From: Siccirubricoccus phaeus
Lineage (GTDB): Bacteria > Pseudomonadota > Alphaproteobacteria > Acetobacterales > Acetobacteraceae
Direction of reading: 5' to 3'
Assembly (NCBI RefSeq): GCF_008360935.1
Contig: NZ_SRXO01000011.1
Coordinates: 124,001-188,000, forward strand
Length of the DNA stretch: 64,000 nucleotides
Made by a program: the position numbers and the translations under genes. The notes under the pieces were generated by a model, which saw only the letters and a list, made by a program, of their open reading frames with translations, did not search any database and was not told the DNA's origin. The stretch's first letter is position 1. Each line of letters begins with the position of its first letter. Below are positions 1-64,000 of this stretch, piece by piece.

Positions 1-1
1 G

Positions 2-763
2 GAGAAGATCGCCGCCGGCGGCGTCGCCCTCGGCCTTGGCGTGCGCATGTCCCGCTCGGCCGAGATCGCCCGCATCGCCCGCGCCACCGGCCACGACTTC
101 CTGTTCATCGACGTGCAGCACAGCCTGTTCGGCCTGGAGACCATCGGCCATATCGCCCAGGCCGCCATCGCCCTCGGCATCGCCCCGCTTGCCCGCGTCC
201 GCTGCGTCGGCGACCAGGATGTGCAGGCGCTGCTGGACAACGGCGTCACCGGCATCGTCTATCCGGATGTGAACACCGCGGAGGAAGCCCGCCAGGCCGT
301 CGCCGCGGTGCGCTTCGGCCCGCTTGGCCGGCGCAGCGTCACCGGCGGCTATCCCTATTTCGACTTCCGCGGCGTCCCGCCGAAGGAGGCGCTGCCGGCC
401 GTCGACGCCGCCACGCTCCTGGTCTGCATGATCGAGACGCCCGAAGGCGTCGCGAATGTGGAGGCGATCGCGGCGACGCCCGGCATCGACGTCATTCATA
501 TCGGCATGAACGATCTGCTGACCAATATGGGCAAGCCCGGCCAGTATCAGGATCCGGAGCTGCAGGCGGCGGTGGACAAGGTGCTGGCCGCCTGCCGGGC
601 GAACCGGATCGCCTTCGGCTGCGGCGGCAACCGCGACCCCAAGGCCCAGGCCGCCATCATCCGGCGCGGCGCGCAATTCCTGACGACCCAGACGGATATC
701 GGCCTGCTCTCCGCTGGCGCCGGCGCCTGGACAAGCGGCATCCGCGAGGCGCTGGAAAGCTGA
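2..763 (+). CDS. HpcH/HpaI aldolase family protein (5' partial)
   Basis: Class II pyruvate/oxaloacetate-type aldolase that would cleave or form C-C bonds in 2-keto-3-deoxy acids or hydroxy-acid CoA derivatives. The frame is open from base 2, so the true start lies left of the window; the in-frame GTG at 41 is internal. Family landmarks visible are FIDVQHSLFGLE (catalytic His region), the MIETPEGVANVEAI segment with the metal-binding Glu, and HIGMNDLL with the second metal-ligand Asp. About 253 residues are present, which is near the family's full length of about 250-260, so little is missing. The substrate cannot be told from sequence. It stands alone here, followed by a GC-rich repeat. Confidence 0.85.
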   Translation, partial: EKIAAGGVALGLGVRMSRSAEIARIARATGHDFLFIDVQHSLFGLETIGHIAQAAIALGIAPLARVRCVGDQDVQALLDNGVTGIVYPDVNTAEEARQAVAAVRFGPLGRRSVTGGYPYFDFRGVPPKEALPAVDAATLLVCMIETPEGVANVEAIAATPGIDVIHIGMNDLLTNMGKPGQYQDPELQAAVDKVLAACRANRIAFGCGGNRDPKAQAAIIRRGAQFLTTQTDIGLLSAGAGAWTSGIREALES

Positions 764-784
764 TCCGGGGCGGGACGCGAGGGA

Positions 785-868
785 AGCCTTCCTCCCGGCG
801 GGAGGGGTGGCGGCACTGCCGCCAACGGGCGAGCCCCCCTGCCGGGGGCTTGGGGGCAGCGCCCCAGC
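785..868. repeat. Short GC-rich intergenic hairpin repeat
   Basis: This spacer holds complementary blocks such as CCTCCCGGCGGGAGG and GCCCCCCTGCCGGGGGCTTGGGGGC. It resembles a shortened form of the larger intergenic elements at 3813-3955 and 59101-59400, but it lacks their GGTTGAACC-type core. It sits between the convergent aldolase and SH3-protein genes and could act as a bidirectional terminator (inference). Confidence 0.4.
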
Positions 869-872
869 CGCG

Positions 873-1841
873 TCACTCGGCCTGGTCGGCCTCCGCCTCC
901 CCCAGCAGCGCGCCGAAGATCCAGCCCTGCGGCACCGCCTCCCCCACCTGCACCCAGCCATCCCGCCTGGCATGGGCGCTGAATTCCTCCCCCCGCCGGG
1001 CCAGGCGCAGCACCTTGCCGCCGAGGTCGGGGCTCTCCCGCAGGTTGGCGGTCTTCTGCACCACCACCCGGGGCAAGGCCGGCGGCGGCGCGAAGACCGG
1101 GGCGGCGGCGGCGGGCGGCGGCGCCATGGCGGCCACCGGCAGGGCCTCGCCCCCCGCGAGCGCTGCCGCCGGGGCCGCCGGCGCGGCTGCCCGCACCGGC
1201 GCCGGCTCCGCCGCGGGCCAGAGCGCCGCCAGGCCGAACCCGCCCAGCGCCGCCACCCCCATGCCGATCGCCATGGCGAGCGGCAGGCGGCTCGGCGGCC
1301 GGGGCGCATCCGGGTGGTCCCGCCGCGCCCCCGCGACCCAGGCCGGCACCGGCCGGCCCGGGCGCCGCAGCCGCCCCTCCGGCACCGGCACCGCCTCGGG
1401 CGCCGGCGCCTCGCCCGCCCCGGGCCGCAGCACCGCGCGGCGCAGCGCCGCCACCCAGCCCTCGCCGCCCGGCAGGTCCAGCGGCGGCCAGGCGGCGAAG
1501 CCCGCTTCCAGCCGTGCCGGCAGGTCCGCCTCCTCCCCGGGCGCCAGATCCAGGGCCAGCATCGGCAGGGTGCCGGGATAGAGGGCGACGAAGCCCGTCA
1601 CCTCCAGCCGGTGGCAGAGCGCCGCCAGCGCGGCCCGGGCGGCGGGCAGGTCCGGCGCCAGCAGCGCCAGGCCGATGCCCGGGTGCAGCAGGATGTCCAC
1701 CTCCCGCGGCCCCTGGCCCAGATCGATCCGGCGCAGCCCTTCCCAGCCCGGTGCCAGCCCCGCCATCAGCGGGTCTTCCCCCGCCTCCCCGGCGCGCATC
1801 GGGCGTTGCAGGCGATAGACGATTTCCGGCGTCGCGGTCAT
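873..1841 (-). CDS. Single-pass membrane protein with C-terminal SH3 (SH3_3) domain
   Basis: A protein of 322 residues. Residues 1-140 form a globular region rich in Leu, Ala and acidic residues that I do not recognise. Residues 186-209 make one hydrophobic segment, followed by an Ala/Pro-rich linker. Residues 262-320 match a bacterial SH3 domain (TANLRESPDLGGKVLRL ... GWVQV ... GWIFGALL). The start was set at the ATG at 1841 because upstream sequence is non-coding and a palindrome lies just upstream. It follows ubiE on the same strand but is separated by about 300 bp, so co-transcription is unlikely. Bacterial SH3 domains often bind cell-wall peptides; any such role here is inference. Confidence 0.75.
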   Translation of the reverse strand: MTATPEIVYRLQRPMRAGEAGEDPLMAGLAPGWEGLRRIDLGQGPREVDILLHPGIGLALLAPDLPAARAALAALCHRLEVTGFVALYPGTLPMLALDLAPGEEADLPARLEAGFAAWPPLDLPGGEGWVAALRRAVLRPGAGEAPAPEAVPVPEGRLRRPGRPVPAWVAGARRDHPDAPRPPSRLPLAMAIGMGVAALGGFGLAALWPAAEPAPVRAAAPAAPAAALAGGEALPVAAMAPPPAAAAPVFAPPPALPRVVVQKTANLRESPDLGGKVLRLARRGEEFSAHARRDGWVQVGEAVPQGWIFGALLGEAEADQAE

Positions 1842-1912
1842 GGCAGCCCCCTTCGCGCCGCGCCGCCGGGGCCGATTCACATGGCGTGAAGACTCCCCCG
1901 GAACATGGTCCC

Positions 1913-1967
1913 GGAACAGCTTCAGCCTGGCCGGACGCGCAAGGTCCGGCCAGGCTGAAGCTGTTCC
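1913..1967. repeat. Perfect 23-bp inverted repeat
   Basis: Arms 1913-1935 and 1945-1967 are exact reverse complements (starting GGAACAGCTTCAGCC) around a 9-base loop. The element lies between the SH3 gene and ubiE, which are transcribed in the same direction. It could be a terminator-like or attenuating hairpin without a T-run, or a mobile palindrome. No second copy was noticed in the window. Confidence 0.8.
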
Positions 1968-2137
1968 AGGCGGCACGGCCACTTCCCCTCGGGCCACAAC
2001 TCCCGCCGTCCGCCCGCGTTCCCGCCTGTCGCGACGTGGTGGCGAATTACCGGCCGGCGGCCGGGCCTGCCCGCCGGCGGTGGGCGCCCGGGCCATGCAT
2101 CGCCGGTTCGGGACCGGCCCGGCCGGTATCGGCCGAC

Positions 2138-2896
2138 CTAGAGGCGCCAGCCTGTATGGATGGCGACGATGCCGCCGGAGAGGCTGCGATACGTTACCTT
2201 CTCCAGCCCCGCCGCCCGCATCATGCCGGCCAGGCTCTCCTGGTCCGGGAACATGCGGATGCTCTCGGCCAGGTACTGGTAGCTCTCCGCGTCCTGCGCC
2301 ACGCGCTTGCCGAGCGCGGGCAGCACCTTGAAGGACCAGGCATCGTAGAGCGGCGCCAGGGCCGCCACCTCCACCCGGCTGAATTCCAGGCAGTGGAAGC
2401 GCCCGCCCGGCCGCAGCACCCGCCGCGCCTCCCGCAGCACCGCATCCTTGTCCGTGCAATTGCGCAGGCCGAAGGCCATGGAGACCTTCTCCACGCTGCG
2501 GTCCGGCAGGGGCAGCCTCTCCGCATCGGCGCAGAGGAAATGCAGCCGGGCGGCGAGGCCGCGATCCAGCGCGCGGCCCTGCGCCACGCCCAGCATGGCC
2601 GGGTTGATGTCGGAGAGGATGACCCGCCCCGCCCCGCGCTCCAGCGCGCGGAAGCTGATATCGCCGGTGCCGCCGGCGAGGTCCAGCAAGGTCTCGCGCG
2701 GGGAGGCGGCGATGGTTGCGACGAAGGCCTGCTTCCAGGCCCGGTGCAGGCCGAGCGACATGAGGTCGTTCATCAGGTCGTAGCGCGGCGCCACGCTTTC
2801 GAAGACCTGGCGCACCAGCCCGGCCTTGGCCTCGCGCGGCACGTCGCGATAGCCGAAATCGATGCTGCCGCCGGGGCTGCTCTTGTCTTCCTGCAT
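2138..2896 (-). CDS. ubiE: Demethylmenaquinone/2-methoxy-6-polyprenyl-1,4-benzoquinol C-methyltransferase
   Basis: SAM-dependent C-methyltransferase of ubiquinone synthesis, 252 residues, the normal length for UbiE. Seen: the FESVAPRYDLMNDLMSLG entry motif at about 32-49, the SAM-binding LLDLAGGTGD at 70-79, a GLRNCTD segment equivalent to the family GFRNVTD, and a C-terminal SGGIVAIHTGWR. The ATG at 2896 gives the typical N-terminus. It diverges from mutM, whose start lies 70 bp away; this ubiE/mutM head-to-head pair is common in alphaproteobacteria. The usual ubiB partner is not downstream; an SH3 protein is there instead. Confidence 0.95.
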   Translation of the reverse strand: MQEDKSSPGGSIDFGYRDVPREAKAGLVRQVFESVAPRYDLMNDLMSLGLHRAWKQAFVATIAASPRETLLDLAGGTGDISFRALERGAGRVILSDINPAMLGVAQGRALDRGLAARLHFLCADAERLPLPDRSVEKVSMAFGLRNCTDKDAVLREARRVLRPGGRFHCLEFSRVEVAALAPLYDAWSFKVLPALGKRVAQDAESYQYLAESIRMFPDQESLAGMMRAAGLEKVTYRSLSGGIVAIHTGWRL

Positions 2897-2966
2897 GGGG
2901 CGGCACCATAGGGCGGATCGCGCCAAGGTGCGACGGCGGGCGCGACGGCGGGGGGAAGGCAGGGCG

Positions 2967-3812
2967 ATGCCGGAATTGCCGGAGGTGGAGACGGTGATGC
3001 GCGGCCTGGCCCGGGTGCTGCAGGGGCGGGAGATCCGCGCCGCCAGCATCGCCCGGCCGGATATGCGCTGGCCCTTCCCGGAAGGGCTGGTGGCGAGGCT
3101 GCTCGGCGCCCGGGTGGAAGGGTTCCGGCGCCGCGGCAAATACATGCTGATGCGGCTTTCCGGCGGGGACAGCCTGCTGATCCATCTCGGCATGTCCGGC
3201 CGCATGGTGGCGCGGCCCGCGGCGGAGCACCCCAACGCCGCCAGGCTGCATGAGCATTTCGCCCTGGAGACCACGGACGGCATCCATGTCGGCTTCGTCG
3301 ATCCGCGCCGCTTCGGCTGCGTGGATCTGGTGCCGACGGCGGCGGAGGAAGGGCACAGGCTGCTGGCCGGGCTGGGGCCGGAACCGCTGGAGGCGGATTT
3401 CACGCCCGAGGTGCTGACCGCGGCGCTGGCCGGGAAGCACACCCCCGTCAAGGCGGCGCTGCTGGACCAGAAGGTGGTGGCCGGCCTCGGCAATATCTAT
3501 GTCTCGGAGGCGCTGTACCGCGCCGGCATCTCCCCGAAGCGCCTGGCCGCCAGCGTGGCGGGGGCGCGGACGCTGCGGCTGGTGCCGGCGATCAAGGCGG
3601 TGCTGGAGGAGAGCATCGCGGCCGGGGGCTCCTCCCTGCGCGACTATGTCCAGGCGGATGGCGGCATCGGCTTCTTCCAGGACCGCTTCAAGGTCTATGA
3701 CCGGGAGGGGCTGGCCTGCGAGGCCTGCGGCGGCACGCCGCCCTGCCCGGGCATAAGGCGCATCGTCCAGGCGGGGCGGGCGACCTTCTACTGCCCAAGG
3801 CACCAGCGTTGA
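2967..3812 (+). CDS. mutM: Bifunctional DNA-formamidopyrimidine glycosylase/AP lyase
   Basis: Base-excision repair enzyme removing 8-oxoguanine and formamidopyrimidines, 281 residues. The ATG at 2967 was chosen because it places Pro at position 2 (MPELPEVET), the catalytic N-terminal proline, with a purine-rich GGGGGAAGGCAGGG ahead. Also seen: HLGMSGRM, DPRRFG, and the helix-two-turn-helix segment with GLGNIYVSEALY. The C-terminal zinc finger is unusual: CEAC is followed by a stretch about five residues longer than the usual 16, and the last Cys of the CxxC pair is His (YCPRHQR). A CCCH zinc site is possible. Diverges from ubiE. Confidence 0.95.
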   Translation: MPELPEVETVMRGLARVLQGREIRAASIARPDMRWPFPEGLVARLLGARVEGFRRRGKYMLMRLSGGDSLLIHLGMSGRMVARPAAEHPNAARLHEHFALETTDGIHVGFVDPRRFGCVDLVPTAAEEGHRLLAGLGPEPLEADFTPEVLTAALAGKHTPVKAALLDQKVVAGLGNIYVSEALYRAGISPKRLAASVAGARTLRLVPAIKAVLEESIAAGGSSLRDYVQADGGIGFFQDRFKVYDREGLACEACGGTPPCPGIRRIVQAGRATFYCPRHQR

Positions 3813-3955
3813 GGGGCTCCGCCCCTGGACCCTGCCCTGGGTCTGCCGGTTGAACCTGCCGACTCACACCGGGGTCCGGGGAGGAGTATCCTCCCCGGCG
3901 GGAGTGCAGAGGGCGGCGCCCTCTGCCGGGGTTCCAGGGGCGGCGCCCCTGGCAA
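3813..3955. repeat. Intergenic hairpin-rich repeat, family R copy 1
   Basis: Contains GGGGCTCCGCCCC, the core GGTTGAACCTGCCGACTC, then GGGGTCCGGGGAGGAGTATCCTCCCCGG and a second GCAGAGGGCGGCGCCCTCTGC hairpin. The same order of blocks recurs near 9489, 13185, 28675, 51605, 59101 and 63549. It fills the whole spacer between mutM and the enoyl-CoA hydratase gene. Confidence 0.75.
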
Positions 3956-3970
3956 ACGGAGACACACGGC

Positions 3971-4750
3971 ATGCCCGAGTATGAGATGATCCTGACCGAG
4001 GTGCAGGGCAGGACCGCCATCATCCGCCTGAACCGCCCGAAGGCCTTGAACGCCCTTTGCGACCAGCTCATGGACGAGCTCGGCCAGGCCCTCCGCGCCT
4101 ATGACGCTGACCCGGAGATCGCCGCCATCATCCTCACCGGCAGCGAGAAGGCCTTCGCCGCCGGCGCCGACATCAAGGAAATGCAGTCCCGCAGCTATCC
4201 GGCCGTCTATCTGGACGATTTCATCGGCAAGCGCTGGGAGGCCGTGACCCATGTGCAGAAACCGGTCATCGCCGCCGTCGCCGGCTATGCCCTGGGCGGC
4301 GGCTGCGAACTGGCCATGATGTGCGACCTCATCCTCGCCGCCGAGAATGCCAAATTCGGCCAGCCGGAGATCAATCTCGGCGTCATCCCCGGCGCCGGCG
4401 GCACCCAGCGGCTGACGCGGGCCATCGGCAAGTCCAAGGCCATGGAGATGGTGCTGACCGCCCGCATGATGGATGCGGCGGAGGCGGAGCGTGCCAACCT
4501 GGTCGCCCGGGTGGTGCCGCTGGATCAGCTCCTGCCGGAGGCGCTGAAGGTTTGCGAAAAAATCGGCGGCCTTTCCGCCCCTGCCGTCGCCATCGCCAAG
4601 GAAGCGGTGAACCGCGCCTTCGAGACCACCCTGGCCGAGGGGGTGAAATTCGAGCGCCGCGCCTTCCAGTCGCTCTTCGCGACCGAGGACCAGAAGGAAG
4701 GCATGGCCGCTTTCGCCGAGAAGCGCCCGACGCTTTTCCGCAACCGGTGA
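3971..4750 (+). CDS. Enoyl-CoA hydratase
   Basis: Crotonase-fold hydratase adding water to 2-enoyl-CoA in fatty-acid or related beta-oxidation, 259 residues, the usual length. Oxyanion-hole segment FAAGADIKE lies at 62-70. Both catalytic glutamates of true hydratases are present: E113 in GGGCELA and E133 in [18 protein letters not shown]. Start ATG at 3971 follows an AAACGGAGACACACGGC leader with a GGAG site. Its position between mutM and rpsT/dnaA is a conserved alphaproteobacterial arrangement. The CoA substrate cannot be specified. Confidence 0.92.
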
Positions 4751-4826
4751 CCGCCATGCGCAACCTTCGCGTGCGGCGCACAACCCTGGCGGGCCGCCGG
4801 GCCTGCGGAATCCCGCAGCGCTTCCC

Positions 4827-4855
4827 TTGACGGGCCGAGGAGGGCGGCGTTAGAA
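4827..4855 (+). promoter_or_regulatory. Candidate sigma-70-type promoter for rpsT
   Basis: TTGACG at 4827-4832, a 17-base spacer, then TTAGAA at 4850-4855, about 70 bases before the rpsT start. The -35 is close to consensus; the -10 is poor by the E. coli standard. No other candidate was seen in the 174-bp spacer. Confidence 0.4.
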
Positions 4856-4924
4856 CCGCCCTCCTCGCGCTCGCCCGGCGTGCGCATTTCCTGGTCACCC
4901 CTGCTGAATTGAAACCGGACCCCC

Positions 4925-5203
4925 ATGGCGAACACGGCTTCCGCCCGCAAACGTATCCGTCAGACCGAAAAGCGTACCCTGCGCAATCGGGCCCGCCGGT
5001 CGCGGGTGCGGACCTTCCTGCGTAAGGTGGAGCAGGCGATCGCCGAGGGCGACAAGGGCCAGGCCCAGGACGCGTTGAAGGCGGCGCAGCCGGAGCTGCA
5101 GCGCGCCGCCACCAAGGGCGTGTTCCACCGGAACACCGTGGCGCGGAAACTCTCCCGCCTCTCGGCCCGCATCAAGGCGCTGGGCCTTTCCGCCAGCGCC
5201 TGA
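4925..5203 (+). CDS. rpsT: 30S ribosomal protein S20
   Basis: Primary 16S rRNA-binding protein of the small subunit, 92 residues, very basic. Family features: [17 protein letters not shown] at the N-terminus, the [12 protein letters not shown] stretch, and [17 protein letters not shown] near the C-terminus. The start at 4925 gives the standard MANT beginning; the region before it (CCGGACCCCC) has no strong Shine-Dalgarno sequence. Preceded by a candidate TTGACG/TTAGAA promoter and followed by dnaA, as in many alphaproteobacteria. Confidence 0.97.
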
Positions 5204-5560
5204 GCCAGCCCGCCGACGCACCATTCCCCCGACAGGTTATATCCGCCCAAGAACTGACCGCGCGCTGAATTCCGGCGTCAGTAATTGTCGCGGAGAATCC
5301 GGTGCTTGTCTAGCGGATCAAGGTGCTGGCCGGGTCATAACGCTTCGCATCGAAAAGTTACTATTTACCCCGTCTTTGGCCCCAGGGTAATCTTCGGGTG
5401 TCAGGCTGGCGGGTCTGGTGTGCCCCCCGAGACCACGGCAATCCGCCGCCTGACAACCCGCGCGGGAAAAGCCCCGCAGGCGGCCAATCCGGCGTTGTGC
5501 GCCGGCCGGTCCCTGCAAGGGTATCGTTCGGTCAACGGGACGGAGAAGGAGAGGCGCAGC
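5204..5560. other. rpsT-dnaA intergenic region
   Basis: 357 bp, less GC-rich than its surroundings in the stretch 5235-5400. I looked for DnaA boxes (TTATNCACA on either strand) and found none; the nearest resemblance is GGTTATATCCG near 5234, which is not a match. No convincing -35/-10 pair was settled on. The region presumably carries the dnaA promoter but shows no origin-like box cluster. Confidence 0.5.
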
Positions 5561-6994
5561 TTGTCCCCCCAGGATCCCGGACACATGGCCGCCTGCTGGG
5601 CCCGCATCCGCGGCCGGCTGCGCGACGAGGTCGGCGAAGTCGAATACCGCAGCTGGCTGCGGCAGATGACCCTGGCCGGGATCGAAGGCGATGAAGCCGT
5701 CATCCTGCTGCCCACCCGCTTCCTGCGGGACTGGGTGAACAGCCATTACGGCGACCGCCTCCGCACCCTCTGGCAGGGGGAGGATGTGATGGTCCGCCGC
5801 GTCGATATCCGCGTCGCGCAGCCTGCGCTGGCAGGCGGCTCGGACGGCCAGCCGGAATATGCCCTGGCCGTCGCCGAGCCAAGCCAGATGCAGGGCCTCG
5901 CCGAGAGCCTCGCCCCCGCGCCCATGTTCCGCCTGCCGGACCGCCCCGCCGCCGAGCCCCGCTCCGACTGGGTGGTGCCGCTCGAGGCGCGCTTCACCTT
6001 CGACACCTTCGTCGTCGGCAAGCCCAATGAATTCGCCCATGCCTGCGCCCGCCGCGTGGCGGAGCGCCCGGCCTCGCCGGGCTTCAACCCGCTCTTCCTC
6101 TATGGCGGCGTCGGGCTGGGCAAGACCCACCTGATGCACGCCGTCGCCTGGGCGATCCGGGAGCTGCAGCCGGCCCGCACCGTGGCCTATATGAGCGCCG
6201 AGAAATTCATGTACCGCTTCATCGCGGCGTTGCGCAGCCAGAACACCATGGAGTTCAAGGAGACGCTGCGCGCCGTCGATGTGCTGATGATCGACGACCT
6301 GCAATTCCTCATCGGGAAGGACAACACCCAGGAGGAATTCTTCCACACCTTCAATGCCCTGGTGGATCAGGGCAAGCAGATCGTCGTCTCCGCCGACAAA
6401 TCGCCCTCCGACCTCAACGGCATCGAGGACCGGCTGCGCACCCGGCTGGGCTGCGGCATGGTCGCCGACATCCATGCGACGACCTATGAGCTGCGCATCT
6501 CCATCCTGCAGGCCAAGGCGGCCGCGGCGCGGGTGGAGGTGCCGGGCAAGGTGATGGAATTGCTCGCCAGCCGCATCACCGGCAATGTGCGGGAGCTGGA
6601 GGGGGCGCTGAACCGGCTGGTGGCGCATGCGGGCCTGTTCAACCGCCAGGTCACGTTGGATACCGCGCATGAGGTGCTGCACGATCTGCTGCGGGCGCAT
6701 GAGCGCCGGGTCTCGATCGAGGAGATCCAGCGCAAGGTCGCCGAGCACTACAATCTCCGCCTGACCGACATGGTCTCCGCCCGCCGCGCCCGCAACGTGG
6801 CGCGGCCGCGCCAGGTGGCGATGTATCTGGCGAAGCAGCTCACGCAGCGGAGCCTGCCGGAGATCGGCCGGCGCTTCGGCAACCGCGACCACACCACGGT
6901 CATGCATGCCGTCTCGCGCGTCGCCGAGCTGATGCAGCAGGATGCCGGCTTCGCCGAGGATGTCGCGCTGCTGCGCAAGATGCTGGAAAGCTAG
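5561..6994 (+). CDS. dnaA: Chromosomal replication initiator protein DnaA
   Basis: AAA+ initiator that binds DnaA boxes and opens the origin. The reading frame is open further upstream, but TTG at 5561 follows a strong Shine-Dalgarno sequence (GGAGAAGGAGAGG, about 8 bases away) and gives a normal 477-residue protein; ATG at 5585 is the alternative. Domain I is at about 9-90 (CWARIRGRLRDEVGEVEYRSWL), then a linker, Walker A GGVGLGKTH at 182-190, Walker B VLMIDDL at 241-247, and the domain IV box-binding motif DHTTVMHA at about 443-450. dnaN follows after a repeat-filled 377-bp gap, so the two genes may be separately transcribed. Confidence 0.96.
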   Translation: MSPQDPGHMAACWARIRGRLRDEVGEVEYRSWLRQMTLAGIEGDEAVILLPTRFLRDWVNSHYGDRLRTLWQGEDVMVRRVDIRVAQPALAGGSDGQPEYALAVAEPSQMQGLAESLAPAPMFRLPDRPAAEPRSDWVVPLEARFTFDTFVVGKPNEFAHACARRVAERPASPGFNPLFLYGGVGLGKTHLMHAVAWAIRELQPARTVAYMSAEKFMYRFIAALRSQNTMEFKETLRAVDVLMIDDLQFLIGKDNTQEEFFHTFNALVDQGKQIVVSADKSPSDLNGIEDRLRTRLGCGMVADIHATTYELRISILQAKAAAARVEVPGKVMELLASRITGNVRELEGALNRLVAHAGLFNRQVTLDTAHEVLHDLLRAHERRVSIEEIQRKVAEHYNLRLTDMVSARRARNVARPRQVAMYLAKQLTQRSLPEIGRRFGNRDHTTVMHAVSRVAELMQQDAGFAEDVALLRKMLES

Positions 6995-7215
6995 TCCCCG
7001 CGAAGCCGCTTCGCGCCTTCGCGGGGGCCCCTGGGGGTTTTTCCCCACGAAGCTGCTGCGCGGCTTCGTGGAGGGCCCAGGTTTTGCCCCAGGCGGCCGT
7101 TGGCGCGGCGCCGTGGGGTCCGTGAACGCCTTGCGGCCTGAGGGCCCGCACAGCCTGTCGCGGCAAAGCCGCGCCAGGGCAACGGGCAGCGCGGGCGGCG
7201 GTGGGGGCTTGCGGC
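6995..7215. repeat. dnaA-dnaN spacer repeats (family D copy 1)
   Basis: Two adjacent hairpins, CCCCGCGAAGCCGCTTCGCG...CGCGGGGG at about 6997-7027 and CCCACGAAGCTGC...GCGGCTTCGTGG at about 7044-7071, are followed by a block beginning CACAGCCTGTCGCGGCAAAG near 7150. That block recurs inverted near 18301-18350 and directly near 45893-45940. The remaining 7216-7371 holds no recognised element apart from a GGGGAG ribosome-binding site for dnaN. Confidence 0.6.
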
Positions 7216-7371
7216 CCGGCCGGGGTGGGCGGTCGGCCGATCATCGCGGCGGCCTCACCGTAACGCTTGGCCCGGGACGCGGGAAACCCTACCTTTCCCT
7301 TGCGAATCCACGCTGTTAGCATGCGCGCCCCCGGTAGACGGGGCGGCACGGTCTGGGGAGCCTCTGGGGCT

Positions 7372-8499
7372 ATGAAATTCACGGTCGAGCGGGCGCTCCT
7401 GCTCAAGGCGCTGGCGCATGTCCAGAGCGTGGTGGAGCGCCGGAACACCATCCCCATCCTGGCCAATGTCCTCCTCGCGGCGCAGGAGGGCAGCCTGAAG
7501 CTCACGGCCACCGATATGGAGATCGCGGTGGTGGAGGATCTGGCTGGCGTCCAGGTCGCCAGGCCGGGCCGCACCACGGCGCCTGCCGCCACGCTTTACG
7601 AAATCGTCCGCAAGCTGCCGGACGGCGCCAAGGTGGAGCTGGACCATGCCGGCGGCGATGCCCCGCTCCGCCTCCGCGCCGGCCGCTTCAACACGGATCT
7701 CGCCGTGCTGCCGGTGGAGGATTTCCCCTCCATGACCGAGGGCAAGCTGCCGCATGGCTTCGCCCTGCCCGCCGGCCAGCTCCGCGAGCTGATCGACCGC
7801 ACCCGCTTCGCCATCAGCACGGAAGAGACCCGCTACTACCTGAACGGCATCTTCCTGCACGCGACGGAAAGCGAGGGCGCCCGCGTGCTGCGCGCCGTGG
7901 CGACGGACGGCCACCGCCTGGCGCGGGTGGAGGAACCCCTGCCCGAGGGCGCCGCCGGCATGCCCGGCGTCATCATTCCGCGCAAGACGGTGAATGAGGT
8001 GCGCAAGCTGGCGGAGGAGACGCAGGACGAGATCGCGGTGAAGCTCTCCGACACCAAGATCCGCTTCGACATCGGCACCGTTCAGCTCACCAGCAAGCTG
8101 ATCGACGGCACCTTCCCGGAATACGACCGGGTGATCCCGCGCGGGAACGACAAGGTGCTGAAGGTGCTGAAGAAGGAGTTCGCCGAGGCCGTGGGCCGCG
8201 TCGCCGCCATCAGCAGCGAGCGGTCGCGCCCGGTGAAGCTTTCCATCGACCGCAACCACCTGCTGCTCTCCGCCTCCTCCGCCGAGCAGGGCCAGGCGCA
8301 GGAGGAGCTGGATTCCGACGTGGTGAAGTATGAGAGCTCGCCGCTCGAGATCGGCTTCCAGGCGCGCTACCTGAACGACATCACCGACCAGATCGCCGAG
8401 CAGGTGGAATTCCGCTTCGCCGATGGCAGCGCCCCGACCGTGGTGACGGACGCGGCGAAGCCGGAAGCGCTCTATGTGCTGATGCCGATGCGCGTCTGA
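7372..8499 (+). CDS. dnaN: DNA polymerase III subunit beta (sliding clamp)
   Basis: Ring-shaped processivity clamp, 375 residues, standard length. The ATG at 7372 gives the family N-terminus MKFTVERALLLKAL, with GGGGAGCC upstream. Three clamp domains can be followed; recognisable pieces include RRNTIPILANVLL, ATDMEIAV, FPSMTEGKLPHGF, TRYYLNGIF, ATDGHRLA, FPEYDRVIP and the C-terminal YVLMPMRV. Unlike many genomes, recF and gyrB do not follow; a LysR regulator does, so the dnaA-dnaN block ends here. Confidence 0.97.
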   Translation: MKFTVERALLLKALAHVQSVVERRNTIPILANVLLAAQEGSLKLTATDMEIAVVEDLAGVQVARPGRTTAPAATLYEIVRKLPDGAKVELDHAGGDAPLRLRAGRFNTDLAVLPVEDFPSMTEGKLPHGFALPAGQLRELIDRTRFAISTEETRYYLNGIFLHATESEGARVLRAVATDGHRLARVEEPLPEGAAGMPGVIIPRKTVNEVRKLAEETQDEIAVKLSDTKIRFDIGTVQLTSKLIDGTFPEYDRVIPRGNDKVLKVLKKEFAEAVGRVAAISSERSRPVKLSIDRNHLLLSASSAEQGQAQEELDSDVVKYESSPLEIGFQARYLNDITDQIAEQVEFRFADGSAPTVVTDAAKPEALYVLMPMRV

Positions 8500-8606
8500 G
8501 TCGGAGCGCGATCGCCGGCGGTGGCATCGCCGACGGCGTGAATCGCGCGACCGAACAGGGCAAGATCGTCGCCGGGCGCGAGGCACAGGAGGGGAGGGGC
8601 GGCGCC

Positions 8607-9488
8607 GTGGATCGCTTCATGGCGCTTTCCGTCTTCGTCCGGGTGGTGGAGCAGGGCGGCTTCACCGCGGCGGCGAGCAAGCTGGGGCTGTCGCCCTCCG
8701 CCGTCACCAAGACCATCGCGCGGCTGGAGGATGCGCTCGGCACCCAGCTCTTCACCCGCACCACGCGGCGGCTGCGCCCCACCGATTTCGGCCAGGAATT
8801 CTACGAACGCAGCCTGCGCATCCTGGCGGAGCTGGAGGATGCGGAAGCCGCGCTGCGCCAGGGCAGCGGCGCGGCGCGCGGCCGCCTGCGCGCCGTGCTG
8901 CCGCTGAGCTTCGGCCGTGTCACTCTGGCGCCGGAGCTGCCGCGCTTTTTCGCGCGCTACCCGGGCATCACGCTGGAGCTGCATTTCAGCGACGGCGCGG
9001 TGGACTTGATCGCGGAGGGCTATGACGTGGCGGTGCGCACCGGCAGCATCGCCGACAGCCGCCTGACCATCCGCCTGCTGACGCGCGGCCGGCAGGTGAC
9101 GGTCGCCTCCCCCGGCTATCTGGCGCGGCATGGGGAGCCGGCGACGCCGGACGCGCTGCGGGAGCACAATTGCCTGATCAGCCGCTTCGGGCCGGAATGG
9201 GGGTTCCGCGGGGAGGATGGCCGGCCCTTCTCGCTGCGGGTGAAGGGCAACGCCGTCATCAATAGCGGCGACGCGCTGCGCGAGGCGGCGGTGGCGGGGA
9301 CCGGGATCGCCCAGGGGACCTGGTGGCTGTACCGGAAGGATCTGGAACGCGGGGATGTGCGGGAGATCCTGCAGGCCTACGCGCCGGAGGGGGCGCCGGT
9401 TTCGGTGCTCTACCCGGCGCAACGGCATCTGCCGGCGAAGCTTCGGGCCTTCATCGACTTCCTGGTGGAGATCACGCGGACGGGTTGA
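8607..9488 (+). CDS. LysR family transcriptional regulator
   Basis: Ligand-responsive DNA-binding regulator, 293 residues. The GTG at 8607 was chosen because it gives the usual MDRFMALSVFVRVVE beginning and follows AGGAGGGGAGGGG. A winged HTH spans about 1-60 (GGFTAAASKLGLSPSAVTKTI), and a substrate-binding domain follows (about 88-290). The neighbouring genes, on the opposite strand, encode a carboxymuconolactone decarboxylase-like protein and a flavin monooxygenase, but a repeat separates them and regulation of them is only a guess. The subfamily resembles regulators with CrgA/DsdC-like receiver domains. Confidence 0.9.
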   Translation: MDRFMALSVFVRVVEQGGFTAAASKLGLSPSAVTKTIARLEDALGTQLFTRTTRRLRPTDFGQEFYERSLRILAELEDAEAALRQGSGAARGRLRAVLPLSFGRVTLAPELPRFFARYPGITLELHFSDGAVDLIAEGYDVAVRTGSIADSRLTIRLLTRGRQVTVASPGYLARHGEPATPDALREHNCLISRFGPEWGFRGEDGRPFSLRVKGNAVINSGDALREAAVAGTGIAQGTWWLYRKDLERGDVREILQAYAPEGAPVSVLYPAQRHLPAKLRAFIDFLVEITRTG

Positions 9489-9687
9489 GAGGGGCTCTGC
9501 CCCTCTCTCACATCGGACCCCTCTCTCCATCGGACGCAGTGCATCCGATCCCGCAAAGGGCCGAAGGACCCCTTGAGCCCTTGAGTTTTGCGCTTCGACC
9601 GTCGGGTCTGAAACTCGAGGTTGCCAAAGGCCCTTCGGCCTTTGGCGGGGTGAGCTCGAGAGGGGCAGCGCCCCTCTCGACACCCAT
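9489..9687. repeat. Intergenic hairpin-rich repeat, family R copy 2
   Basis: Begins GAGAGGGGCTCTGCCCCTCTC and ends GAGAGGGGCAGCGCCCCTCTC, with an internal CCTTGAG...CTCGAGG section around GACCGTCGGGTCTGAAACTC and a CCAAAGGCCCTTCGGCCTTTGG hairpin. It is most similar to the copy at 63549-63720. It lies between convergent genes (LysR regulator and CMD-like protein), so it may also terminate transcription. Confidence 0.75.
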
Positions 9688-10239
9688 TCAGGCCCAGGGC
9701 AGCACATACCCTTCCGGCGGCGACACCTGGAACACGTTGAGCTGAAAGGCCAGCAGCGTGTAGTACCCGACCAGCCCGGTCAGCTCGACCGTTCCCTTGT
9801 CGCCCAGCAGTTTCTGCGCCGCAGCGTAGGTGGCGTCGCTCGCCTGGCCGGTGCGCAGCACCTCCCGCACGAAATTCGCCACCACGCGGTCGGGCTCGGC
9901 GTCGAAGGGCACCTCCGCGGCGCCGGCGCCGATGGCGGCGATCACCGCCTCCGGCACGCCCTGCTTCGCCGCGATCGGCGCATGCGCGTACCATTCATAC
10001 CCCGCCTTCCAATGCTGGCCGATGCAGAGGATCGCCAGCTCCCTGAGCCGCATCGGCACGCTGCATTCGTAGCGGATGAAGACGCCCACCTGCTCCACCC
10101 GGGCGCAGAGCTCGGCGCTGGTCAGCAGCGCCAGGAAGGGCCCGCCCACGCCGCCCCGCGCGCCGGAGGCAATGCGGTCCCACACCGCCCGCTGCGCGTC
10201 ATCCAGGGTTTCGCGGCTCTTCGGCGGCAAGCGGCTCAT
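9688..10239 (-). CDS. Carboxymuconolactone decarboxylase family protein
   Basis: AhpD/CMD-like helical protein, 183 residues. The conserved helix appears as MRLRELAILCIGQHWKAGYEWYAHAPIA around residues 60-87, with Glu, Trp and His of the EWxxH pattern; the CxxC pair of peroxidase-type AhpD proteins is absent, so a peroxidase role is unlikely. ATG at 10239 follows GGGAGGAACCCG. The next gene upstream on this strand, 246 bp away, encodes an LLM-class flavin oxidoreductase. Function is probably in ring-cleavage or related carbon metabolism, but not provable here. Confidence 0.82.
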   Translation of the reverse strand: MSRLPPKSRETLDDAQRAVWDRIASGARGGVGGPFLALLTSAELCARVEQVGVFIRYECSVPMRLRELAILCIGQHWKAGYEWYAHAPIAAKQGVPEAVIAAIGAGAAEVPFDAEPDRVVANFVREVLRTGQASDATYAAAQKLLGDKGTVELTGLVGYYTLLAFQLNVFQVSPPEGYVLPWA

Positions 10240-10485
10240 CGGGTTCCTCCCTGTCCATGGCGAAGGTCCGCACCCTGCGGCGCGCCGGGCGATCTGTCCA
10301 TCGGGGCCGGGGAAGCCCTCACTCGCCCTGCGGGGGAGGGTTGGGCGGGGGCACTGCCACGCGCTGGGCATCCCGCACCGGCCACCCCATCCCGGCCCCC
10401 CGGCAGGGCGGGGGAGGGAGATCCCTCTGTCACCGTCGTGCCCAAGGGCAGACGGCTTCGCCCTCCTCCGCGGAGGGAGGTCGGG

Positions 10486-11475
10486 TCATTCCGCCGCGGC
10501 CGGTACCGTGGAGGTGAAGGCCGGCATCACCTCCCGCGCGAAGGCGCGGAGATTGGCGACGGAGGCGTTGGGATCCGTCAGCAGGATGTTCGTCGCGCCG
10601 CCCGCCTGCAGCAGCCTGAGGCGGGCGATGATCTCCTCCGGCGTGCCGAGCAGCGGGGCGGTGTCGTCCTCGATACGCCCCGCCAGCTTGTCCCGCGCCA
10701 GGTCGCCGATCACGCCGACCACGCGCCTGCGCGTCGCATAGGCGGCTTCGCGTTCCGCCTCGCTGCGGATCATCTGCAGGGCGCGGGCGGTGCCGACCAT
10801 GTTGGGGTGGTAGTCGCGGCCGATGCGGGCGCATTCCTCGCGGTAGATCGCGATCCGCTCGATGATCTGCTCCACCGAGGCGAGCTGGTCCAGCAGCAGG
10901 TTGTACCCCTCCCGCGCCGCACGGCGGATGCTGTCCTTGCTGCCGGCGGCGAGCCAGAGCGGCGGGTGCGGCCGCTGCAGCGGGGCGGGCTCCACCAGCA
11001 TGTTCTCGTAATGCCAGCGCTTGCCGTGATGGCTGAAGCGGTCCTCGGAGGTCCAGGCCTGGCGGATCACCGCCATCGCCTCGTCGAAGCGCTCGGAGGC
11101 TTCCTCGATGGGGATGCAGAAGGCGTCGAATTCCGCCTGGCGATAGCCCTTGCCGACGCCGAAATCGAAGCGTCCGCCGGAGAGCAGGTCGAGCGTCGCC
11201 GCCTGCTCCGCCACCAGCACCGGGTTGTGCCAGGGCAGCACCACCACCGCCGTGCCGAGCCGGATGCGCTGCGTCCGCGCCGCCAGATAGGCCAGCAGGG
11301 TCATGGAGGCGGAGACCTGGCCCTGGCCGGTGGAATGGTGCTCCACCATGAAGAGGTGGCGGAAGCCGAGCCGATCCGCCTCCATCACATAGTCGATGAA
11401 GCTCTGATAGCCCTGGCTGTCCTCGATGCCGACGCTGCGCTTGGTGCGCGCGCCGCCGAACAATCCGAATTGCAT
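10486..11475 (-). CDS. LLM class flavin-dependent oxidoreductase (bacterial luciferase-like)
   Basis: TIM-barrel flavin monooxygenase of the luciferase superfamily, 329 residues, using reduced FMN supplied by a separate reductase. Landmarks: MQFGLFGGA start, FRHLFMVEHH at about 40-50 (the EHH motif), ASMTLLAYLAARTQRIRLGTAVVVLPWHNP at about 57-86, and RFDFGVGKGYR. ATG at 11475 follows GGAGGGAGCGGCCC; the upstream in-frame ATG was rejected because it lacks such a site. It diverges from an alpha/beta hydrolase gene. The substrate is unknown. Confidence 0.88.
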   Translation of the reverse strand: MQFGLFGGARTKRSVGIEDSQGYQSFIDYVMEADRLGFRHLFMVEHHSTGQGQVSASMTLLAYLAARTQRIRLGTAVVVLPWHNPVLVAEQAATLDLLSGGRFDFGVGKGYRQAEFDAFCIPIEEASERFDEAMAVIRQAWTSEDRFSHHGKRWHYENMLVEPAPLQRPHPPLWLAAGSKDSIRRAAREGYNLLLDQLASVEQIIERIAIYREECARIGRDYHPNMVGTARALQMIRSEAEREAAYATRRRVVGVIGDLARDKLAGRIEDDTAPLLGTPEEIIARLRLLQAGGATNILLTDPNASVANLRAFAREVMPAFTSTVPAAAE

Positions 11476-11657
11476 GGGCCGCTCCCTCCAGGCCTCCGAT
11501 CGGAGGTTTCCGCCTATGGTCGTTCGACCGAGCATGGGCGGAAGCAGAGCGGAAGGAAAGTCCGTTATCGGCAGAACTGGTGTGACAGGATGTCCGCAAT
11601 CCCGTCTGGCGGTGGGGCGCCCCCTCCCGCATCCTGGCCGGACAAGGGAGGACGACC

Positions 11658-12440
11658 ATGGCCTGGAAGCCGCAACCGCTGGACCCCGCCGACGTCACGC
11701 TGCATCGCCGTGGCAGCGGCACGCCGCTGGTGCTGCTGCATTGCCTCGGGATGGATTGGCGCTTCTGGGACGTGCTGGAACCGCTGGCCGAGCACCATGA
11801 ACTGATCGCCTATTCCTTCCCCGGCCATGGCGACACGCCGCTGTCGAAGGGCCAGTACGGCGTGGCGGAGCTGACCGCCCAGCTCCTCGCCCTGGCGCGG
11901 CGGGAGGGGCTTTCGCGCTTCCACCTGGCGGGGATTTCGCTCGGCGGCTCCGTGGCGCTGCATTTCGCCGGCACCCATCCGGAGCTGGTGGAGAAGCTGA
12001 TCCTCTGCGACTGCACGCCTCGCTATACGGAGGAGCAGCGGGCGAATTGGCCGGTGCGCGCCGCCGCGGCGCGGGAGAAGGGCGTGGCCAGCCTGATCCC
12101 GACGCTGCTGCAGACCTTCTTCACCCCGGACTCGCTGGCCGAGAACGGGCCGAATGTGCAGTACGTCCGCCGGACCTTCGAGGCATGCAGCAACGAAGGC
12201 TATGCGCTGGCCTGCGAGATGCTGGCGATGGTCGATGCGCGCGAGGAGGCGAAGCGCGTCACGGCGCCGACGCTGATCATGCTGGGGTCGGAGGAGAGGC
12301 AGCCCTTCAAGGATGCGGCGGCCTGGATGCAGGGCACGATCCCGGGCAGCCGGGTGCTGGAGGTGCCGGCGGCGGCGCATGCCTCGGTGCGGGAGAGGCC
12401 GGAATTCGTGGTGCGGGCCTGGCGGGAATTCCTGGGGTAG
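11658..12440 (+). CDS. Alpha/beta fold hydrolase (3-oxoadipate enol-lactonase-like)
   Basis: Cytosolic hydrolase of 260 residues. Seen: oxyanion motif LLHCLGMDWRFWD at about 26-38, nucleophile elbow GISLGG with Ser94, and the C-terminal catalytic His241 in AAAHASVRERP. The acid residue is expected near LGSEERQP, where Glu rather than Asp is found. Overall order and length resemble PcaD, but there are no neighbouring protocatechuate genes, so the symbol is withheld. The start follows GGGAGGACGACC. A perfect hairpin just after the stop probably separates it from the convergent DUF971 gene. Confidence 0.85.
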   Translation: MAWKPQPLDPADVTLHRRGSGTPLVLLHCLGMDWRFWDVLEPLAEHHELIAYSFPGHGDTPLSKGQYGVAELTAQLLALARREGLSRFHLAGISLGGSVALHFAGTHPELVEKLILCDCTPRYTEEQRANWPVRAAAAREKGVASLIPTLLQTFFTPDSLAENGPNVQYVRRTFEACSNEGYALACEMLAMVDAREEAKRVTAPTLIMLGSEERQPFKDAAAWMQGTIPGSRVLEVPAAAHASVRERPEFVVRAWREFLG

Positions 12441-12492
12441 GGGGCACCCCTACCCTCCCCGCAGAGTGGGAGGGTGGGGGTGGCGCCCCTGG

Positions 12493-12537
12493 AGCAATAT
12501 CCGATCAGGTGGCATCACCTGATCGGATATTGCTCTA
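12493..12537. repeat. Perfect 19-bp palindrome ending in CTAG (family C)
   Basis: Arms 12493-12511 and 12516-12534 (AGCAATATCCGATCAGGTG) are exact complements with a 4-base loop; the right end runs into GCTCTAG. A further GTCTAGAGTAG lies at about 12547-12558. It sits between two convergent genes, so termination in both directions is plausible. Same end signature as the palindromes near 16400 and 20900-21110. Confidence 0.8.
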
Positions 12538-12569
12538 GAAATATGACGTCTAGAGTAGCTTATCTCCGC

Positions 12570-12935
12570 TTAGCGCCGCCGCGGCGGCTCCCGGCTCAGC
12601 CCCTTCTCCGCCAGCGCCGCCTCGTACTCCGCCCAGCGCTGCGCCTGTTCCCTGCCGAGCTGGTGCAGATAGGCCCAGCTATAGATGCCGCTGTCATGCA
12701 GATCGTCGAAGACGATCCGCACGGCGTAATGCCCCACCGGCTCCAGCCGCAGAATGCCCACCTCCCGCCGGCCGGCGACCAGGGTCTTCTGGCCCGGCCC
12801 ATGGCCCTGCACCTCGGCGGAGGGGCTTTCCACCCGCAGATACTCCGCCGGCAGGCTGAACCGGCTGCCATCGTCGAAACCCACTTCCAGCAGCTTCTCG
12901 GCGCGTTTCAGCCGCAGCTCCGTGGCGTTCGGCAT
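12570..12935 (-). CDS. DUF971 (gamma-butyrobetaine hydroxylase-like N-terminal) domain protein
   Basis: Small protein of 121 residues that is a stand-alone DUF971 domain (PF06155 family): LRLKRAEKLLEVGFDDGSRFSLPAEYLRVESPSAEV in the first third, then GILRLEPVGHYAVRIVFDDLHDSGIYSWAYLHQLG. In eukaryotes this domain precedes gamma-butyrobetaine hydroxylase; bacterial stand-alone members have been linked to Fe-S or Mrp/ApbC functions, which cannot be shown here. Its ATG lies 2 bases after the Trm112 gene's stop, so the two are almost certainly co-transcribed. Confidence 0.85.
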   Translation of the reverse strand: MPNATELRLKRAEKLLEVGFDDGSRFSLPAEYLRVESPSAEVQGHGPGQKTLVAGRREVGILRLEPVGHYAVRIVFDDLHDSGIYSWAYLHQLGREQAQRWAEYEAALAEKGLSREPPRRR

Positions 12936-12937
12936 GG

Positions 12938-13153
12938 TCAGGGGGCGGGGTCGTCCAGCCGCCGCGCCTCATCCGGCAGCATGATGGGGATGCCGTCGCG
13001 GATGGGATAGGCCAGGCGCGCGGCGTCGCTCACCAGCTCGCCACGGGCGCGGTCATAGCGCAGCGTGCCCTTGGTGACGGGGCAGACCAGGATTTCCAGC
13101 AGGCTGGGGTCCACCTCGCCACCCGGGGCGGCGGGTTTCGGCATGTCGCTCAT
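12938..13153 (-). CDS. Trm112 family protein
   Basis: A 71-residue zinc-ribbon-like protein. Trm112 proteins activate methyltransferases acting on tRNA, rRNA or release factors in eukaryotes and archaea; short bacterial members (YcaR-like) are widespread. Seen: [17 protein letters not shown] (CPxxKG motif), [23 protein letters not shown]. Only one Cys is present, as in other short bacterial members. The start at 13153 was preferred; an in-frame ATG three codons later is possible. It is directly upstream of the DUF971 gene. Confidence 0.85.
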
Positions 13154-13184
13154 GGAAGGGGTTCTAGAGCAAATCCGGGGCGGG

Positions 13185-13430
13185 AGGAACGGTGGGGGCT
13201 TCGCCCCCGGGCCCCCCAGCAGGGGGCTCTGCCCCCTGCACCCCCGCCGGGGGGTGGACCACCCCCCGGACCCCGGTCCGCGTCGGCAGGTTGAGCCGTC
13301 GGGTCGGAAACTAGGGCCAGGGTGCAGGTCCCGTCCCGGGCAGGGTCGCAGGCACTGCCCGCGACGACTTCCTGCCAAGGGGGTCCGGGGGCGGAACCCC
13401 CGTTGCCTGCCTAGAGCTCCGGCCCGCCGC
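13185..13430. repeat. Intergenic hairpin-rich repeat, family R copy 3
   Basis: Contains GGGGGCTTCGCCCCC, CAGCAGGGGGCTCTGCCCCCTG, CCGGGGGGTGGACCACCCCCCGG, and the core GTCGGCAGGTTGAGCCGTCGGGTCGG, then a CGGGGGCGGAACCCCCG hairpin. A lone CTAGAGC half-site is at 13164. It fills the gap between the Trm112 and RraA-like genes. Confidence 0.72.
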
Positions 13431-13434
13431 CCCG

Positions 13435-14142
13435 CTACTTCTTCGTCTCCGCCTCGTACCGCGCCTTGTTCTCGGCATTCGGCGGATAGAGGCCGGGCAG
13501 CTTCTCCCCCGCCTCCACCTTGGAGACGATCCAGGCCTCCAGCCTCTCCTGCTCCGCGCCGCCTTCCAGCACATAATCCAGCAGCGCCTTCGGGATGCAG
13601 ACCGCGCCGTCATCGTCGCAGACGATGATGTCGTCCGGGAACACCGCGACGCCGCCGCAGCCGATCGGTTCCTGCCAGCCGACGAAGGTGAGGCCGGCGA
13701 CGGAGGGCGGCGCCGCGCCGCCGCGGCACCAGACCGGCATGTTCGTGCCCGTCACCCCGGCCACGTCGCGCACCACGCCATCCGTCACCAGCGCGGTGAC
13801 GCCGCGCTTCATCAGCCGGGCGCAGAGGATGTCGCCGAAGATGCCGGCATCGGTCACGCCCATCGCATCGGCGACGGCGATCACGCCTTCCGGCATGTCC
13901 TCGATGGCGGCGCGGGTGGAGCGGGGAGAGGACCAGCTTTCCGGCGTCGCCAGATCCTCCCGCGCCGGGACGAAGCGGAGGGTGAAGGCCGGCCCGACCA
14001 GCCGCTTGCCCTTGGCCGTGGGGGTGAAGGGCAGCGGCCCGCGCATCCAGATGTTGCGGAGGCCCTTCTTGAGCAGAAGGGTGGTGATGGTGGCGGTGGA
14101 GATGTTCTCCAGCGTCGCGCGGGCGGCGGGGTCGAGGGGCAT
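13435..14142 (-). CDS. RraA family protein (4-hydroxy-4-methyl-2-oxoglutarate aldolase-like)
   Basis: Member of the RraA/HMG-aldolase superfamily, 235 residues; such enzymes cleave 4-hydroxy-4-methyl-2-oxoglutarate or decarboxylate oxaloacetate with a divalent metal, while E. coli RraA inhibits RNase E. Seen: [38 protein letters not shown] (G-x-x-x-x-x-x-x-K/R-G ... DGxxRD, the active-site motif) and [21 protein letters not shown] at 14142 follows AAGGAACCGCCCC. The enzyme role is more likely than RNase regulation given the intact motif, but this is inference. Confidence 0.85.
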
Positions 14143-14202
14143 GGGGCGGTTCCTTGGATGCTGCCGGACAGGATGCGGGATATCCGCATCCACCGGCGCT
14201 TC

Positions 14203-14270
14203 CTAGTGTCCTGCCCGCGAAGTTCGCTGGATTTCCAGCGAACTTCGCGGGCAAGCAGGCCACTGGAAAC
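14203..14270. repeat. CTAG-ended intergenic element, family B copy 1 (half element)
   Basis: Starts CTAGTGTCCTGCCCGCGAAG and contains the inverted pair GAAGTTCGCTGG / CCAGCGAACTTC, then AAGCAGGCCACTGGAAAC. It corresponds to one half of the full 122-bp element at 16208-16329. Confidence 0.78.
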
Positions 14271-14313
14271 CCCGCGGTGCCAGGTGCGTCCGCTGCCGGC
14301 GATCCCGCCGCGT

Positions 14314-15381
14314 TCAGGTGGCGACGCCGCTGATCCAGAAGTTGCGGAATTCCTCCAACTTCGAGCTTCGCGCGATGTTGGCGGCGACGACCTCGGCGCC
14401 GTCGAAGCTGTTGACGCCGAGCGCGGCCAGCCTGGCCTCCAGCCCGGCCGCGAGGCGGCGGCGGAATTCCAGCATCCGCGCCACGGTCCTGGCCCGGATA
14501 TCCGCCGGCGAGATGGCACCGTCGCGCAGCCGGGCGAGCAGGCGCGCGACGCCCGCCGCCACCGCCTCCGGCGTCGGCTCGACGATCTCGGCGGAGAATT
14601 CGTCGTAGTAGTCGTGGCGGCCGCCCCGGCTCGGCGTGCTGACGACCGGCAGGCCGCAGAGCAGATACTCGGTCGAGGAGTAGCAGGCGCCCTCCTCGGC
14701 GGAGAGGATCAGCCCCACCCGGCTGCGCTGCAGCAGCGCAACGAGATCCGTCCGGCCCAGATCCCAGAAGACCCGCTCGGCGCCGAGCGATTCCACCGGC
14801 ACCGGATCGCTCTTGTCGGTGACCCTGATCGAGCTGGCCGCGTAGGAAATGATGATCTTGTTGGGCACGTCCTTCGCCAGGTGCATGCGCTTGAACGGCG
14901 CCGGCTTGGACACCAGGACCGCGTCGTAGAGCTTCTCGCCCGGCCCGATCGGGAAGAGGTCTTCCTTCAGGAAGGCGGTGTTGTTCACGTGCAGGACGGG
15001 CACCTCCGGCAGCGCCTGCTTCAGGCTGGCCCGCTCCTCCTCCGAATTCGCCAGGAACAGGAAATTGCGGCTGAGGCCGAACGGCGCCGGCGCCGCCTCC
15101 TCGAGCTGCTTCAGGATGTCGAGCAGCCCCTTCACCCGCGCCTTGTCGCGGTACCAGGAGGAGGATTGGACGATGAGGGTATCGGGCCCGATGATGCCGG
15201 CCGCGAGCATGGCCGGGAAGGTCCGCACGCAGTCATGGAACATCAGGACCCGCTTGCCGCCACCCGACCAGAATTCCCGCACCGGCCGGCGGCTACCCCA
15301 GAGGTCCAGAAGCTCGACTTGTTGCACCGACCACTCCCGCAGACCCTGACCCACGATTCGAGGTAGCATGGCGCTCTGCAT
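14314..15381 (-). CDS. Glycosyltransferase (GT4-like C-terminal region)
   Basis: Protein of 355 residues. The C-terminal half shows a GT-B donor-site pattern: RSRVGLILSAEEGACYSSTEYLLCGLPVVSTPSRGGR at about 240-275, with the E-x7-E spacing of retaining GT4 enzymes. The N-terminal half is less familiar (VLMFHDCVRTFPAML, LIVQSSSWYRDK). No signal or membrane segment is evident, so it is probably cytosolic. The start is uncertain: ATG at 15381 or 15369, neither with a strong ribosome-binding site. It lies 79 bp downstream of a methyltransferase gene, and the pair may modify a surface glycan. Confidence 0.75.
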   Translation of the reverse strand: MQSAMLPRIVGQGLREWSVQQVELLDLWGSRRPVREFWSGGGKRVLMFHDCVRTFPAMLAAGIIGPDTLIVQSSSWYRDKARVKGLLDILKQLEEAAPAPFGLSRNFLFLANSEEERASLKQALPEVPVLHVNNTAFLKEDLFPIGPGEKLYDAVLVSKPAPFKRMHLAKDVPNKIIISYAASSIRVTDKSDPVPVESLGAERVFWDLGRTDLVALLQRSRVGLILSAEEGACYSSTEYLLCGLPVVSTPSRGGRHDYYDEFSAEIVEPTPEAVAAGVARLLARLRDGAISPADIRARTVARMLEFRRRLAAGLEARLAALGVNSFDGAEVVAANIARSSKLEEFRNFWISGVAT

Positions 15382-15460
15382 TTCGACAACGACAAGTCAC
15401 AGGCCGCGCCTCGGCCGAATATGCATCAAGACCAACCGCGTATATCCCGGCCAGTGCGGC

Positions 15461-16087
15461 TCAGCCGTTGCGCGCCGAGGCTGCATCTCTGCCGAGCGGA
15501 TCTCCCATCGACCAGAACAGCTTGCGGCTGGGCAGGGACTCGCTGGCGGTAATGACAGCTGAATTGGTGTTTCGCCGCTTCAGGTACTTGTCGGAGAAGC
15601 GGCCTTCCAGCGGCCGCTCGTAGTCATCGACGAAAACATGGGTGCTGCGGTCGGCGAGCTGCAGCGCCCAGTAGATGGCGACGGCGCGGCCGGGCTGGTC
15701 GGCCGCGAAGCCGGTCGGCGCATCCACCAGGATCACGTCCCATCTGGCGGAGCGGAGGGCGGCGGGGATGGTGCAGGCCTGCAGGGCCGCCTCATCGGCG
15801 CCCATGCTGGTGGCGACCGTCAGGCCGAAATTGGGCATCAGGCCGACCTGCAGCCCGGGGTGCCTCGCCTTGACGGTCTCGATCCATTCGGGGCTGGTTT
15901 CCAGGAAACAGGTCTCGCCGGCGCCGTTCACCTCGAGCCACAGGCCGGTATCGTTCCCCAGCCCGAAGACCAGGAGCCGGCAGCCCGGGCTGCGCGAGAG
16001 GATCGCCGAAGCGATGGCCTGCAACTGGAAGCGGGAGAGCTGGATGTCCTTCGACCAGTGCCGGCGGAAGGCGGATGGCAGATTCAT
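15461..16087 (-). CDS. DUF579-like polysaccharide methyltransferase
   Basis: A 208-residue protein with the layout of the DUF579 (IRX15/GXM) family, known in plants for 4-O-methylation of glucuronoxylan and xylan assembly. Seen: LLVFGLGNDTGLWLEVN at about 38-54 (SAM-binding FGLGxD), CFLETSPEWIETVKARHP, WDVILVDAPTGF, and the QPGRAVAIYWAL ... HVFVDDYERPLEGRFSDKYL segment that parallels the plant PGRxxAIYxA ... VFVHDxxRxVE...FL motif. ATG at 16087 follows AGGAGCAAGCCGCC. Its neighbour is a glycosyltransferase, suggesting methylation of a surface polysaccharide. Family assignment is by memory of motifs. Confidence 0.7.
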   Translation of the reverse strand: MNLPSAFRRHWSKDIQLSRFQLQAIASAILSRSPGCRLLVFGLGNDTGLWLEVNGAGETCFLETSPEWIETVKARHPGLQVGLMPNFGLTVATSMGADEAALQACTIPAALRSARWDVILVDAPTGFAADQPGRAVAIYWALQLADRSTHVFVDDYERPLEGRFSDKYLKRRNTNSAVITASESLPSRKLFWSMGDPLGRDAASARNG

Positions 16088-16207
16088 GGCGGCTTGCTCC
16101 TGAGGGAAGGCGGGGGTCTTGCGGCCTCGAAGGGGGTTCCGGCTGGACCGTCCTGCTCCGCCCGATGCGTGGCAGGGCCATAGCCGCCCGGCCCGAACGG
16201 CTTCGGG
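16088..16207. other. Spacer upstream of the methyltransferase gene
   Basis: Holds the GGAG ribosome-binding site for the methyltransferase gene and otherwise GC-rich sequence without a recognised promoter. It is the first part of a 447-bp gene-free stretch (16088-16534) whose remainder is made of elements at 16208-16434. Confidence 0.4.
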
Positions 16208-16329
16208 CTAGTGTCCTGCCCGTGAAGTTCGCTGGCTTTCCAGCGAACGCAGCGGACAAGCAGGCCACTGAAAACACAAGCTAGTGGCTCGAGAACGAAG
16301 TCCGCAGGACTGCGGAATCGGGGCACTAG
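16208..16329. repeat. CTAG-ended intergenic element, family B copy 2 (complete)
   Basis: A 122-bp element starting CTAGTGTCCTGCCC and ending GAATCGGGGCACTAG, so its ends form the inverted repeat CTAGTG(T/C)CC. Internally it has TTCGCTGG/CCAGCGAA and GTCCGCAGGACTGCGGA. It is the most complete of five copies and abuts a CTAGAGC palindrome that shares its terminal CTAG. The layout resembles a miniature inverted-repeat element, with no coding capacity. Confidence 0.78.
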
Positions 16330-16434
16330 AGCAAACTCCGATCGGGTGGAATCAGCTGGCCGGAGCAATTTGCGCGCTTGAACAAAGACCTGGAGCATTC
16401 TCCATGCACCTTGGCGCATGGAGAATGCTCTAGC
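16326..16434. repeat. Two CTAGAGC-type palindromes (family C)
   Basis: The first (16326-16377) is degenerate: CTAGAGCAAACTCCGATC ... GGAGCAATTTGCG. The second has perfect 15-bp arms 16393-16407 and 16416-16430 (GAGCATTCTCCATGC / GCATGGAGAATGCTC) and closes with CTAG at 16429-16432. They continue directly from the family B element. The rest of the spacer to 16534 shows nothing recognisable. Confidence 0.75.
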
Positions 16435-16534
16435 AGGCAGGTTTCACGCCAGCCCGGCGGACGGCACCGGCTTCCTGCCGCGATCCCCGCTATCCGCCCC
16501 GCGCGGCCGCGGTGCGCCGGGCATCGGCGGCGGT

Positions 16535-17032
16535 TCAGCCTTGCCGTAATTGCAGCAATGCCCGCTCCACCACCGCCTCCGGCGCCGCATCCACGGCAAG
16601 GGTGATCGCCCCTTCCGCTTCCCCCGGCGCTTCCAGCGCGGCGAATTGGCTGGCCATCAGCCCGGGCGGCATGAAGTGGCCCTGCCGCGCCGCCTGGCGG
16701 GCGCTGATCAGCGCCGGGTCGCCGGCGAGGTGGACCAGTCGCAACCCCGGGCAGGCCTGCCGCAGCCGGTCGCGATAGGCGCGCTTCAGGGCGGAGCAGG
16801 CGACGACGCCCCCCGCCGCCCCGCGCGCCGCCAGCCAGGCGCCGATCGCATCCAGCCAGGGCCAGCGATCCTCATCCGTCAGGGGTTGGCCGCTGCTCAT
16901 CTTGGCGATGTTCGCCGCCGGGTGGAACGCGTCCGCATCGGCGTATTCCACGCCCAGCGCCGCGGCCAACCTCGGCCCGATGGTGCTCTTCCCGGCGCCG
17001 GAGACGCCCATGAGCAGGACCGCCTGGCTCAT
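16535..17032 (-). CDS. gntK: Gluconokinase
   Basis: Phosphorylates D-gluconate to 6-phosphogluconate with ATP; 165 residues, the typical length of the thermoresistant/GntK family. Walker A GVSGAGKST at 9-17, then ADADAFHPAANIAKMSSGQPLTDEDRWPWL, the sugar-site signature of the family, VVACSALKRAYRDRLR, and GHFMPPGLMASQFAALE. Its ATG overlaps the stop of gnd by four bases (17029-17032), so translation is probably coupled. Together the two genes route gluconate into the oxidative pentose phosphate pathway. Confidence 0.95.
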   Translation of the reverse strand: MSQAVLLMGVSGAGKSTIGPRLAAALGVEYADADAFHPAANIAKMSSGQPLTDEDRWPWLDAIGAWLAARGAAGGVVACSALKRAYRDRLRQACPGLRLVHLAGDPALISARQAARQGHFMPPGLMASQFAALEAPGEAEGAITLAVDAAPEAVVERALLQLRQG

Positions 17033-18006
17033 TCCTTCTTCGCTTCCAGATGCCCGCCGAAGCCCTTGCGCTGGGCGGAGAGCACCTTGCCGCTGAAGCG
17101 GTCCTCGTCCCGGCTGGCGAAGCGGGCAAACAGGGCGGCGGCCAGCACCGGCGCCTGCACCGCGCTGGCGACCGCCGCATCCACCGTCCAGCGCCCCTCG
17201 CCGCTGTCCGAGACATGGCCAGAGAAGCCCTCCAGCTTCGGGTCCTGGGCGAGGGCCTGGGCGGTCAGGTCCAGCAGCCAGCTCGCCACCACGCTGCCGC
17301 GGCGCCAGGCCTCGGTGATCTCCGGCAGGTTCAGCGCCAGCCGGTGCTCTTCGGGCAGGGAAGGGCTGTCGGCATGGTGCAGGATGTCGAGGCCTTCGGC
17401 GAAGGCCTGCATCATGCCGTATTCGATGCCGTTATGGATCATCTTGGTGAAGTGGCCGGCGCCGTTGGGCCCGGCATGGACATAGCCCTGCTCGGCGCGC
17501 GGGTCGCCGGCGTAGCCGGGGGTGGGGGGCGCGCTGTCCTTGCCGGGCACCAGCGCCTGGAAGATCGGGTCCAGCCGCGCCACCACCTCCGCCTCGCCGC
17601 CGATCATCAGGCAGTAGCCGCGGGAGAGGCCCCAGACGCCGCCGGAGGTGCCGATATCGAGGAAATGCAGCCCCTTCTCGCGCAGCGCGGCGCCGCGACG
17701 GATGCTGTCCTTCCACATGGAATTGCCGCCATCGATCAGCACATCGCCGGGGGAGAGCAGCCCGGCGAGGGTCAGCAGCGCCGCCTCCGTCGCCGCGCCG
17801 GCGGGCAGCATGACCCAGATGGCGCGCGGCGCCTCCAGCGCGGCGACCATGGCGGGCAGGTCCGCCACCGGCCTGGCGCCGAGGGCAGCCAGCTCGGCCC
17901 CTGGGGCGGGGTCCCGGTCATAGGCGACGCAGTGATGCCCGGCCGCCTGCAGCCGCCGCACGATGTTGCCGCCCATGCGGCCGAGCCCGACCATGCCGAG
18001 TTGCAT
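17029..18006 (-). CDS. gnd: 6-phosphogluconate dehydrogenase, decarboxylating (short YqeC/GndA type)
   Basis: Oxidises 6-phosphogluconate to ribulose 5-phosphate and CO2. At 325 residues it is the short bacterial form, often NAD-preferring, rather than the 470-residue form. Seen: Rossmann motif GLGRMGGN at about 7-14, IDGGNSMWKDS, DIGTSGGVWGL, and the catalytic HFTKMIHNGIEYGMMQA with Lys and His. ATG at 18006 follows GGGAGAGTGTGCCA. It is the first gene of a gnd-gntK operon. The upstream 480 bp consists mainly of inverted repeats. Confidence 0.94.
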   Translation of the reverse strand: MQLGMVGLGRMGGNIVRRLQAAGHHCVAYDRDPAPGAELAALGARPVADLPAMVAALEAPRAIWVMLPAGAATEAALLTLAGLLSPGDVLIDGGNSMWKDSIRRGAALREKGLHFLDIGTSGGVWGLSRGYCLMIGGEAEVVARLDPIFQALVPGKDSAPPTPGYAGDPRAEQGYVHAGPNGAGHFTKMIHNGIEYGMMQAFAEGLDILHHADSPSLPEEHRLALNLPEITEAWRRGSVVASWLLDLTAQALAQDPKLEGFSGHVSDSGEGRWTVDAAVASAVQAPVLAAALFARFASRDEDRFSGKVLSAQRKGFGGHLEAKKE

Positions 18007-18486
18007 TGGCACACTCTCCCTATGGCGCCACCCGGTGGTGGTGCGGGCGCGCATTCTGCGCGCTCGACACCGTCGGGCGCATTCCAAGCGAACGCCATGG
18101 GGCCTCGGCGCTGTCAAGGCTGCGGCTTCGCTGCACGGCGCGAAGCGCGGCTCCGGCCTTGACAGCGCCGAGGCCCCATGGCCCTGGGCAAGGTGGCCTT
18201 CGACGGCGTCGAAGGCCCTGCAGAGGGCCTTCGCTGCCACGACAGTTGCTGTGGCAGACTGATGTGCCCCGGTGCCGCCGGGCGCGCCTGCTGCACCTTG
18301 CACCGCCCGTTGCCCTGGCGCGGCCTTGCCGCGACAGGCTGTGCGTGGCCCCGGCCGCAGGGCGTTCGCAGGTCCCGGGCTCGCCCCAGGCCGGCGCTGC
18401 GCACCGTCTTGGGCCCCCGCGAAGGCGCGTAGCGGCTTCGTGGGGAGACAACCCGTGAAGGCGCGCAGCGACGTCGCGGGGGGAGA
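18007..18486. repeat. Repeat-filled spacer with a 26-bp inverted repeat and family D copy 2
   Basis: Arms 18095-18120 and 18156-18181 (CCATGGGGCCTCGGCGCTGT...) are perfect 26-bp complements around a 35-base loop. Further hairpins follow: GCCTTCGACGGCGTCGAAGGC and TGCCACGACAGTTGCTGTGGCA. Then 18301-18350 is the reverse complement of the block near 7150, and 18412-18480 repeats GCGAAGGCGCG-type hairpins. No gene is apparent. Confidence 0.7.
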
Positions 18487-19452
18487 TCAATCGCTGGCGC
18501 GAATGCCCAGGTCGCGGACCAACGCCGTCCAGCGCGCCCGCTCGGCGGCCGCCACGCGCCGCAGCGCCGCGCCATCCTCGCCCTTCGGCTCGGCGCCCAG
18601 CCCCGCCAGCTTCTCCCGCAGCGCCGGGTCGCGCGCCGCGCCGATGGCGGCGTCGCGCAGCCGCGTCGCCTGCTCCGCCGGCAGCCGCGCCGGGCCGAAC
18701 AGCCCGAACCACACCTCGCTCTCGAAGCCCGGCACCGCCCGGGAGATGGCGGGCAGGCCGGGCACCAGCGGCGTCTCCGCACCCCCCACCCCCAGCGCCC
18801 GGACGGCGCCGGAGGCGAGGTGCGGCGCGGCGGTGGAGGGCGTGTCGAACAGCGCATGCACGTCGCCGCGCCGCAGCTCGGCATAGACCTGGCCGGTGCC
18901 GCGATAGGGCACATGCACCATCTGCAGCTTCGCCAGCGCGGCGAACAGCGCCCCGGTCAGGTGCGGCGCGGTACCGACGCCGGAGGAGCCGTAATTCACC
19001 TCGCCCGGCCGCGCCCTCGCCCAGGCGACGAAATCCTCCACCGTGGCCGCCGGCACCGCCGCGGACACCACCAGGATGTAGGGCTGGGTGGCCAGCAGCG
19101 CGATCGGGGTGAAATCCGCCTCCACGTCATAGGGCAGGTTCGGGGTGACGGCCGGGCCGGCGGAATGGGTGGAGCTGGTGGTGAAGAACAGCGTCAGCCC
19201 GTCCGGTGCCGCCCGCACCACGTTTTCCGCCGCGGGGACGCCGCCGGCGCCCGGCCGGTTGTCGATGACGACCGGCTGGCCCAGCCGCTCCGCCATGCCG
19301 GGGGCGAGGACCCGGGCCACGGCATCCGTGGCGCCGCCGGCGGGGAAGGGCAGGACGAGGCGGACCGGCTTGGCCTCCTGCGCCAGGGCGGCGGTGGCCA
19401 AGGGGGCAAGGGGCGCGGCAGCGGCAAGCCCCAGCAGCGAGCGGCGATGCAT
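18487..19452 (-). CDS. Bug family tripartite tricarboxylate transporter substrate-binding protein (1)
   Basis: Periplasmic solute receptor of the TctC/Bug family, 321 residues. Residues 1-24 look like a signal peptide (RRSLLGLAAAAPLAPL ... ALAQ). Mature features: VRLVLPFPAGGATDAVARVLAPGMAERLGQPVVIDNRPGAGG with the conserved PAGG and DNRPGAGG loops, and GSSGVGTAPHLTGALFA. No TctA/TctB membrane genes are nearby, so it is an orphan receptor, as is common in Roseomonas-like and Bordetella-like genomes. The ligand, probably a carboxylate, cannot be predicted. Confidence 0.92.
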   Translation of the reverse strand: MHRRSLLGLAAAAPLAPLATAALAQEAKPVRLVLPFPAGGATDAVARVLAPGMAERLGQPVVIDNRPGAGGVPAAENVVRAAPDGLTLFFTTSSTHSAGPAVTPNLPYDVEADFTPIALLATQPYILVVSAAVPAATVEDFVAWARARPGEVNYGSSGVGTAPHLTGALFAALAKLQMVHVPYRGTGQVYAELRRGDVHALFDTPSTAAPHLASGAVRALGVGGAETPLVPGLPAISRAVPGFESEVWFGLFGPARLPAEQATRLRDAAIGAARDPALREKLAGLGAEPKGEDGAALRRVAAAERARWTALVRDLGIRASD

Positions 19453-19746
19453 GGAAGGTCCTCAAGGGGGCCGGAAACGGCGCCGGCAGGCCATATGCCG
19501 CGCCGAAGCCGGCAGGAAAAGCAAGCGCCGGGCCGGAGGGCTGCCGCGCGCGCCCCTCTCTCCCCCCCGCCATGCGGGGGGATGCCATTGGGCCATGCGA
19601 GACGCCGGGCGCCGCCCCTGCCGGCCCAGCCTCCCTCCCCTGCCGGCGCGTTGCGGGCCTGGCGCCGTCTGCGCCGGCGGCAGCCAGCCACGGCGAGATG
19701 CCGGGGCCTCCGCAAGCGCTGACGGGCATGGCAGGATGCGGCGGCG

Positions 19747-20430
19747 ATGCTGTTCTCCGCTGCGTTCCGGCCCGGCGCGAGCCAGGCCCTGGGGGCTCCG
19801 GCCGTGGCCATGGGCGTCACCTTCCTCGCCTTCGGGGCGGCGGTGGCGGCCAGCGGGCTGGGGCTGGGCTGGGCGCTGGGCGCCTCCCTGCTGGTCTATG
19901 GCATGGCGGGGCAGGTGGTGCTGCTGGGCGGCGCGGCGGGGCCGGCGCTGCCGGCGGTGCTGGGCGCCACGGCGGCCAATGCGCGGTTCCTGCCCATGGC
20001 GGTGGCCATCGGTCCGCTGCTCGGGCCACCCGGCTGGCGGCGCTGGCTGGCGCTGCCCTTCATCGCCATCACCCCCTGGGCGGCGGCGATGCGGGTGCTG
20101 CCCGGCCTGGCGGCGGAGGCGCGGCTGGCCTGGTTCCTCAGCTTTGCCCTGGCCTCCTGGGTGGTGGCGGGGCTGGCGACGGTGGCGGGCTTCCTGGCGG
20201 CGCCGCTGCTGGGACCAGCGACCTTGGCGGCGCTGGTCTTCGCCAACCCGCTCTATTTCGCGCTGCTGATGGCGGATGACCTGACACGCCCCGGGCCGCG
20301 GCGGGCGGTGCTGGCGGGCGTGCTGGCGGCGCCGCTGGCGCTATGGCTGCCGGCGGCCTGGGGCGTGCTGGCGGCCGGGCTGCTGGGCGGCACCGCCGCC
20401 TTCCTGCTGGGGCGGCATGAGCGGCCCTGA
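19747..20430 (+). CDS. azlC: AzlC family branched-chain amino acid exporter, large subunit
   Basis: Membrane protein of 227 residues with about six hydrophobic segments, pairing with AzlD to export branched-chain amino acids or analogues such as azaleucine. Family elements: AVAMGVTFLAFGAAVAASGLG near residues 19-40, LLVYGMAGQVVLLG at about 50-63, and the ATAANARFLPMAVAIGP segment (equivalent to the NxRxxxYS-type region). ATG at 19747 follows AGGATGCGGCGGCG. It overlaps azlD by 14 bases. It diverges from a Bug receptor. Confidence 0.88.
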   Translation: MLFSAAFRPGASQALGAPAVAMGVTFLAFGAAVAASGLGLGWALGASLLVYGMAGQVVLLGGAAGPALPAVLGATAANARFLPMAVAIGPLLGPPGWRRWLALPFIAITPWAAAMRVLPGLAAEARLAWFLSFALASWVVAGLATVAGFLAAPLLGPATLAALVFANPLYFALLMADDLTRPGPRRAVLAGVLAAPLALWLPAAWGVLAAGLLGGTAAFLLGRHERP

Positions 20431-20740
20431 CCTCGCCCTGCTGCTGACGGCACTGGCCATGCTGGCGCTGCGCGCCGCCGGGCTGGTGGTGGCGGGGGCG
20501 CTGGGGCCGCGGCACTGGCTGGTGCAATGGGCGGCGGCCGTCAGCCAGGCGACGCTGGCGGCCTTCGTGGCGCTGGCGGTCACGGTGCCGGGCGGGGCGC
20601 TGGCGAGCGTGCCGCTGGCGGCCAGGCTGGCCGGGCTGGCGGCGGGGCTGCTGGCCTGGCGGCTGCGCTGGGGCGGGCTGCTCGGGGCGCTGCTGGCGGG
20701 GTTGGCGGTGCTGGTGGGGGTGCGGGCGGCGATGGGCTGA
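20417..20740 (+). CDS. azlD: AzlD family branched-chain amino acid exporter, small subunit
   Basis: A 107-residue, highly hydrophobic protein with about four membrane segments and RAAGLVVAG near the N-terminus. Size, position and the 14-base overlap with the azlC end identify it as the AzlD partner. Translation is probably coupled to azlC. Sequence conservation is low in this family, so the assignment leans on context. Confidence 0.82.
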   Translation: MSGPDLALLLTALAMLALRAAGLVVAGALGPRHWLVQWAAAVSQATLAAFVALAVTVPGGALASVPLAARLAGLAAGLLAWRLRWGGLLGALLAGLAVLVGVRAAMG

Positions 20741-20773
20741 GGACACGGACATGCAGCCGCCGCACGGCGTCCC

Positions 20774-20888
20774 GGTGTCCTGATCCCGCAGTCCTGCGGG
20801 CTTCGTTCCCGGCCGCCGGCCTGTGTTTCCAGTGGCCCGCTTGTCCGTTCCGGTCGCTGGACGTCCAGCGACCTTCGCGGGCAGGCCC
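20774..20888. repeat. CTAG-type intergenic element, family B copy 3
   Basis: Runs GGTGTCCTGATCCCGCAGTCC...GTGTTTCCAGTGGCCCGCTTG...GGTCGCTGGACGTCCAGCGACC...CGCGGGCAGGCCC. The order matches the element at 16208-16329 read in reverse, but the terminal CTAG bases have been lost. Confidence 0.72.
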
Positions 20889-20900
20889 TCCTCATGGTCC

Positions 20901-21112
20901 CTAGAGCGTGATCGGTTTCGGTCGAATCGACCGAAACTGTGAATCACGTGACCGAACAATGAGCTAGAGCGGGGCGGGTGAGCGCAGCTCAGCCGATCCC
21001 ACTCTAGAGAGGTTTCACGCCGACTGTGCAGCGCGAAACCGCTCTAGCTTATGGATTGTGGAGCAGATTCACGCCTCCGGGCGATGCCGCCCTCCGGCGA
21101 TCTGCTCTAGCT
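20901..21112. repeat. Run of four CTAGAGC-type palindromes (family C)
   Basis: Four consecutive imperfect palindromes, each bounded by CTAGAGC/GCTCTAG-type ends: about 20901-20968 (GGTTTCGGTCGAATCGACCGAAAC core), 20964-21008, 21003-21048 (GGTTTCACGCC ... GCGCGAAACC) and 21045-21112 (GAGCAGATTCACGCC ... GGCGATCTGCTC). Neighbouring elements share their CTAG ends. Together with the family B copy they occupy nearly all of the 451-bp spacer. Confidence 0.75.
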
Positions 21113-21191
21113 TGCCGAGGGCAAGGGCCCGGAAGGCAGCGCATGGCACGGCGGAGGCCCCGAAGGCGCCGCCCGCCTGTTCCTGCCCCGC

Positions 21192-22148
21192 CTATTCCTG
21201 CCGGAGCCCCTCCGCCCGGATCATCGCCGCGGCGAAGCTCCGGTACTCGGCCATGGCGGCGGCCATCTCCTCCGGCCTGCTGCCGACCGGGGTCATGCCC
21301 AGCACCTCCAGCCGCGCCAGCACCTCCCGGTCGGCCAGCGCCGCCACCACGGCCTGGTGCAGCCGCGCGATGCAGCCGGGCGGCGTGCCGGAAGGCGCCC
21401 AGAGGCTGGTCGCCTCCGACCGCTCGAAGCCCGGGAAGCCCTGCTCCGCCACGGTCGGCACATCGGGCAGGGACGCCATGCGCTGCGGCGAGGAGACGCC
21501 GAGGGCGCGCAGCTTGCCCTCCCGCACCAGCGGCACCGCCTGGGGCAGGGTGGAGAAGCCGAAATCCGTGTCGCCGCCCATCACCCCGGCAATGGACTGG
21601 CTGCCGCCGCGGTAATTGACATGCGTCGCGGTGATCCCCGCCCGGCGCATCAGCATCACGCAGGTCATGTGCGGCCCGCCCACGATGCCGGAGGAGAAAT
21701 AGGTCATCCGCCCCGCCGCCTGCCGCGCCATCTCCAGGAGCTGGTCCAGGCTCTGCGCCGGATAGTCGGCCCTGACCACCAGCAGCAGCGGCGCCGAGGT
21801 GAGCTGGGAGACCGGGGTGAAGGCCGCCTCGGGATCGTAGGGCAGGTTCCGCAGCAGCATCGGGTTGGTGACGATGCCGAGGCCGGTGGCGAGCAGGGTG
21901 TAGCCGTCCGGCGCCGCCCGTGCCGCCTCCGCCTCGCCGATCGAGCCGGAGGCGCCGCCGCGATTGTCGAGCACCACCGGCTGGCCGAGAAAGCGGCTCA
22001 TCGGGACGGAGACGAGGCGGGTCGGGGTATCGACGCCGCCGCCGGCCGGCCAGGCCACGACGACGCGGATGGGCCGGTTGGGATAGGCCTCCTGCGCCAG
22101 GGCGGGGGTCGCCAGCAGCAGCGCCGGCAGGGCGCGACGGGTGAGCAT
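21192..22148 (-). CDS. Bug family tripartite tricarboxylate transporter substrate-binding protein (2)
   Basis: 318-residue periplasmic receptor with a signal peptide at 1-19 (RRALPALLLATPALAQ). Conserved loops: IRVVVAWPAGGGVDTPTRL, VVLDNRGGASGSIG, APDGYTLLA, and FGFSTLPQAVPLVREGKLRALGVSS. It starts 3 bases after the stop of the next upstream gene, another receptor with closely similar order of motifs (WPPGGGADIPMRL, SGSVGAGV), suggesting duplication and co-transcription. Confidence 0.92.
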   Translation of the reverse strand: MLTRRALPALLLATPALAQEAYPNRPIRVVVAWPAGGGVDTPTRLVSVPMSRFLGQPVVLDNRGGASGSIGEAEAARAAPDGYTLLATGLGIVTNPMLLRNLPYDPEAAFTPVSQLTSAPLLLVVRADYPAQSLDQLLEMARQAAGRMTYFSSGIVGGPHMTCVMLMRRAGITATHVNYRGGSQSIAGVMGGDTDFGFSTLPQAVPLVREGKLRALGVSSPQRMASLPDVPTVAEQGFPGFERSEATSLWAPSGTPPGCIARLHQAVVAALADREVLARLEVLGMTPVGSRPEEMAAAMAEYRSFAAAMIRAEGLRQE

Positions 22149-22151
22149 CCG

Positions 22152-23126
22152 CTATTCGACCCTGATGTTCTCCGCCTGGATGATCGCCCCCAGCCGGTTC
22201 CGCTGGTCGTTGTAGAAGGCCTGGAACTGCTCCGGCGTGCTCCCCACCGGGATCATGCCCAGCTCGCCCAGCCGCTTGATCGCGTTCGGGTCCCGCATCC
22301 CCGCCTGGGCCGCCTCCGCCAGCCGGGCGATGACCGGGGCCGGCGTCCCTGTCGGCGTGTAGAAGCCCAGCCAGTCGGCGATATCGAAATCCGGGAAGCC
22401 CTGCTCCTGCACCGTCGGCACCTCCGCCAGGGCGGGCAGGCGTTCATTGATGGAGACGGCGAGGCCGCGCAGCCGCCCTTCCTTCACCAGCGGCGTCGCC
22501 TGCGGCAGGGTGGAGAAGACGAATTCCGCATCCCCCGCCAGGATGCCCGCGATGGAGGCCGCGCCGCCGCGATAGGAGACATGGTTCGCCGTCACCTTCG
22601 CCCGGCTCAGCAGCAGGGCCGGCGCCAGATGCGTCATCGTCCCGACGCCGGAGGAGCCGAAGGGAATCTGCCCCGGCGCCGCCCGCATCCGCTCCAGCAG
22701 CTCCCCCAGATTCCGCGCCGGATGGTCCGCCCGCACCACGCAGAGCAGCGGCGAGCGCACCATCTGGCTGACCGGCGTCAACTGCTTCGCGAAATCATAG
22801 GGCAGCCCGGGAATCAGCAGATGGTTCACCGAGCCGCCGGCGGTATCCGCCAGCGTCGTGTAGCCATCCGGCGCCGCCTGGGCCACCACCCCGGCGCCGA
22901 CCGAGCCGGAGGCGCCCGCCCGGTTCTCCAGCACCAGCGTCTGGCCGAGCACCTGCTGCATGGCGGGGGCGGCCAGGCGCATCGGGATGTCCGCCCCGCC
23001 CCCGGGCGGCCAGGAGATGACCACCCGCACCGGCCGGGTCGGCCAGCCGATATCCGAGGCGCGGGCGATGGCGGGGGCGGCAAGCGGCAGGGCCAGTAGC
23101 GCACGGCGGCCCGGCGAAGCGGTCAT
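22152..23126 (-). CDS. Bug family tripartite tricarboxylate transporter substrate-binding protein (3)
   Basis: 324-residue periplasmic receptor; signal peptide at about 1-22 (GRRALLALPLAAPAIARA). Conserved: VRVVISWPPGGGADIPMRL, LENRAGASGSVGAG, GSSGVGTMTHLAPALLL, FVFSTLPQATPLVKEGRLRGLAVS. ATG at 23126 follows GGGAGGATGTTCC, and an upstream in-frame start was rejected for lack of such a site. First gene of a two-receptor operon; a dioxygenase gene diverges from it. Ligand unknown. Confidence 0.92.
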   Translation of the reverse strand: MTASPGRRALLALPLAAPAIARASDIGWPTRPVRVVISWPPGGGADIPMRLAAPAMQQVLGQTLVLENRAGASGSVGAGVVAQAAPDGYTTLADTAGGSVNHLLIPGLPYDFAKQLTPVSQMVRSPLLCVVRADHPARNLGELLERMRAAPGQIPFGSSGVGTMTHLAPALLLSRAKVTANHVSYRGGAASIAGILAGDAEFVFSTLPQATPLVKEGRLRGLAVSINERLPALAEVPTVQEQGFPDFDIADWLGFYTPTGTPAPVIARLAEAAQAGMRDPNAIKRLGELGMIPVGSTPEQFQAFYNDQRNRLGAIIQAENIRVE

Positions 23127-23353
23127 GGAACATCCTCCCAGTCTCGTTGCCGCCATCCTGCCGTCCCGGCGGCCCCGGCGGAAAGGCTTTGTTTGCGGCG
23201 GGGCGACGGGCCTAGCCTGGGGCCTGGCGACCCGGGACCAAAGCCACCGGCCTCCGGTCCCGGGCCGCCTGTTCGCGGAGCAGAACCACGCCTGCGGGCG
23301 TGCCGCCGCAGGGCGGTCTGCTTCAGGGGAAACGCCAGAAGAAGGGACGGACC

Positions 23354-24154
23354 ATGCAGCTCTCCGCCGACCAGATCGCCCAATTCCAGGAAGAGGGATG
23401 GCTCTTCCTGCCCGAGACCTTCTCGCCCGAGGAAGTGGCCGTGCTGCGGGAGGAGGCGGAGGCCATCTACGCCGTGCAGCGCCCGGAGATCTGGCGAGAG
23501 AAATCCGGCGCGCCGCGCACCGCCTTCGCCGCCCATACCTACAACGAGGCCTTCCGCCTGCTCGGCGCGCATCCGCGGCTGATCCGCCCGGTGGAGCAGA
23601 TCTTCGGCGAACAACTCTACATGCACCAGTTCAAGATCAACGCGAAGGCGGCCTTCACCGGCGATGTCTGGCAATGGCACCAGGATTACGGCACCTGGGC
23701 GCGCGATGACGGCATGCCGGAGCCGCGGGCGATGAACATCTCCGTCTTCCTCGATGAGGTGATGCCGATCAACGGGCCGCTGATGCTGATCCCGCGCAGC
23801 CACCGCCATGGCACGCTGGCGGCGGGGCATGATGTCAGCACCACCAGCTACCCGCTCTGGACCCTGGACGACGAGATGGTGACGAAGCTGGTGGCCGAGG
23901 GCGGCATCGTGGCCCCGACCGGCCGGCCGGGCGGGGTGCTGCTGTTCCACGGCAATCTGGTGCATGGCTCGGCGCCGAACATCACGCCCTATCCGCGGAA
24001 GATCGTCTACCTGACGCTGAACGCGGTCTCGAACCACATCCGCCGGCCGACGCGGCCGGACTGGATCGCGCACCGGGATTTCACCCCCATCCTGCCGGTG
24101 CCGGAGGATGCGCTGACCGAATACGCCCGGCGCGGACGGCGGGCCGCGGCCTGA
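23354..24154 (+). CDS. Phytanoyl-CoA dioxygenase family protein (EctD-like)
   Basis: Fe(II)/2-oxoglutarate-dependent oxygenase, 266 residues. The metal triad is visible as His109 and Asp111 in WQWHQDYGTWARDDGMP and His204 in FHGNLVHGSAPN. The first motif is very close to the ectoine hydroxylase signature WHSDFETWHxEDGMP, but no ectABC genes are present, so hydroxylation of ectoine itself is unproven. ATG at 23354 follows AGAAGAAGGGACGG. The divergent Bug receptors may take up its substrate (inference). Confidence 0.87.
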   Translation: MQLSADQIAQFQEEGWLFLPETFSPEEVAVLREEAEAIYAVQRPEIWREKSGAPRTAFAAHTYNEAFRLLGAHPRLIRPVEQIFGEQLYMHQFKINAKAAFTGDVWQWHQDYGTWARDDGMPEPRAMNISVFLDEVMPINGPLMLIPRSHRHGTLAAGHDVSTTSYPLWTLDDEMVTKLVAEGGIVAPTGRPGGVLLFHGNLVHGSAPNITPYPRKIVYLTLNAVSNHIRRPTRPDWIAHRDFTPILPVPEDALTEYARRGRRAAA

Positions 24155-24307
24155 GAGCAGGGGCTTCCCGCCCCTGCACCCCCGCCCGGAGCGTCCGGCC
24201 TGCCGGCGATCGCGCGCCGGGCGCCGCCGCCCTCGCCATGGCGGCCATTGCCGGATCGCTGCCCGGCCGGAGGGCCGCCGGCGGAGGCTTCGCGCCGGCT
24301 GCCCGCC

Positions 24308-25267
24308 CTACCGCAGCCCCGGCCTTCCCGCCCGCAGCCAGGCGATCGTCTCCCGCAGCCCCGCCTCCAGCGTCACCGGCTCCCCGAGCCCCAGCGCTGC
24401 CCGCGAGGCCGCCGGGTCGCCGAGCGAGTGCCGGATCTCCCCGCTGCGCGCCGGCGCCTGCCGCAATTCCAGCACGGTGCCGCAGAGGCCGGCGATCGCC
24501 GCCGCCAGCTCCCGCACCGCGACCGGCCGCCCGGTGCAGAGGTTGAACACCGGGGCGGCGGCGGAGGCCTGGCGCATCGCCGCCAGCAGCCCGGCCACGA
24601 TATCCGCCACGAAGATGAAATCCCGCGTCTGGCCGCCATCGCCGAAGACAGTCACCTTCTCGCCGCGCACCAGCTTCTCGCAGAAGATGGAGATCACGCC
24701 GGAATAGGGCGAGGACGGGTCCTGCCGCGGCCCGAACACGTTGAAGAAGCGCAGCCCCGTGGTCGGCAGCCCATGCACCACCCCGCCGACCCTGGCATGC
24801 AGCTCGCAGCCCAGCTTGTCCGCGCCATAGGCGGAGAGCGGGCGGGTCGCCGCGGCCTCGGTCAGCGGCAGCGATTCCGGCTCCCCATAGACGGCGGCGG
24901 AGGAGGCGTAGACCACGGGCACCGCCTCCGGCCTGCCGCGGGCACGGGTCTCGGCCACCGCTGCTTCGAGCACCGCCACGGTGGCGCTGAGATTGACCCG
25001 GTGGGTGCCCGCCCAGTCCCGCCGCCCCCGCTCCACCGAGGCGATGGCGGCCAGATGGAAGCAGCCCGCCACCCCCGCCATGGCATCCCGCAGCGCGGCG
25101 GGGTCGGCGCAATCGGCGCGGATCAGCTCGGCGCCCGGGGCGAGATTGGCGAGATGGCCGGAGGACAGGTCATCCAGCACCCGCACCGCATGCCCCGCCG
25201 CCAGCAGCGCGGCGGTGAGGTGGGAGCCGATGAAGCCGCAGCCGCCGGTCACGAGATAGCTTGCCAT
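24308..25267 (-). CDS. NAD-dependent epimerase/dehydratase (UDP-glucose 4-epimerase-like)
   Basis: Extended short-chain dehydrogenase of 319 residues acting on nucleotide sugars. NAD site TGGCGFIGS at 7-15, D32 of LDDLSSG binding the ribose, catalytic Ser122/123 in YASSAAVYGE, Tyr147 and Lys151 in SAYGADK, and substrate segment FFNVFGPRQDPSSPYSGVISIF. ATG at 25267 follows a GGGAAGGGCAGG leader. It is the first sugar-nucleotide gene beside the exosortase exopolysaccharide cluster, separated by a tandem array, and probably supplies a sugar for that polymer. Confidence 0.88.
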   Translation of the reverse strand: MASYLVTGGCGFIGSHLTAALLAAGHAVRVLDDLSSGHLANLAPGAELIRADCADPAALRDAMAGVAGCFHLAAIASVERGRRDWAGTHRVNLSATVAVLEAAVAETRARGRPEAVPVVYASSAAVYGEPESLPLTEAAATRPLSAYGADKLGCELHARVGGVVHGLPTTGLRFFNVFGPRQDPSSPYSGVISIFCEKLVRGEKVTVFGDGGQTRDFIFVADIVAGLLAAMRQASAAAPVFNLCTGRPVAVRELAAAIAGLCGTVLELRQAPARSGEIRHSLGDPAASRAALGLGEPVTLEAGLRETIAWLRAGRPGLR

Positions 25268-25377
25268 CCTGCCCTTCCCTTTGGGCGTGCGGCATTCGCC
25301 GCCCCGCACGCCCTGCCCTTGCATCTCGTCGCATGTTTCACGCCGGCCGGTGAACCCGGTTCAGGCGCCGCTCTCCG

Positions 25378-25640
25378 GTGTCGCCCCTTGGCGTCACCCC
25401 TTTGGCGTCACCCCTTTGGCGTCATTCCGCTGGTGCCATCCCGTCCGGTGCCCCCTTGGCGCCATCCCGTCCGGTGCCACTCCTGGCGTTGTTCCGCTGG
25501 TGCCATCCTGCCCGGTGCCACTCCTGGCGTCGTTCCGCTGGTGCCATCCCGCCCGGCGCCATTCCTGGCGTCGTTCCGCTGGCGCCATCCCGTCCGGTGC
25601 CACTCCTGGCACCATTCCCTTGGCGCCACCGTCGGCAGCC
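25378..25640. repeat. Non-coding tandem array of 13-14-bp subunits (41-bp higher-order unit)
   Basis: TTGGCGTCACCCC-like 14-bp units are followed by three 41-bp units at 25484-25524, 25525-25565 and 25566-25606 (TGGCGTCGTTCCGC, TGGTGCCATCCCGT, CCGGTGCCACTCC), with partial copies on either side. Because 41 is not a multiple of three, coding is unlikely. It occupies most of the 388-bp spacer between the epimerase and exosortase genes. Confidence 0.85.
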
Positions 25641-25655
25641 CCTCGGCTCCGCGCC

Positions 25656-27413
25656 TCACGGCGCCGCGGAGCCGGCGGCGGCGGCGCGGGCGATGGCCTC
25701 GCCCTGGCTTTCCAGCAGCCGCACCAGCAGGTTGCGCTCCGCCGCGCTGGCCGGGTGGCCGCCCGGGGCGGGCAGCAGCCGCACCAGGGCCAGCACCGGC
25801 CGGCCGCGGCGCAGGCCCAGGCTGCGCTGCGCCTGGTCCAGCCGCGCGCCGAGGCCGCCGCCGCTGGGCCGCCCCGCCACCCAGATGGCGCTGGCCACCA
25901 CCCCCTCCCCGCCGCGGGATTGCCGCGCAGTCCAGCGGGCGATGCCGGGCTGGGGCAGGGCGAAGGTGATGTCGTCATCCGTGCTGGCGAAGCCACCGAG
26001 GCGGCCGGCGGCAACGGCCGACCAGGTGGCGCCGGCCGGGAAGGCGATGAGCCGGGCGCTGAGCCGCGCCCCGTCGCAGTCCAGCGCCGGCCCGTCCGCC
26101 GTGGCGGCGCAGCCGGGCAGGGCGGCGAGCGGCAGGGGCTGCTCCGCCACCCGGCCGCCGCGCTGCAGCGCATAGGCGAGGGCCGGGGCCGTCAGGGCCA
26201 GCACCAGCAGCAGCGCGCCGGCGATGGCGGCGGTGGTGGTGGCGGCGGCGGGCGGCGCCGGCGGGCCGGGCGGGGCGGGGGGCAGCGGGGCGGGGCCGGC
26301 CGCATCCTCCCGGAAGGGCAGGCCGGCCAGGATCAGCAGCAGGATGACGGCGGAGAAGAACAGCCAGCCATAGATCACATGGTCCGCCGCCGCCGCCTCC
26401 GCACTGCCCAGGTGATGGCCGAGCCAGACGATGCCGAAGGCGCGCACCCCGTTGGCGAGAATCGGCACCGCCAGCGCCAGCAGCATGACGATCAGGCGCC
26501 GCCCCGGGCTGCGGAACATCACCGCGGCGTAGAGCGCGCCGAAGGCCAGCGCGGCGATGAGGAAGCGCAGGCCCGCGCAGGCCTCGGCGACGAGGAAATC
26601 GCCGGCCGGAATCTGGATCAGCAGGTCGTCGATGTAGAAGGGGATGTCGGTGAGGCCGAGGAAGAACCCGATGAGCTTCACCGTCACGAGCTGCAGGGCC
26701 GGCACGGCGAAGGCGCCGAAGGGGACCAGGAAGACCAGGTAGAGCAGCGGCGCGGCGAAGGCGCGGAAGACCCGCCGGCCGAGAATGGCCAGCACCGCCA
26801 CCTCCACAAGCCCGAGGGCGGCGAATTGCCGCCCTTCCATGATGCCGAGCCGCTCCGCCGCCAGCCAGGCCAGCGCCGGGGGGATGGCGAGCAAAGCGAG
26901 GCGGGCATCCGGCGCGGGACGCAGCCCGGCCAGGCGGAAGCGGCGCTGCCAGCCGAGCCAGAGGGCGATGGGCAGCACCAGCCAGCAATGGTTGTAGGCG
27001 GTGGAGGCGTTCCAGACACGCACCGCCGCCGCGCCTTCCGGCAGGAAGACCAGCGCCAGGGTGAAGACCACGCTGCCCAGCCAGAGCAGCGGGCCGCGCC
27101 ATTCGGCCGGGCTCGCCAGGAAGGCGGGCATTGGGCCGGCGGCGGGGCCAGGCGCTGGGCTGGCGGCAAGGCTGGGTGGGCCGGCGGAGCCGGGCGCTGG
27201 GCTGGCGGTCGGGCCGGGCGTTGGGCCGGCGGCGAGGTCGGGTGCCGGGCCGCTGGTGATGCCGGGTGTGGGATCCGCCGCAGAATCCGCGTCGGCGCCG
27301 ATGAGGCCAAGCGCGGCGCCGGCGGCAGGCGCCGCCGCCGGCCCGCGGGAGGCCGTTGGTGCGCCCGCCGGCGCCTCCTGCGAGGCGGAAGAGGGGGCGA
27401 GGGGCAGGCTCAT
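25656..27413 (-). CDS. xrtA: Exosortase A with C-terminal EpsI-like domain
   Basis: Integral-membrane cysteine transpeptidase that would cleave PEP-CTERM sorting signals; 585 residues. The exosortase core spans about 105-365 with roughly eight membrane segments and the catalytic triad Cys279 (AEACAGLRF), Arg324 (NGVRAFG) and His345 (DHVIYGW). Residues about 395-585 form a periplasmic EpsI-type domain, fused rather than separate. Residues 1-100 are a Pro/Ala/Gly extension encoded in part by 24-bp tandem repeats at 27127-27264. Its ATG overlaps the preceding glycosyltransferase stop by four bases, supporting this start. Last gene of the leftward operon. Confidence 0.92.
   Translation of the reverse strand: MSLPLAPSSASQEAPAGAPTASRGPAAAPAAGAALGLIGADADSAADPTPGITSGPAPDLAAGPTPGPTASPAPGSAGPPSLAASPAPGPAAGPMPAFLASPAEWRGPLLWLGSVVFTLALVFLPEGAAAVRVWNASTAYNHCWLVLPIALWLGWQRRFRLAGLRPAPDARLALLAIPPALAWLAAERLGIMEGRQFAALGLVEVAVLAILGRRVFRAFAAPLLYLVFLVPFGAFAVPALQLVTVKLIGFFLGLTDIPFYIDDLLIQIPAGDFLVAEACAGLRFLIAALAFGALYAAVMFRSPGRRLIVMLLALAVPILANGVRAFGIVWLGHHLGSAEAAAADHVIYGWLFFSAVILLLILAGLPFREDAAGPAPLPPAPPGPPAPPAAATTTAAIAGALLLVLALTAPALAYALQRGGRVAEQPLPLAALPGCAATADGPALDCDGARLSARLIAFPAGATWSAVAAGRLGGFASTDDDITFALPQPGIARWTARQSRGGEGVVASAIWVAGRPSGGGLGARLDQAQRSLGLRRGRPVLALVRLLPAPGGHPASAAERNLLVRLLESQGEAIARAAAAGSAAP
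27127..27264. repeat. 24-bp tandem repeat inside xrtA
   Basis: Five 24-bp units and one 18-bp unit, for example GGCGCTGGGCTGGCGGTCGG(GCCG) at 27193-27216. Read on the minus strand each encodes an octapeptide of the pattern xxAA(S/G)P(A/T)P in the N-terminal extension of exosortase. All units keep the reading frame. Confidence 0.85.
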
Positions 27414-28654
27414 GCGGCGATCGGCGCGGGCGCCGCCTCGGCAGGGGAAGGGTCGATCAGGGCGTCCAGCGGGGCGAGGCAGGCGGCCCAGTCATGCCCG
27501 GCCATCACCGCGGCACGGCCGGCGGCGCCGAGGCCGGGATGCGCGCCCGCCAGCACGGCGGCGACGGCGGCGGCGAAGCCCTCCGCCCCCGCCGCTACCA
27601 GCAGGTCGCGGCCGGGCTCGGCGCGCAGCCCCTCATGGGCCTCGGGCGTCGCCACTACGGGGCGGGCCATGGCCATCGCCTCCAGCACCTTGTTCTGGAT
27701 TCCCCGGGCGATGCGCAGCGGCGCCACGGCGCAGGCGGCATGGGCCAGGTAGGGGCGGACATCCGGCACGGTGCCGGTGACGGTCACGCCGGGCAGCCTC
27801 GCCAGGGCTTGCACCGCGGGCGCCGGGTTGGCGCCGACGATCCAGAATTCCGGCGCCGGACCGGGGCTGGTGCGCAGCCGCGGCAGGATCGCCTCGGCAA
27901 ACCAGGTGACGGCGTCGACATTGGGCCGGTAGCCCATGCTGCCGGTGAAGACCAGCGCCGGGACGGGGCGGGGGAAGGGGTTGGGCCAGTCGTGCTTCGG
28001 GCTGAACCGCGCCAGGTCCACGCCATTGTCGAGGGCGGCCAAGCGCGACGCCACCTCCGGCGCCAGCGCGGCGAAGCGGGCCGTCTCCGCGGCGGAGACC
28101 AGCAGGGTGCGATCGAATTCCAGGGCGGCCCGGCGCTCGAAACCCAATAGGGTGCGGGCCTCCCGCGCCCAGACCTGGCGCATGGGCGGGGCGGCGCCTT
28201 CGGCATAGGCGGCCCATTTCTCGGAATCGATATCCACCATGTCCAGCACCCGCCGCAGCCCGGGACGGCGCGCGGCCGGGCCCATGGCATAGGGCGCCAT
28301 GGCGGAGGAGAAGACGAAGGCGGCCTCGTAGCGCCCGGCGGCCAGCCCCGCCTGCGCCCAGGCGAAGAGGCCCGGATGGTGGAACCAGCCGAGGGTGAGC
28401 GGCCGGCCGGGCCGGGCTCGCGAAAGCGCCCTCGCCGCGGTGCCGAAGCGGGAGAAGGCCGGCCGCCATTCCACATGGGCGCAGCGCGCGGCGAGCACCG
28501 GCAGATGCCGCAGATCGGCGGGGTCATCCACCAGGAAGCCGGCCTCCACCGCGAAGCGCTCCGCGAGATGGTCGAGGATGTGCCAGGCGCGGATCTTCTC
28601 CCCCTTCTCCGGCGGGTAGGGGATGCGGTGGGAGAGGAACAGCAGGCGCTTCAT
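27410..28654 (-). CDS. PEP-CTERM/exosortase-associated sugar transferase (TIGR03087-type glycosyltransferase)
   Basis: GT-B glycosyltransferase of 414 residues matching the exosortase-linked group by its start MKRLLFLSHRIPYPPEKGEKIR. Donor-site half: PALVFTGSMGYRPNVDAVTWF at about 250-270, ILPRLR, FWIVGANPAPAV, GTVPDVRPYLAHAACAVAPLRIARGIQNKVLEAMAMARPVVAT. It likely adds a sugar to the lipid-linked exopolysaccharide unit at the cytoplasmic face. ATG at 28654 gives the family start. It is translationally coupled to xrtA (4-base overlap) and separated from the upstream FemAB gene by a 274-bp repeat element. Confidence 0.9.
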   Translation of the reverse strand: MKRLLFLSHRIPYPPEKGEKIRAWHILDHLAERFAVEAGFLVDDPADLRHLPVLAARCAHVEWRPAFSRFGTAARALSRARPGRPLTLGWFHHPGLFAWAQAGLAAGRYEAAFVFSSAMAPYAMGPAARRPGLRRVLDMVDIDSEKWAAYAEGAAPPMRQVWAREARTLLGFERRAALEFDRTLLVSAAETARFAALAPEVASRLAALDNGVDLARFSPKHDWPNPFPRPVPALVFTGSMGYRPNVDAVTWFAEAILPRLRTSPGPAPEFWIVGANPAPAVQALARLPGVTVTGTVPDVRPYLAHAACAVAPLRIARGIQNKVLEAMAMARPVVATPEAHEGLRAEPGRDLLVAAGAEGFAAAVAAVLAGAHPGLGAAGRAAVMAGHDWAACLAPLDALIDPSPAEAAPAPIAA

Positions 28655-28674
28655 GCCGGGTGCGCCGCGGATGG

Positions 28675-28890
28675 CCGGCGGGGGCGCTGCCTCCAAACCC
28701 CCGGCAGAGGGCACTGCCCTCTGCACTCCCGCCGGGGCCAAGGCTTGGCCCCGGACCCCGCCGTGAGTTGGCGGGCTGAACTGTCGGATCCGAAGCTCAC
28801 ACCGGGGGCCGGCCCCGAAGGGGGTTGGACGCACTGCCTCCGACCATTGCCGCCAATGGGCAAAGCCCTCGTTCCTTCGGGGCGCAGCCC
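28675..28890. repeat. Intergenic hairpin-rich repeat, family R copy 4, inside the operon
   Basis: Contains GGCAGAGGGCACTGCCCTCTGC, GGGGCCAAGGCTTGGCCCC, the core GGGCTGAACTGTCGGATCCGAAGCTC, and GGGGGCCGGCCCCG. It is the only sizeable interruption in the otherwise tightly packed exosortase operon, lying between the FemAB-like gene and the glycosyltransferase gene. Confidence 0.72.
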
Positions 28891-28928
28891 ATGGTTGCGC
28901 GGCGCCGGGAGGTATCCGAGCCCCGGCA

Positions 28929-29975
28929 TCAGCCCAGCCCCCGCACCAGGGGCGGACCCAGCAGATTGGCCACCGCCAGGGGCAGCCGCTTCCAGGCGGC
29001 GATGACCAGCTTGTATTTCGGGTTGTTCGGGTTGTTCTCCGGCACGGCGGCGCCGGGGGCGAGGCGGTAGCAGTAATGCAGCTCCTCCTCGGTGAAGCCC
29101 CAATTGCGCTTGTAGGCGAAGGCGCCGGTGCCGGCCTTGCTGCGGCCGAAATCGAACAGCGTCGCGCCCCGCTCATTCCCGGCGCGGCGCATCACTTCCC
29201 AGTACATGAAGTCGTTCGCCGAAAGCCCGCGCGCCGCCTGGGTGCCGCCGCCGTAATAGGGCAGCACCTGATCGCGGAAATGGAAATTCAGCACGGCAGC
29301 GACGGGGTTGCCTTCGTGCAGCACCGTCGTCACGTCATGCGCGCCGGGGAAGGCCTGCCCCAGCAGGCGGAAATAGCGCCGCGGGAAGACCGGGCTGCCG
29401 AGGTTGCGCACGCTCTCCGCATAGATGCGGTGCAGCCGGTCCGTGTCGCCATCCGACACGGAGGTGAGCTTGAACCGCTCGATCGCCTTGCGCACCTCCG
29501 CGCGCTGCTTGCGCGGGATGTTCTTCTGCATGTCCTTGGTGTCGTCGCCGGTCAGCGCGATGGGTTTGCGGAAGGTGAAGTAGAGCGGCGAGCGGCCCTG
29601 CCAGCCGGCATCCGCCGCGTCCAGCCGGCGGTATTCCAGGCAGGGCACCCGCAGCTTCTTCTGGAGGTCCAGCGCATGCGCCTCCAGCGCCAGCCGCGCC
29701 GCCTCCTCCACCGCCACGGCGCCGCCATAGACGCAGAAGGGGGTGGAGGCGAGGCTGTCCCCGAACAGGCGCGTGCGCATGCGGGCCAGCGGCAATACGC
29801 CGAGAATGGCGCCGTCCCGCTCCGCATAGGCGTAGTAGGTGCGGTGGCCGAAGGCCTCCCGGATCACCCGCGCCCAGGGCGTCAGGTGGAAGAAGGTGGC
29901 GGCGGGCGTCGCCTGGACGAAGGCGTCCCAGGCCGGGGCGGCGCGATCCTCGAGGCTGTGGATGCGAAGGGCCAT
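28929..29975 (-). CDS. FemAB family XrtA/PEP-CTERM system-associated protein
   Basis: GNAT-fold FemAB-like protein of 348 residues (TIGR03019-type). These are related to aminoacyl-tRNA-dependent peptidyl ligases, though members in exosortase loci may instead attach amino acids or acyl groups to polysaccharide. Seen: ATFFHLTPWARVIREAFGH at the N-terminus, CLEYRR, KNIPRKQRAEVRKAIE (basic helix), SPVFPRRYFRLL, YYGGGTQAARGLSANDFMYWEVMR, and FDFGRSKAGTGAFAYKRNWGF near 295-315. ATG at 29975 starts 10 bases after the deacetylase stop. The actual acceptor is unknown. Confidence 0.88.
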   Translation of the reverse strand: MALRIHSLEDRAAPAWDAFVQATPAATFFHLTPWARVIREAFGHRTYYAYAERDGAILGVLPLARMRTRLFGDSLASTPFCVYGGAVAVEEAARLALEAHALDLQKKLRVPCLEYRRLDAADAGWQGRSPLYFTFRKPIALTGDDTKDMQKNIPRKQRAEVRKAIERFKLTSVSDGDTDRLHRIYAESVRNLGSPVFPRRYFRLLGQAFPGAHDVTTVLHEGNPVAAVLNFHFRDQVLPYYGGGTQAARGLSANDFMYWEVMRRAGNERGATLFDFGRSKAGTGAFAYKRNWGFTEEELHYCYRLAPGAAVPENNPNNPKYKLVIAAWKRLPLAVANLLGPPLVRGLG

Positions 29976-29985
29976 GGCGCGGCGC

Positions 29986-31068
29986 TCAGGCGGCGCGGGG
30001 GGCGTTGCAGCCCCGGGCATCATGGGCCGGCGCGCAAGGGTCCAGGGCGCCAGGGCCAGGCGCTGGGGTGGCAGGCCTCGGGGCGTTGGGGCCCGCGGCA
30101 CCAGCGCCCAGCGCTTCCCGGCCCAGGGCTTCCCGGCCCAGCGCTTCACCGCCCGGCGCGTCCCGGCCCGCGGCGTCGCGTCCCGGGGCTGTGGGCGCCG
30201 CCAGCTCCGCCGCGAAGACCGTCTCCACCCGCCCCCAGGCGAATTCGCCGAGCAGCCGGGCGAGGCGCGGCGCCATGCGCTGCAGGCCAAGGAAATGCCG
30301 CAGCCGCCGGCTGGCGGAAAGCCCGGGCATGCGGGGCTGGTCCGGGTCGATCTCCCAGGGGTGGAAGTAGAAGATGCCGCGTCGCCCCGCCGCATTTACC
30401 CGCCGCAGCGCGGCGGCAAACAGCGTGTGCGGCGTTGCCCGGAAAGGCCCGCCGCCGGAGACCGGCAGGCAGGCCGGGCCCAGCCGCAGCGCCGTCATCG
30501 GCAGTTCCACCACCCCGTCCGGATGCGGGCGCCAGGGCGTCAGCGGCACCGGCCCGCCGGCGCGCGGCCCGGGGAAGATGGAGGAGGAGTAGCGATACCC
30601 GGCCTCCGCCAGCACGACATGCGCCCAGGGCGTGGCGCCGGGGTTCACCGAGAAGGTCGGCGCCCGGTAGCCGGTGACGGCGACGCCGCCCGCCTGTTCC
30701 AGCAGGTCCCGCGCCACGCGGACATCCTCGCGGAACCGCGCCGCGCCGATCTCGAACACCCGCTCATGGCCGTAGCCATGGCTCGCCAGCTCATGCCCTG
30801 CCGCGACGATATCGCGGATCAGCGCCGGGTGGCGTTCCGCCACCCAGCCCAGGGTGAAGAAGGTGGCGCGAATGCCGGACGCGGCGAAGAGCGCCAGCAC
30901 CTCCCGCGTCCGGTCCTCGACGCGGCGGGGCAGGCTGTCCCAGCGCTCCCGCCCGATCAGCCCGGCGTAATTCTGCACCTGGAACCAGTCCTCCACGTCG
31001 ATGCTCATGGCATTGACGGGCCCAGGGGTGGTGGCCGAGGCGGTGGCCGGGGCGGCGGCGGCGCTCAC
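29986..31068 (-). CDS. XrtA system polysaccharide deacetylase
   Basis: NodB-type carbohydrate esterase (CE4) with a C-terminal DUF3473 region (TIGR03006-type), 360 residues, removing N-acetyl groups from the exopolysaccharide. Asp24 and Asp27 in SIDVEDW, metal-binding His97 and His101 in SHGYGH, RAPTFS at about 135-140, and GIFYFHPWEIDPDQP at 231-245. The GTG at 31068 overlaps the ATPase stop (GTGA); ATG at 31008 is the alternative and begins right at the NodB domain. Residues about 296-325 are GREAL/GRDAA-type pentapeptide repeats, followed by a Pro/Ala tail, not typical of the family. Confidence 0.9.
   Translation of the reverse strand: MSAAAAPATASATTPGPVNAMSIDVEDWFQVQNYAGLIGRERWDSLPRRVEDRTREVLALFAASGIRATFFTLGWVAERHPALIRDIVAAGHELASHGYGHERVFEIGAARFREDVRVARDLLEQAGGVAVTGYRAPTFSVNPGATPWAHVVLAEAGYRYSSSIFPGPRAGGPVPLTPWRPHPDGVVELPMTALRLGPACLPVSGGGPFRATPHTLFAAALRRVNAAGRRGIFYFHPWEIDPDQPRMPGLSASRRLRHFLGLQRMAPRLARLLGEFAWGRVETVFAAELAAPTAPGRDAAGRDAPGGEALGREALGREALGAGAAGPNAPRPATPAPGPGALDPCAPAHDARGCNAPRAA
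30104..30193. repeat. 15-bp tandem repeat in the 3' end of the deacetylase gene
   Basis: Six consecutive 15-bp units, such as CGGCCCAGGGCTTCC (30119-30133) and CGGCCCAGCGCTTCA (30134-30148). Read on the minus strand they encode pentapeptides of the form G-R-(E/D)-A-(L/A/P). Units are degenerate but the 15-base phase holds throughout. Confidence 0.88.
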
Positions 31069-32024
31069 CGCCGCGACTCGCCGCCGAACAGCTCGGCCAT
31101 GCGGCTCAGCACCCTTTCGCGCCGCGCCACGCTCTGCTCCAGCGCATCGACGCGCTGGCTGAGATCGTCGATCGTCGCGCCGAGGTCGAACCGCGCCTGG
31201 GGCGAGAGCGCCCCGGGATCGCCGCCGAGATCCTCGGCCAGCTCCAGCGCCACCGCCTCCACCATCGGGCCGGAGATCGCCTCCGCCTGCTCCAGCGCGC
31301 CGGCGAGCAGCACGCGGGAGCAGAGCCGGTTGATACGCCGCGGGACGCCGTCGCTGTGGCGGAACACCAGCTCCAGCGCCGCCTTCTCCCAATGCGGCCT
31401 GCCGTCCCAGCCGACGGCGCGCATCCGGTGCTCGACATAGGCGCTGGTCTCCTCGGCGGAGAGGCCGCCGAGATGGTAGGAGGCCAGCACCCGCTGGCGG
31501 AGCTGGTCCAGATCCGGGCTCGCCATGGTGCGGCGGAGCTGCGGCTGGCCGAGCAGCATGGTCTGCAGCACCGCCTGGCCGCCCTGGGTGACGTTGGAGA
31601 GCATGCGCAGCTCCTCCAGCGCCGGCGCCGCCAGCCCCTGCGCCTCGTCGACGATGAGGAGGTGGCGCTTTTCCACATGGCGCAGCGCAGCGATGACGCT
31701 GCGCAGCACCGCCGCCTTGTCGCCTTCCGGCTGCGCCCCGAAGCTGTCCGCCACCAGGCGCAGCAGGTCGTCGCCCGAGACCTGGGTGGTGACGATGCGG
31801 GCGATGGCGAAGCCCTCCGGGTCCAGCTCGGCGCAGAGGCGCTCCACCAGCGTGGTCTTGCCCGCCCCCACCTCCCCGGTGATGACGACGAAGCCCTCCC
31901 GCTGCGCCAGCCCGTACATCAGGTGGGCATAGGCCCGGGCATGCACCGAGCTGGCGTAGAACAGCCGCGCATCCGGCGTCATCAGGAAGGGATGCTCGCG
32001 GAAGCCGTAGAAGTCGATCTGCAT
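31065..32024 (-). CDS. XrtA/PEP-CTERM system-associated ATPase
   Basis: ExeA/GspA-like AAA ATPase (TIGR03015-type), 319 residues, cytosolic. Starts MQIDFYGFREHPFLMTPDARLFY, the family hallmark; Walker A GEVGAGKT at about 50-57, Walker B HLLIVDEAQGL at about 120-130, and DGVPRRINRLCSRVLLA near 230-246. The C-terminal 60 residues look like a coiled coil (IDDLSQRVDALEQSVARRERVL). It starts 12 bases after the outer-membrane protein gene and overlaps the deacetylase gene by four bases. Its role in exosortase loci is unproven; assembly or regulation of export is assumed. Confidence 0.92.
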   Translation of the reverse strand: MQIDFYGFREHPFLMTPDARLFYASSVHARAYAHLMYGLAQREGFVVITGEVGAGKTTLVERLCAELDPEGFAIARIVTTQVSGDDLLRLVADSFGAQPEGDKAAVLRSVIAALRHVEKRHLLIVDEAQGLAAPALEELRMLSNVTQGGQAVLQTMLLGQPQLRRTMASPDLDQLRQRVLASYHLGGLSAEETSAYVEHRMRAVGWDGRPHWEKAALELVFRHSDGVPRRINRLCSRVLLAGALEQAEAISGPMVEAVALELAEDLGGDPGALSPQARFDLGATIDDLSQRVDALEQSVARRERVLSRMAELFGGESRR

Positions 32025-32036
32025 GGCGCCGCCCCT

Positions 32037-33956
32037 TCAGAAGAATTGCCGGAGGCCGAGGATGATGAGGTTCTGCACGGTGCTGCCCCCGGCGAGATCC
32101 GCGCTGCGATAGCCGAAGCCGTATTCCACCCAGCCGCTGAGGCTGGCGGTGAGGCTGTGGTTCAGCCGCAGCCGCAGCCCGTAGCTGTCCGAGGTCCTGG
32201 CGCCATCGCGCTCCGTGCGCCCGATCGTCGCGAAGGCGGAGCCGGTGGTGGCGGGGTCGAGCTGCCGGGACCAGCTCAGGCTCACCGCATAGGCCGTCTG
32301 TGCGAAGGCGGTGGTGCCGCGGGCGGCGGAAAGCGGCAGCCTCTCGTCATAGGTGAAGAAGAAGCCCAGCGTGTCCCGCGTCCAGCTCTGGCTCAGGCCC
32401 AGCGTGCCGCGGCGGTTGCGGGTGATGGCGCTTTGCGTCGCCAGCAGCCCGGTGCCGAAGGGGGCGACGAGCCGGCCGCCGGAATGGCCATCCACCAGAT
32501 TGCCGAGCGCGTCGGTCCGGGCGGCGCTCAGCAGATCGGCGCTCTGCAGCAGGGCGGTGCCGATCTGGTCCGAATAGCGGGCGGTGAGCCGGGTGCGCGC
32601 GCCGAGCGCGACATTGGCGTTGAGGCTGGCGGATTCATACCCGTCCCGCCTTCCGTAGCGCAGCAGGATGCTGCTGTCCTGCCCCGCCGTCAGCCGGGCG
32701 CCGACCGACCAGGTCATCCCCTGCACGGTGAAGGGCCGGGTGCCGCCGAAGCTCTGATCCTCGTAGCCCAGCGCCACCACCGGGGCGAGCCAGCGGGTCA
32801 CGGCGTAGCGGGCCTCGACGCCCCCCTGGATGCGGTGGGCGCCGGCCAGGGCGCTGGTGCCGCTGTAGGTGGTGCCGGAGCCGCTGAGCTGCAGGCCGAG
32901 CGGGCCGAAATTCTCGCCCGAGCGGAGGGCGCCCTGCACCTCCTGCATCGTCGTCTCCTCCGGCTTGAAGAAGGGCGTGCTGGAGCCGGGCAGGGCGGCG
33001 CTGCGGCCATCCTGCACCAGGTTGCGGACGGCGTAGCCGAGTTGCAGCGTGGCGTCGCCGCCGAAGCGGTGCAGCAGGTAGGGCGCGGCCTGCAGCATGG
33101 TGGTCTGCACCGCGCGGTTGCGATCGAGCGCGGCGGTGCTGCCGCTGGCATTGCCCTCCACATCGCTGACCGAGCCGCTGCCGAGCAGGTCGAGGAAGAG
33201 CAGATCCTCCACCAGCACCGCCTGGCCGGTGCCGAAGAAGCGCTGGTCGAAGCGGTCGGACCGGGTGTCCTCCGCATGGAAGCGGCCGGAGGGGTTGTAG
33301 GCCAGGCTGCCGCTGAAGCGGGCGGTGCTGGCGAAGGCGGTGACCGCCGGGGTGAGGGTGAGATAGGCGTCGCCGCGCCGGTCCCGCGCCGTGTTGCGGA
33401 CATTGTCCGTGCCGGCGAGGGTGAGGCCGAGGCTCGGGCTGATCCCCCAGCCCCGCTCCGGGCCGGCGGCGGTGCCGCCGGCGGGGAGAAGCCCGAGCTC
33501 CCCGCCCCGCATCAGGGGGGTGTCGAACAGGCCGATATCGTCGAGGGCGGGGGCGGAAAAGCCGCTGCCGCGCCCCTCTGCCCCGGCATCCAGCCGGACC
33601 TCGCCGCCCCCGGGCGCCAGGAGCTGGGCGGCGGCGGGGCTGGCCAGGGCCAGGGCGGCGCAGAGCCCGGCGCCGAGGCGGTGCGCCGCGGCGCCCTCCC
33701 CCTTCCCCCGGCCGGCTCCCGCCTGCGCGGCCTCTCCGCGGGTGGCCTGCCCGTCGGCAGCCCGCGCCTGGGTGGCTTTCCCGCGGGCGGCCTGCTCCTC
33801 GGCAGCCCGCCCCTGGGTGGCTTTCCCCTGGGCGGCTTGCCCCTCGGCAACCCACGCCTGGGCGGATTTCCTCCGGGCGGACCACACCCGGCAGGCCTCT
33901 CTTCTCCAGGCGCGCGCGGCCGCGCGGCACCTCACCGGACCGACCGGGAGCGGCAT
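32037..33956 (-). CDS. TIGR03016-type PEP-CTERM system outer-membrane beta-barrel protein
   Basis: 639 residues, ending LIILGLRQFF, the terminal aromatic pattern of outer-membrane barrels. Alternating hydrophobic strands run from about 150 to the end, consistent with a many-stranded barrel (about 16 or more). A signal peptide is evident at about 92-110 (HRLGAGLCAALALASPAAA), yet the open frame starts at the ATG at 33956, about 90 residues earlier, and includes eleven 15-bp repeats. No in-frame ATG, GTG or TTG lies between the repeats and the signal peptide. Either the preprotein has a long N-region or the true start was missed. Probably the exopolysaccharide outer-membrane component. Confidence 0.85.
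   Translation of the reverse strand: MPLPVGPVRCRAAARAWRREACRVWSARRKSAQAWVAEGQAAQGKATQGRAAEEQAARGKATQARAADGQATRGEAAQAGAGRGKGEGAAAHRLGAGLCAALALASPAAAQLLAPGGGEVRLDAGAEGRGSGFSAPALDDIGLFDTPLMRGGELGLLPAGGTAAGPERGWGISPSLGLTLAGTDNVRNTARDRRGDAYLTLTPAVTAFASTARFSGSLAYNPSGRFHAEDTRSDRFDQRFFGTGQAVLVEDLLFLDLLGSGSVSDVEGNASGSTAALDRNRAVQTTMLQAAPYLLHRFGGDATLQLGYAVRNLVQDGRSAALPGSSTPFFKPEETTMQEVQGALRSGENFGPLGLQLSGSGTTYSGTSALAGAHRIQGGVEARYAVTRWLAPVVALGYEDQSFGGTRPFTVQGMTWSVGARLTAGQDSSILLRYGRRDGYESASLNANVALGARTRLTARYSDQIGTALLQSADLLSAARTDALGNLVDGHSGGRLVAPFGTGLLATQSAITRNRRGTLGLSQSWTRDTLGFFFTYDERLPLSAARGTTAFAQTAYAVSLSWSRQLDPATTGSAFATIGRTERDGARTSDSYGLRLRLNHSLTASLSGWVEYGFGYRSADLAGGSTVQNLIILGLRQFF
33726..33890. repeat. 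15-bp tandem repeat at the 5' end of the outer-membrane protein gene
   Basis: Eleven consecutive 15-bp units with a 45-bp higher-order period, for example GGTGGCTTTCCCGCG (33771-33785), GGCGGCCTGCTCCTC (33786-33800) and GGCAGCCCGCCCCTG (33801-33815). On the minus strand these encode pentapeptides such as GKATQ, ARAAD, GQATR and GEAAQ, upstream of the signal peptide. Confidence 0.9.
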
Positions 33957-33957
33957 C

Positions 33958-35106
33958 TCAGCCCCCGGGCCTCAGGCCGTAGGAGCCATAGACATCATAG
34001 GCGCCATAGGCGCCGAAGCTGTCATTGCTCATCATCCGGGTCTGGTTCAGCACGAGCTGCAGGCTGGGGCAGGCCTCCACCAGGTCGAGCGCTGCCTCCA
34101 CCTCATCCCGCTGGGTGCGTTCGGCCTGCACCACCATCACCACCTGGCCGACCGCCGGCGCCAGGTTCGAAGGATCGCTGGTGGAGAGGCAGGGCGGGCT
34201 GTCCAGCACGAAGACATGCTGCGGCAGGGCGGCGGAGAGGCGCAGCAGCATGGCCACCACCCCGGCGCCGGGCGGCAATTCGGAACCGCCCGCGGCCGGG
34301 CCATAGGGCAGGATAGAAAGCCGCGGCAGCTCGGTGGGGATCGGCAGGGTTTCCGGCGCCAGGCCGGGATCGGCGGCCAGGGCCCGCACCCCCGGCTGGT
34401 CCGCCAGGCCGAGCAATTCGGAGAGGGAGCCGCGCTTGCCGTCCATATCCACCAGCACGGCGGGGCGGCCGCCGCCGGTGGCAATGCTGGCGGCGAGGTT
34501 GAGGGCGGTGAAGGTCTTGCCCTCCCCCGGCCGGGCGCTGGTGATGAGGATGGCGCGGGCGCAGCGCCCCTCCGCTTCCGGCGTCGAGCGCAGGGTGCGC
34601 AGCACCTGGTGCTGCACCACGTTCATCTCTTCGGAGGCCCGGTTGCGCTCCGCCCCGCCCGGGGCGACCACGAGGCCGGCGCGGCGGATGGTCTCGAGGC
34701 TCACCGGCTCGGGCGCGGCCGGGGCCTCGCCGGCATCCACCGATGGCAGCGTGGGGGCTTCGGCGGCGCCTGTGCCGGCGATACCTGTGCTGGCGATACC
34801 TGTGCCGGCGATACCTGCCCCGGCGACGCCGGCCCCGGCGGCCAGGCCGTCCCCCGCGATGGCCTCCCCTGCAACAGCGCCCCCGGCGAGGGCGTCGCCG
34901 CCCCCGGCAGCACCGGTCGTGGCGCTGCCGGGCCGGGCGGCGCTGCCGGGGGCGGCACCGCCGCGCGGCGGGGCGAGGGCCGCCCCGCCCGGCGCGGCGC
35001 CGCCCGGCGTGGCCGGGCTGCCGCCGGCGCGCAGCAGCGTGCCGGCACCACCCAGTGCTTCCATGGCGCGCTCGACCAGATGGGAGCGGGTCTTCGGGTC
35101 GCTCAC
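33958..35106 (-). CDS. XrtA-associated tyrosine autokinase
   Basis: BY-kinase cytoplasmic domain (TIGR03018-type), 382 residues, partner of the chain-length protein encoded just upstream. Walker A SARPGEGKT at 190-198, Walker A' AVLVDMD at 216-222, Walker B VFVLDSPP at 298-305, and a C-terminal tyrosine cluster (Tyr367, 370, 373, 376) for autophosphorylation. Residues about 30-130 are an Ala/Gly-rich linker with pentapeptide repeats encoded at 34771-34845. The GTG start at 35106 overlaps the preceding stop (GTGA). Phosphorylation cycling likely controls polymer length and export. Confidence 0.92.
   Translation of the reverse strand: MSDPKTRSHLVERAMEALGGAGTLLRAGGSPATPGGAAPGGAALAPPRGGAAPGSAARPGSATTGAAGGGDALAGGAVAGEAIAGDGLAAGAGVAGAGIAGTGIASTGIAGTGAAEAPTLPSVDAGEAPAAPEPVSLETIRRAGLVVAPGGAERNRASEEMNVVQHQVLRTLRSTPEAEGRCARAILITSARPGEGKTFTALNLAASIATGGGRPAVLVDMDGKRGSLSELLGLADQPGVRALAADPGLAPETLPIPTELPRLSILPYGPAAGGSELPPGAGVVAMLLRLSAALPQHVFVLDSPPCLSTSDPSNLAPAVGQVVMVVQAERTQRDEVEAALDLVEACPSLQLVLNQTRMMSNDSFGAYGAYDVYGSYGLRPGG
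34771..34845. repeat. 15-bp tandem repeat in the tyrosine kinase gene
   Basis: Units TGTGCCGGCGATACC (34771-34785), TGTGCTGGCGATACC, TGTGCCGGCGATACC, TGCCCCGGCGACGCC, and a degraded fifth. The first and third are identical. They encode GTGIA/STGIA/GAGIA-type pentapeptides at about residues 93-115. Confidence 0.9.
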
Positions 35107-36641
35107 GCCAGGATCCTCGCCACCAGGGAGGGGAGCCGGGCCATCACCTTCGGCCCGACCGACAGCACCGCGCCATAGGTCAGCAGCAGCAGCCCGAGGC
35201 TGCCGGCGAAGCTCAGCCGCGCCACGGTGGGGGAGGCGGGGGCGAGGGTGGAGGAGACGCTGCCGAGCACCGGCAGGCCGAGCTGGCGGAGGTCGTGCAG
35301 CGTGTAGAAGCCGCGGTCGAACTGCACCAGCAGCAGGGCGAGCCCGGCCCCGGCCCCGAGCCCGAGGGCGAGCACGGCGGAGGCGAGAAGGAAGCGGTTC
35401 GGCCCGGTCGGCAGGCTCGGCACCATGGGCGGGTCCACGATTTCCAGCCGCACCCGGTCGGTGCCGCTGCGGGCGGCGCCGGCGATCTGCACCGCCTCCC
35501 GCCGCGCCAGCAGCTCCTCGTAATTCCGCCGCAGCACGTTGTAGTCGCGATCGAGGTTCTGGTACTGCGCCTGAAGCTGCGGCGCGCCGCGGGCAATCGC
35601 CTCCAGCCGCTCCACCTGCTGCTCCTCCTCCTGCACCCGGCGCTCGCGGGAGGCGATCTCGGCATCCATCTCGATCAGCCGCAGCTTCATCTGCTCATAG
35701 ACCGGGTTGGGCCTGGTGGTCTGGGTGCCGCCGCCGCCGCGGGACGGGGCGCCGCCGGTGCCGGAGGCGCGCAGCTCGGCCAGGGCGGTGCGGGCGGCGA
35801 TGACGTCCGGGTGCTGCTCGGTGAAGCGCAGGCGCAGCTCGCGCAGCAGGCGCTCGCCCTCGGCGATGCGGCTTTCCGCCGGCGGGCCGCCGGCGGCCTC
35901 GGCCGCGGTCAGCGTCTGCGGCAGGGATTGGAGCTGCGGCTTCATCAGATCCCGCCGCACCACCAGATCCTGCAGCTCCCCACGCAGCCGCAGCAGGGAG
36001 GCGCGGGCGGCCTCCATCCGGCTGACGCCGCCGAGCGAATCCTGCGGCAGCAAATCGATGTAGCGGGCACGGAATTCGGCGCGGCGCCGCTCCGCCTCGC
36101 GGAGCTGGGTCTCGTAGCTGGCAATCTGCTGGGCGACGAAGGCGCGGGCATTCTCCATCGCCTGCCGGTCGTTGCTGCTGGCGGATTCGATGAAGATGGT
36201 CAGCAGGGTCTGCACCACGTCGCGCGCCAGGCGCGGGTCGCGGTCGGTGTAGGAGATGGTGAAGAGGTTGCGGGTCTGGGTGGTGATGCGGACATCCCGC
36301 GCCAGGCGCTGCAGCAGCGCTTCCCGCGCTGCCACGCTGTTGACCCGCAGGTCCAGGTCGGTGCGGGCGATCACCCGTTCCAGATTGGGCTGGCTCAGCA
36401 GGGTGCGCTGCAGGATGTCCACCTGGTTGGCCGGGGCGTTGTCCACCGCGATGCCGCGCAGGAGCTGGCCGAGGATCATGTCCGCATCGGCGTAGAGCCG
36501 GGCGGTGGCGCGGTACTGGTCCGGCAGGTTGGAGACGGCGGCCCAGCCGAGGGCGCAGATGGCCCAGGCGAGCAGCATGGCCTTCCAGCGGTGCCGCCAG
36601 CCGGATTTGGCGAAGCGGCGGGCCTGGGTGAGGAGCTGCAT
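35103..36641 (-). CDS. XrtA system polysaccharide chain-length determinant (Wzz/GumC-like)
   Basis: Polysaccharide co-polymerase (TIGR03007-type), 512 residues, inner membrane. Transmembrane segments at about 20-38 and about 425-445, with a further hydrophobic stretch near 485-503; the periplasmic portion has the Wzz domain (YRATARLYADADMILGQLL ... ISYTDRDPRLARDVVQTLL) and long coiled coils at about 160-390. No kinase domain is fused; it is encoded by the next gene. It starts 4 bases after the export lipoprotein's stop codon. It sets polymer length together with the autokinase. Confidence 0.92.
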   Translation of the reverse strand: MQLLTQARRFAKSGWRHRWKAMLLAWAICALGWAAVSNLPDQYRATARLYADADMILGQLLRGIAVDNAPANQVDILQRTLLSQPNLERVIARTDLDLRVNSVAAREALLQRLARDVRITTQTRNLFTISYTDRDPRLARDVVQTLLTIFIESASSNDRQAMENARAFVAQQIASYETQLREAERRRAEFRARYIDLLPQDSLGGVSRMEAARASLLRLRGELQDLVVRRDLMKPQLQSLPQTLTAAEAAGGPPAESRIAEGERLLRELRLRFTEQHPDVIAARTALAELRASGTGGAPSRGGGGTQTTRPNPVYEQMKLRLIEMDAEIASRERRVQEEEQQVERLEAIARGAPQLQAQYQNLDRDYNVLRRNYEELLARREAVQIAGAARSGTDRVRLEIVDPPMVPSLPTGPNRFLLASAVLALGLGAGAGLALLLVQFDRGFYTLHDLRQLGLPVLGSVSSTLAPASPTVARLSFAGSLGLLLLTYGAVLSVGPKVMARLPSLVARILA

Positions 36642-36645
36642 CGGC

Positions 36646-37500
36646 TCAGAACCAGCTCTGCGGGATGACCAGCGTATCGCCCGGCCGCATCGGCATGTCC
36701 TGGGAGATGTCGCCGTCCCGCAGCAGGTCCGAGAGCCGGAGGCGGATGTTCTGCGCCTGGCCGTCCGGGCCGCGGCGGACGATCTCCGCCCGGTTGCCGG
36801 CGGCGTAGCGGGTGAGGCCGCCGACCTCGATCAGCACGTCGAGCACCGACATGCCTTCCCGGTAGGGGATGGCCTTGGGCTGCGCCGCCTCGCCGATGAT
36901 GCGGATCTGCCGGCTGGTGGGGCCGATGAAGGACCGCACCATGACAGTCACGTTCGGCTCCCGCACATATTCCTTCAGCTTCTCCTCGATCACCTTGGCG
37001 AGCTGGGAGGGGGTGCGGCCGGCCGCCTCGATATCCGGCACCAGGGGGAGGGAGAGCCTGCCATCCGGCCGCACCGGCAGCTCGGCGCTGAGTTCGGGCG
37101 AGCGGTAGACGAAGATGGAGAGGTTGTCCCCGGGGCCGATCACGTAATCCGGGGCCGGGGTGGCCGTGGTGCCGGATTGCCCGGTGCCCGCCTGTGCCGC
37201 GCCGGCGGCCCCGGGGCCGCCGGCCGGTGGCGCGGCGCAGGCGCCGAGGCCGAGCAGCAGGGCCAGCATGGCCAGGCCGGCCGGCCCTGGCGGCAGCAGG
37301 CGCCGCCGCGCCGCTGCCCGCCGCGCCGCCACCCCGGGCTGCGCCCCGCCGGGCTCCACACTGTCGAACGTCACGCTGCCCGACGTCGCACCGCCCGACG
37401 TCACGCCGCCCGACGTCACGCTGCCGGCCTGCGCCCTGCCGGCCCATGCCACGCCGGGCCACGCCATCCCGGGCCACGCCGCCAAACGCTGCGCCACCAT
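36646..37500 (-). CDS. XrtA system polysaccharide export lipoprotein (Wza/GumB-like)
   Basis: Outer-membrane polysaccharide export protein (TIGR03027-type). The ATG at 37500 was chosen because AAAGGAGAGCTAGGA lies directly upstream, giving 284 residues. The lipobox LGAC with Cys88 is preceded by a basic n-region at about 60-67, so a 60-residue extension containing pentapeptides (AWPGM, AWPGV, VTSGG and others) precedes the signal sequence; a GTG at 37332 would remove it. After the lipobox come DYVIGPGDNLSIFVYRSPELS (poly_export domain) and a SLBB domain (RIIGEAAQPKAIPYREGMSVLDVL). First gene of the leftward operon. Confidence 0.9.
   Translation of the reverse strand: MVAQRLAAWPGMAWPGVAWAGRAQAGSVTSGGVTSGGATSGSVTFDSVEPGGAQPGVAARRAAARRRLLPPGPAGLAMLALLLGLGACAAPPAGGPGAAGAAQAGTGQSGTTATPAPDYVIGPGDNLSIFVYRSPELSAELPVRPDGRLSLPLVPDIEAAGRTPSQLAKVIEEKLKEYVREPNVTVMVRSFIGPTSRQIRIIGEAAQPKAIPYREGMSVLDVLIEVGGLTRYAAGNRAEIVRRGPDGQAQNIRLRLSDLLRDGDISQDMPMRPGDTLVIPQSWF
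37370..37474. repeat. 15-bp tandem repeat at the 5' end of the export lipoprotein gene
   Basis: Seven 15-bp units, for example GTCACGCTGCCCGAC (37370-37384), GTCGCACCGCCCGAC (37385-37399), GTCACGCCGCCCGAC (37400-37414), then more degraded copies to 37474. On the minus strand they encode AWPGM, AWPGV, AWAGR, AQAGS, VTSGG, VTSGG and ATSGS in order. Confidence 0.88.
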
Positions 37501-37932
37501 TCCTAGCTCTCCTTTGGCGCGCATGGCGCCGCCGCGACCGGTCCGCGACAGCATGCAGCCCAGTTCTTGAGATGGCGTGAAGCTAGGGGGAACCTAACCC
37601 TTCCGCAACATCCAAATAATAACACTTTGCTAAATTTCCACTATGTTCCGGCAGCGGATGAGTCCGTCTGGCGCCAGCCATTGACGCAGGATTGTGACCG
37701 GAATACCGGCCTTGCCGCGGGAACCGCAGCGGCTCACCAGCCAGGTTTCACAAAAATTTGAGAATCCGACCAGACGGCTTCGGCCCCAGGGGTTGCGCCG
37801 CCCGCGGCGCAATTACGACGACGATCCCGCTCCAACTCTTATATTGAAAACTTTTCTCAAAGAGTGGACATAGCCGGCAGACGCAAACGGATCGTTAACG
37901 ACGCGGCCGCCCCAGCGGCCGCGGGAGCAGGG
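37501..37932. promoter_or_regulatory. Divergent control region of the exosortase operons
   Basis: 432 bp between the divergent export-lipoprotein and sugar-transferase genes, containing the most AT-rich stretch of the window (37605-37650 and 37745-37765, 37840-37865). An inverted pair CGTCTGG (near 37667) and CCAGACGG (near 37770) could be an operator. I found no convincing sigma-54 -24/-12 element (GG-N10-GC in good context) on either strand. Promoters for both operons should lie here. Confidence 0.55.
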
Positions 37933-39282
37933 ATGCCAGCCATGACCACCCTTTTCGGGCACAGCATCCGTTCCGAGCTGCTCATCCTCTACGTCGTCGA
38001 ATCCCTCGCCTGCTTCCTCGCCATCTACCTCCTCCTCACCTGGAGCATCCCCCCCGCCGGCCCGCCGCTCGACCAGGGCGCCGGCCTCGCCCTCGCCATC
38101 CTCCTCGCCCTCGCCGCCGGCCTCGTCGCCGGCGCCAGCGGCCTCTACCAGCCGCAGATCTGGTCGCGCGGCCGCCGCCTGCTGCGCGGCAGCCTGGTCG
38201 CCGGCCTGCTGCTGCTGCTGCTGGCCTGGCCGCTGCTGCACCTGTTCCACGCCGTCAGCCCGGAAACCCGGCTGCGCGGCCTGGCCGAGCTGGGCCTCGC
38301 CTTCTTCCTCGTCATCCACGCCACCCGCCTCGGCTTCGCCGCCCTCGCCCGTTCCGGCCTGCTCCGCCGCCGCCTCGTCCTGGTGCGGGACGGGGAGGCG
38401 CCGGCCCGCCCGCTGGACCCGGCCGAGCCGGGCTTCGAGATCGCCTTCGCGCTTCGCCCCGGCCAGGGCCTGGCCGCCGAGCTGGCGCCGGACCGGCTCC
38501 GCGCCGGCCGGGTCTGGGCGGTGGTGGCGCCGGACCCGGCGCTGCTGCCCGCCCCCGTCCGCCATGGCTGCGAGGCCGCCGGCGTGCATGTCTTCTCCAC
38601 CGCCGAGCTGCGCGAGCGGCATCTCGCCCGGCTGGACATCGACAATCTGCCGGAGGATTGGGCCGCCGGCACCCGCGCCGCCCGCGAGGGCTGCGTCGAG
38701 GCGGCGCTGCGCCGCGCCTTCGACATCGCCATCGCCCTCTTCCTGGTGGCCTTCACCTTGCCGGTGCTGCTCTGCACCGCGCTGGCCATCAAGCTCGACA
38801 CCCGCGGCCCGGTGCTCTACCGGCAGGAGCGCGTCGGGCGCGGCGGCAAGGTCTTCAAGCTGTTCAAATTCCGCAGCATGGTGGTGGATGCGGAGGCGGG
38901 CGGCGCCCCGGTCTGGGCCAGCAAGCGGGACCCCCGCGTCACCCGCGTCGGCCGCATCATCCGCCTCACCCGCATCGACGAGGTCCCGCAGGTGCTGAAC
39001 GTGCTGCGCGGCGACATGGCCCTGGTCGGCCCACGGCCGGAACGGCCCGCCTTCGTCGCGCAGCTCACCCGCCTCATCCCGCATTACGGCGACCGCGCCC
39101 TGGTCCGCCCCGGCATCACCGGTTGGGCCCAGGTAAACTTTCCTTACGGCGCGTCGGTCGAGGATGCGCGCATGAAGCTCGCCTACGACCTCTACTATCT
39201 CGGCCGCCGCAGCCTGTTCCTCGACCTGCTGATCCTGGTCGCCACGGTCCGCGTGGTGCTGTTCCAGGAAGGCTCCCGATGA
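37933..39282 (+). CDS. PEP-CTERM system-associated priming sugar transferase (EpsB2-type)
   Basis: Initiating hexose-1-phosphate transferase (TIGR03013-type), 449 residues, that loads the first sugar onto undecaprenyl phosphate. About five N-terminal membrane segments (to about 115), a CoA-binding-like central part, then the catalytic bacterial sugar transferase domain from about 280: LDTRGPVLYRQERVGRGG, KLFKFRSM, LTRIDEVPQVLNVLRGDMALVGPRPE, PGITGWAQVN. Start ATG at 37933 follows GGGAGCAGG; ATG at 37942 is an alternative. Its stop overlaps an ATG (ATGA) that opens a 16-codon ORF leading to prsK. Confidence 0.92.
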   Translation: MPAMTTLFGHSIRSELLILYVVESLACFLAIYLLLTWSIPPAGPPLDQGAGLALAILLALAAGLVAGASGLYQPQIWSRGRRLLRGSLVAGLLLLLLAWPLLHLFHAVSPETRLRGLAELGLAFFLVIHATRLGFAALARSGLLRRRLVLVRDGEAPARPLDPAEPGFEIAFALRPGQGLAAELAPDRLRAGRVWAVVAPDPALLPAPVRHGCEAAGVHVFSTAELRERHLARLDIDNLPEDWAAGTRAAREGCVEAALRRAFDIAIALFLVAFTLPVLLCTALAIKLDTRGPVLYRQERVGRGGKVFKLFKFRSMVVDAEAGGAPVWASKRDPRVTRVGRIIRLTRIDEVPQVLNVLRGDMALVGPRPERPAFVAQLTRLIPHYGDRALVRPGITGWAQVNFPYGASVEDARMKLAYDLYYLGRRSLFLDLLILVATVRVVLFQEGSR

Positions 39283-39329
39283 GCAGGCTGCCGGCGGGCC
39301 CGGCCGGCGGCGGCCCGAAGCTGCCGTGA
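39279..39329 (+). other. 16-codon coupling ORF between the sugar transferase and prsK
   Basis: ATG at 39279 overlaps the sugar-transferase stop (ATGA). The 16-residue frame MSRLPAGPAGGGPKLP ends in TGA at 39327-39329, which itself overlaps the GTG start proposed for prsK (GTGA). The two overlaps form a chain that would let ribosomes reinitiate into prsK. No homology is expected at this size; it may be a translational relay rather than a functional peptide. Confidence 0.45.
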
Positions 39330-41422
39330 CCGTGGCCGCATCGGTGGTGCTGCATGGCGGCTCGGCCGCCATCTGCCTCGCCTGGACCCTGCTGATCCTC
39401 GCCGCCGCGCGCGGGCCTGCCGCCTGGCTGCTGGCCGCCGCCTGCGGCAGCGCCGGGCTGTGGGCCGCCGCCGTGGCGCTGGTGCCGGACACCCCGCTCA
39501 CCGGCCCGGCCGGGGTGATGGAGGTGCTGCGCGACGCCGCCTGGGGCCTGCTGCTGCTGCGGCTGCAGGCCCGCATCGCCGGCGGCACCCCGCCCCTGCT
39601 CCGCCGCCTCGCCTGGCTCGGTGCCGGCTTCGCCCTGCTGGCCCTGGCCGGGCTGCTGCCGGAGCTGCTGCTGCGGCAGCCCGTCCCGCCCGGCCTCGCC
39701 GGCGCCGCCGGGCTGGCCCGCATCGGCCTTGCCCTCACCGTCGTGCTGCTGGCGGAGAATCTCTACCGCAACGCCGATGAGGCGCTGCGCTGGCATGTGA
39801 ACCTGCCGGCCATCGCGCTGGGCGGCCTGGCCGCCTTCGATGTCCTGCTCTTCGTCGGCGCCAGCTTTTCCGGCGGGGTTCCCGGCCCGCTGCTGGATGC
39901 CCGGGCGGCGCTCGCCGCCCTCTCCGCCCCGCTGCTCGCCGTGGCCGCGGTGCGGGACGGGCGTTGGCGGCGGGACCTGCCGGTCTCCCGCCGCGTCGCC
40001 TTCCATGGCGCCACCCTGGTCGTCGCCGGCGCCTGCATGCTGCTGGCCGGCGCGGCCGGGGAGGCGATGCGCCACCTGGACGAGCGCTGGGGGGAGGCGG
40101 GCCGGGCCGTGCTGCTGGCCGGCGCGCTGATGGCGCTGGCCGTCGCCCTCTCCTCGGCCTCCATGCGCTCCCGCCTCCGCCGCCTCGTCGTCGACCATTT
40201 CTTCACCGCCCGCTACGACTATCGCCAGGAATGGCTCCGCTGCGTCGACATCCTCTTCGGCCCGGACGGCGCTGCCCCGGCCGAAAGCCGGGCGATCCGC
40301 GCCATTGCCGATGCGGTGGACAGCCCGGGCGGGGTGCTGCTGCTGGCCGAGGGGGAAGGGCAGGAAGGGGCGGAGGCACGGCTGCGCTGGGCGGGGTCCT
40401 GGAACATGCCGCCGCTCGCCGCGCCGGTGGTGCTGCCGGCGCCGCTGGCCGCCGCCCAGGCGGCGGGGGAGGTCTTCCGCTTCGAGGCCGCGACGCCGCC
40501 GGTGCTCGCCGGCCTCGGGCCGCTCTGGCTGGCGGTGCCGCTGCCGCATCACCGCAACGGGCCGGGGAGCGGGTCAGCGGGCGGACCGGCGGGCGCAGCC
40601 GTCGGGCTGGTGCTGCTGGCCCCGCCCCGCGCCGCCTTTCCCCTGGACCGGGAGGTGTTCGAGCTGCTGCGGACCCTGGGCCGGGAGGTCGCCCTCTTCC
40701 TCGCCGAGCGTGCGGCGGCGCAGCGCCTGGCCGAGCAGCGCCAGCTCCAGGACCTCGCCCGCCGCTTCGCCTTCGTCGCGCATGACGTGAAGACCGTGTC
40801 CAGCCAGCTCAGCCTGCTCCTCGCCAATGCCGAGGCGAATATCCAGGACCCGGAGTTCCAGCGCGACATGCTGCTGACCGTCCGCGCCTCCGCCGACCGG
40901 ATCAACGCCCTGATCGCCCGGCTGCGCCAGCCGGAGGAGGCGGCGGCGGCGCCCGAGCTGCTCTGGCCGGAGGCGCGGCTGCGCGCCCTGCTGGCCGCCC
41001 GGCCGCACCCGGTGGCGCTGACCGTCGCCGGCGCCGCCGGCCCCGCCGCCATGGCGCCGGAGGAATTCGACGCCGCCTTCGGCCATCTGCTGAACAACGC
41101 CGCCGAGGCCTCGCCGCCGGGCGATCCGGTGCGGGTCACGCTCAGCGCCGCGCCCGGCCGGGTGGTGGTGGAGATCGCCGATGCCGGCCCCGGCATGACG
41201 CCCGAATTCATCCGCGACGAGCTGTTCCGCCCGCTCAGCACCTCGAAGCCCGGCGGCTCCGGCATCGGCGCCTGGCAGGCGCGGGAGCTGCTGCGCGAGG
41301 CGGGCGGGGAGCTGCTGGTCGAAAGCCGGCCGGGCGCCGGCACCACCATGCGGCTGGTCCTGCCGGCCGCCCACGGACCATATGCCGGGGCGCCGGCGCC
41401 GGCCGAGGAGGCGCGCGCGTGA
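39326..41422 (+). CDS. prsK: PEP-CTERM system sensor histidine kinase PrsK
   Basis: Membrane sensor kinase of the exosortase regulon (TIGR02916-type), 698 residues. About eight to ten transmembrane segments occupy the first 280 residues, followed by a GAF-like domain and the kinase: phospho-acceptor His in FVAHDVKTVSSQLSLLL at about 490, N-box HLLNNAAEASP, G1 EIADAGPGMT and G2 GGSGIGAWQAR. The GTG at 39326 was chosen from the coupling ORF; GTG at 39332 is possible. It overlaps prsR by four bases and should phosphorylate it. The signal it senses is unknown. Confidence 0.9.
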   Translation: MTVAASVVLHGGSAAICLAWTLLILAAARGPAAWLLAAACGSAGLWAAAVALVPDTPLTGPAGVMEVLRDAAWGLLLLRLQARIAGGTPPLLRRLAWLGAGFALLALAGLLPELLLRQPVPPGLAGAAGLARIGLALTVVLLAENLYRNADEALRWHVNLPAIALGGLAAFDVLLFVGASFSGGVPGPLLDARAALAALSAPLLAVAAVRDGRWRRDLPVSRRVAFHGATLVVAGACMLLAGAAGEAMRHLDERWGEAGRAVLLAGALMALAVALSSASMRSRLRRLVVDHFFTARYDYRQEWLRCVDILFGPDGAAPAESRAIRAIADAVDSPGGVLLLAEGEGQEGAEARLRWAGSWNMPPLAAPVVLPAPLAAAQAAGEVFRFEAATPPVLAGLGPLWLAVPLPHHRNGPGSGSAGGPAGAAVGLVLLAPPRAAFPLDREVFELLRTLGREVALFLAERAAAQRLAEQRQLQDLARRFAFVAHDVKTVSSQLSLLLANAEANIQDPEFQRDMLLTVRASADRINALIARLRQPEEAAAAPELLWPEARLRALLAARPHPVALTVAGAAGPAAMAPEEFDAAFGHLLNNAAEASPPGDPVRVTLSAAPGRVVVEIADAGPGMTPEFIRDELFRPLSTSKPGGSGIGAWQARELLREAGGELLVESRPGAGTTMRLVLPAAHGPYAGAPAPAEEARA

Positions 41423-42816
41423 ACAAGCCGAAGCTGCTGATCGTCGAGGATGATCCGGGCCTTGCCGCGCAGTATCGCTGGGCCTTTCCCGCCTGCCGCG
41501 TGCTGCTGGCCGGGGACCGCGCCGCCGCCGAGCAGGCGGTGCGGCGGGAACAGCCCGCCGTGGTGCTGCTCGATCTCGGCCTGCCGCCGGATGCGGAGGA
41601 CGTGGCGGAGGGCTTCGCCACGCTGGAGATGCTGCGGGCGGTCAATCCCTGGCTGCCGGTCGTCGTCGCCTCCGGCCAGGGGCAGAAGGAGAATGCGCTG
41701 CGCGCCATCGCCCTCGGCGCCTATGATTTCCACGAGAAGCCGGTCGATCTCGCGGTGCTGCGCACCATCATCGACCGGGCGCTGCGGCTGCGCGAGCTGG
41801 AGGAGGAGAATCGCCGCCTCGCCGCCGCCCCCGGGCCATCCCCCATCCGCGGCATCGTCACCGCCGATGACGGCATGCTGAAGGTCTGCCGCACGGTGGA
41901 ACGGCTGGGCGGCGTCGCTGTCCCCGTGCTGCTGCTGGGGGAAAGCGGCACCGGCAAGGAAGCCCTGGCCCGCGCCCTGCACGAGATGGGCCCGCGGGCG
42001 GCAAAGCCCTTCGTTGCGCTGAACTGCGCCGCGATTCCGGAAAACCTGCTGGAAAGCGAGCTGTTCGGCCATGAGAAGGGCGCCTTCACCGGCGCCGTCG
42101 CCCGCGTCATCGGCAAGATCGAGGGCGCCAGTGGCGGCACCCTCTTCCTCGACGAGATCGGCGAGATGCCGGTCAGCCTGCAGGCCAAGCTGCTGCGCTT
42201 CCTGCAGGACCAGGTGATCGAGCGGGTGGGCGGCCGGCAGCAGATCCGCGTCGATGTCCGCGTCGTCTCCGCCACCAACCAGCCGCTCGAGGCGCAGATC
42301 GAGACCGGGCGCTTCCGCGGCGACCTGCTCTACCGGCTGAACTCCGTCACCGTCCGCATCCCGCCGCTGCGCGAGAGGGGGACGGATTCCGTGCTGCTGG
42401 CACGGCTGTTCCTCGCGCGCTTCTCCCGAGAATTCGGCCGCAAGCTGCGCGGGCTGGATGCCGCGGCGGCGGAGGCGATCGCCGCCCATCGCTGGCCGGG
42501 CAATGTGCGGGAGCTGGAGAACCGCATCCGCCGCGCCGCGCTGATGGCGGACGGCCAGCTCGTCACCACCGCCGATCTGGAACTGGCCCCGGCCGCGGGG
42601 GCGGAGGAGACGAAGCCGGACCTGGATTTGCGCGCCGCCCGGCTGCGGGCGGAGCGGGACACCATCGAACGGGCCCTGGCGCGCAGCAATGGCAGCCTCG
42701 CCACCGCGGCCAGGCTGCTCGGCGTCAGCCGGCCGACGCTTTACGGGCTGCTGGAAACCCATGGCCTCGGCGCCAGCCTGCCGCGCGCGGCAGAGGGGGC
42801 GGCGGATGCGGGGTAG
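41419..42816 (+). CDS. prsR: PEP-CTERM-box response regulator PrsR
   Basis: NtrC-type activator (TIGR02915-type), 465 residues. Receiver domain at 1-120 with phospho-acceptor Asp52 (VVLLDLGLP); sigma-54 AAA+ domain with Walker A GESGTGKE near 172-180, the sigma-54-contacting GAFTGA motif near 215, Walker B GTLFLDEIGEM, and a C-terminal Fis-type HTH (LATAARLLGVSRPTLYGLLE). Start is GTG at 41419, overlapping prsK. With PrsK it should activate sigma-54 promoters of exopolysaccharide and PEP-CTERM genes. Confidence 0.94.
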   Translation: MNKPKLLIVEDDPGLAAQYRWAFPACRVLLAGDRAAAEQAVRREQPAVVLLDLGLPPDAEDVAEGFATLEMLRAVNPWLPVVVASGQGQKENALRAIALGAYDFHEKPVDLAVLRTIIDRALRLRELEEENRRLAAAPGPSPIRGIVTADDGMLKVCRTVERLGGVAVPVLLLGESGTGKEALARALHEMGPRAAKPFVALNCAAIPENLLESELFGHEKGAFTGAVARVIGKIEGASGGTLFLDEIGEMPVSLQAKLLRFLQDQVIERVGGRQQIRVDVRVVSATNQPLEAQIETGRFRGDLLYRLNSVTVRIPPLRERGTDSVLLARLFLARFSREFGRKLRGLDAAAAEAIAAHRWPGNVRELENRIRRAALMADGQLVTTADLELAPAAGAEETKPDLDLRAARLRAERDTIERALARSNGSLATAARLLGVSRPTLYGLLETHGLGASLPRAAEGAADAG

Positions 42817-42961
42817 CGGAAAGGCCGGCGGGGAGGGGCGCGCGGGCGGCCCTGCGCCGCGCTGCATCGTCACAAACCCGGGCTTGTCAGGACATCGGCT
42901 TCCCCCGCCTATGCCGCGCCGGCCGGCCGGCGACCCACCCTGCCGTAGCGGAGAATTCAGC

Positions 42962-45781
42962 ATGGCACCGCCCACCCCGACCCGCCGCCACGCCCGCTGG
43001 CCCCTGCTGCTGGCCGGGCTGCTGAGCGCCGGCCTCGCCGCCGCCCCCGCCGCCGCCCAGCCGCTGGAACGCGCCCGCGCCGCCCAGGCCCGCGGCGACA
43101 TGCGCGCGGCGCAGATCGAGCTGCGCAACGCCGTCCGCCAGGAGCCGAATTCCGCCGCCCTGCGCGCCGCCCTCGCCCAGCTCAGCCTTGACATCGGCGA
43201 TGCCGACACGGCGGAGAAGGAAGCCAGGGCGGCAATGGAGCGGGGCTTCGACCCGGCCGCTGGCACCGCCATCGTCATGCGCGCCTACCTCCAGCGCACC
43301 CGCTTCCAGGAGCTGCTGCGGGATTTCCCGATGCCGCCGGACGGCACCCCGCCCGCCCTGGCCGGGGAGGTGGCGGCGCACCGCGCCTTCGCCCTGCTGG
43401 CGACGCGGGAGGTGGAGCAGGCGAAGGCGGCGGTCGCCGAGGCGCTGCGCCTCGCCCCCGGCTCCGCCCAGGCGCATCTCGCCGCTTCCAGCCTGGCCCT
43501 GGCGCAGAACGACAGGCCGGGGGCGATGGCGGCGATCGAGCGCAGTCTGGCGATCGACCCCGATCTGCCGGAAGGCCTGCTGCGCCGCGCCGCCCTGCTG
43601 TTCGACCGTGGCGACCATGCGGAGGCGGTGGCGACGCTCGACCGGCTGCTGGCGAAATGGCCGGCCCAGGTGCAGGGCCGCCTGCTGCGCGCCGAGGTGC
43701 GGCTGCGCGCCGACGACCTGCCGGCGGCGAGGCAGGATGTGGAGGCGGTGCTGCGCGCCGTCGGCAACAACCCGGGCGCCCTTTACCTCCGCGCCGTGCT
43801 GGCGACGCGGGAGCGCGACTGGCGCGGGGCGGATGAGTCGCTGCAGCGCCTCGGCGCCGGCGTGGGGAATTTTCCGGAAGGCTTCCTGGTGCTGGCGACG
43901 GTGAAGCGGGCGCTGGGGCAGAACGCCCAGGCGCTGGACGCCGCCGGGCGCTACGCCGCGCGGCGGCCGGAAGATCCGCGCGGCGCCAAGCTGCTGGCGG
44001 TGATGGAGATGGAGGCCGGCCGGCCGGACGGCGCCATCGGCGCGCTGGAGCGGCTGCTGCAGCGCGGCGCGGTGGATGCGGAGGCGCTGGACATGCTGGG
44101 CCGTGCCCGGGTGGCGGCGGGCCGGCCGCGGGAAGGCGCCCAGGCCTTCGCCCGCGCCGCCGAGCTGGCGCCGGCGGATGCCGGCATCCGTACCCGCCTG
44201 GCTGCGGCGCGGCTGGCCGCGGGCGACACCGACGGCACCGCCGCGGCGGCGGAGGATGCGCTGCGCCTCGCCCCGTCCCAGGCCGGGGCGCGGGAGATGC
44301 TGATGCTGGCCGCCCTCGGCCGCGGCGACCTGGCAGCCGCCGAGGGGGAGCTGGCCCAGCTCGGGCCGGAGGCGCGGGCGGCCGAGGTGCCGGCCACCGT
44401 CGCCGCCATGATCAGGCTGGCCCGGCTGCAGACCGCCGAGGCGCGGGCCGGCTTCGAGGATGTGCTGAAGCGCTTCCCGGAGAGCATCGGCGCCCGGGTG
44501 GGGCTGGCCCGCACCCTGATGGCGCAGGGCGTGGAGGGCGAGCCGGAGCGGCTGCTGGGCGAGGTGCTGCAGCGCCAGCCGAATCATGGCGAGGCGATTT
44601 CCCGGCTGCTGGCGCTGACCGGCGCCGGTGGCTCCCGCGCCCCGGCGGCGCGGCAGGTGCTGCAGCGGGCCCAGGCCGCGGCGCCGGGGGAGCCCGCCCT
44701 GGCGCTGGCCATGGCCCAGGTGCTGCGGAACGCCAATGATGCCGCCGGCGCCGCTGCGCTGCTGGACGGCCCGGCGCTGCGGGTCCCGGGCCGTGGCGTG
44801 GCCCTGCCGCTCGCCCGGTCTCAGGCCTATGCGGCGGCGGAGAAATGGCCGGAGGCGGAGGCCGCTGCCCGCGCCGCCCTGGCCGAGGATGCCAGCAGCG
44901 CCCCGGCGCGGCGCCAATTGGCGGCGCTGCTGGCCCGTGGCGGGGATGCCCAGGGCGCCGAGGCGCTGCTGCAGGAAGGGCTGCGCAGCCAGCCGCGGGA
45001 TGCGCTGCTGCAGCAGGGGCTGATCGGGCTGGTGAACGAGGCCCGCGGCGCCGAGGCGGCGCTGGCGCTGGCCGACCGCATGGGGCAGGACCCGGGGATG
45101 CAGCCGAACGCCCGGCTGCTGAAGCCGGAGCTGCTGCTGAGCCTGCGCCGCCCGCTGGAAGCGGCCCAGGCCTATGCCGCGCAGCTTGCCGCCGTGCCAT
45201 CCGCCAGCCTGGTATTGCGCACCGCCGGCGCCTGGATGGCCGCCGGCCGGCCGGTGGATGCCGAGGCGGTGCTGACGCAATGGCTGCAGCGCGAGCCGGG
45301 CGAGGTGGAGGTGCTGAACCTGCTGGCGCAGATCGACATCGCGGCGGGGCGGACGGAGCTGGCGGAACACCGGCTGAGCGCGGCCCTGCAACGGGCGCCG
45401 AACAACAGCGTGGCGATGAACAACCTGGCCTGGCTGCTGGCGCAGCAGGACAGCCCGGAGGCGGTCGCGCGGGCGCGGGAGCTGGCGGAGCGCGCCTATT
45501 TCCTGCTGCCGACGCCGGAGACCGCCGATACCCTGGGCTGGGTGCTGACCCGGCAGGGCGAGGCGCGGCGCGCGGTGCCGCTGCTGCGGGCCGCCGTCGC
45601 GGTCAGCCGGCGCGGCCCGGCCCAGGATGCCGGCGGCATTTACCGCCTGGCCTTCGCGCTGAAGGAGGCGGGGGACAAGGTGGAGGCGAAGCGGCTGGTC
45701 GATCTGCTGCTGGACCGCATCCCGGCCTTCCCCGAGCGGGCCGAGGCCGAGCGGCTGCGGGGCGAGCTTCTTTCGCCATGA
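42962..45781 (+). CDS. prsT: XrtA/PEP-CTERM system TPR-repeat protein PrsT
   Basis: Large exported TPR protein (TIGR02917-type), 939 residues. Signal peptide at about 1-33 (HARWPLLLAGLLSAGLAAAPAAAQ). The rest is a solenoid of roughly twenty helical repeats with typical positions such as RGDMRAAQIELRNAVRQEPNSAALR and NNSVAMNNLAWLLAQQDSPEAVARARELAERAY. ATG at 42962 follows GCGGAGAATTCAGC. It closes the rightward prs operon after a 145-bp gap. Such proteins probably scaffold export or assembly in the periplasm, but the role is not established. Confidence 0.92.
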   Translation: MAPPTPTRRHARWPLLLAGLLSAGLAAAPAAAQPLERARAAQARGDMRAAQIELRNAVRQEPNSAALRAALAQLSLDIGDADTAEKEARAAMERGFDPAAGTAIVMRAYLQRTRFQELLRDFPMPPDGTPPALAGEVAAHRAFALLATREVEQAKAAVAEALRLAPGSAQAHLAASSLALAQNDRPGAMAAIERSLAIDPDLPEGLLRRAALLFDRGDHAEAVATLDRLLAKWPAQVQGRLLRAEVRLRADDLPAARQDVEAVLRAVGNNPGALYLRAVLATRERDWRGADESLQRLGAGVGNFPEGFLVLATVKRALGQNAQALDAAGRYAARRPEDPRGAKLLAVMEMEAGRPDGAIGALERLLQRGAVDAEALDMLGRARVAAGRPREGAQAFARAAELAPADAGIRTRLAAARLAAGDTDGTAAAAEDALRLAPSQAGAREMLMLAALGRGDLAAAEGELAQLGPEARAAEVPATVAAMIRLARLQTAEARAGFEDVLKRFPESIGARVGLARTLMAQGVEGEPERLLGEVLQRQPNHGEAISRLLALTGAGGSRAPAARQVLQRAQAAAPGEPALALAMAQVLRNANDAAGAAALLDGPALRVPGRGVALPLARSQAYAAAEKWPEAEAAARAALAEDASSAPARRQLAALLARGGDAQGAEALLQEGLRSQPRDALLQQGLIGLVNEARGAEAALALADRMGQDPGMQPNARLLKPELLLSLRRPLEAAQAYAAQLAAVPSASLVLRTAGAWMAAGRPVDAEAVLTQWLQREPGEVEVLNLLAQIDIAAGRTELAEHRLSAALQRAPNNSVAMNNLAWLLAQQDSPEAVARARELAERAYFLLPTPETADTLGWVLTRQGEARRAVPLLRAAVAVSRRGPAQDAGGIYRLAFALKEAGDKVEAKRLVDLLLDRIPAFPERAEAERLRGELLSP

Positions 45782-46287
45782 GCTTCGTTCCCCACGACGT
45801 CGCTGTGCGCCGCCATGGGGGCACGGCCTCGCCCCGGGCGGGCGCTGTGCGCCGCCATGGGGCCCATGAAGGGCTGAATGGCCGGGACCTCGCACAGCCT
45901 GCCGCGGCAAAGCCGCGGCAGGGCAACGGGCGGCGCAGGTGATTGCGGGGGCTGGCTGCCGCCACCGCAACGGCCGTTCCGGCCGGGCGCGGACATGCGC
46001 GCTCGACCTCATCGAGCGTACCTCAAGGTCCAGCCCTGGTGCCGATGCCGGGTCAAGCAACTGTGTCGGCGGTCCAGGGTGAATGGGATTTGGCGATGGC
46101 GTTGAGGTGATGAGGAGGCGTCGCATGCAGGCGATGCGCCGGAGGCGCACCGCGCTCCGCGCGGCGACGTCCTTGACCGGACATCGGCACCATGGCCCGC
46201 GCGAATGGCCGCCTTCGGCCAGCGGCGATAGACGGGGGGCCTGGAGCACCCGGCGCAATGCTGCGCCGCGGCAGGGGTTTTTTCCGC
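45782..46287. repeat. Repeat-rich prsT-rpsA spacer (family D copy 3 and a distant inverted repeat)
   Basis: The block 45893-45940 (CGCACAGCCTGCCGCGGCAA...) repeats that near 7150. A spaced inverted repeat pairs 46037-46057 (TGGTGCCGATGCCGGGTCAAG) with 46172-46192 (CTTGACCGGACATCGGCACCA), 20 of 21 bases complementary, enclosing 114 bp. The enclosed short frame rich in Arg codons has no recognised product. No gene is supported in the spacer (45782-46514, 733 bp). Confidence 0.6.
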
Positions 46288-46316
46288 TTGACCCAAGCGC
46301 GTCAAAGGATTAGCGA
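46288..46316 (+). promoter_or_regulatory. Candidate promoter for rpsA
   Basis: TTGACC at 46288-46293, 17-base spacer, TAGCGA at 46311-46316. The -35 is close to consensus; the -10 is weak. It would leave a leader of about 190 bases before the rpsA start. Confidence 0.35.
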
Positions 46317-46514
46317 CTCCGCCGGCGGCATGTAACCGCCACGCCCGCCCCCAGGCGGGCCGGGATGGGACGGGCCGTGACACCGCCCAGCAATCCGGGT
46401 CCCTCGGCACCTTTCGCAGCCCGCCGGACCAAGCCGTGCCCGCGTCAGGCGGGGGCGCAAGACACTGACCCGCTCTTTACCGAAGGGCGGGCCCTTCCAG
46501 GAACCAGAGACCGC

Positions 46515-48233
46515 ATGGCATCCGCCACAACCCTCGCGCATGACGCGGGGACCGAAGACTTTGCCGCCCTCCTCGACGCCACCCTCGGCCCCGATACCGG
46601 CTTCGCCGGCTCCGTGGTCTCCGGCCGGGTCATCCGCGTGGATGACGATTTCGCCGTCGTCGATGTCGGGCTGAAGAGCGAGGGGCGCGTCCCCCTCAAG
46701 GAATTCGCCCCGCAGGGGCAGAAGCCGGAAGTGAAGCCCGGCGACGTCATCGAACTCTTCGTCGAGCGCTATGAGGACCGGGACGGCTCCATCGTCCTGT
46801 CGCGCGAGAAGGCGCGGCGCGAGGAGGCCTGGACCAACCTCGAAAAGGCCTACCAGGCCAACCAGCGCGTCAACGGCGTGATCTTCGGCCGGGTCAAGGG
46901 TGGCTTCACCGTCGATCTCGGCGGTGCGGTGGCCTTCCTCCCGGGCTCCCAGGTCGATATCCGCCCGGTGCGCGATGTCGGGCCGCTGATGGGCAGCCCG
47001 CAGCCCTTCCAGATCCTCAAGATGGACCGCGCCCGCGGCAACATCGTGGTCAGCCGCCGCGCTGTCCTCGAGGAGACCCGTGCGGAGCAGCGCTCCGAGC
47101 TGATCCAGGGCCTGAAGGAGGGCATGATCCTCGACGGCGTGGTGAAGAACATCACCGACTACGGCGCCTTCGTCGACCTCGGCGGCGTGGACGGGCTGCT
47201 ACACGTCACCGACATCGCCTGGCGCCGCATCAACCACCCGTCCGAGGCCCTGACCATCGGCCAGCCGGTGAAGGTGCAGGTCATCCGCTTCAACTCGGAG
47301 ACCCAGCGCATCAGCCTCGGCATGAAGCAGCTCATGTCCGACCCGTGGGATGGCGTCGCCATCAAATACCCGGTCGGCGCCAAGTTCAGCGGCCGCGTCA
47401 CCAACATCACCGACTACGGCGCCTTCGTGGAGCTGGAGCCGGGGGTCGAGGGCCTGGTCCACGTCTCCGAGATGAGCTGGACCAAGAAGAACGTCCATCC
47501 GGGCAAGATCGTCGCCACCTCCCAGGAAGTGGACGTGATGATCCTCGATGTGGACGAGCCGAAGCGCCGCATCTCGCTCGGCCTGAAGCAGGCCCAGGGC
47601 AACCCCTGGGAGCTGTTCCTCGAGGCCCATCCGCCGGGCTCCGAGGTCGAGGGCGAGATCCGGAACATCACCGAATTCGGCCTCTTCATCGGGATCGGCC
47701 CGGATATCGACGGCATGGTGCACATGTCCGACATCTCCTGGGACGAGGCCGGCGAGGCGGCCATGGCCCATTACGAGAAGGGCCAGGTGGTCAAGGCCAA
47801 GGTGCTGGATGTTGACGTCGAGAAGGAGCGCATCTCCCTCGGCATCAAGCAGCTCCAGGCGGATCCGGCGGCCGAGGTGCTGGACAAGGTCAAGAAGAAC
47901 GACATCGTCACCTGCGTCGTCACCGCCGTGCAGGCGAATGGCATCGAGGTGAAGGTGGAGGATGTGCTGACCGGCTTCATCCGCCGCGCCGAGCTGGCCC
48001 GCGACCGCGGCGACCAGCGCCCCGAGAAATTCGCGGTGGGCGAGAAGGTGGATGCCAAGGTCGTCGCCGTGGACCGCGCTGCCCGCCGGCTCTCCCTGAC
48101 CATCAAGGGCAAGGAGATCGAGGAGGAGCGCGAGGCGATGAAGGAGTACGGCTCGACCGACTCCGGCGCGTCGCTGGGCGACATCCTGGGTGCCGCCATC
48201 CGCCGCCGCCGCGAGATGGCCGGCGAGGAATAA
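46515..48233 (+). CDS. rpsA: 30S ribosomal protein S1
   Basis: mRNA-binding ribosomal protein with six S1 (OB-fold) domains, 572 residues, the standard alphaproteobacterial length. Domain starts can be followed at about 34, 118, 205, 290, 377 and 464, with repeated ITDYGAFVDLGGVDGLLHVTD and ITDYGAFVELEPGVEGLVHVSE patterns. ATG at 46515 gives MASATTLAHD; the longer upstream frame lacks S1 features and was rejected. A strong terminator follows. cmk, the usual upstream neighbour, is absent; prsT occupies that side. Confidence 0.97.
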   Translation: MASATTLAHDAGTEDFAALLDATLGPDTGFAGSVVSGRVIRVDDDFAVVDVGLKSEGRVPLKEFAPQGQKPEVKPGDVIELFVERYEDRDGSIVLSREKARREEAWTNLEKAYQANQRVNGVIFGRVKGGFTVDLGGAVAFLPGSQVDIRPVRDVGPLMGSPQPFQILKMDRARGNIVVSRRAVLEETRAEQRSELIQGLKEGMILDGVVKNITDYGAFVDLGGVDGLLHVTDIAWRRINHPSEALTIGQPVKVQVIRFNSETQRISLGMKQLMSDPWDGVAIKYPVGAKFSGRVTNITDYGAFVELEPGVEGLVHVSEMSWTKKNVHPGKIVATSQEVDVMILDVDEPKRRISLGLKQAQGNPWELFLEAHPPGSEVEGEIRNITEFGLFIGIGPDIDGMVHMSDISWDEAGEAAMAHYEKGQVVKAKVLDVDVEKERISLGIKQLQADPAAEVLDKVKKNDIVTCVVTAVQANGIEVKVEDVLTGFIRRAELARDRGDQRPEKFAVGEKVDAKVVAVDRAARRLSLTIKGKEIEEEREAMKEYGSTDSGASLGDILGAAIRRRREMAGEE

Positions 48234-48262
48234 GCCGGGCGCCCTTCGGGGGCCTGGGGAAG

Positions 48263-48293
48263 CGGCCGGCGGGGCGACCCGCCGGCCGTTTTT
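48263..48293 (+). terminator. Rho-independent terminator after rpsA
   Basis: Perfect 11-bp stem (48263-48273 CGGCCGGCGGG with 48278-48288) and 4-base loop, followed by TTTTT at 48289-48293. It lies 30 bases after the rpsA stop. It is the clearest intrinsic terminator in the window. Confidence 0.92.
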
Positions 48294-48320
48294 CGTTTGG
48301 GAGAAGTGGCTGCTTGCTTA

Positions 48321-48400
48321 CTGGTGTCCCGATTCCGCAGTCCTGCGGACGTCGTTCTCGGGCCACTGGCTTGTGTTTTCAGCGGCCTGCTTGTTTGCGC
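48321..48400. repeat. CTAG-type intergenic element, family B copy 4 (partial)
   Basis: CTGGTGTCCCGATTCCGCAGTCCTGCGGACGTCG...GGCCACTGGCTTGTGTTTTCAGCGGCCTGCTTG, after which similarity stops near 48395. It matches the first two thirds of the 16208-16329 element in reverse. The remaining spacer to 48602 shows no recognised feature. Confidence 0.72.
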
Positions 48401-48602
48401 CATGCGCGGTGGGGCGATCCGGGTCATCACGCTCCGGAGGACGAGGCGGAATGAAAGAGAGCACTACCAGGCGCCGCCGGGGTCCGGGGCCCTCCCCGGC
48501 GGGCGTTGGCGCCGCTGCCGCCGGCGGGGCCCGGGGCGAAGCGCCCAGCCGTTGCCCTTGGCCCCCCGCCACCCAACATCCCGCCGAAACGCCGGAACCC
48601 GC

Positions 48603-49517
48603 ATGTCCCTCGATGCCGACCTGCTGATCGACCGCCGCCGCCTGAAGCGCCGCCTCGCCTTCTGGCGCACCCTGGCCGTCCTGCTGCTGCTCGCCGGCGT
48701 CCTCGCCGTCGCCGCCCGCCAGGCGAACCTTCCCTTCCCCTCCCGGGACCATGTCGCCCGCCTTGCCGTCCAGGGCTTCATCGGCGATGACCGCAAGCTG
48801 TTCGAGGCGCTGGAGGCGCTGGGCGAGGACCGTTCCACCCGCGCCCTCATCCTCGCCATCGACAGCCCCGGCGGCAGCGTCGGCGGCGGGGAGGCGCTGT
48901 ACGGCGCGCTGAACCGCCTCCGCGAGAAGAAGCCCGTCGTTGCCGTCATGCGCGGCACCGCCGCCTCCGCCGCCTATATGGCCGCGCTGGGGACGGACCG
49001 GATCTTCGCCCGGGATTCCACCGTCACCGGCTCCATCGGCGTGCTGCTGCAATCGGTCGAGGCCTCGGAGCTCGCCGCCCGGCTCGGCATCCGCGGCGAG
49101 ACCATCGTCTCCGGCCCGCTGAAGGACCAGCCCAACCCCCTCCACCCCCTCAGCCCGGAGGGGCGCGCCGCCCTGCAGGCGGTGGTGCAGGACATGTACG
49201 AGCAGTTCCTCGCCAAGGTTATCGCCGCCCGCCGCCTGCCGGAGCCCAAGGCCCGGGCGCTGGCCGATGGCCGCGTCTTCACCGGCCGCCAGGCCCTGGC
49301 GGAAGGGCTGATCGACGCCATCGGCGGGGAGGCCGAGGCCCGCGCCTGGCTGGCCGCCGAGCGCCAGGTGCCGGCCGAGCTGCCGGTGCGGGAGGTGGAG
49401 ACCCGCGGCCCCGCCCAGCGCCTGTTCGGCGCCCTGTTCCATGGATTGTGGAAAACCGTGATTTCAGAATGGGTTGGCGTTGACGGGCCGCGCCTGCTCT
49501 GGCAGCTTCCCCGGTGA
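48603..49517 (+). CDS. sppA: Signal peptide peptidase SppA (short form)
   Basis: Inner-membrane serine protease that degrades released signal peptides, 304 residues, the short single-domain form. One N-terminal membrane segment at about 20-38. Catalytic Ser122 in RGTAASAAYMAA and general-base Lys174 in SGPLKDQPNPL, with SPGG at 88-91 and GSIGVLLQ at 143-150. ATG at 48603 gives a cytoplasmic N-terminus typical of the family; no strong ribosome-binding site. It precedes ihfB by 21 bases in the conserved rpsA-sppA-ihfB order. Confidence 0.93.
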   Translation: MSLDADLLIDRRRLKRRLAFWRTLAVLLLLAGVLAVAARQANLPFPSRDHVARLAVQGFIGDDRKLFEALEALGEDRSTRALILAIDSPGGSVGGGEALYGALNRLREKKPVVAVMRGTAASAAYMAALGTDRIFARDSTVTGSIGVLLQSVEASELAARLGIRGETIVSGPLKDQPNPLHPLSPEGRAALQAVVQDMYEQFLAKVIAARRLPEPKARALADGRVFTGRQALAEGLIDAIGGEAEARAWLAAERQVPAELPVREVETRGPAQRLFGALFHGLWKTVISEWVGVDGPRLLWQLPR

Positions 49518-49538
49518 GGGAGATTGGGGACGGGCGCC

Positions 49539-49856
49539 ATGACGAAGAGCGAGCTGATCGCGCAATTGGCGGCGGAGAATCCGCATCTGCGCCAGCCGGA
49601 TATCGAGCTGATCGTGGCGACGATCTTCGAGGAAATCACCGCGGCCCTGGCGCGCGGGGATCGGGTGGAGCTGCGCGGCTTCGGCGCCTTCTCCGCCAAG
49701 CAGCGGGACCCGCGCACCGGCCGCAACCCGCGCACCGGGGCGGCCGTGCCGGTGGCCGGCAAGGCCGTGCCCTATTTCAAGCCGGGGAAGGAGCTGCGGG
49801 AGCGGGTGAATGGCGGTGAACCGCAGGCGCCCCTGCGCGCCCGGGCGGCGGAGTAG
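49539..49856 (+). CDS. ihfB: Integration host factor subunit beta
   Basis: DNA-bending protein of the HU/IHF family, 105 residues. [17 protein letters not shown] at the N-terminus, [25 protein letters not shown] covering the beta-ribbon arm (RNPRTG), and [18 protein letters not shown] at 49539 was chosen over the in-frame TTG at 49524 because it matches the family start. It works as a heterodimer with IhfA, encoded elsewhere. IHF commonly assists sigma-54 promoters, so it may serve PrsR-controlled genes (inference). lapA begins 3 bases downstream. Confidence 0.94.
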
Positions 49857-49859
49857 CGC

Positions 49860-50213
49860 ATGGTCCGGCTGATCCTGCTGGCGCCGCTGCTCATCCTGCT
49901 GGTGCTGTTCGGGCTCTCGAACCGGGAGGAGGTGGCGCTGCGCCTCTGGCCCTTCGACCTCGCCTGGGCGGCGCCGCTTTCCGTCGCGGTGCTGCTGATC
50001 GCGGCGGTGTTCTTCCTGTTCGGCGCCTTCATCGCCTGGGCGGCGGCGCTGCCCTATCGGCGGCGGGCGAAGGCGCTGGAGAACACGACGCGCATCCTGG
50101 AGCGGGAGCTGGCCGAGCTGCGCGCCAGGGAAGCGCGGCAGTTGGGCCCGGTGCCGCCGCCGGCCAATGGCGCGGCCAATGGGGTGGTGCGGCTCTCCCG
50201 CCCCGCCGCCTGA
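49860..50213 (+). CDS. lapA: LapA family (DUF1049) membrane protein
   Basis: 117-residue inner-membrane protein of the LapA/YciS family, linked in E. coli to regulation of LPS synthesis. Two membrane segments at about 2-20 and 38-62 with FGLSNREEVALRLWPFDLAWAAPL between them, then a cytosolic coiled coil (RRRAKALENTTRILERELAELRAREA). The start follows GGCGGAGTAGCGC. Placed between ihfB and pyrF as in many Proteobacteria. Confidence 0.87.
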   Translation: MVRLILLAPLLILLVLFGLSNREEVALRLWPFDLAWAAPLSVAVLLIAAVFFLFGAFIAWAAALPYRRRAKALENTTRILERELAELRAREARQLGPVPPPANGAANGVVRLSRPAA

Positions 50214-50222
50214 GCCAGGCCC

Positions 50223-50936
50223 GTGCTGCCCCGCCCGCGGAGCGCTGCCGCCCGGATCATCCCGGCGATCGATACGCCGGACGCGGCGCGGGCCGTGGCG
50301 CTGGCCGCGGCGCTGGGGCCGGGCAGCGGCGCGGTGAAATTGGGGCTGGAGCTGTTCACCGCTGCGGGGCCGGAGGCGGTGCGGCGCGTGACGCCGCTGG
50401 CGCCGGTCTTCCTCGACCTGAAGCTGCATGACATTCCGAACACCGTGGCTGGCGCGGTGCGCAGCCTGCTGCCGCTGCGGCCGGCGATGCTGACGCTGCA
50501 TGCGGCGGGCGGCGCGGCGATGCTGGCCGCGGCGCGGGAGGCGGCGGAGGCGGCCGGCGAGGCGCGGCCCATCCTGCTGGCGGTCACCGTGCTGACCAGC
50601 CTGGATGCGGCGGCGCTGTCCGAGACCGGCGTTGCCGGCGGGCCGGTGCAGCAGGTGCTGCGCCTGGCGCGGCTGGCGCTCTCCGCCGGGGTGGATGGGC
50701 TGGTCTGCTCGCCGCGGGAGGTGGGGCCGATCCGCGACGCCTTCGGGCAAACGCCGCTGCTGGTGGTGCCCGGCCTGCGGCCGGCCGGCAGCGCGGCCGG
50801 CGACCAGGCCCGCACCGCGACGCCGGCAGAGGCGGTGGCGGCGGGCGCGGATTGGCTGGTGATCGGCCGGCCCATCACCGGCGCGGCGGACCCGGTTGCG
50901 GCGCTGGCGGAGATCGCGGCGGGGCTGCCGGGATGA
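50223..50936 (+). CDS. pyrF: Orotidine 5'-phosphate decarboxylase
   Basis: Last step of UMP synthesis; TIM-barrel of 237 residues. Active-site [13 protein letters not shown] holds the Asp-Lys-x-x-Asp set, preceded by [18 protein letters not shown] and [43 protein letters not shown] carry the phosphate-binding end. Start is GTG at 50223 with no strong ribosome-binding site. Its stop overlaps the trpF start (ATGA), so translation is coupled. Confidence 0.94.
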
Positions 50937-51571
50937 CGCTGGTCAAAATCTGCGGGGTGAATGATGCGGCGGGGTTCGACGCCGCGGTGGCGGCGGGCGC
51001 CGATCTGCTGGGCTTCGTCTTTTACCCGCCCTCGCCCCGGGCGGTGACGCCGGCGGTGGCGGCCGGGCTCTCCGCCCGGGCGGCGGGCGGGCCGCTGCGC
51101 ACCGGGCTGTTCGTGGACCCCGAGGACGCGCTGATCGAGGCGGTGCTGGCGGCGCTGAAGCTGGACCTCATCCAGCTTCACGGGGCCGAGGACCCGGCGC
51201 GGGTGGCGGCGATCAAGGCGCGCTTCGGCCTGCCGGTGATGAAGGCGCTGGGCATCGCGGCGCCGGAGGATCTGGCGGTGCTGGAGGCGTTCGCGCCCGT
51301 CGCGGACCGCTTCCTGCTGGACGCCAAGCCGCCGCCCGGGGCGAGCCTGCCCGGTGGCAATGCCGCGCCCTTCGACTGGCGGCTGACGGCGGGGCGGGTG
51401 ATCCCCCGCCCCTGGCTGCTGGCGGGCGGGCTGACGCCGGAGAGCGTGGCGGAGGCGCTGCGGCAGAGCGGCGCGCCGGGGGTGGACGTGTCCTCCGGCG
51501 TGGAGCGGGCGCGGGGGGTGAAGGATCCGGCGCGGATCAGGGAATTCGTGGCGGCGGCCAGGGGCGGATGA
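50933..51571 (+). CDS. trpF: Phosphoribosylanthranilate isomerase
   Basis: Tryptophan synthesis enzyme (PRA to CdRP), 212 residues, TIM-barrel. General base Cys7 in [43 protein letters not shown], acid Asp in LLDAKPPPG, and [15 protein letters not shown] ... [16 protein letters not shown]. Overlaps pyrF by four bases. trpB and trpA, which often follow in alphaproteobacteria, are not present; a repeat and a lipid kinase gene follow. Confidence 0.95.
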
Positions 51572-51604
51572 GGGAGAAACGGAAAAAGAACAAGGCGGAA
51601 GATC

Positions 51605-51785
51605 GGGGGCTTTGACCCCGGCCGCCTCCGGGGACGGGAGCCCCTCCCCGGACCCCGGCCGAGTTCCAGCCCTGCCGTTTGAACCGGCGGACTCAGGGCG
51701 GGGTCCGGGGGGAAACCTTGCCGGCAGTGCCGGCAACCCCGGGGGGGTGCAGGGGGCAGCGCGCCTGCCGGGGGGAGGAACCCCC
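51605..51785. repeat. Intergenic hairpin-rich repeat, family R copy 5
   Basis: Contains GGGGACGGGAGCCCCTCCCC, the core GCCGTTTGAACCGGCGGACTC, GGGGTCCGGGGGGAAACC and GCCGGCAGTGCCGGC. It lies between convergent trpF and the lipid kinase gene. Confidence 0.7.
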
Positions 51786-51789
51786 GTCT

Positions 51790-52665
51790 TCAGCGTGGCA
51801 GCACCACCGGAATGGGCGCCGCCGCCTCCTCCACCTCCACCGGCAGCATCCCTGCGGCATCCCCATCCGCCTGCACCGGCACGCCCTCGCCACGCAGCAC
51901 CACCCGCCGGGCCGGCTTCAGCACCACCCCCGGCAGCCTCGGCAGCAGCCCCAGCGGCAGCGCCGCGCCGTACAGCGCCGCCGCCAGCGCCCCGCCGCGC
52001 GGGAACAGCGCCACCTGGAAGCCCGGCTCCCCCGGCCGTGCTGCCGGCGCCAGCAGGTGCCGTCCGGCATAAAGCCGTCCCTTGGTGACGATCACGCTCG
52101 CCACCTCCTCCGCCGCCCCGCCATCCAGCGTCACGGTGAAGCGCGGGAAGGGGTAGCGCCCCAGCTCCCGCGCCCCCTGCAGCACATAGGCGAAGCGCCC
52201 CAGCGCCCGCTTCCAGCGCAGATCCAGGTGGTGCACCACCGCCGCGTCGAAGCCGGCCCCCAGCATCTGCACGAAGAGCCGCTGGCTGCCATCGCCGAAC
52301 CGCGCCACCCCGGGGCGCAGCCAGCGCGGTGCGCCCTCTGCCACCACCGCCGCCGCCGCTTCCGGCGCCAGCGGCACCCCCAGCTCCCAGGCCAGCACAT
52401 TCGCCGTGCCGAGCGGCAGGATGCCGAGCCCCGCGGCGCTGCCGGCCAGCCCCGCCGCCACCTCCGCGATGGTGCCGTCGCCGCCGGCCGCGACCACCAG
52501 GGGGCAGCCCCGCCCCGCCGCCTCCCGCGCCAGGGTGGTGGCGTGGCCGGGCCGCTCGGTCTCCGCCAGCTCCGCCGCCACGCCCTTGGCGCGCAGCACG
52601 CCCAGCGCCTGGGCCAGCCGGCGGCGGCGGCGCCCGCCCGCGGTAGGATTGAAGACGATCAGCAT
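51790..52665 (-). CDS. Diacylglycerol kinase family lipid kinase
   Basis: DAGK-catalytic-domain protein (YegS/LCB5-like), 291 residues, phosphorylating a lipid with ATP. MLIVFNPTAGGRRRRR at the N-terminus, the catalytic GGDGTIAEV at 61-69, LGTANVLAWELGVP, and a C-terminal region ending in VQADGDAAGMLPVEVE, the family's second domain. ATG at 52665 follows CAGGGGC; longer upstream frames lack family features. It diverges from the LpxH-like gene. The lipid substrate is not predictable. Confidence 0.88.
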   Translation of the reverse strand: MLIVFNPTAGGRRRRRLAQALGVLRAKGVAAELAETERPGHATTLAREAAGRGCPLVVAAGGDGTIAEVAAGLAGSAAGLGILPLGTANVLAWELGVPLAPEAAAAVVAEGAPRWLRPGVARFGDGSQRLFVQMLGAGFDAAVVHHLDLRWKRALGRFAYVLQGARELGRYPFPRFTVTLDGGAAEEVASVIVTKGRLYAGRHLLAPAARPGEPGFQVALFPRGGALAAALYGAALPLGLLPRLPGVVLKPARRVVLRGEGVPVQADGDAAGMLPVEVEEAAAPIPVVLPR

Positions 52666-52749
52666 GCCCCTGGGCACGGCCCCCTGGCCCGGAGGCGCCG
52701 CCGGTAGCCGCCCGGCATGACAATCAAGCTTCGATTCGCCCGCAAGGCC

Positions 52750-52778
52750 GTGACACTTCCCGGAAGCAACCATGTAAT
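52750..52778 (+). promoter_or_regulatory. Candidate sigma-70 promoter for the LpxH-like gene
   Basis: GTGACA at 52750-52755, exactly 17 bases, then TGTAAT at 52773-52778, each five of six to consensus. Located about 125 bases before the phosphoesterase start, in a locally AT-richer stretch (CATGTAATTAGGAC). It is the best -35/-10 pair noticed in the window. Confidence 0.5.
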
Positions 52779-52904
52779 TAGGACAAGTCATGCAAGATTC
52801 ACAACCGCGCCGGTGTTGCCGAGTTACTTGCCCGTCGCGCGACGGCCGGCGACTCGGCGGCGCCGCGGGCGGCAGGACGCGCCGCCTGCCTGGAAGGCGG
52901 GACA

Positions 52905-53774
52905 ATGCAGACCACGGATACCAAGCGCCGCTACCGGACGATCTTCCTCTCGGACATCCATCTCGGTACCCGTGGCTGCCGCGCCGATTTCCTGCTGGAT
53001 TTCCTCAGCCGGGCGGAGTGCGAGCGGCTTTTCCTGGTCGGCGATGTAGTGGATGGCTGGCGGCTCCGCAAATCCTGGTACTGGACCGAGGAATTCGACG
53101 AGGTGGTGCGCCACATCCTCGCCATGGCGCGGCGGGGCGTCGAGGTCACCTACATCCCCGGCAATCATGACGAGATGTTCCGCGACTGGCTGGGCCTGGA
53201 AGTCGCGGGCGTGAAGCTGGAACGGGAAGCGGTGCATGAGGCCGCCGATGGCCGCCGCTACCTGATCATCCATGGCGATGAATTCGACGGCGTCATCCGC
53301 TACGCCAAGTTCCTCGCCCATCTCGGCGACTGGGCCTATGACTGGGCGCTGACGCTCAACCGCGTCTTCAACGCCGCCCGCCGCCGCCTCGGCTACCCCT
53401 ACTGGTCGCTCAGCCAATGGCTGAAGCGGCAGGTGAAGGAAGCGGTGAAGGCGATCGACCGCTTCGAGGTGGCGCTGGCCACGGAGGCGAAGCGCCGCGG
53501 GCTGGACGGCGTGGTCTGCGGCCATATCCACCATGCGGAAATGCGCACCGTCCAGGGCGTGATGTACATGAACGACGGCGACTGGGTGGAAAGCTGCACT
53601 GCCCTGGTCGAGCATGCGGACGGGAAATTCGAGCTGATCGACTGGGCGGAGGAGAACCGCCTCTCCTTCTGGCGCCAGATGGAACGGCGCAACGCGTCCC
53701 AGCCGACCGTCGCGGCCGATGTGCTGGCGCGGGTGCAGCCGCCGGACACGCGCCGCGCCCCGGCGCGCCCCTGA
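52905..53774 (+). CDS. UDP-2,3-diacylglucosamine diphosphatase-like metallophosphoesterase (LpxH-like)
   Basis: Calcineurin-like phosphoesterase of 289 residues. Metal ligands visible: Asp17 and His19 (LSDIHLG), Asp47 (VGDVVDGW), Asn87-His88 (PGNHDE), HGDEFD and GHIHHAE near the C-terminal third. The group is annotated as UDP-2,3-diacylglucosamine diphosphatase of lipid A synthesis, but alphaproteobacteria often use LpxI for that step, so a related phospholipid or envelope substrate is possible. It is followed 29 bases later by a glycosyltransferase gene, a pairing common in alphaproteobacteria. Confidence 0.85.
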   Translation: MQTTDTKRRYRTIFLSDIHLGTRGCRADFLLDFLSRAECERLFLVGDVVDGWRLRKSWYWTEEFDEVVRHILAMARRGVEVTYIPGNHDEMFRDWLGLEVAGVKLEREAVHEAADGRRYLIIHGDEFDGVIRYAKFLAHLGDWAYDWALTLNRVFNAARRRLGYPYWSLSQWLKRQVKEAVKAIDRFEVALATEAKRRGLDGVVCGHIHHAEMRTVQGVMYMNDGDWVESCTALVEHADGKFELIDWAEENRLSFWRQMERRNASQPTVAADVLARVQPPDTRRAPARP

Positions 53775-53803
53775 GCCTTCCCAGGCCCGCCCCGCCCCCC
53801 CCC

Positions 53804-54928
53804 ATGCTGTTCGATGAGGCCGTGGCCCCGAGCGGTGCCGCTCCCGCTGAGCTCAGCCCTGCCGCGCCGGCCTGGCGCCCCCTTTGGGATGCGCCCGTGA
53901 TGCTGCCGGACGATGCCAAGCTGCGCCTGCTGATCGTCACCGATGCCTGGGCCCCGCAGGTGAACGGCGTGGTCCGCACTCTGTCCACCGTGGCCCAGGT
54001 GCTGCGGGAAAGGGACGACACGGTGGAGGTGATCGGCCCCGACCGCTTCCGCACCATGGCCATGCCGAGCTACCGGGAAATCCGCCTGGCCCTGGCGCCG
54101 CGCCGGAAGCTGCGGCGGCTGGTGGATGCCTACCGGCCGAACGCCGTGCATATCGCGACCGAGGGCCCGCTGGGCTGGGCGATGCGCGCGCTCTGCCTGA
54201 AGCGCGGCTGGGTCTTCACCACCAGCTTCCACACCAAATTCCCGGAATACCTGCAGGCCCGCACCGGCCTGCCGCCCAGCCTCGCCTGGGCGGTGCTGCG
54301 CCGCTTCCACGAGGCGGGCGGCGGCACCTTCGCCGCCACCCACAGCCTGCGGGAGGAACTGGCGCGCCGCGGCTTCACCAAGATCCGGCCCTGGACGCGG
54401 GGCGTCGACCTCTCCCTCTTCAACGGGGAGGGGCGGGAGGAATGGGCCGGGCTGCCCAGGCCCATCTTCCTCCATGTCGGCCGGGTGGCGGTGGAGAAGA
54501 ACATCGAGGCCTTCCTCCGCCTCGACCTCCCCGGCTCCAAGGTGGTGGTCGGGGACGGGCCGCTGCGCGCCGCGCTGGAGCGCAAATTCCCCGAGGCGCA
54601 TTTCGCCGGCTGGCGCCAGGGCGCGGCGCTGGCCCGGGCCTATGCCGGGGCGGATGTGCTGGTCTTCCCCTCCCGCACCGACACCTTCGGCCTGGTGATG
54701 CTGGAGGCGATGGCGAGCGGCACGCCGGTCGCCGCCTATCCGGTCACCGGGCCGCTGGACGTCATCCCCAGCTCCGGCGCCGGGGTGGTGGACGAGGATC
54801 TGCGGGCGGCGGCGCTGGCCGCGCTGCACTGCGACCGGGCGGTGGCCCGCGCCCATGCCGAGCGGTTCTCCTGGGAGGCCTGTGCCATGGGCTTCCGCCG
54901 CCAGCTCGTGCCACTCGCGATCACGTGA
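53804..54928 (+). CDS. Glycosyltransferase family 4 protein (SqdX/MgtA-like)
   Basis: GT-B glycosyltransferase of 374 residues. N-terminal LRLLIVTDAWAPQVNGVVRTLSTV (acceptor domain), TSFHTKFPEYLQ, PWTRGVDLSLF, PIFLHVGRVAVEKNIEAFL at about 220-238, and donor-site DVLVFPSRTDTFGLVMLEAMASGTPVAAYPV with the E-x7-E pattern. Similar proteins make glycolipids from diacylglycerol-type acceptors. ATG at 53804 directly follows a run of nine C residues and lacks a ribosome-binding site; ATG at 53900, just before the conserved part, is a fair alternative. Paired with the phosphoesterase gene. Confidence 0.87.
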   Translation: MLFDEAVAPSGAAPAELSPAAPAWRPLWDAPVMLPDDAKLRLLIVTDAWAPQVNGVVRTLSTVAQVLRERDDTVEVIGPDRFRTMAMPSYREIRLALAPRRKLRRLVDAYRPNAVHIATEGPLGWAMRALCLKRGWVFTTSFHTKFPEYLQARTGLPPSLAWAVLRRFHEAGGGTFAATHSLREELARRGFTKIRPWTRGVDLSLFNGEGREEWAGLPRPIFLHVGRVAVEKNIEAFLRLDLPGSKVVVGDGPLRAALERKFPEAHFAGWRQGAALARAYAGADVLVFPSRTDTFGLVMLEAMASGTPVAAYPVTGPLDVIPSSGAGVVDEDLRAAALAALHCDRAVARAHAERFSWEACAMGFRRQLVPLAIT

Positions 54929-54960
54929 GGTTACCGGCTTTCTCCGTCCCCGCCTCCATG

Positions 54961-55077
54961 CTAGTGTCCCGCTTCCGAAGTCCTGCGGCTTCGGAAGCGG
55001 GACACCAGCTTTTATTTTCAGTGGCCTGCTTGTCCGCTGCGTTCGCCGGAAATCGGCGAACTTCGCGGGCAGGCCAC
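54961..55077. repeat. CTAG-ended intergenic element, family B copy 5
   Basis: CTAGTGTCCCGCTTCCGAAGTCCTGCGGCTTCGGAAGCGGGACACC...TTTTCAGTGGCCTGCTTGTCCGC...GTTCGCCGG/CCGGCGAAC-like pair...GCGGGCAGGCCACC. Nearly full length, with the second terminal CTAG missing. The remaining 55078-55398 of this 470-bp gap shows no recognised gene or motif. Confidence 0.75.
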
Positions 55078-55398
55078 CGGAGCGTAACCTTGGGCGGCTG
55101 GAACGGCCGGGCACGCGACTCGCGTGGCCAGGTGACGGCCCGGGACAGGAAGGTCCGCGGCGGCGTCGCCGGAAGGCGTGACCTGCGCGGCCGGGCCATG
55201 GCCCGGGCGGCATCGGCAAGGCCGGGCATGGCCATGGCCTGGGCCGCGGTGCCGGGCGAGGAAGAGCGAGGCAGGGGCATGAATCGGCATGGCGCGGGCG
55301 GGAATGGCATGGGGCGCGGCCAGGGCCGCCGGCCCGGCGCCTGCGGCGCGCGCTAGGCCCGGCCGGCTCCTCGCTTCGCTGCCGCCCCTCCGGCCCCG

Positions 55399-56115
55399 AT
55401 GCTGCGGCGCGCGCTTCGCCACCCGACGACCCAGGCGGTGCTGGCGCGCCTGCTCGGCCTCTATCTCCGCCTGGTCTTCGCCACCACGCGCTGGCGGGTG
55501 GAGGGGGAAGGGCATCTCCGCGCCGCGGCCGAGGCCGGCCCCATCCTCGCCGCCTTCTGGCATGAGCGGCTGCCGCTGATGCCGGCGGCCTGGCTGACCT
55601 CCGCCCGCGTGGTGCCGGGGCTGGCGGCGAAGCAGGCGCGGGTGCTGGTCTCCCGCCACCGCGACGGGCGCTTCATCGGCGAGGTGTGCCGGCCCTTCCG
55701 GATGGAGATGGTGCATGGCTCCACCAATCGCGGCGGCGCCGCCGGGATGCGGGTGCTGCTGCGCCTGCTGGCGGCGGGGGAGGTGGTGGTGATCACGCCG
55801 GACGGGCCGCGCGGCCCGCGCCGCATCGCCGCGCCGGGGGTGGCGCAGCTTGCCGCGTTGTCCGGCCTCGCCGTGCTGCCCTGTGCCGCCCGCAGCAGCC
55901 GCGGCATCACGCTGCGGAGCTGGGACCGGATGGTGCTGCCCTTGCCCTTCGCCCGCGGCGTCATCGCCTTCGGCCCGCTCGTCCCGGTGGCGCGGGAGGC
56001 GCCGGAGGCGGCGCTGCCCGCCATCGAGGCGGCACTCAGCGCCGCCTGCGACGCCGCCGATGCCGGCGCGCTGGGACGGCGCCTTGGGGCCGTGCCCGCG
56101 ATGCGCGCCGGATGA
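55399..56115 (+). CDS. DUF374 lysophospholipid acyltransferase family protein
   Basis: 238-residue acyltransferase-like protein, typical neighbour of waaA in alphaproteobacteria. Seen: a hydrophobic segment at about 15-30, ILAAFWHERLPLMP at about 48-61 (family HxxxxP-type active-site region), VSRHRDGRFIGEV, GSTNRGGAAGMRVLL, and VVITPDGPRGPRRIAAPGVAQLAALSG. It may acylate lipid A or another envelope lipid; the exact substrate is unproven. Its stop overlaps the waaA start by four bases (ATGA), showing tight coupling with LPS core synthesis. Confidence 0.87.
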   Translation: MLRRALRHPTTQAVLARLLGLYLRLVFATTRWRVEGEGHLRAAAEAGPILAAFWHERLPLMPAAWLTSARVVPGLAAKQARVLVSRHRDGRFIGEVCRPFRMEMVHGSTNRGGAAGMRVLLRLLAAGEVVVITPDGPRGPRRIAAPGVAQLAALSGLAVLPCAARSSRGITLRSWDRMVLPLPFARGVIAFGPLVPVAREAPEAALPAIEAALSAACDAADAGALGRRLGAVPAMRAG

Positions 56116-57434
56116 GCCTGGCCGGCCCGCTCTGGCGGCTCGGCACCGCCGGCCTGGCCCCGCTGCTGGGCCCCTGGCTGCACCGCCGGGTGCGGCGGGG
56201 GAAGGAGATCGCCGCAAGGCTGGGGGAAAGGCGGGGCGAGGGGGCGGCGCGGCCGCCCGGGCGCCTGCTCTGGCTGCATGCGGCGAGCGTGGGCGAAACC
56301 ATGTCCATCCTGCCCCTGCTGGAAGCCCTGGCGGCCCGCGCCCCGGATCTGACCCTGCTGGTGACGACGGTGACGGTGACCGGGGCGGAGCTGCTGATGC
56401 GCCGCCTGCCGCCCTCCCTGGCGGCGCAGGTGCTGCACCGCTTTCTGCCGCTGGACGTCCCGGCCTGGGTGGAGCGCTTCCTGGAGGGCTGGCGGCCGGA
56501 TGCGGTGGCGCTGGTGGAATCCGAGCTGTGGCCCAACCTGCTGGCCGCGCTGCGCGCCCGCGGGGTGCCGGCGGCGCTGGTGAATGCCCGGTTCTCCACC
56601 CGCGCCGCCCGCCGCTGGGGCTGGGCCCCCGGCCTGGCGCGGGAGATGCTGGGCGGCCTCCGCCTGGTGCAGGCGCAATCCGCCGCCGATGCGGCGCGGC
56701 TCCGTGCCCTGGGCGCGCGTTGCGTGGAGGTTCCGGGCAACCTGAAATACGCCGCCCCGCCTCTGCCGGCCGAGCCCGCCGCCCTGGGGGCGCTGCGCGA
56801 GGCGATCGGCAACCGGCCGGTCTTCCTCGCCGCCAGCACTCATCCGGGGGAGGAGGCGATGGTGCTCGGCGCCCACCGGGCCGTGGCGCCGCTGCTGCCC
56901 GGGCTGCTGACCATCATCGTGCCCCGCCATCCGGAGCGCGGGGCGGCCATCGCCGCCCTGGCCGGCGGCCTGCCGCTTTCCCGCCGCGCCGCCGGCGCGC
57001 TGCCGGGGCCGGGGCAGGCGGTGCATATCGCCGATACGCTGGGGGAGCTGGGCCTGTTCTACCGCCTGGCCGGGGTGTGCCTGGTGGGCGGCTCCCTGGT
57101 GCCGCATGGCGGGCAGAATCCGCTGGAGCCGGCGCGGCTGGGCTGCCCGATCCTGATCGGGCCGCATCACTGGAATTTCGCCGAGCCGGCCGCGGCGCTG
57201 CTGGCGGAGGGCGGCGCCCGGGCGGTGACGGAGGCGACGCTGGCGGCTTCGGTCATGGGCGTGCTAACGGATGCGGCGCTGGGCCGGGCCATGGCGGCGA
57301 CGGCCTCCCGCCTGGCCGCCGCCGGGGCCGGGCTGCCGGACCAGGTGGCGGACAGGCTGCTGGCCCTGCTGCCGCCCGGGCCGGCCGCGGGCCGGGTCGA
57401 ATGGGGCGGGGCGGGGCGGGACTTGTCCTGCTGA
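56112..57434 (+). CDS. waaA: 3-deoxy-D-manno-octulosonic acid (Kdo) transferase
   Basis: Adds Kdo from CMP-Kdo to the lipid A precursor at the inner membrane; 440 residues, usual length. N-terminal membrane anchor at about 5-22, GKEIAARLGERRG carrying the catalytic Glu region, LLWLHAASVGET at about 52-63, LVESELWPNLL, AALVNARFSTRAARRW, VPGNLKYAA, STHPGEEAMVL, and LVGGSLVPHGGQNPLEPA near 317-334. Coupled to the upstream acyltransferase gene. Its last dozen or so codons run into a tandem array, so the C-terminal tail may have changed recently. Confidence 0.94.
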   Translation: MSLAGPLWRLGTAGLAPLLGPWLHRRVRRGKEIAARLGERRGEGAARPPGRLLWLHAASVGETMSILPLLEALAARAPDLTLLVTTVTVTGAELLMRRLPPSLAAQVLHRFLPLDVPAWVERFLEGWRPDAVALVESELWPNLLAALRARGVPAALVNARFSTRAARRWGWAPGLAREMLGGLRLVQAQSAADAARLRALGARCVEVPGNLKYAAPPLPAEPAALGALREAIGNRPVFLAASTHPGEEAMVLGAHRAVAPLLPGLLTIIVPRHPERGAAIAALAGGLPLSRRAAGALPGPGQAVHIADTLGELGLFYRLAGVCLVGGSLVPHGGQNPLEPARLGCPILIGPHHWNFAEPAAALLAEGGARAVTEATLAASVMGVLTDAALGRAMAATASRLAAAGAGLPDQVADRLLALLPPGPAAGRVEWGGAGRDLSC

Positions 57435-57910
57435 CCCGCCTGGCCGGTGCCGGGCCGGACGGCGGGGTACGCCTTGCTGACCCGCCCCGGCACGCCCGGT
57501 GCCGGGGCGGGGTGCGGGCCGGATCGAATGGGGTCGGACGGGCGGGGTACGCCTAGCTAACCCGCCCCGGCACGCCCGGCGCCGGACCGGGGTGCGGGCC
57601 GGATCGAATGGGGTCGGACGGGCGGGGTACGCCTAGCTAACCCGCCCCGGCACGCCCGGCGCCGGACCGGGGTGCGGGCCGGATCGAATCGGGTCGGACG
57701 GGCGGGATGCCCTGCTGGCCCGCCTGGGCGCGGCCGGTGCCAGACCGGAGTGCGGGCCGGATCGAATGGGCCAGACGGGCGGGATGCCCTGCTAGCCCCC
57801 TTGGGCGCGGCCGGTGCCGGGCTGGGGTGCGGGCCGGATCGAATGGGCCGGAGACGGCGGGATTGCCCCGCCGACCGCCCGGACGCGACCGGTGCGCCAA
57901 TCGGTTTGCG
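57387..57910. repeat. 80-bp tandem array between waaA and lpxK
   Basis: Units begin GGTGCGGGCCGGATCGAATG at 57511, 57591, 57671, then 57749 and 57826 with slight shortening; the units starting at 57511 and 57591 are nearly identical over 80 bp. Degenerate copies precede them from about 57387, inside the waaA 3' end. Each full unit contains GCCTAGCTAACCCGCCCCGG. Non-coding in any consistent frame. It fills most of the 676-bp gap before lpxK. Confidence 0.9.
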
Positions 57911-58110
57911 GGCGAGCGGCCCGGGCCCGCAGCCGGAGAGGCTTCGGTCCCGGGCCACTGGCCGCTATCTTCGGTGGCTGGCCGATTCCTGCCATGCCCG
58001 GGCGCGGCCCCGGGCGTTCAGGGGCGGCGGGTGAAGATGGGCGCCCGCGCCTTTCTGCCCCTGCCGGGGCGGAAGACGAAACCCGAGCTGCGAGGACCGG
58101 TCGAGAGACG

Positions 58111-59100
58111 ATGCGTGCTCCCGAATTCTGGGGCGGGGATGGCAAGGGGCTGCTGCCCCTGCTGCTTTCGCCCATTGCGGCCCTCTATGGCTGCGCCACC
58201 GCGCGGCGGATGGCGCGGCCGGGCTGGCAGGCGCCGGTACCGGTCATCTGCTGCGGCAATGCCACGGCGGGCGGCGCCGGCAAGACCACCGTGGCGCTCG
58301 ATCTTGGCCAAAGATTGGCGCGGCGCGGCGTCGCCGTGCATTTCCTGCTGCGCGGCTATGGCGGGCGGCTGAAAGGCCCGGTGCGGGTGGACCCTGCGGT
58401 GCATGACAGCCGGGCGGTGGGCGACGAGGCGCTGCTGCTGGCGGCCGAGCGCCCGACCTGGATTTCCGCCGACCGCGCCGCCGGCGCCCGGGCGGCCGTC
58501 GCGGCGGGGGCGCAGGCCATCGTCATGGATGACGGGCTGCAGAACCCGACGCTGGAGAAGGACCTCTCCCTGCTGGTGGTGGATGGCAGCTTCGGCTTCG
58601 GCAATAACCGCATCATCCCGGCGGGGCCGTTGCGGGAGCCGGTGGCGGCCGCCGCCGCCCGCTGCCGCGCCGCGGTGATGATCGGCGCGGATGAATCCGG
58701 CGCCGCCGCCCTGCTGCCGCCCCGGATGCCGGTGCTGCAGGCCAGGCTGCGGCCGGGGCCGGAGGCGGAGCTGCTGGCGGGCCAACCGGTCTATGCCTTT
58801 TGCGGCATCGCCAATCCGCGGAAATTCTTCGCCACCTTGCAGGAGGCGGGGGCGGTGCTGGCCGGGCGCATGGCCTTCGCCGACCACTACCCCTTCGACG
58901 AGGGCGATATGCGCGACCTGCTGGCCGAGGCCGATGGGCTGCGTGCCATGCCGGTGACGACGCGCAAGGATTACGTCCGCATCCCGCCGGCCTTCCGCAG
59001 CCGCGTGACGGTGGTGACGGTGCGGTTGGAATGGGCGGATACCGTGGCCATCGAGGCCTTGCTGGACCCGCTGGCGCAGCGCGTGCCGATGCCCGCATAG
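58111..59100 (+). CDS. lpxK: Tetraacyldisaccharide 4'-kinase
   Basis: Phosphorylates the 4' position of the lipid A disaccharide at the inner membrane; 329 residues, standard. Membrane-associated N-terminus, Walker A-type CCGNATAGGAGKTT at about 47-60, LLRGYGGRLKGPVRVD, VGDEALLLAA, IVMDDGLQNPTLEKDLSLLVVDG, FGNNRIIPAGPLREP, and VYAFCGIANPRKFFATL followed by DHYPFDEGDM. ATG at 58111 gives the usual start before WGGDGKGLLPLLLSPIAALYG. Downstream of waaA but separated by the tandem array. Confidence 0.94.
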   Translation: MRAPEFWGGDGKGLLPLLLSPIAALYGCATARRMARPGWQAPVPVICCGNATAGGAGKTTVALDLGQRLARRGVAVHFLLRGYGGRLKGPVRVDPAVHDSRAVGDEALLLAAERPTWISADRAAGARAAVAAGAQAIVMDDGLQNPTLEKDLSLLVVDGSFGFGNNRIIPAGPLREPVAAAAARCRAAVMIGADESGAAALLPPRMPVLQARLRPGPEAELLAGQPVYAFCGIANPRKFFATLQEAGAVLAGRMAFADHYPFDEGDMRDLLAEADGLRAMPVTTRKDYVRIPPAFRSRVTVVTVRLEWADTVAIEALLDPLAQRVPMPA

Positions 59101-59400
59101 CGTTGGGGCTTCGTCCCCGAACCCTCAGCCGGAGGCGTTGCGGGCAGTGCCCCGGACCCTGCACCTCCGCCGGGGGGCCTCCTCCCCAGGATCCCGGTGC
59201 GAGTTGCTCACCGGCTGGCGCCAACCTGCCGGAGATGAGGGGCGCCGCAATACGATGCCATTTCTGTCTGGTCAGCAGGTTCAAGCGTCGGGTCCAGGAC
59301 TCGGACCGGGGTCCGGGGAGGAGTATCCTCCCCGGCGGGGTCCAGGGGCAGAGCCCCTGGCGGGGGCTTGGGGGGCGGAGCCCCCTTGCGACCCGCCGCG
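59101..59400. repeat. Intergenic hairpin-rich repeats, family R copy 6 (extended)
   Basis: Two linked sections: one around GGCTTCGTCCCCGAACC ... GCGAGTTGCTCACCGGC, and one with the core CAGCAGGTTCAAGCGTCGGG, then GGGGTCCGGGGAGGAGTATCCTCCCCGG, identical to the copy at 3813-3955 over that stretch, and GGGGCAGAGCCCC / GGGGGGCGGAGCCCCC hairpins. It fills the lpxK-alr gap. Confidence 0.72.
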
Positions 59401-59439
59401 CTTCCCGGCATCCCCTTACCGTCACGGGCGGGGGTGGCG

Positions 59440-60498
59440 ATGCAGGCGGTGCTGACCATCGATCTCGGCGCCATTGCGGCGAATTGGGCGATGCTGCGGG
59501 ACCGCGCGGCCCCGGGCCTGGTGGCCGCGGCGGTGAAGGCGGATGGCTATGGCCTCGGCGCCGCCCCGGTCGGCCGGGCGCTGCTGGCCGCCGGCTGCCG
59601 GCATTTCTTCGTCGCCGATCTGGCGGAGGGCATGGCGCTGCGGGCCGTCCTCGGCCCCGGCCCGATGATTGCCGTGCTGAGCGGCTTTGCGCCGGGCGGG
59701 GACGAGGATGCCGCCCTGGTCCCCGTGCTGAACGGGTTGGCGGACCTCACCGCCCATGCCGCAGCCGGGCGGCGCCGCCCGGTCATCCTGCATGTCGATA
59801 CCGGCATGTCCCGTCTCGGCCTCCCTCCCACCGAGTTCGAGCTGCTGGCGGCGGAGCCGGGGCGGCTGGGGCCGCTGCAGCTTCTTTATGTGATGACGCA
59901 TCTCGCCGCCGCCGATGAGCCCGCGCATCCGGCCAACGCCGTCCAGGCTGCCCGCTTCGCCGCCGCCCGCGCCCGGCTGCCCGGCGTGCCGACGAGCTTC
60001 GCCAATTCCGCCGGCCTGTTCCTCGGCGCGGATTTCGCTTCCGACCTTTCCCGTCCGGGTTGCGCCCTTTACGGCATCAACCCCACCCCGGGCGCTGCGA
60101 ACCCGATGCGCCAGGTCGTCACGCTCTCCGCGCCCATCCTGCAGGTGCGGGAGATTCCGGCCGGCGAGACGGTGGGCTACGGCGCCGCCTGGCAGGCCGC
60201 GCGGCCCAGCCGGATAGCGACGGTTGCCGCGGGCTATGCGGATGGATACCTTCGCGCCCTTTCGGGGCGGGCGGTCGGCATCCTCGCCGGGCGGCCCGTG
60301 CCCCTGGTCGGCCGGGTGTCCATGGATCTCATCACCTTCGACGTCACCGATGTGCCTGCCTGCCGCCCTGGCGAGATGATCCAGCTCCTCGGCCCCGGCA
60401 ACACGCCGGACGAGGTGGCGGCGCGCGCCGGGACGATCGGCTACGAGATCCTCACCTCCCTTGGCGCGCGCTACCGGCGCGACTATCTCGGCACCTGA
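59440..60498 (+). CDS. alr: Alanine racemase
   Basis: PLP enzyme making D-alanine for peptidoglycan, 352 residues. Catalytic Lys33 in AAVKADGYGLG and Tyr247 in VGYGAAW; also HVDTGMSRLG, SFANSAGLFLG, RPGCALYGINP, and GRVSMDLITFDVTD. ATG at 59440 follows GGGGGTGGCG; GTG at 59434 is possible. Its stop overlaps the mlaE start by one base (TGATG), forming an alr-mlaE-mlaF operon. Confidence 0.95.
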   Translation: MQAVLTIDLGAIAANWAMLRDRAAPGLVAAAVKADGYGLGAAPVGRALLAAGCRHFFVADLAEGMALRAVLGPGPMIAVLSGFAPGGDEDAALVPVLNGLADLTAHAAAGRRRPVILHVDTGMSRLGLPPTEFELLAAEPGRLGPLQLLYVMTHLAAADEPAHPANAVQAARFAAARARLPGVPTSFANSAGLFLGADFASDLSRPGCALYGINPTPGAANPMRQVVTLSAPILQVREIPAGETVGYGAAWQAARPSRIATVAAGYADGYLRALSGRAVGILAGRPVPLVGRVSMDLITFDVTDVPACRPGEMIQLLGPGNTPDEVAARAGTIGYEILTSLGARYRRDYLGT

Positions 60499-61286
60499 TG
60501 GTCGCCCTCCTGCTCGACCCTTTGGCGGCCATCGGCCGCGCCACGCTCGGCGCCTGCCGGGTGGCGGGGGATGCCGCGCTGTTTGCCCTGGAAGGGCTGA
60601 GCCATGTGCTGCGGCCGCCTTTCCACTTCCGGCTGTTCTGGCGCGCCTTCCTGGAGATCGCCTGGTTCTCCCTGCCCGTGGTGGCGCTGACCGCGGTGTT
60701 CACCGGCATGGTGCTGGCGCTGCAGAGCTTCACCGGCTTCGCCCGCTTCAACGCGCAATCGGCCATCGCCAGCGTCGTCGTCATCTCGCTGACGCGCGAG
60801 CTCGGGCCGGTGCTGGCGGCGCTGATGGTGGCGGGGCGCATCGGCGCCAGCTTCGCCGCCGAGATCGGCACCATGCGGGTGACGGACCAGATCGACGCGC
60901 TGACCACGCTGTCCACCAACCCGATGAAGTATCTGGTGGCGCCAAGGCTGCTGGCGGCGATCATCGCCCTGCCGCTGCTGGTGCTGGTGGCGGATATCCT
61001 CGGCGTCATGGGCGGCTGGCTGATCGGCACCTTCAAGCTGGGGTTCGTCTCCGCCGCCTATCTGAAATCCACCTTCGACTATCTGCAGACCCAGGATGTG
61101 GTCTCCGGCCTGGTGAAGGCGGCGGTGTTCGGCTTCATCATCGCGCTGATGGGCACCTGGTGCGGCTACCGCAGCAAGGGCGGGGCGCAGGGCGTGGGCG
61201 GGGCCACCACTTCGGCGGTGGTCGCCGCCTCCATCCTCATCCTCGCCCTCGACTACATCCTCACCGAAATCTTCTTCGCGCAATGA
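60498..61286 (+). CDS. mlaE: MlaE family ABC transporter permease (phospholipid transport)
   Basis: Inner-membrane permease of the retrograde phospholipid (Mla) system, 262 residues with about five or six membrane segments. Family motifs: FTGMVLALQSF at about 74-84, SLTRELGPVLAALMVAGRIGASFAAEIGTMRVTDQIDAL, and GYRSKGGAQGVGGATTSAVV near 220-240. Coupled to alr upstream and to mlaF by a four-base overlap. The MCE-domain partner MlaD and other components are not in the window. Confidence 0.94.
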   Translation: MVALLLDPLAAIGRATLGACRVAGDAALFALEGLSHVLRPPFHFRLFWRAFLEIAWFSLPVVALTAVFTGMVLALQSFTGFARFNAQSAIASVVVISLTRELGPVLAALMVAGRIGASFAAEIGTMRVTDQIDALTTLSTNPMKYLVAPRLLAAIIALPLLVLVADILGVMGGWLIGTFKLGFVSAAYLKSTFDYLQTQDVVSGLVKAAVFGFIIALMGTWCGYRSKGGAQGVGGATTSAVVAASILILALDYILTEIFFAQ

Positions 61287-62098
61287 CGGAGGCGATGGCA
61301 GCGACGGGACGCGACCGCGCGGTGGCCGCCGCCACGCCGAAGATCCGCGTGCGCGGGCTGCACAAGGCCTTCGGGCCGAAGCAGGTGCTGGACGGGGTGG
61401 ATCTGGAAGTGCTGCAGGGCCATTCCCTGGTCATCCTCGGCGGCTCCGGCTCCGGCAAATCGGTCACCATCAAATGCATCCTCGGCCTCATCCAGCCCGA
61501 TGCCGGGGTGATCGAGATCGACGGCCAGGACGTGCTGAAGATGAAGCGGCGGGAGCGGGAGGCGGTGGCCGACCGCATCGGCATGCTGTTCCAGAATGGC
61601 GCGCTGTTCGACAGCCTGCCGGTCTGGGAAAACGTCTGCTTCAAGCTGCTGGCGCAGAAGCGCCTCACCCGTGCCGCGGCGCGGGACAAGGCGGCGGAGG
61701 TGTTGGAACAGGTGGGGCTGGCCGCGTCGGTGGGCGAGCTCTGGCCGGCGGAGCTGTCCGGCGGCATGCAGAAGCGGGTGGCGCTGGCGCGGGCGATCGC
61801 GGCGCAGCCGGACATCATCTTCTTCGACGAGCCGACGACGGGGCTGGACCCCATCATGGGCGCGGTGATCGACGGGCTGATCGTCGATTGCGTGAAGCGG
61901 CTGGGCGCGACGGCGATCTCCATCACCCACGACATGGCGAGCGCGCGGCGCATCGGCGACAGCGCGGCGATGATCCACAAGGGGCGGATCGTCTGGACGG
62001 GCGAGGCAAGGAGCCTCGGCCACACCGGCAATGCGATGGTGGACCAATTCGCCAATGGGGAGCGGGAGGGGCCGATCCAGATGGAGTTGCGCCGGTAG
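61283..62098 (+). CDS. mlaF: MlaF family ABC transporter ATP-binding protein
   Basis: ATPase of the Mla phospholipid transporter, 271 residues. Walker A GGSGSGKS at 53-60, Q-loop MLFQNGALFDSL (the QxGALF form characteristic of MlaF), signature ELSGGMQKRVALARA, Walker B DIIFFDEPTTGLDP, and switch His in SITHDM. It starts within the mlaE stop (ATGA). It should energise MlaE for moving phospholipids between the membranes. Confidence 0.95.
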   Translation: MTEAMAATGRDRAVAAATPKIRVRGLHKAFGPKQVLDGVDLEVLQGHSLVILGGSGSGKSVTIKCILGLIQPDAGVIEIDGQDVLKMKRREREAVADRIGMLFQNGALFDSLPVWENVCFKLLAQKRLTRAAARDKAAEVLEQVGLAASVGELWPAELSGGMQKRVALARAIAAQPDIIFFDEPTTGLDPIMGAVIDGLIVDCVKRLGATAISITHDMASARRIGDSAAMIHKGRIVWTGEARSLGHTGNAMVDQFANGEREGPIQMELRR

Positions 62099-62213
62099 CG
62101 CCACCCGCGCCGGTTTTCCTCGCATTCCACCCGCGGCCGCGCGCATCCTCCCCGATGCCGGGGCGCGCTCCCGGGCGCCGCCCTGGCCACGCGCAAGCCA
62201 GGGAGGAACAAAG

Positions 62214-63548
62214 ATGCAACATGTTACCCGCAGGGCGGCCCTCGCCCTCGGCGCCGCGAGCCTTGCCGCCGGCACCCACGCCCAGCCCCGGCCCGATGGC
62301 AGCGCCATCCCCCGCGCCGACATCCCGCCGCCCCGCCAGCCCATCGAGCCGAACGCCGCGCTGCGCGTCATCCGCCCCGCCCGCTTCGTCGATGCCGACG
62401 AGATCATCTTCCGCGAGAATTGCGCCCGCTTCAGCGAAGCGCATGGCGTGCCGGTGCGCGTCGATTTCGTCGGCTGGGAGGATATAAGGCCGCAAACCGC
62501 CGTCATCGCCAATACCGGCAGCGGGCCGGATGTCGTCATCGGCTGGGCCGACGACCCGCATCTCTATGTCGAGAAGCTGCACGATCTGACGGAACTCGCC
62601 GCCTATCTGGGTGAGCGCTATGGCGGCTGGTCCTTCCTCGCACGCAAATACGGCATGCAGCATGGCGGCACGCGCTGGCTGGGCATTCCCTTCGGCGGCG
62701 GCACCGGGCCCATCGTCTACCGCGCCTCCGCGGTGCGGGAGGCCGGGTTCGAGAAGGTGCCGGAGGACCATGCCGGCTTCCTCCGCCTCTGCCAGGGGCT
62801 GAAGCGCATCGGCAAGCCGGCCGGCTTCGCCCTGGGCAATGCCGTGGGCGACGGCAACGGTTTCGCGAACTGGCTGCTCTGGTCGCATGGCGCGGCGCTG
62901 ACCGACGAGGCGGGGAAGATCGCCATCAACAGCCGCGAGACCATCACCGCGCTGAACTATCTGCGGGAGCTGTATCCGAATTTTGCGCCCGGCACGCTCT
63001 CCTGGCTCGATCCCTCGAACAACCGCGCCTATGCCTCGCAGGAAGTGTCGCTCACCGCCAATGGCGTGTCGCTCTACTACGCGCTGAAGAACGATCCGCG
63101 CACCAAGCCCATCGCCGACGACACCGAGCACGCGCCGCTGCCGCGCGGCGTGGCGGACGGCCCGCCGCAATCGGCGACCGTGCTGAACGCCATGGTGTTC
63201 CGCCATGTGCGCTACCCCAACGCGGCGAAGGAGTTCATCCGCTTCATGCTGGAGGCGGAGCAGTACGACCCCTGGCTGACCGGCAGCCTGGGCTACTGGT
63301 CGCAGCCGCTGGACGCCTACCGGCAGAGCGAGGTCTGGCGCTCCGACCCCAAGCTGGTGCTGTTCCGGGACGCGATGAATCATAAGTACTGGAGCGGGTA
63401 TAAGGGGCCGATCACCCAGGCCTCCGGCGCCGTCGCGGCGGATTACGTGCTGGTGCAGATGTGCTCCTCCGTGGCGTCGGGCCAGGCGACGCCGGAAGCG
63501 GCGGCGCGGGAGGCGGAGCGGCGGGCGAGGCGGTACTACCGGGCTTAG
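62214..63548 (+). CDS. Extracellular solute-binding protein (ABC sugar-type)
   Basis: Periplasmic receptor of the family 1 solute-binding group, 444 residues. Signal peptide with twin arginine-like start at 1-23 (MQHVTRRAALALGAASLAAG). Mature features: VIRPARFVDADEIIFRENCARF, GSGPDVVIGWADDPHLY, GIPFGGGTGPIVYRASAVREAGF, and YPNAAKEFIRFML near the C-terminus. ATG at 62214 follows GGGAGGAACAAAG. No cognate permease or ATPase is adjacent in the window. The ligand is probably a sugar or polyol. Confidence 0.88.
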   Translation: MQHVTRRAALALGAASLAAGTHAQPRPDGSAIPRADIPPPRQPIEPNAALRVIRPARFVDADEIIFRENCARFSEAHGVPVRVDFVGWEDIRPQTAVIANTGSGPDVVIGWADDPHLYVEKLHDLTELAAYLGERYGGWSFLARKYGMQHGGTRWLGIPFGGGTGPIVYRASAVREAGFEKVPEDHAGFLRLCQGLKRIGKPAGFALGNAVGDGNGFANWLLWSHGAALTDEAGKIAINSRETITALNYLRELYPNFAPGTLSWLDPSNNRAYASQEVSLTANGVSLYYALKNDPRTKPIADDTEHAPLPRGVADGPPQSATVLNAMVFRHVRYPNAAKEFIRFMLEAEQYDPWLTGSLGYWSQPLDAYRQSEVWRSDPKLVLFRDAMNHKYWSGYKGPITQASGAVAADYVLVQMCSSVASGQATPEAAAREAERRARRYYRA

Positions 63549-63720
63549 GGTCGAGGAGGGCTCTGCCCTCCTCGAACTCCACCCGCCAAAGGCCGAAGGG
63601 CCTTTGGAAACCTTGAGTTCGGACCCGACAGTTCAACCTGTAAACTCAAGGGTTCGAAGGGCCTTGCGGCCCTTTGCGGGAGGGGTCGGGCGCACTGCAC
63701 CCAACGAGGAGGGCAGAGCC
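63549..63720. repeat. Intergenic hairpin-rich repeat, family R copy 7
   Basis: GAGGAGGGCTCTGCCCTCCTC, then CCGCCAAAGGCCGAAGGGCCTTTGG, CCTTGAGTTCGGACCCGACAG, TTCAACCTGTAAACTCAAGG, and a closing GAGGAGGGCAGAGCCC. Closely related to the copy at 9489-9687. The remainder to 63919 has no recognised feature except a GGGAG site before the next start. Confidence 0.75.
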
Positions 63721-63919
63721 CACCCTCAGATCAGCCGCGCCCTGGCATGGCCACACTGCGCGACGACGAACCGGCCGCGCCCCTATCTTCCCTGGCTGGG
63801 CAGGATTTCGGCACGATAATTGCTTAAATGCCGGAGCGCCTCTCACCGCGGCCAATCACCCCGGGCCAGCCGGACCCGGGCCGCCAGGACCACAGCCCTG
63901 CCTGCCGGGAGCATTGCCG

Positions 63920-64000
63920 ATGCGTCGACGCCAATTGCTGCAGACCGCCGCCCTCGCCTTCGCCGCCCCGCGCCTCGCCGCCGCCCAGGGCGCCCCTGGG
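63920..64000 (+). CDS. Start of an exported protein, probably a substrate-binding receptor (3' partial)
   Basis: Only 27 codons lie in the window. They encode a twin-arginine-like signal peptide (RRRQLLQTAALAFAAPRLAAAQ) with a probable cleavage after AAA. ATG at 63920 follows CGGGAGCATTGCCG. The pattern is like the Bug receptors elsewhere in the window, but identity cannot be confirmed from this fragment. Confidence 0.65.
   Translation, partial: MRRRQLLQTAALAFAAPRLAAAQGAPG

Follow-up and report, generated by a model that had tools for sequence, protein, structure and literature searches.

In-frame minisatellites in an XrtA/PEP-CTERM polysaccharide operon of Siccirubricoccus phaeus

Phase-variable contingency loci carry repeats in genes for surface structures. 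Intragenic repeats of Legionella pneumophila form coding arrays of 9-261 bp in 3-19 copies, and 26 of 26 lengths are divisible by three, as expected under frame-keeping selection, according to the available text of the study (PMC2639597). Rickettsia palindromic elements, as presented in the available text of a review (PMC10969869), form families of about 150 bp with many copies, which occur as in-frame additions to unrelated proteins. Here we describe an operon of the soil bacterium Siccirubricoccus phaeus in which five genes each carry an in-frame tandem array, together with a comparison to its relatives and to the rest of the genome. The operon lies in a stretch of 64,000 nucleotides that was analyzed as a whole and is called the window below (assembly GCF_008360935.1, contig NZ_SRXO01000011.1, positions 124,001 to 188,000).

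The operon shares its gene content with other XrtA/PEP-CTERM exopolysaccharide clusters, and the gene order is identical in three relatives (G005, G007 and G023); unlike the present operon, the clusters of nine relatives (some loci incomplete) are without 15-bp arrays. Repeats in surface-structure genes are common to the operon and to contingency loci, in contrast to whose frame switching the units are multiples of three and imperfect. Like the Legionella repeats in the available text of PMC2639597, the arrays are coding and of a length divisible by three; in Legionella, strain groups vary in their average unit number, whereas here a sister species lacks four arrays, all in one operon. The arrays also resemble the Rickettsia elements (PMC10969869, available text) in extending unrelated proteins in frame; those elements form many-copy families, whereas the present inserts are without a family (genome-wide for the outer-membrane protein and non-coding inserts, in a 1.37-Mb genome sample plus the window for the others). 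The phenomenon is already known in kind, and the operon is a clear case of it, not a new system. Among the titles listed by our literature searches, none dealt with repeats in Siccirubricoccus or in an exosortase operon. Our preferred reading, which we hold to be probable, is that minisatellites expanded in frame, specifically in this lineage, within linkers and protein ends that are under low constraint.

Operon content and position of the arrays

The operon (Table 1) comprises genes for an export lipoprotein, a chain-length determinant, a tyrosine kinase, an outer-membrane protein (OMP), an ATPase, a polysaccharide deacetylase, FemAB, a glycosyltransferase and exosortase A. Seven of the nine genes passed the curated NCBIfam cut-offs, whereas the ATPase (300.9 vs. 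324.5 bits) and the kinase (122.8 vs. 230.65 bits) scored below theirs. The presence of exosortase A and of the associated EPS genes places the operon in the XrtA/PEP-CTERM polysaccharide cluster, of which the NCBIfam models are TIGR03007, 03016, 03019, 03027, 03087 and 03109. PEP-CTERM substrates are present as well, with six matches over the TIGR02595 cut-off in the genome. A search of the window for structured RNAs yielded 0 Rfam matches at the gathering threshold.

Table 1. Position of the operon and of its tandem arrays within the window.
Feature	Positions	Strand	Units or basis
XrtA/PEP-CTERM polysaccharide operon	25656..37500	(-)	NCBIfam
Lipoprotein (polysaccharide export, TIGR03027), N-terminal array	37366..37500	(-)	15-bp units; TRF 37368-37425 + 37423-37480
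Tyrosine autokinase, linker array	34761..34896	(-)	15-bp units; TRF 34769-34826, 3.9 copies
OMP (TIGR03016), N-terminal array	33702..33890	(-)	15/45-bp units; TRF 33720-33880
Polysaccharide deacetylase, C-terminal array	30087..30193	(-)	15-bp units (GREAL); TRF 30106-30169 + 30116-30189
Exosortase A (xrtA), N-terminal array	27125..27264	(-)	24-bp units, weak; Pro/Ala/Gly
Non-coding array 3' of xrtA	25380..25628	(-)	TRF; periods 14 and 41 bp

The initial annotation, which was made from the sequence alone, had claimed an array in each of five genes of the operon, and TRF recovered all five. Each of them exceeded its codon-shuffled controls (20,000 shuffles at its own lag, p about 5e-5; 3,000 shuffles for the best in-frame lag, p 0.0003), so that tandem coding units above chance, i.e. 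intragenic in-frame minisatellites, are found at five out of five sites. The periods are divisible by three throughout, as had been stated: 15 bp, or 45 bp = 3 x 15 bp in the OMP gene, or 24 bp in xrtA. Identity at the unit lag is 0.60-0.79 within the arrays, i.e. the units are imperfect.

The lipoprotein array starts at the start codon (37500) and precedes the signal peptide (MVAQR..GSVTS GGVTS GGATS..; signal peptide and lipobox were assigned by eye). The kinase array encodes DALAG GAVAG EAIAG .. GTGIA STGIA GTGAA and precedes the kinase domain (residues 153-354), whereas the OMP array (AAQGK ATQGR AAEEQ ..; 3.6 copies of 45 bp, TRF score 178) has the start codon (33956) on one side and an apparent signal peptide on the other. 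The xrtA array (TRF 27125-27252) comprises 5.6 copies of a degenerate unit with a match of only 66% and a score of 102. In none of the five proteins do the residues of the array overlap an NCBIfam domain match, which bears out the earlier placement of the arrays outside the catalytic domains: they lie before residue 112 in exosortase A (domain 112-368), after residue 294 in the deacetylase (domain 28-294), and before the domain starts at residues 170, 153 and 136 in the OMP, the kinase and the lipoprotein, respectively.

The inventory of the initial annotation was incomplete, however. The non-coding array just 3' of xrtA, the periods of which are not multiples of three, had been overlooked, and the statement that no comparable in-frame arrays occur elsewhere in the window did not hold, as TRF reported two coding arrays in the gene at 39326-41422 (36 bp, 40915-40993; 24 bp, 41268-41317), plus a further one within the lipoprotein gene at 37186-37252 (33 bp).

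Comparison with Siccirubricoccus soli and more distant relatives

S. soli belongs to the same genus and its proteins are 72-96% identical to those of the operon (one genome per species was compared). The operon DNA shows about 85-93% identity between the two species except at the array sites. Insertion sizes were taken from anchored counts, since alignment end gaps were misplaced at several sites, and amount to +56 aa in the lipoprotein, +60 aa in the kinase linker, +84 aa in exosortase A and +62 aa in the deacetylase. All four comparable sites thus carry in-frame insertions that contain the arrays and are absent from S. soli, while the start (N-terminal insertions) or the last codons and the stop (C-terminal insertion) are kept. 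In the S. soli lipoprotein, the segment between MVAQR and the lipobox is shorter by 56 residues, and the deacetylase tail after ELAAP comprises 68 aa vs. 6 aa in S. soli, with the last codons and the stop context unchanged. The fifth site, in the OMP gene, coincides with an assembly gap in S. soli, the contigs of which end and begin inside the array stretch; the 99 nt before the break themselves show a weak periodicity of 15 bp (best-lag p 0.013). On the 3' side of xrtA, S. phaeus has about 264 nt more spacer DNA than S. soli (approximate size); the S. soli spacer retains one unit-like copy, but the array itself is absent. At a score of at least 70, TRF reported one array of 18 bp in the chain-length gene of S. 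soli.

It is improbable that the N-terminal arrays are untranslated leaders, with translation starting downstream, e.g., at GTG 37332 in the lipoprotein gene. A coding-score gene finder does prefer the starts 37332, 27131 and 33887, and with the first of these the signal peptide is as long as in S. soli (counted by eye). The upstream starts are conserved in S. soli, however: the lipoprotein start codon is present there with AAGGAGAG upstream, as is ATGGTGGCGCAGCGT, the xrtA start codon (27413) is kept including the ATGA stop/start overlap, and the OMP gene has its ATG directly after the kinase stop in both species. In addition, untranslated leaders are inapplicable to the linker array of the kinase and the tail array of the deacetylase. 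Annotators should be aware that coding-score gene finders can trim array-bearing N-termini and that such N-termini may break draft assemblies.

No 15-bp arrays at a TRF score of at least 70 were detected in the operon loci of nine more distant relatives, in which the lipoprotein and the kinase (7/9), OMP and xrtA (8/9) and the deacetylase (9/9) are represented and some of which are incomplete; this points to gains in the present lineage. At the same threshold, G023 harbors two arrays, one of 26 bp in the linker of the kinase and one of 27 bp behind the exosortase domain, indicating that two of these proteins gained other arrays in another lineage. Arrays as a general trait of XrtA operons were considered and rejected, as the operon spans of the nine relatives gave only these two. 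The insertions would accordingly represent gains in the present lineage, not losses in S. soli.

The initial annotation had proposed that repeats arise locally while the frame is maintained, and four of the five sites being in-frame insertions relative to S. soli, the failure to find a dispersed source (see below) and the non-triplet periods of the neighboring non-coding array all agree with this proposal. Identical unit numbers in all relatives, which it had named as an outcome that would contradict it, are excluded at the species level by the comparison with S. soli.

Arrays in the remainder of the genome

The source genome is a 6.55-Mb draft in 54 contigs. In the 1.37-Mb sample of it (21%), TRF found 82 arrays at a score of at least 70, 38 of which are fully coding. 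Periods divisible by three were found in 38 of these 38, vs. 24 of 40 non-coding arrays; at a score of at least 60 they account for 75 of the 87 coding arrays, the other 12 having other periods. This contrast depends on home-made gene calls, and the high share (60%) of such periods among the "non-coding" arrays suggests that some of these are really coding. The gene finder shortens genes whose N-termini carry arrays (for xrtA and the lipoprotein, the array ended up outside the gene call), and the background counts of coding arrays are therefore probably too low.

Arrays with a period of 15, 30 or 45 bp (score at least 70) occur once in 13 of 69 background stretches and are missing from the other 56, whereas the operon has four. 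Under uniform placement, the probability of four 15-bp arrays within 7.4 kb anywhere in the genome is 0.0035 (score 70) or 0.0005 (score 80), the period of 15 bp having been chosen post hoc. For five coding arrays of any period divisible by three within 10.4 kb it is 0.047, a borderline value, the count behind which is probably too low.

A syntenic comparison with S. soli was used to count gaps that lie entirely within genes, are longer in S. phaeus and contain a TRF array: the operon has four, the remaining aligned chains of the window have zero, and a set of three controls (stretches L104, L088 and L117) has one. The controls had been selected as array-rich, unlike the rest of the window. 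(HSPs below 72% identity or about 50 nt, chains below 400 nt and locus L136 were left out, and gap sizes are approximate.) The one case among the controls is a +447-nt in-gene expansion of 15/45-bp units (L117 10631-11616). The controls also contain two gaps entirely within genes but without arrays (L104 7510-8040, in an RTX-like protein as judged by a motif, and L117 11852-12146). A contraction within a gene occurs at L104 8149-8307, and three array-containing gaps are coding in part (L104 13129-13799; L088 7565-8510 and 11646-15349).

These data bear on the possibility that the locus is not special, i.e. that GC-rich coding arrays abound in the genome and several of them came together in one operon by chance. 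We regard this as conceivable but doubtful: the abundance of arrays in the sample, the borderline value for coding arrays of any period and the expansion in L117 agree with it, whereas none of the 69 other stretches has more than one array of 15, 30 or 45 bp. An equal density of in-frame arrays throughout the genome, the second outcome that had been named as contradicting the initial proposal, is therefore seen only in part: across the genome, arrays are frequent in coding sequence and almost all of these are in frame, and it is the 15-bp cluster alone that stands out. The cluster is unusual, yet within what the genome does elsewhere.

The excess of 15-bp arrays (P 0.0005-0.0035) exceeds the prediction of a uniform process and speaks against our preferred reading in this respect. 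We would assign only a low probability to the operon being a hot spot of repeated in-frame array births, kept since longer flexible ends alter the polysaccharide output; if it were one, the 15-bp periodicity at the OMP site of S. soli and the kinase-linker array of G023 would have arisen independently at these same positions.

Origin of the inserts and selection on the units

A mobile or dispersed repeat element that inserted into genes, like the Rickettsia palindromic elements, is a highly improbable source. Several genes of the region do have in-frame inserts absent from S. soli, and the earlier statement that the units differ between genes holds for most pairs of inserts, which score like random DNA, but less clearly for deacetylase/xrtA (46) and kinase/deacetylase (41), which lie in the upper tail of the random scores. 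The non-coding insert, on the other hand, has no other match genome-wide, and the OMP insert has a single weak one (79% over about 60 nt). For the other four inserts, a search of the 1.37-Mb sample plus the window yielded isolated weak hits for the kinase (L099, 76%) and xrtA (window 20614-20662, 82% over 51 nt) and none for the lipoprotein and the deacetylase; a wider xrtA query had one weak match in the genome touching the array (77%). A shared repeat or mobile element was rejected as the source, no family having been found for any insert in these genome-wide (non-coding, OMP) or sample-plus-window (other four) searches.

When the inserts were locally aligned to the home sequence in S. soli, significant similarity was obtained for the non-coding (p 0.003) and the kinase insert (p 0.005), but not for the lipoprotein, OMP, deacetylase and xrtA inserts (p 0.07-0.38; lipoprotein p 0.26). 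None of the six inserts is significantly similar to its own flanks (local alignment, p 0.06-0.63), and those of the lipoprotein, the deacetylase and xrtA align better to the S. soli OMP site than to their own site. The 12 lipoprotein units compared with the first 15 nt of the S. soli gene had a mean identity of 6.42 vs. 5.29 for shuffled units (p 0.005), with the highest values at both ends. Slippage on local seeds may thus have produced the inserts, a reading that is well supported only in part.

Unit-to-unit pN/pS values are 0.34/0.27 in the lipoprotein, 0.30/0.33 in the deacetylase, 0.34/0.40 in OMP, 0.20/0.20 in the kinase and 0.44/0.48 in xrtA (from few, non-independent units and compared without a formal test), whereas the gene cores have a dN/dS of 0.12-0.58. 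As replacement and silent differences between the units are about equal, the array peptide looks unconstrained, with mainly the frame and the absence of stops being kept. A codon-position bias between units, which would be a sign of selection on the peptide, was not seen.

Selected length variation, in which the arrays would be tunable linkers whose strain-variable unit numbers adjust polysaccharide export, kinase signaling or PEP-CTERM sorting, is unlikely. It is in line with the location of the arrays in a surface-polysaccharide operon with elevated omega (see below), with the four 15-bp arrays in 7.4 kb and with a possible recurrence of the sites, as seen from the 15-bp lag in S. soli OMP and the two arrays of G023. 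It is not favored because the unit peptides drift about neutrally; moreover, the units are imperfect and, being multiples of three, do not allow on/off switching. Imperfect units usually lower slippage rates. Should isolates be shown to differ in array length, the operon would lend itself to testing the idea of tunable linkers in polysaccharide export machinery.

According to the preferred reading of lineage-specific expansions, units of 14-45 bp would have been amplified regardless of frame, through slippage during replication or unequal recombination at GC-rich near-repeats, and purifying selection would have purged the frame-breaking events within genes and the events within folded domains. 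The survivors are probably disordered extensions with freely drifting peptide sequences, and the likely net effect would be that the exosortase, the kinase, the deacetylase and two exported proteins have longer flexible regions, which would matter little for function. The overall picture resembles repeat growth that is largely neutral and affects dispensable ends of proteins, not a purpose-built switch. The operon is a clean natural experiment on the birth of coding minisatellites: within 12 kb, four insertions keep the frame and a further, non-coding one is free of it, which helps to tell a mutational process that apparently ignores frame from a selective filter that apparently consists of frame and domain boundaries.

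The operon may be above average in arrays because several of its proteins are fast-evolving and have dispensable ends. Its median omega is 0.312 (n=9) vs. 0.177 for 64 control genes (p=0.03; genes below about 150 codons or with a best hit below 60% identity were left out), and three of the four neighboring genes at 37942-45781 have values of 0.34-0.45. The chain-length gene evolves fast (omega 0.42-0.45) yet has no array, so that fast evolution alone is no predictor of arrays.

Operon surroundings and distribution

Three of the four genes adjoining the XrtA/PEP-CTERM polysaccharide operon (window 37942-45781) have high omega (dN/dS) values of 0.34-0.45. Judged by these neighbours, it is as if fast evolution may extend over the entire polysaccharide region, beyond the operon itself. 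Members of the genus do not all appear to have the operon, because a search for its ATPase in a further congeneric genome (G002) yielded no matches and its chain-length protein gave only weak ones (25-27% identity) there. In a more distant relative (G023), arrays are found in the kinase linker and behind the exosortase domain.

Array-bearing proteins and other repeats

The array stretch of the 406-aa protein, which had no matches in Pfam, is approximately 447 nt longer in S. phaeus than in S. soli. The gene for the 571-aa protein, whose C-terminal part is weakly matched by ADP-ribosyltransferase models, lies within a 3.7-kb stretch that is missing from the syntenic region of S. soli.

Coordinates of genes and repeat arrays
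Feature	Location	Details
Gene beside operon	window 37942-39282	omega 0.34-0.45
Gene beside operon	window 39326-41422	omega 0.34-0.45
Gene beside operon	window 42962-45781	omega 0.34-0.45
Kinase-linker array, G023 (other genus)	L039:7313-7391	26 bp
Array behind exosortase domain, G023 (other genus)	L039:15026-15099	27 bp
406-aa protein	L117:10503-11723 (G000:C53:1-20000)	15/45/90-bp coding arrays
571-aa protein	L088:12279-13994 (G000:C1:380001-400000)	GAxPP-like pentapeptide array
Long charged repeat protein	L071:9526-10488	DDDKK-type units, 12.4 copies of 45 bp
Long charged repeat protein	L114:9169-9894	KGEKPEQPVKDDK-type units, 7.3 copies of 45 bp
Tandem repeat	window 57452-57895	160 bp, 2.8 copies, TRF score 530

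Short dispersed repeats

Short dispersed repeats occur in the window at approximately 9550-9679, 45788-45942 and 54961-55077 (at least 16, 26 and 9 matches in the S. soli genome, respectively), as well as at 16208-16331 and 51591-51724 (few matches in that genome). Another member of a dispersed family is the FemAB-glycosyltransferase spacer of S. soli (G001:C144:5258-5429); this family was found with L104:2821-3008 from an array-rich control stretch of S. phaeus.
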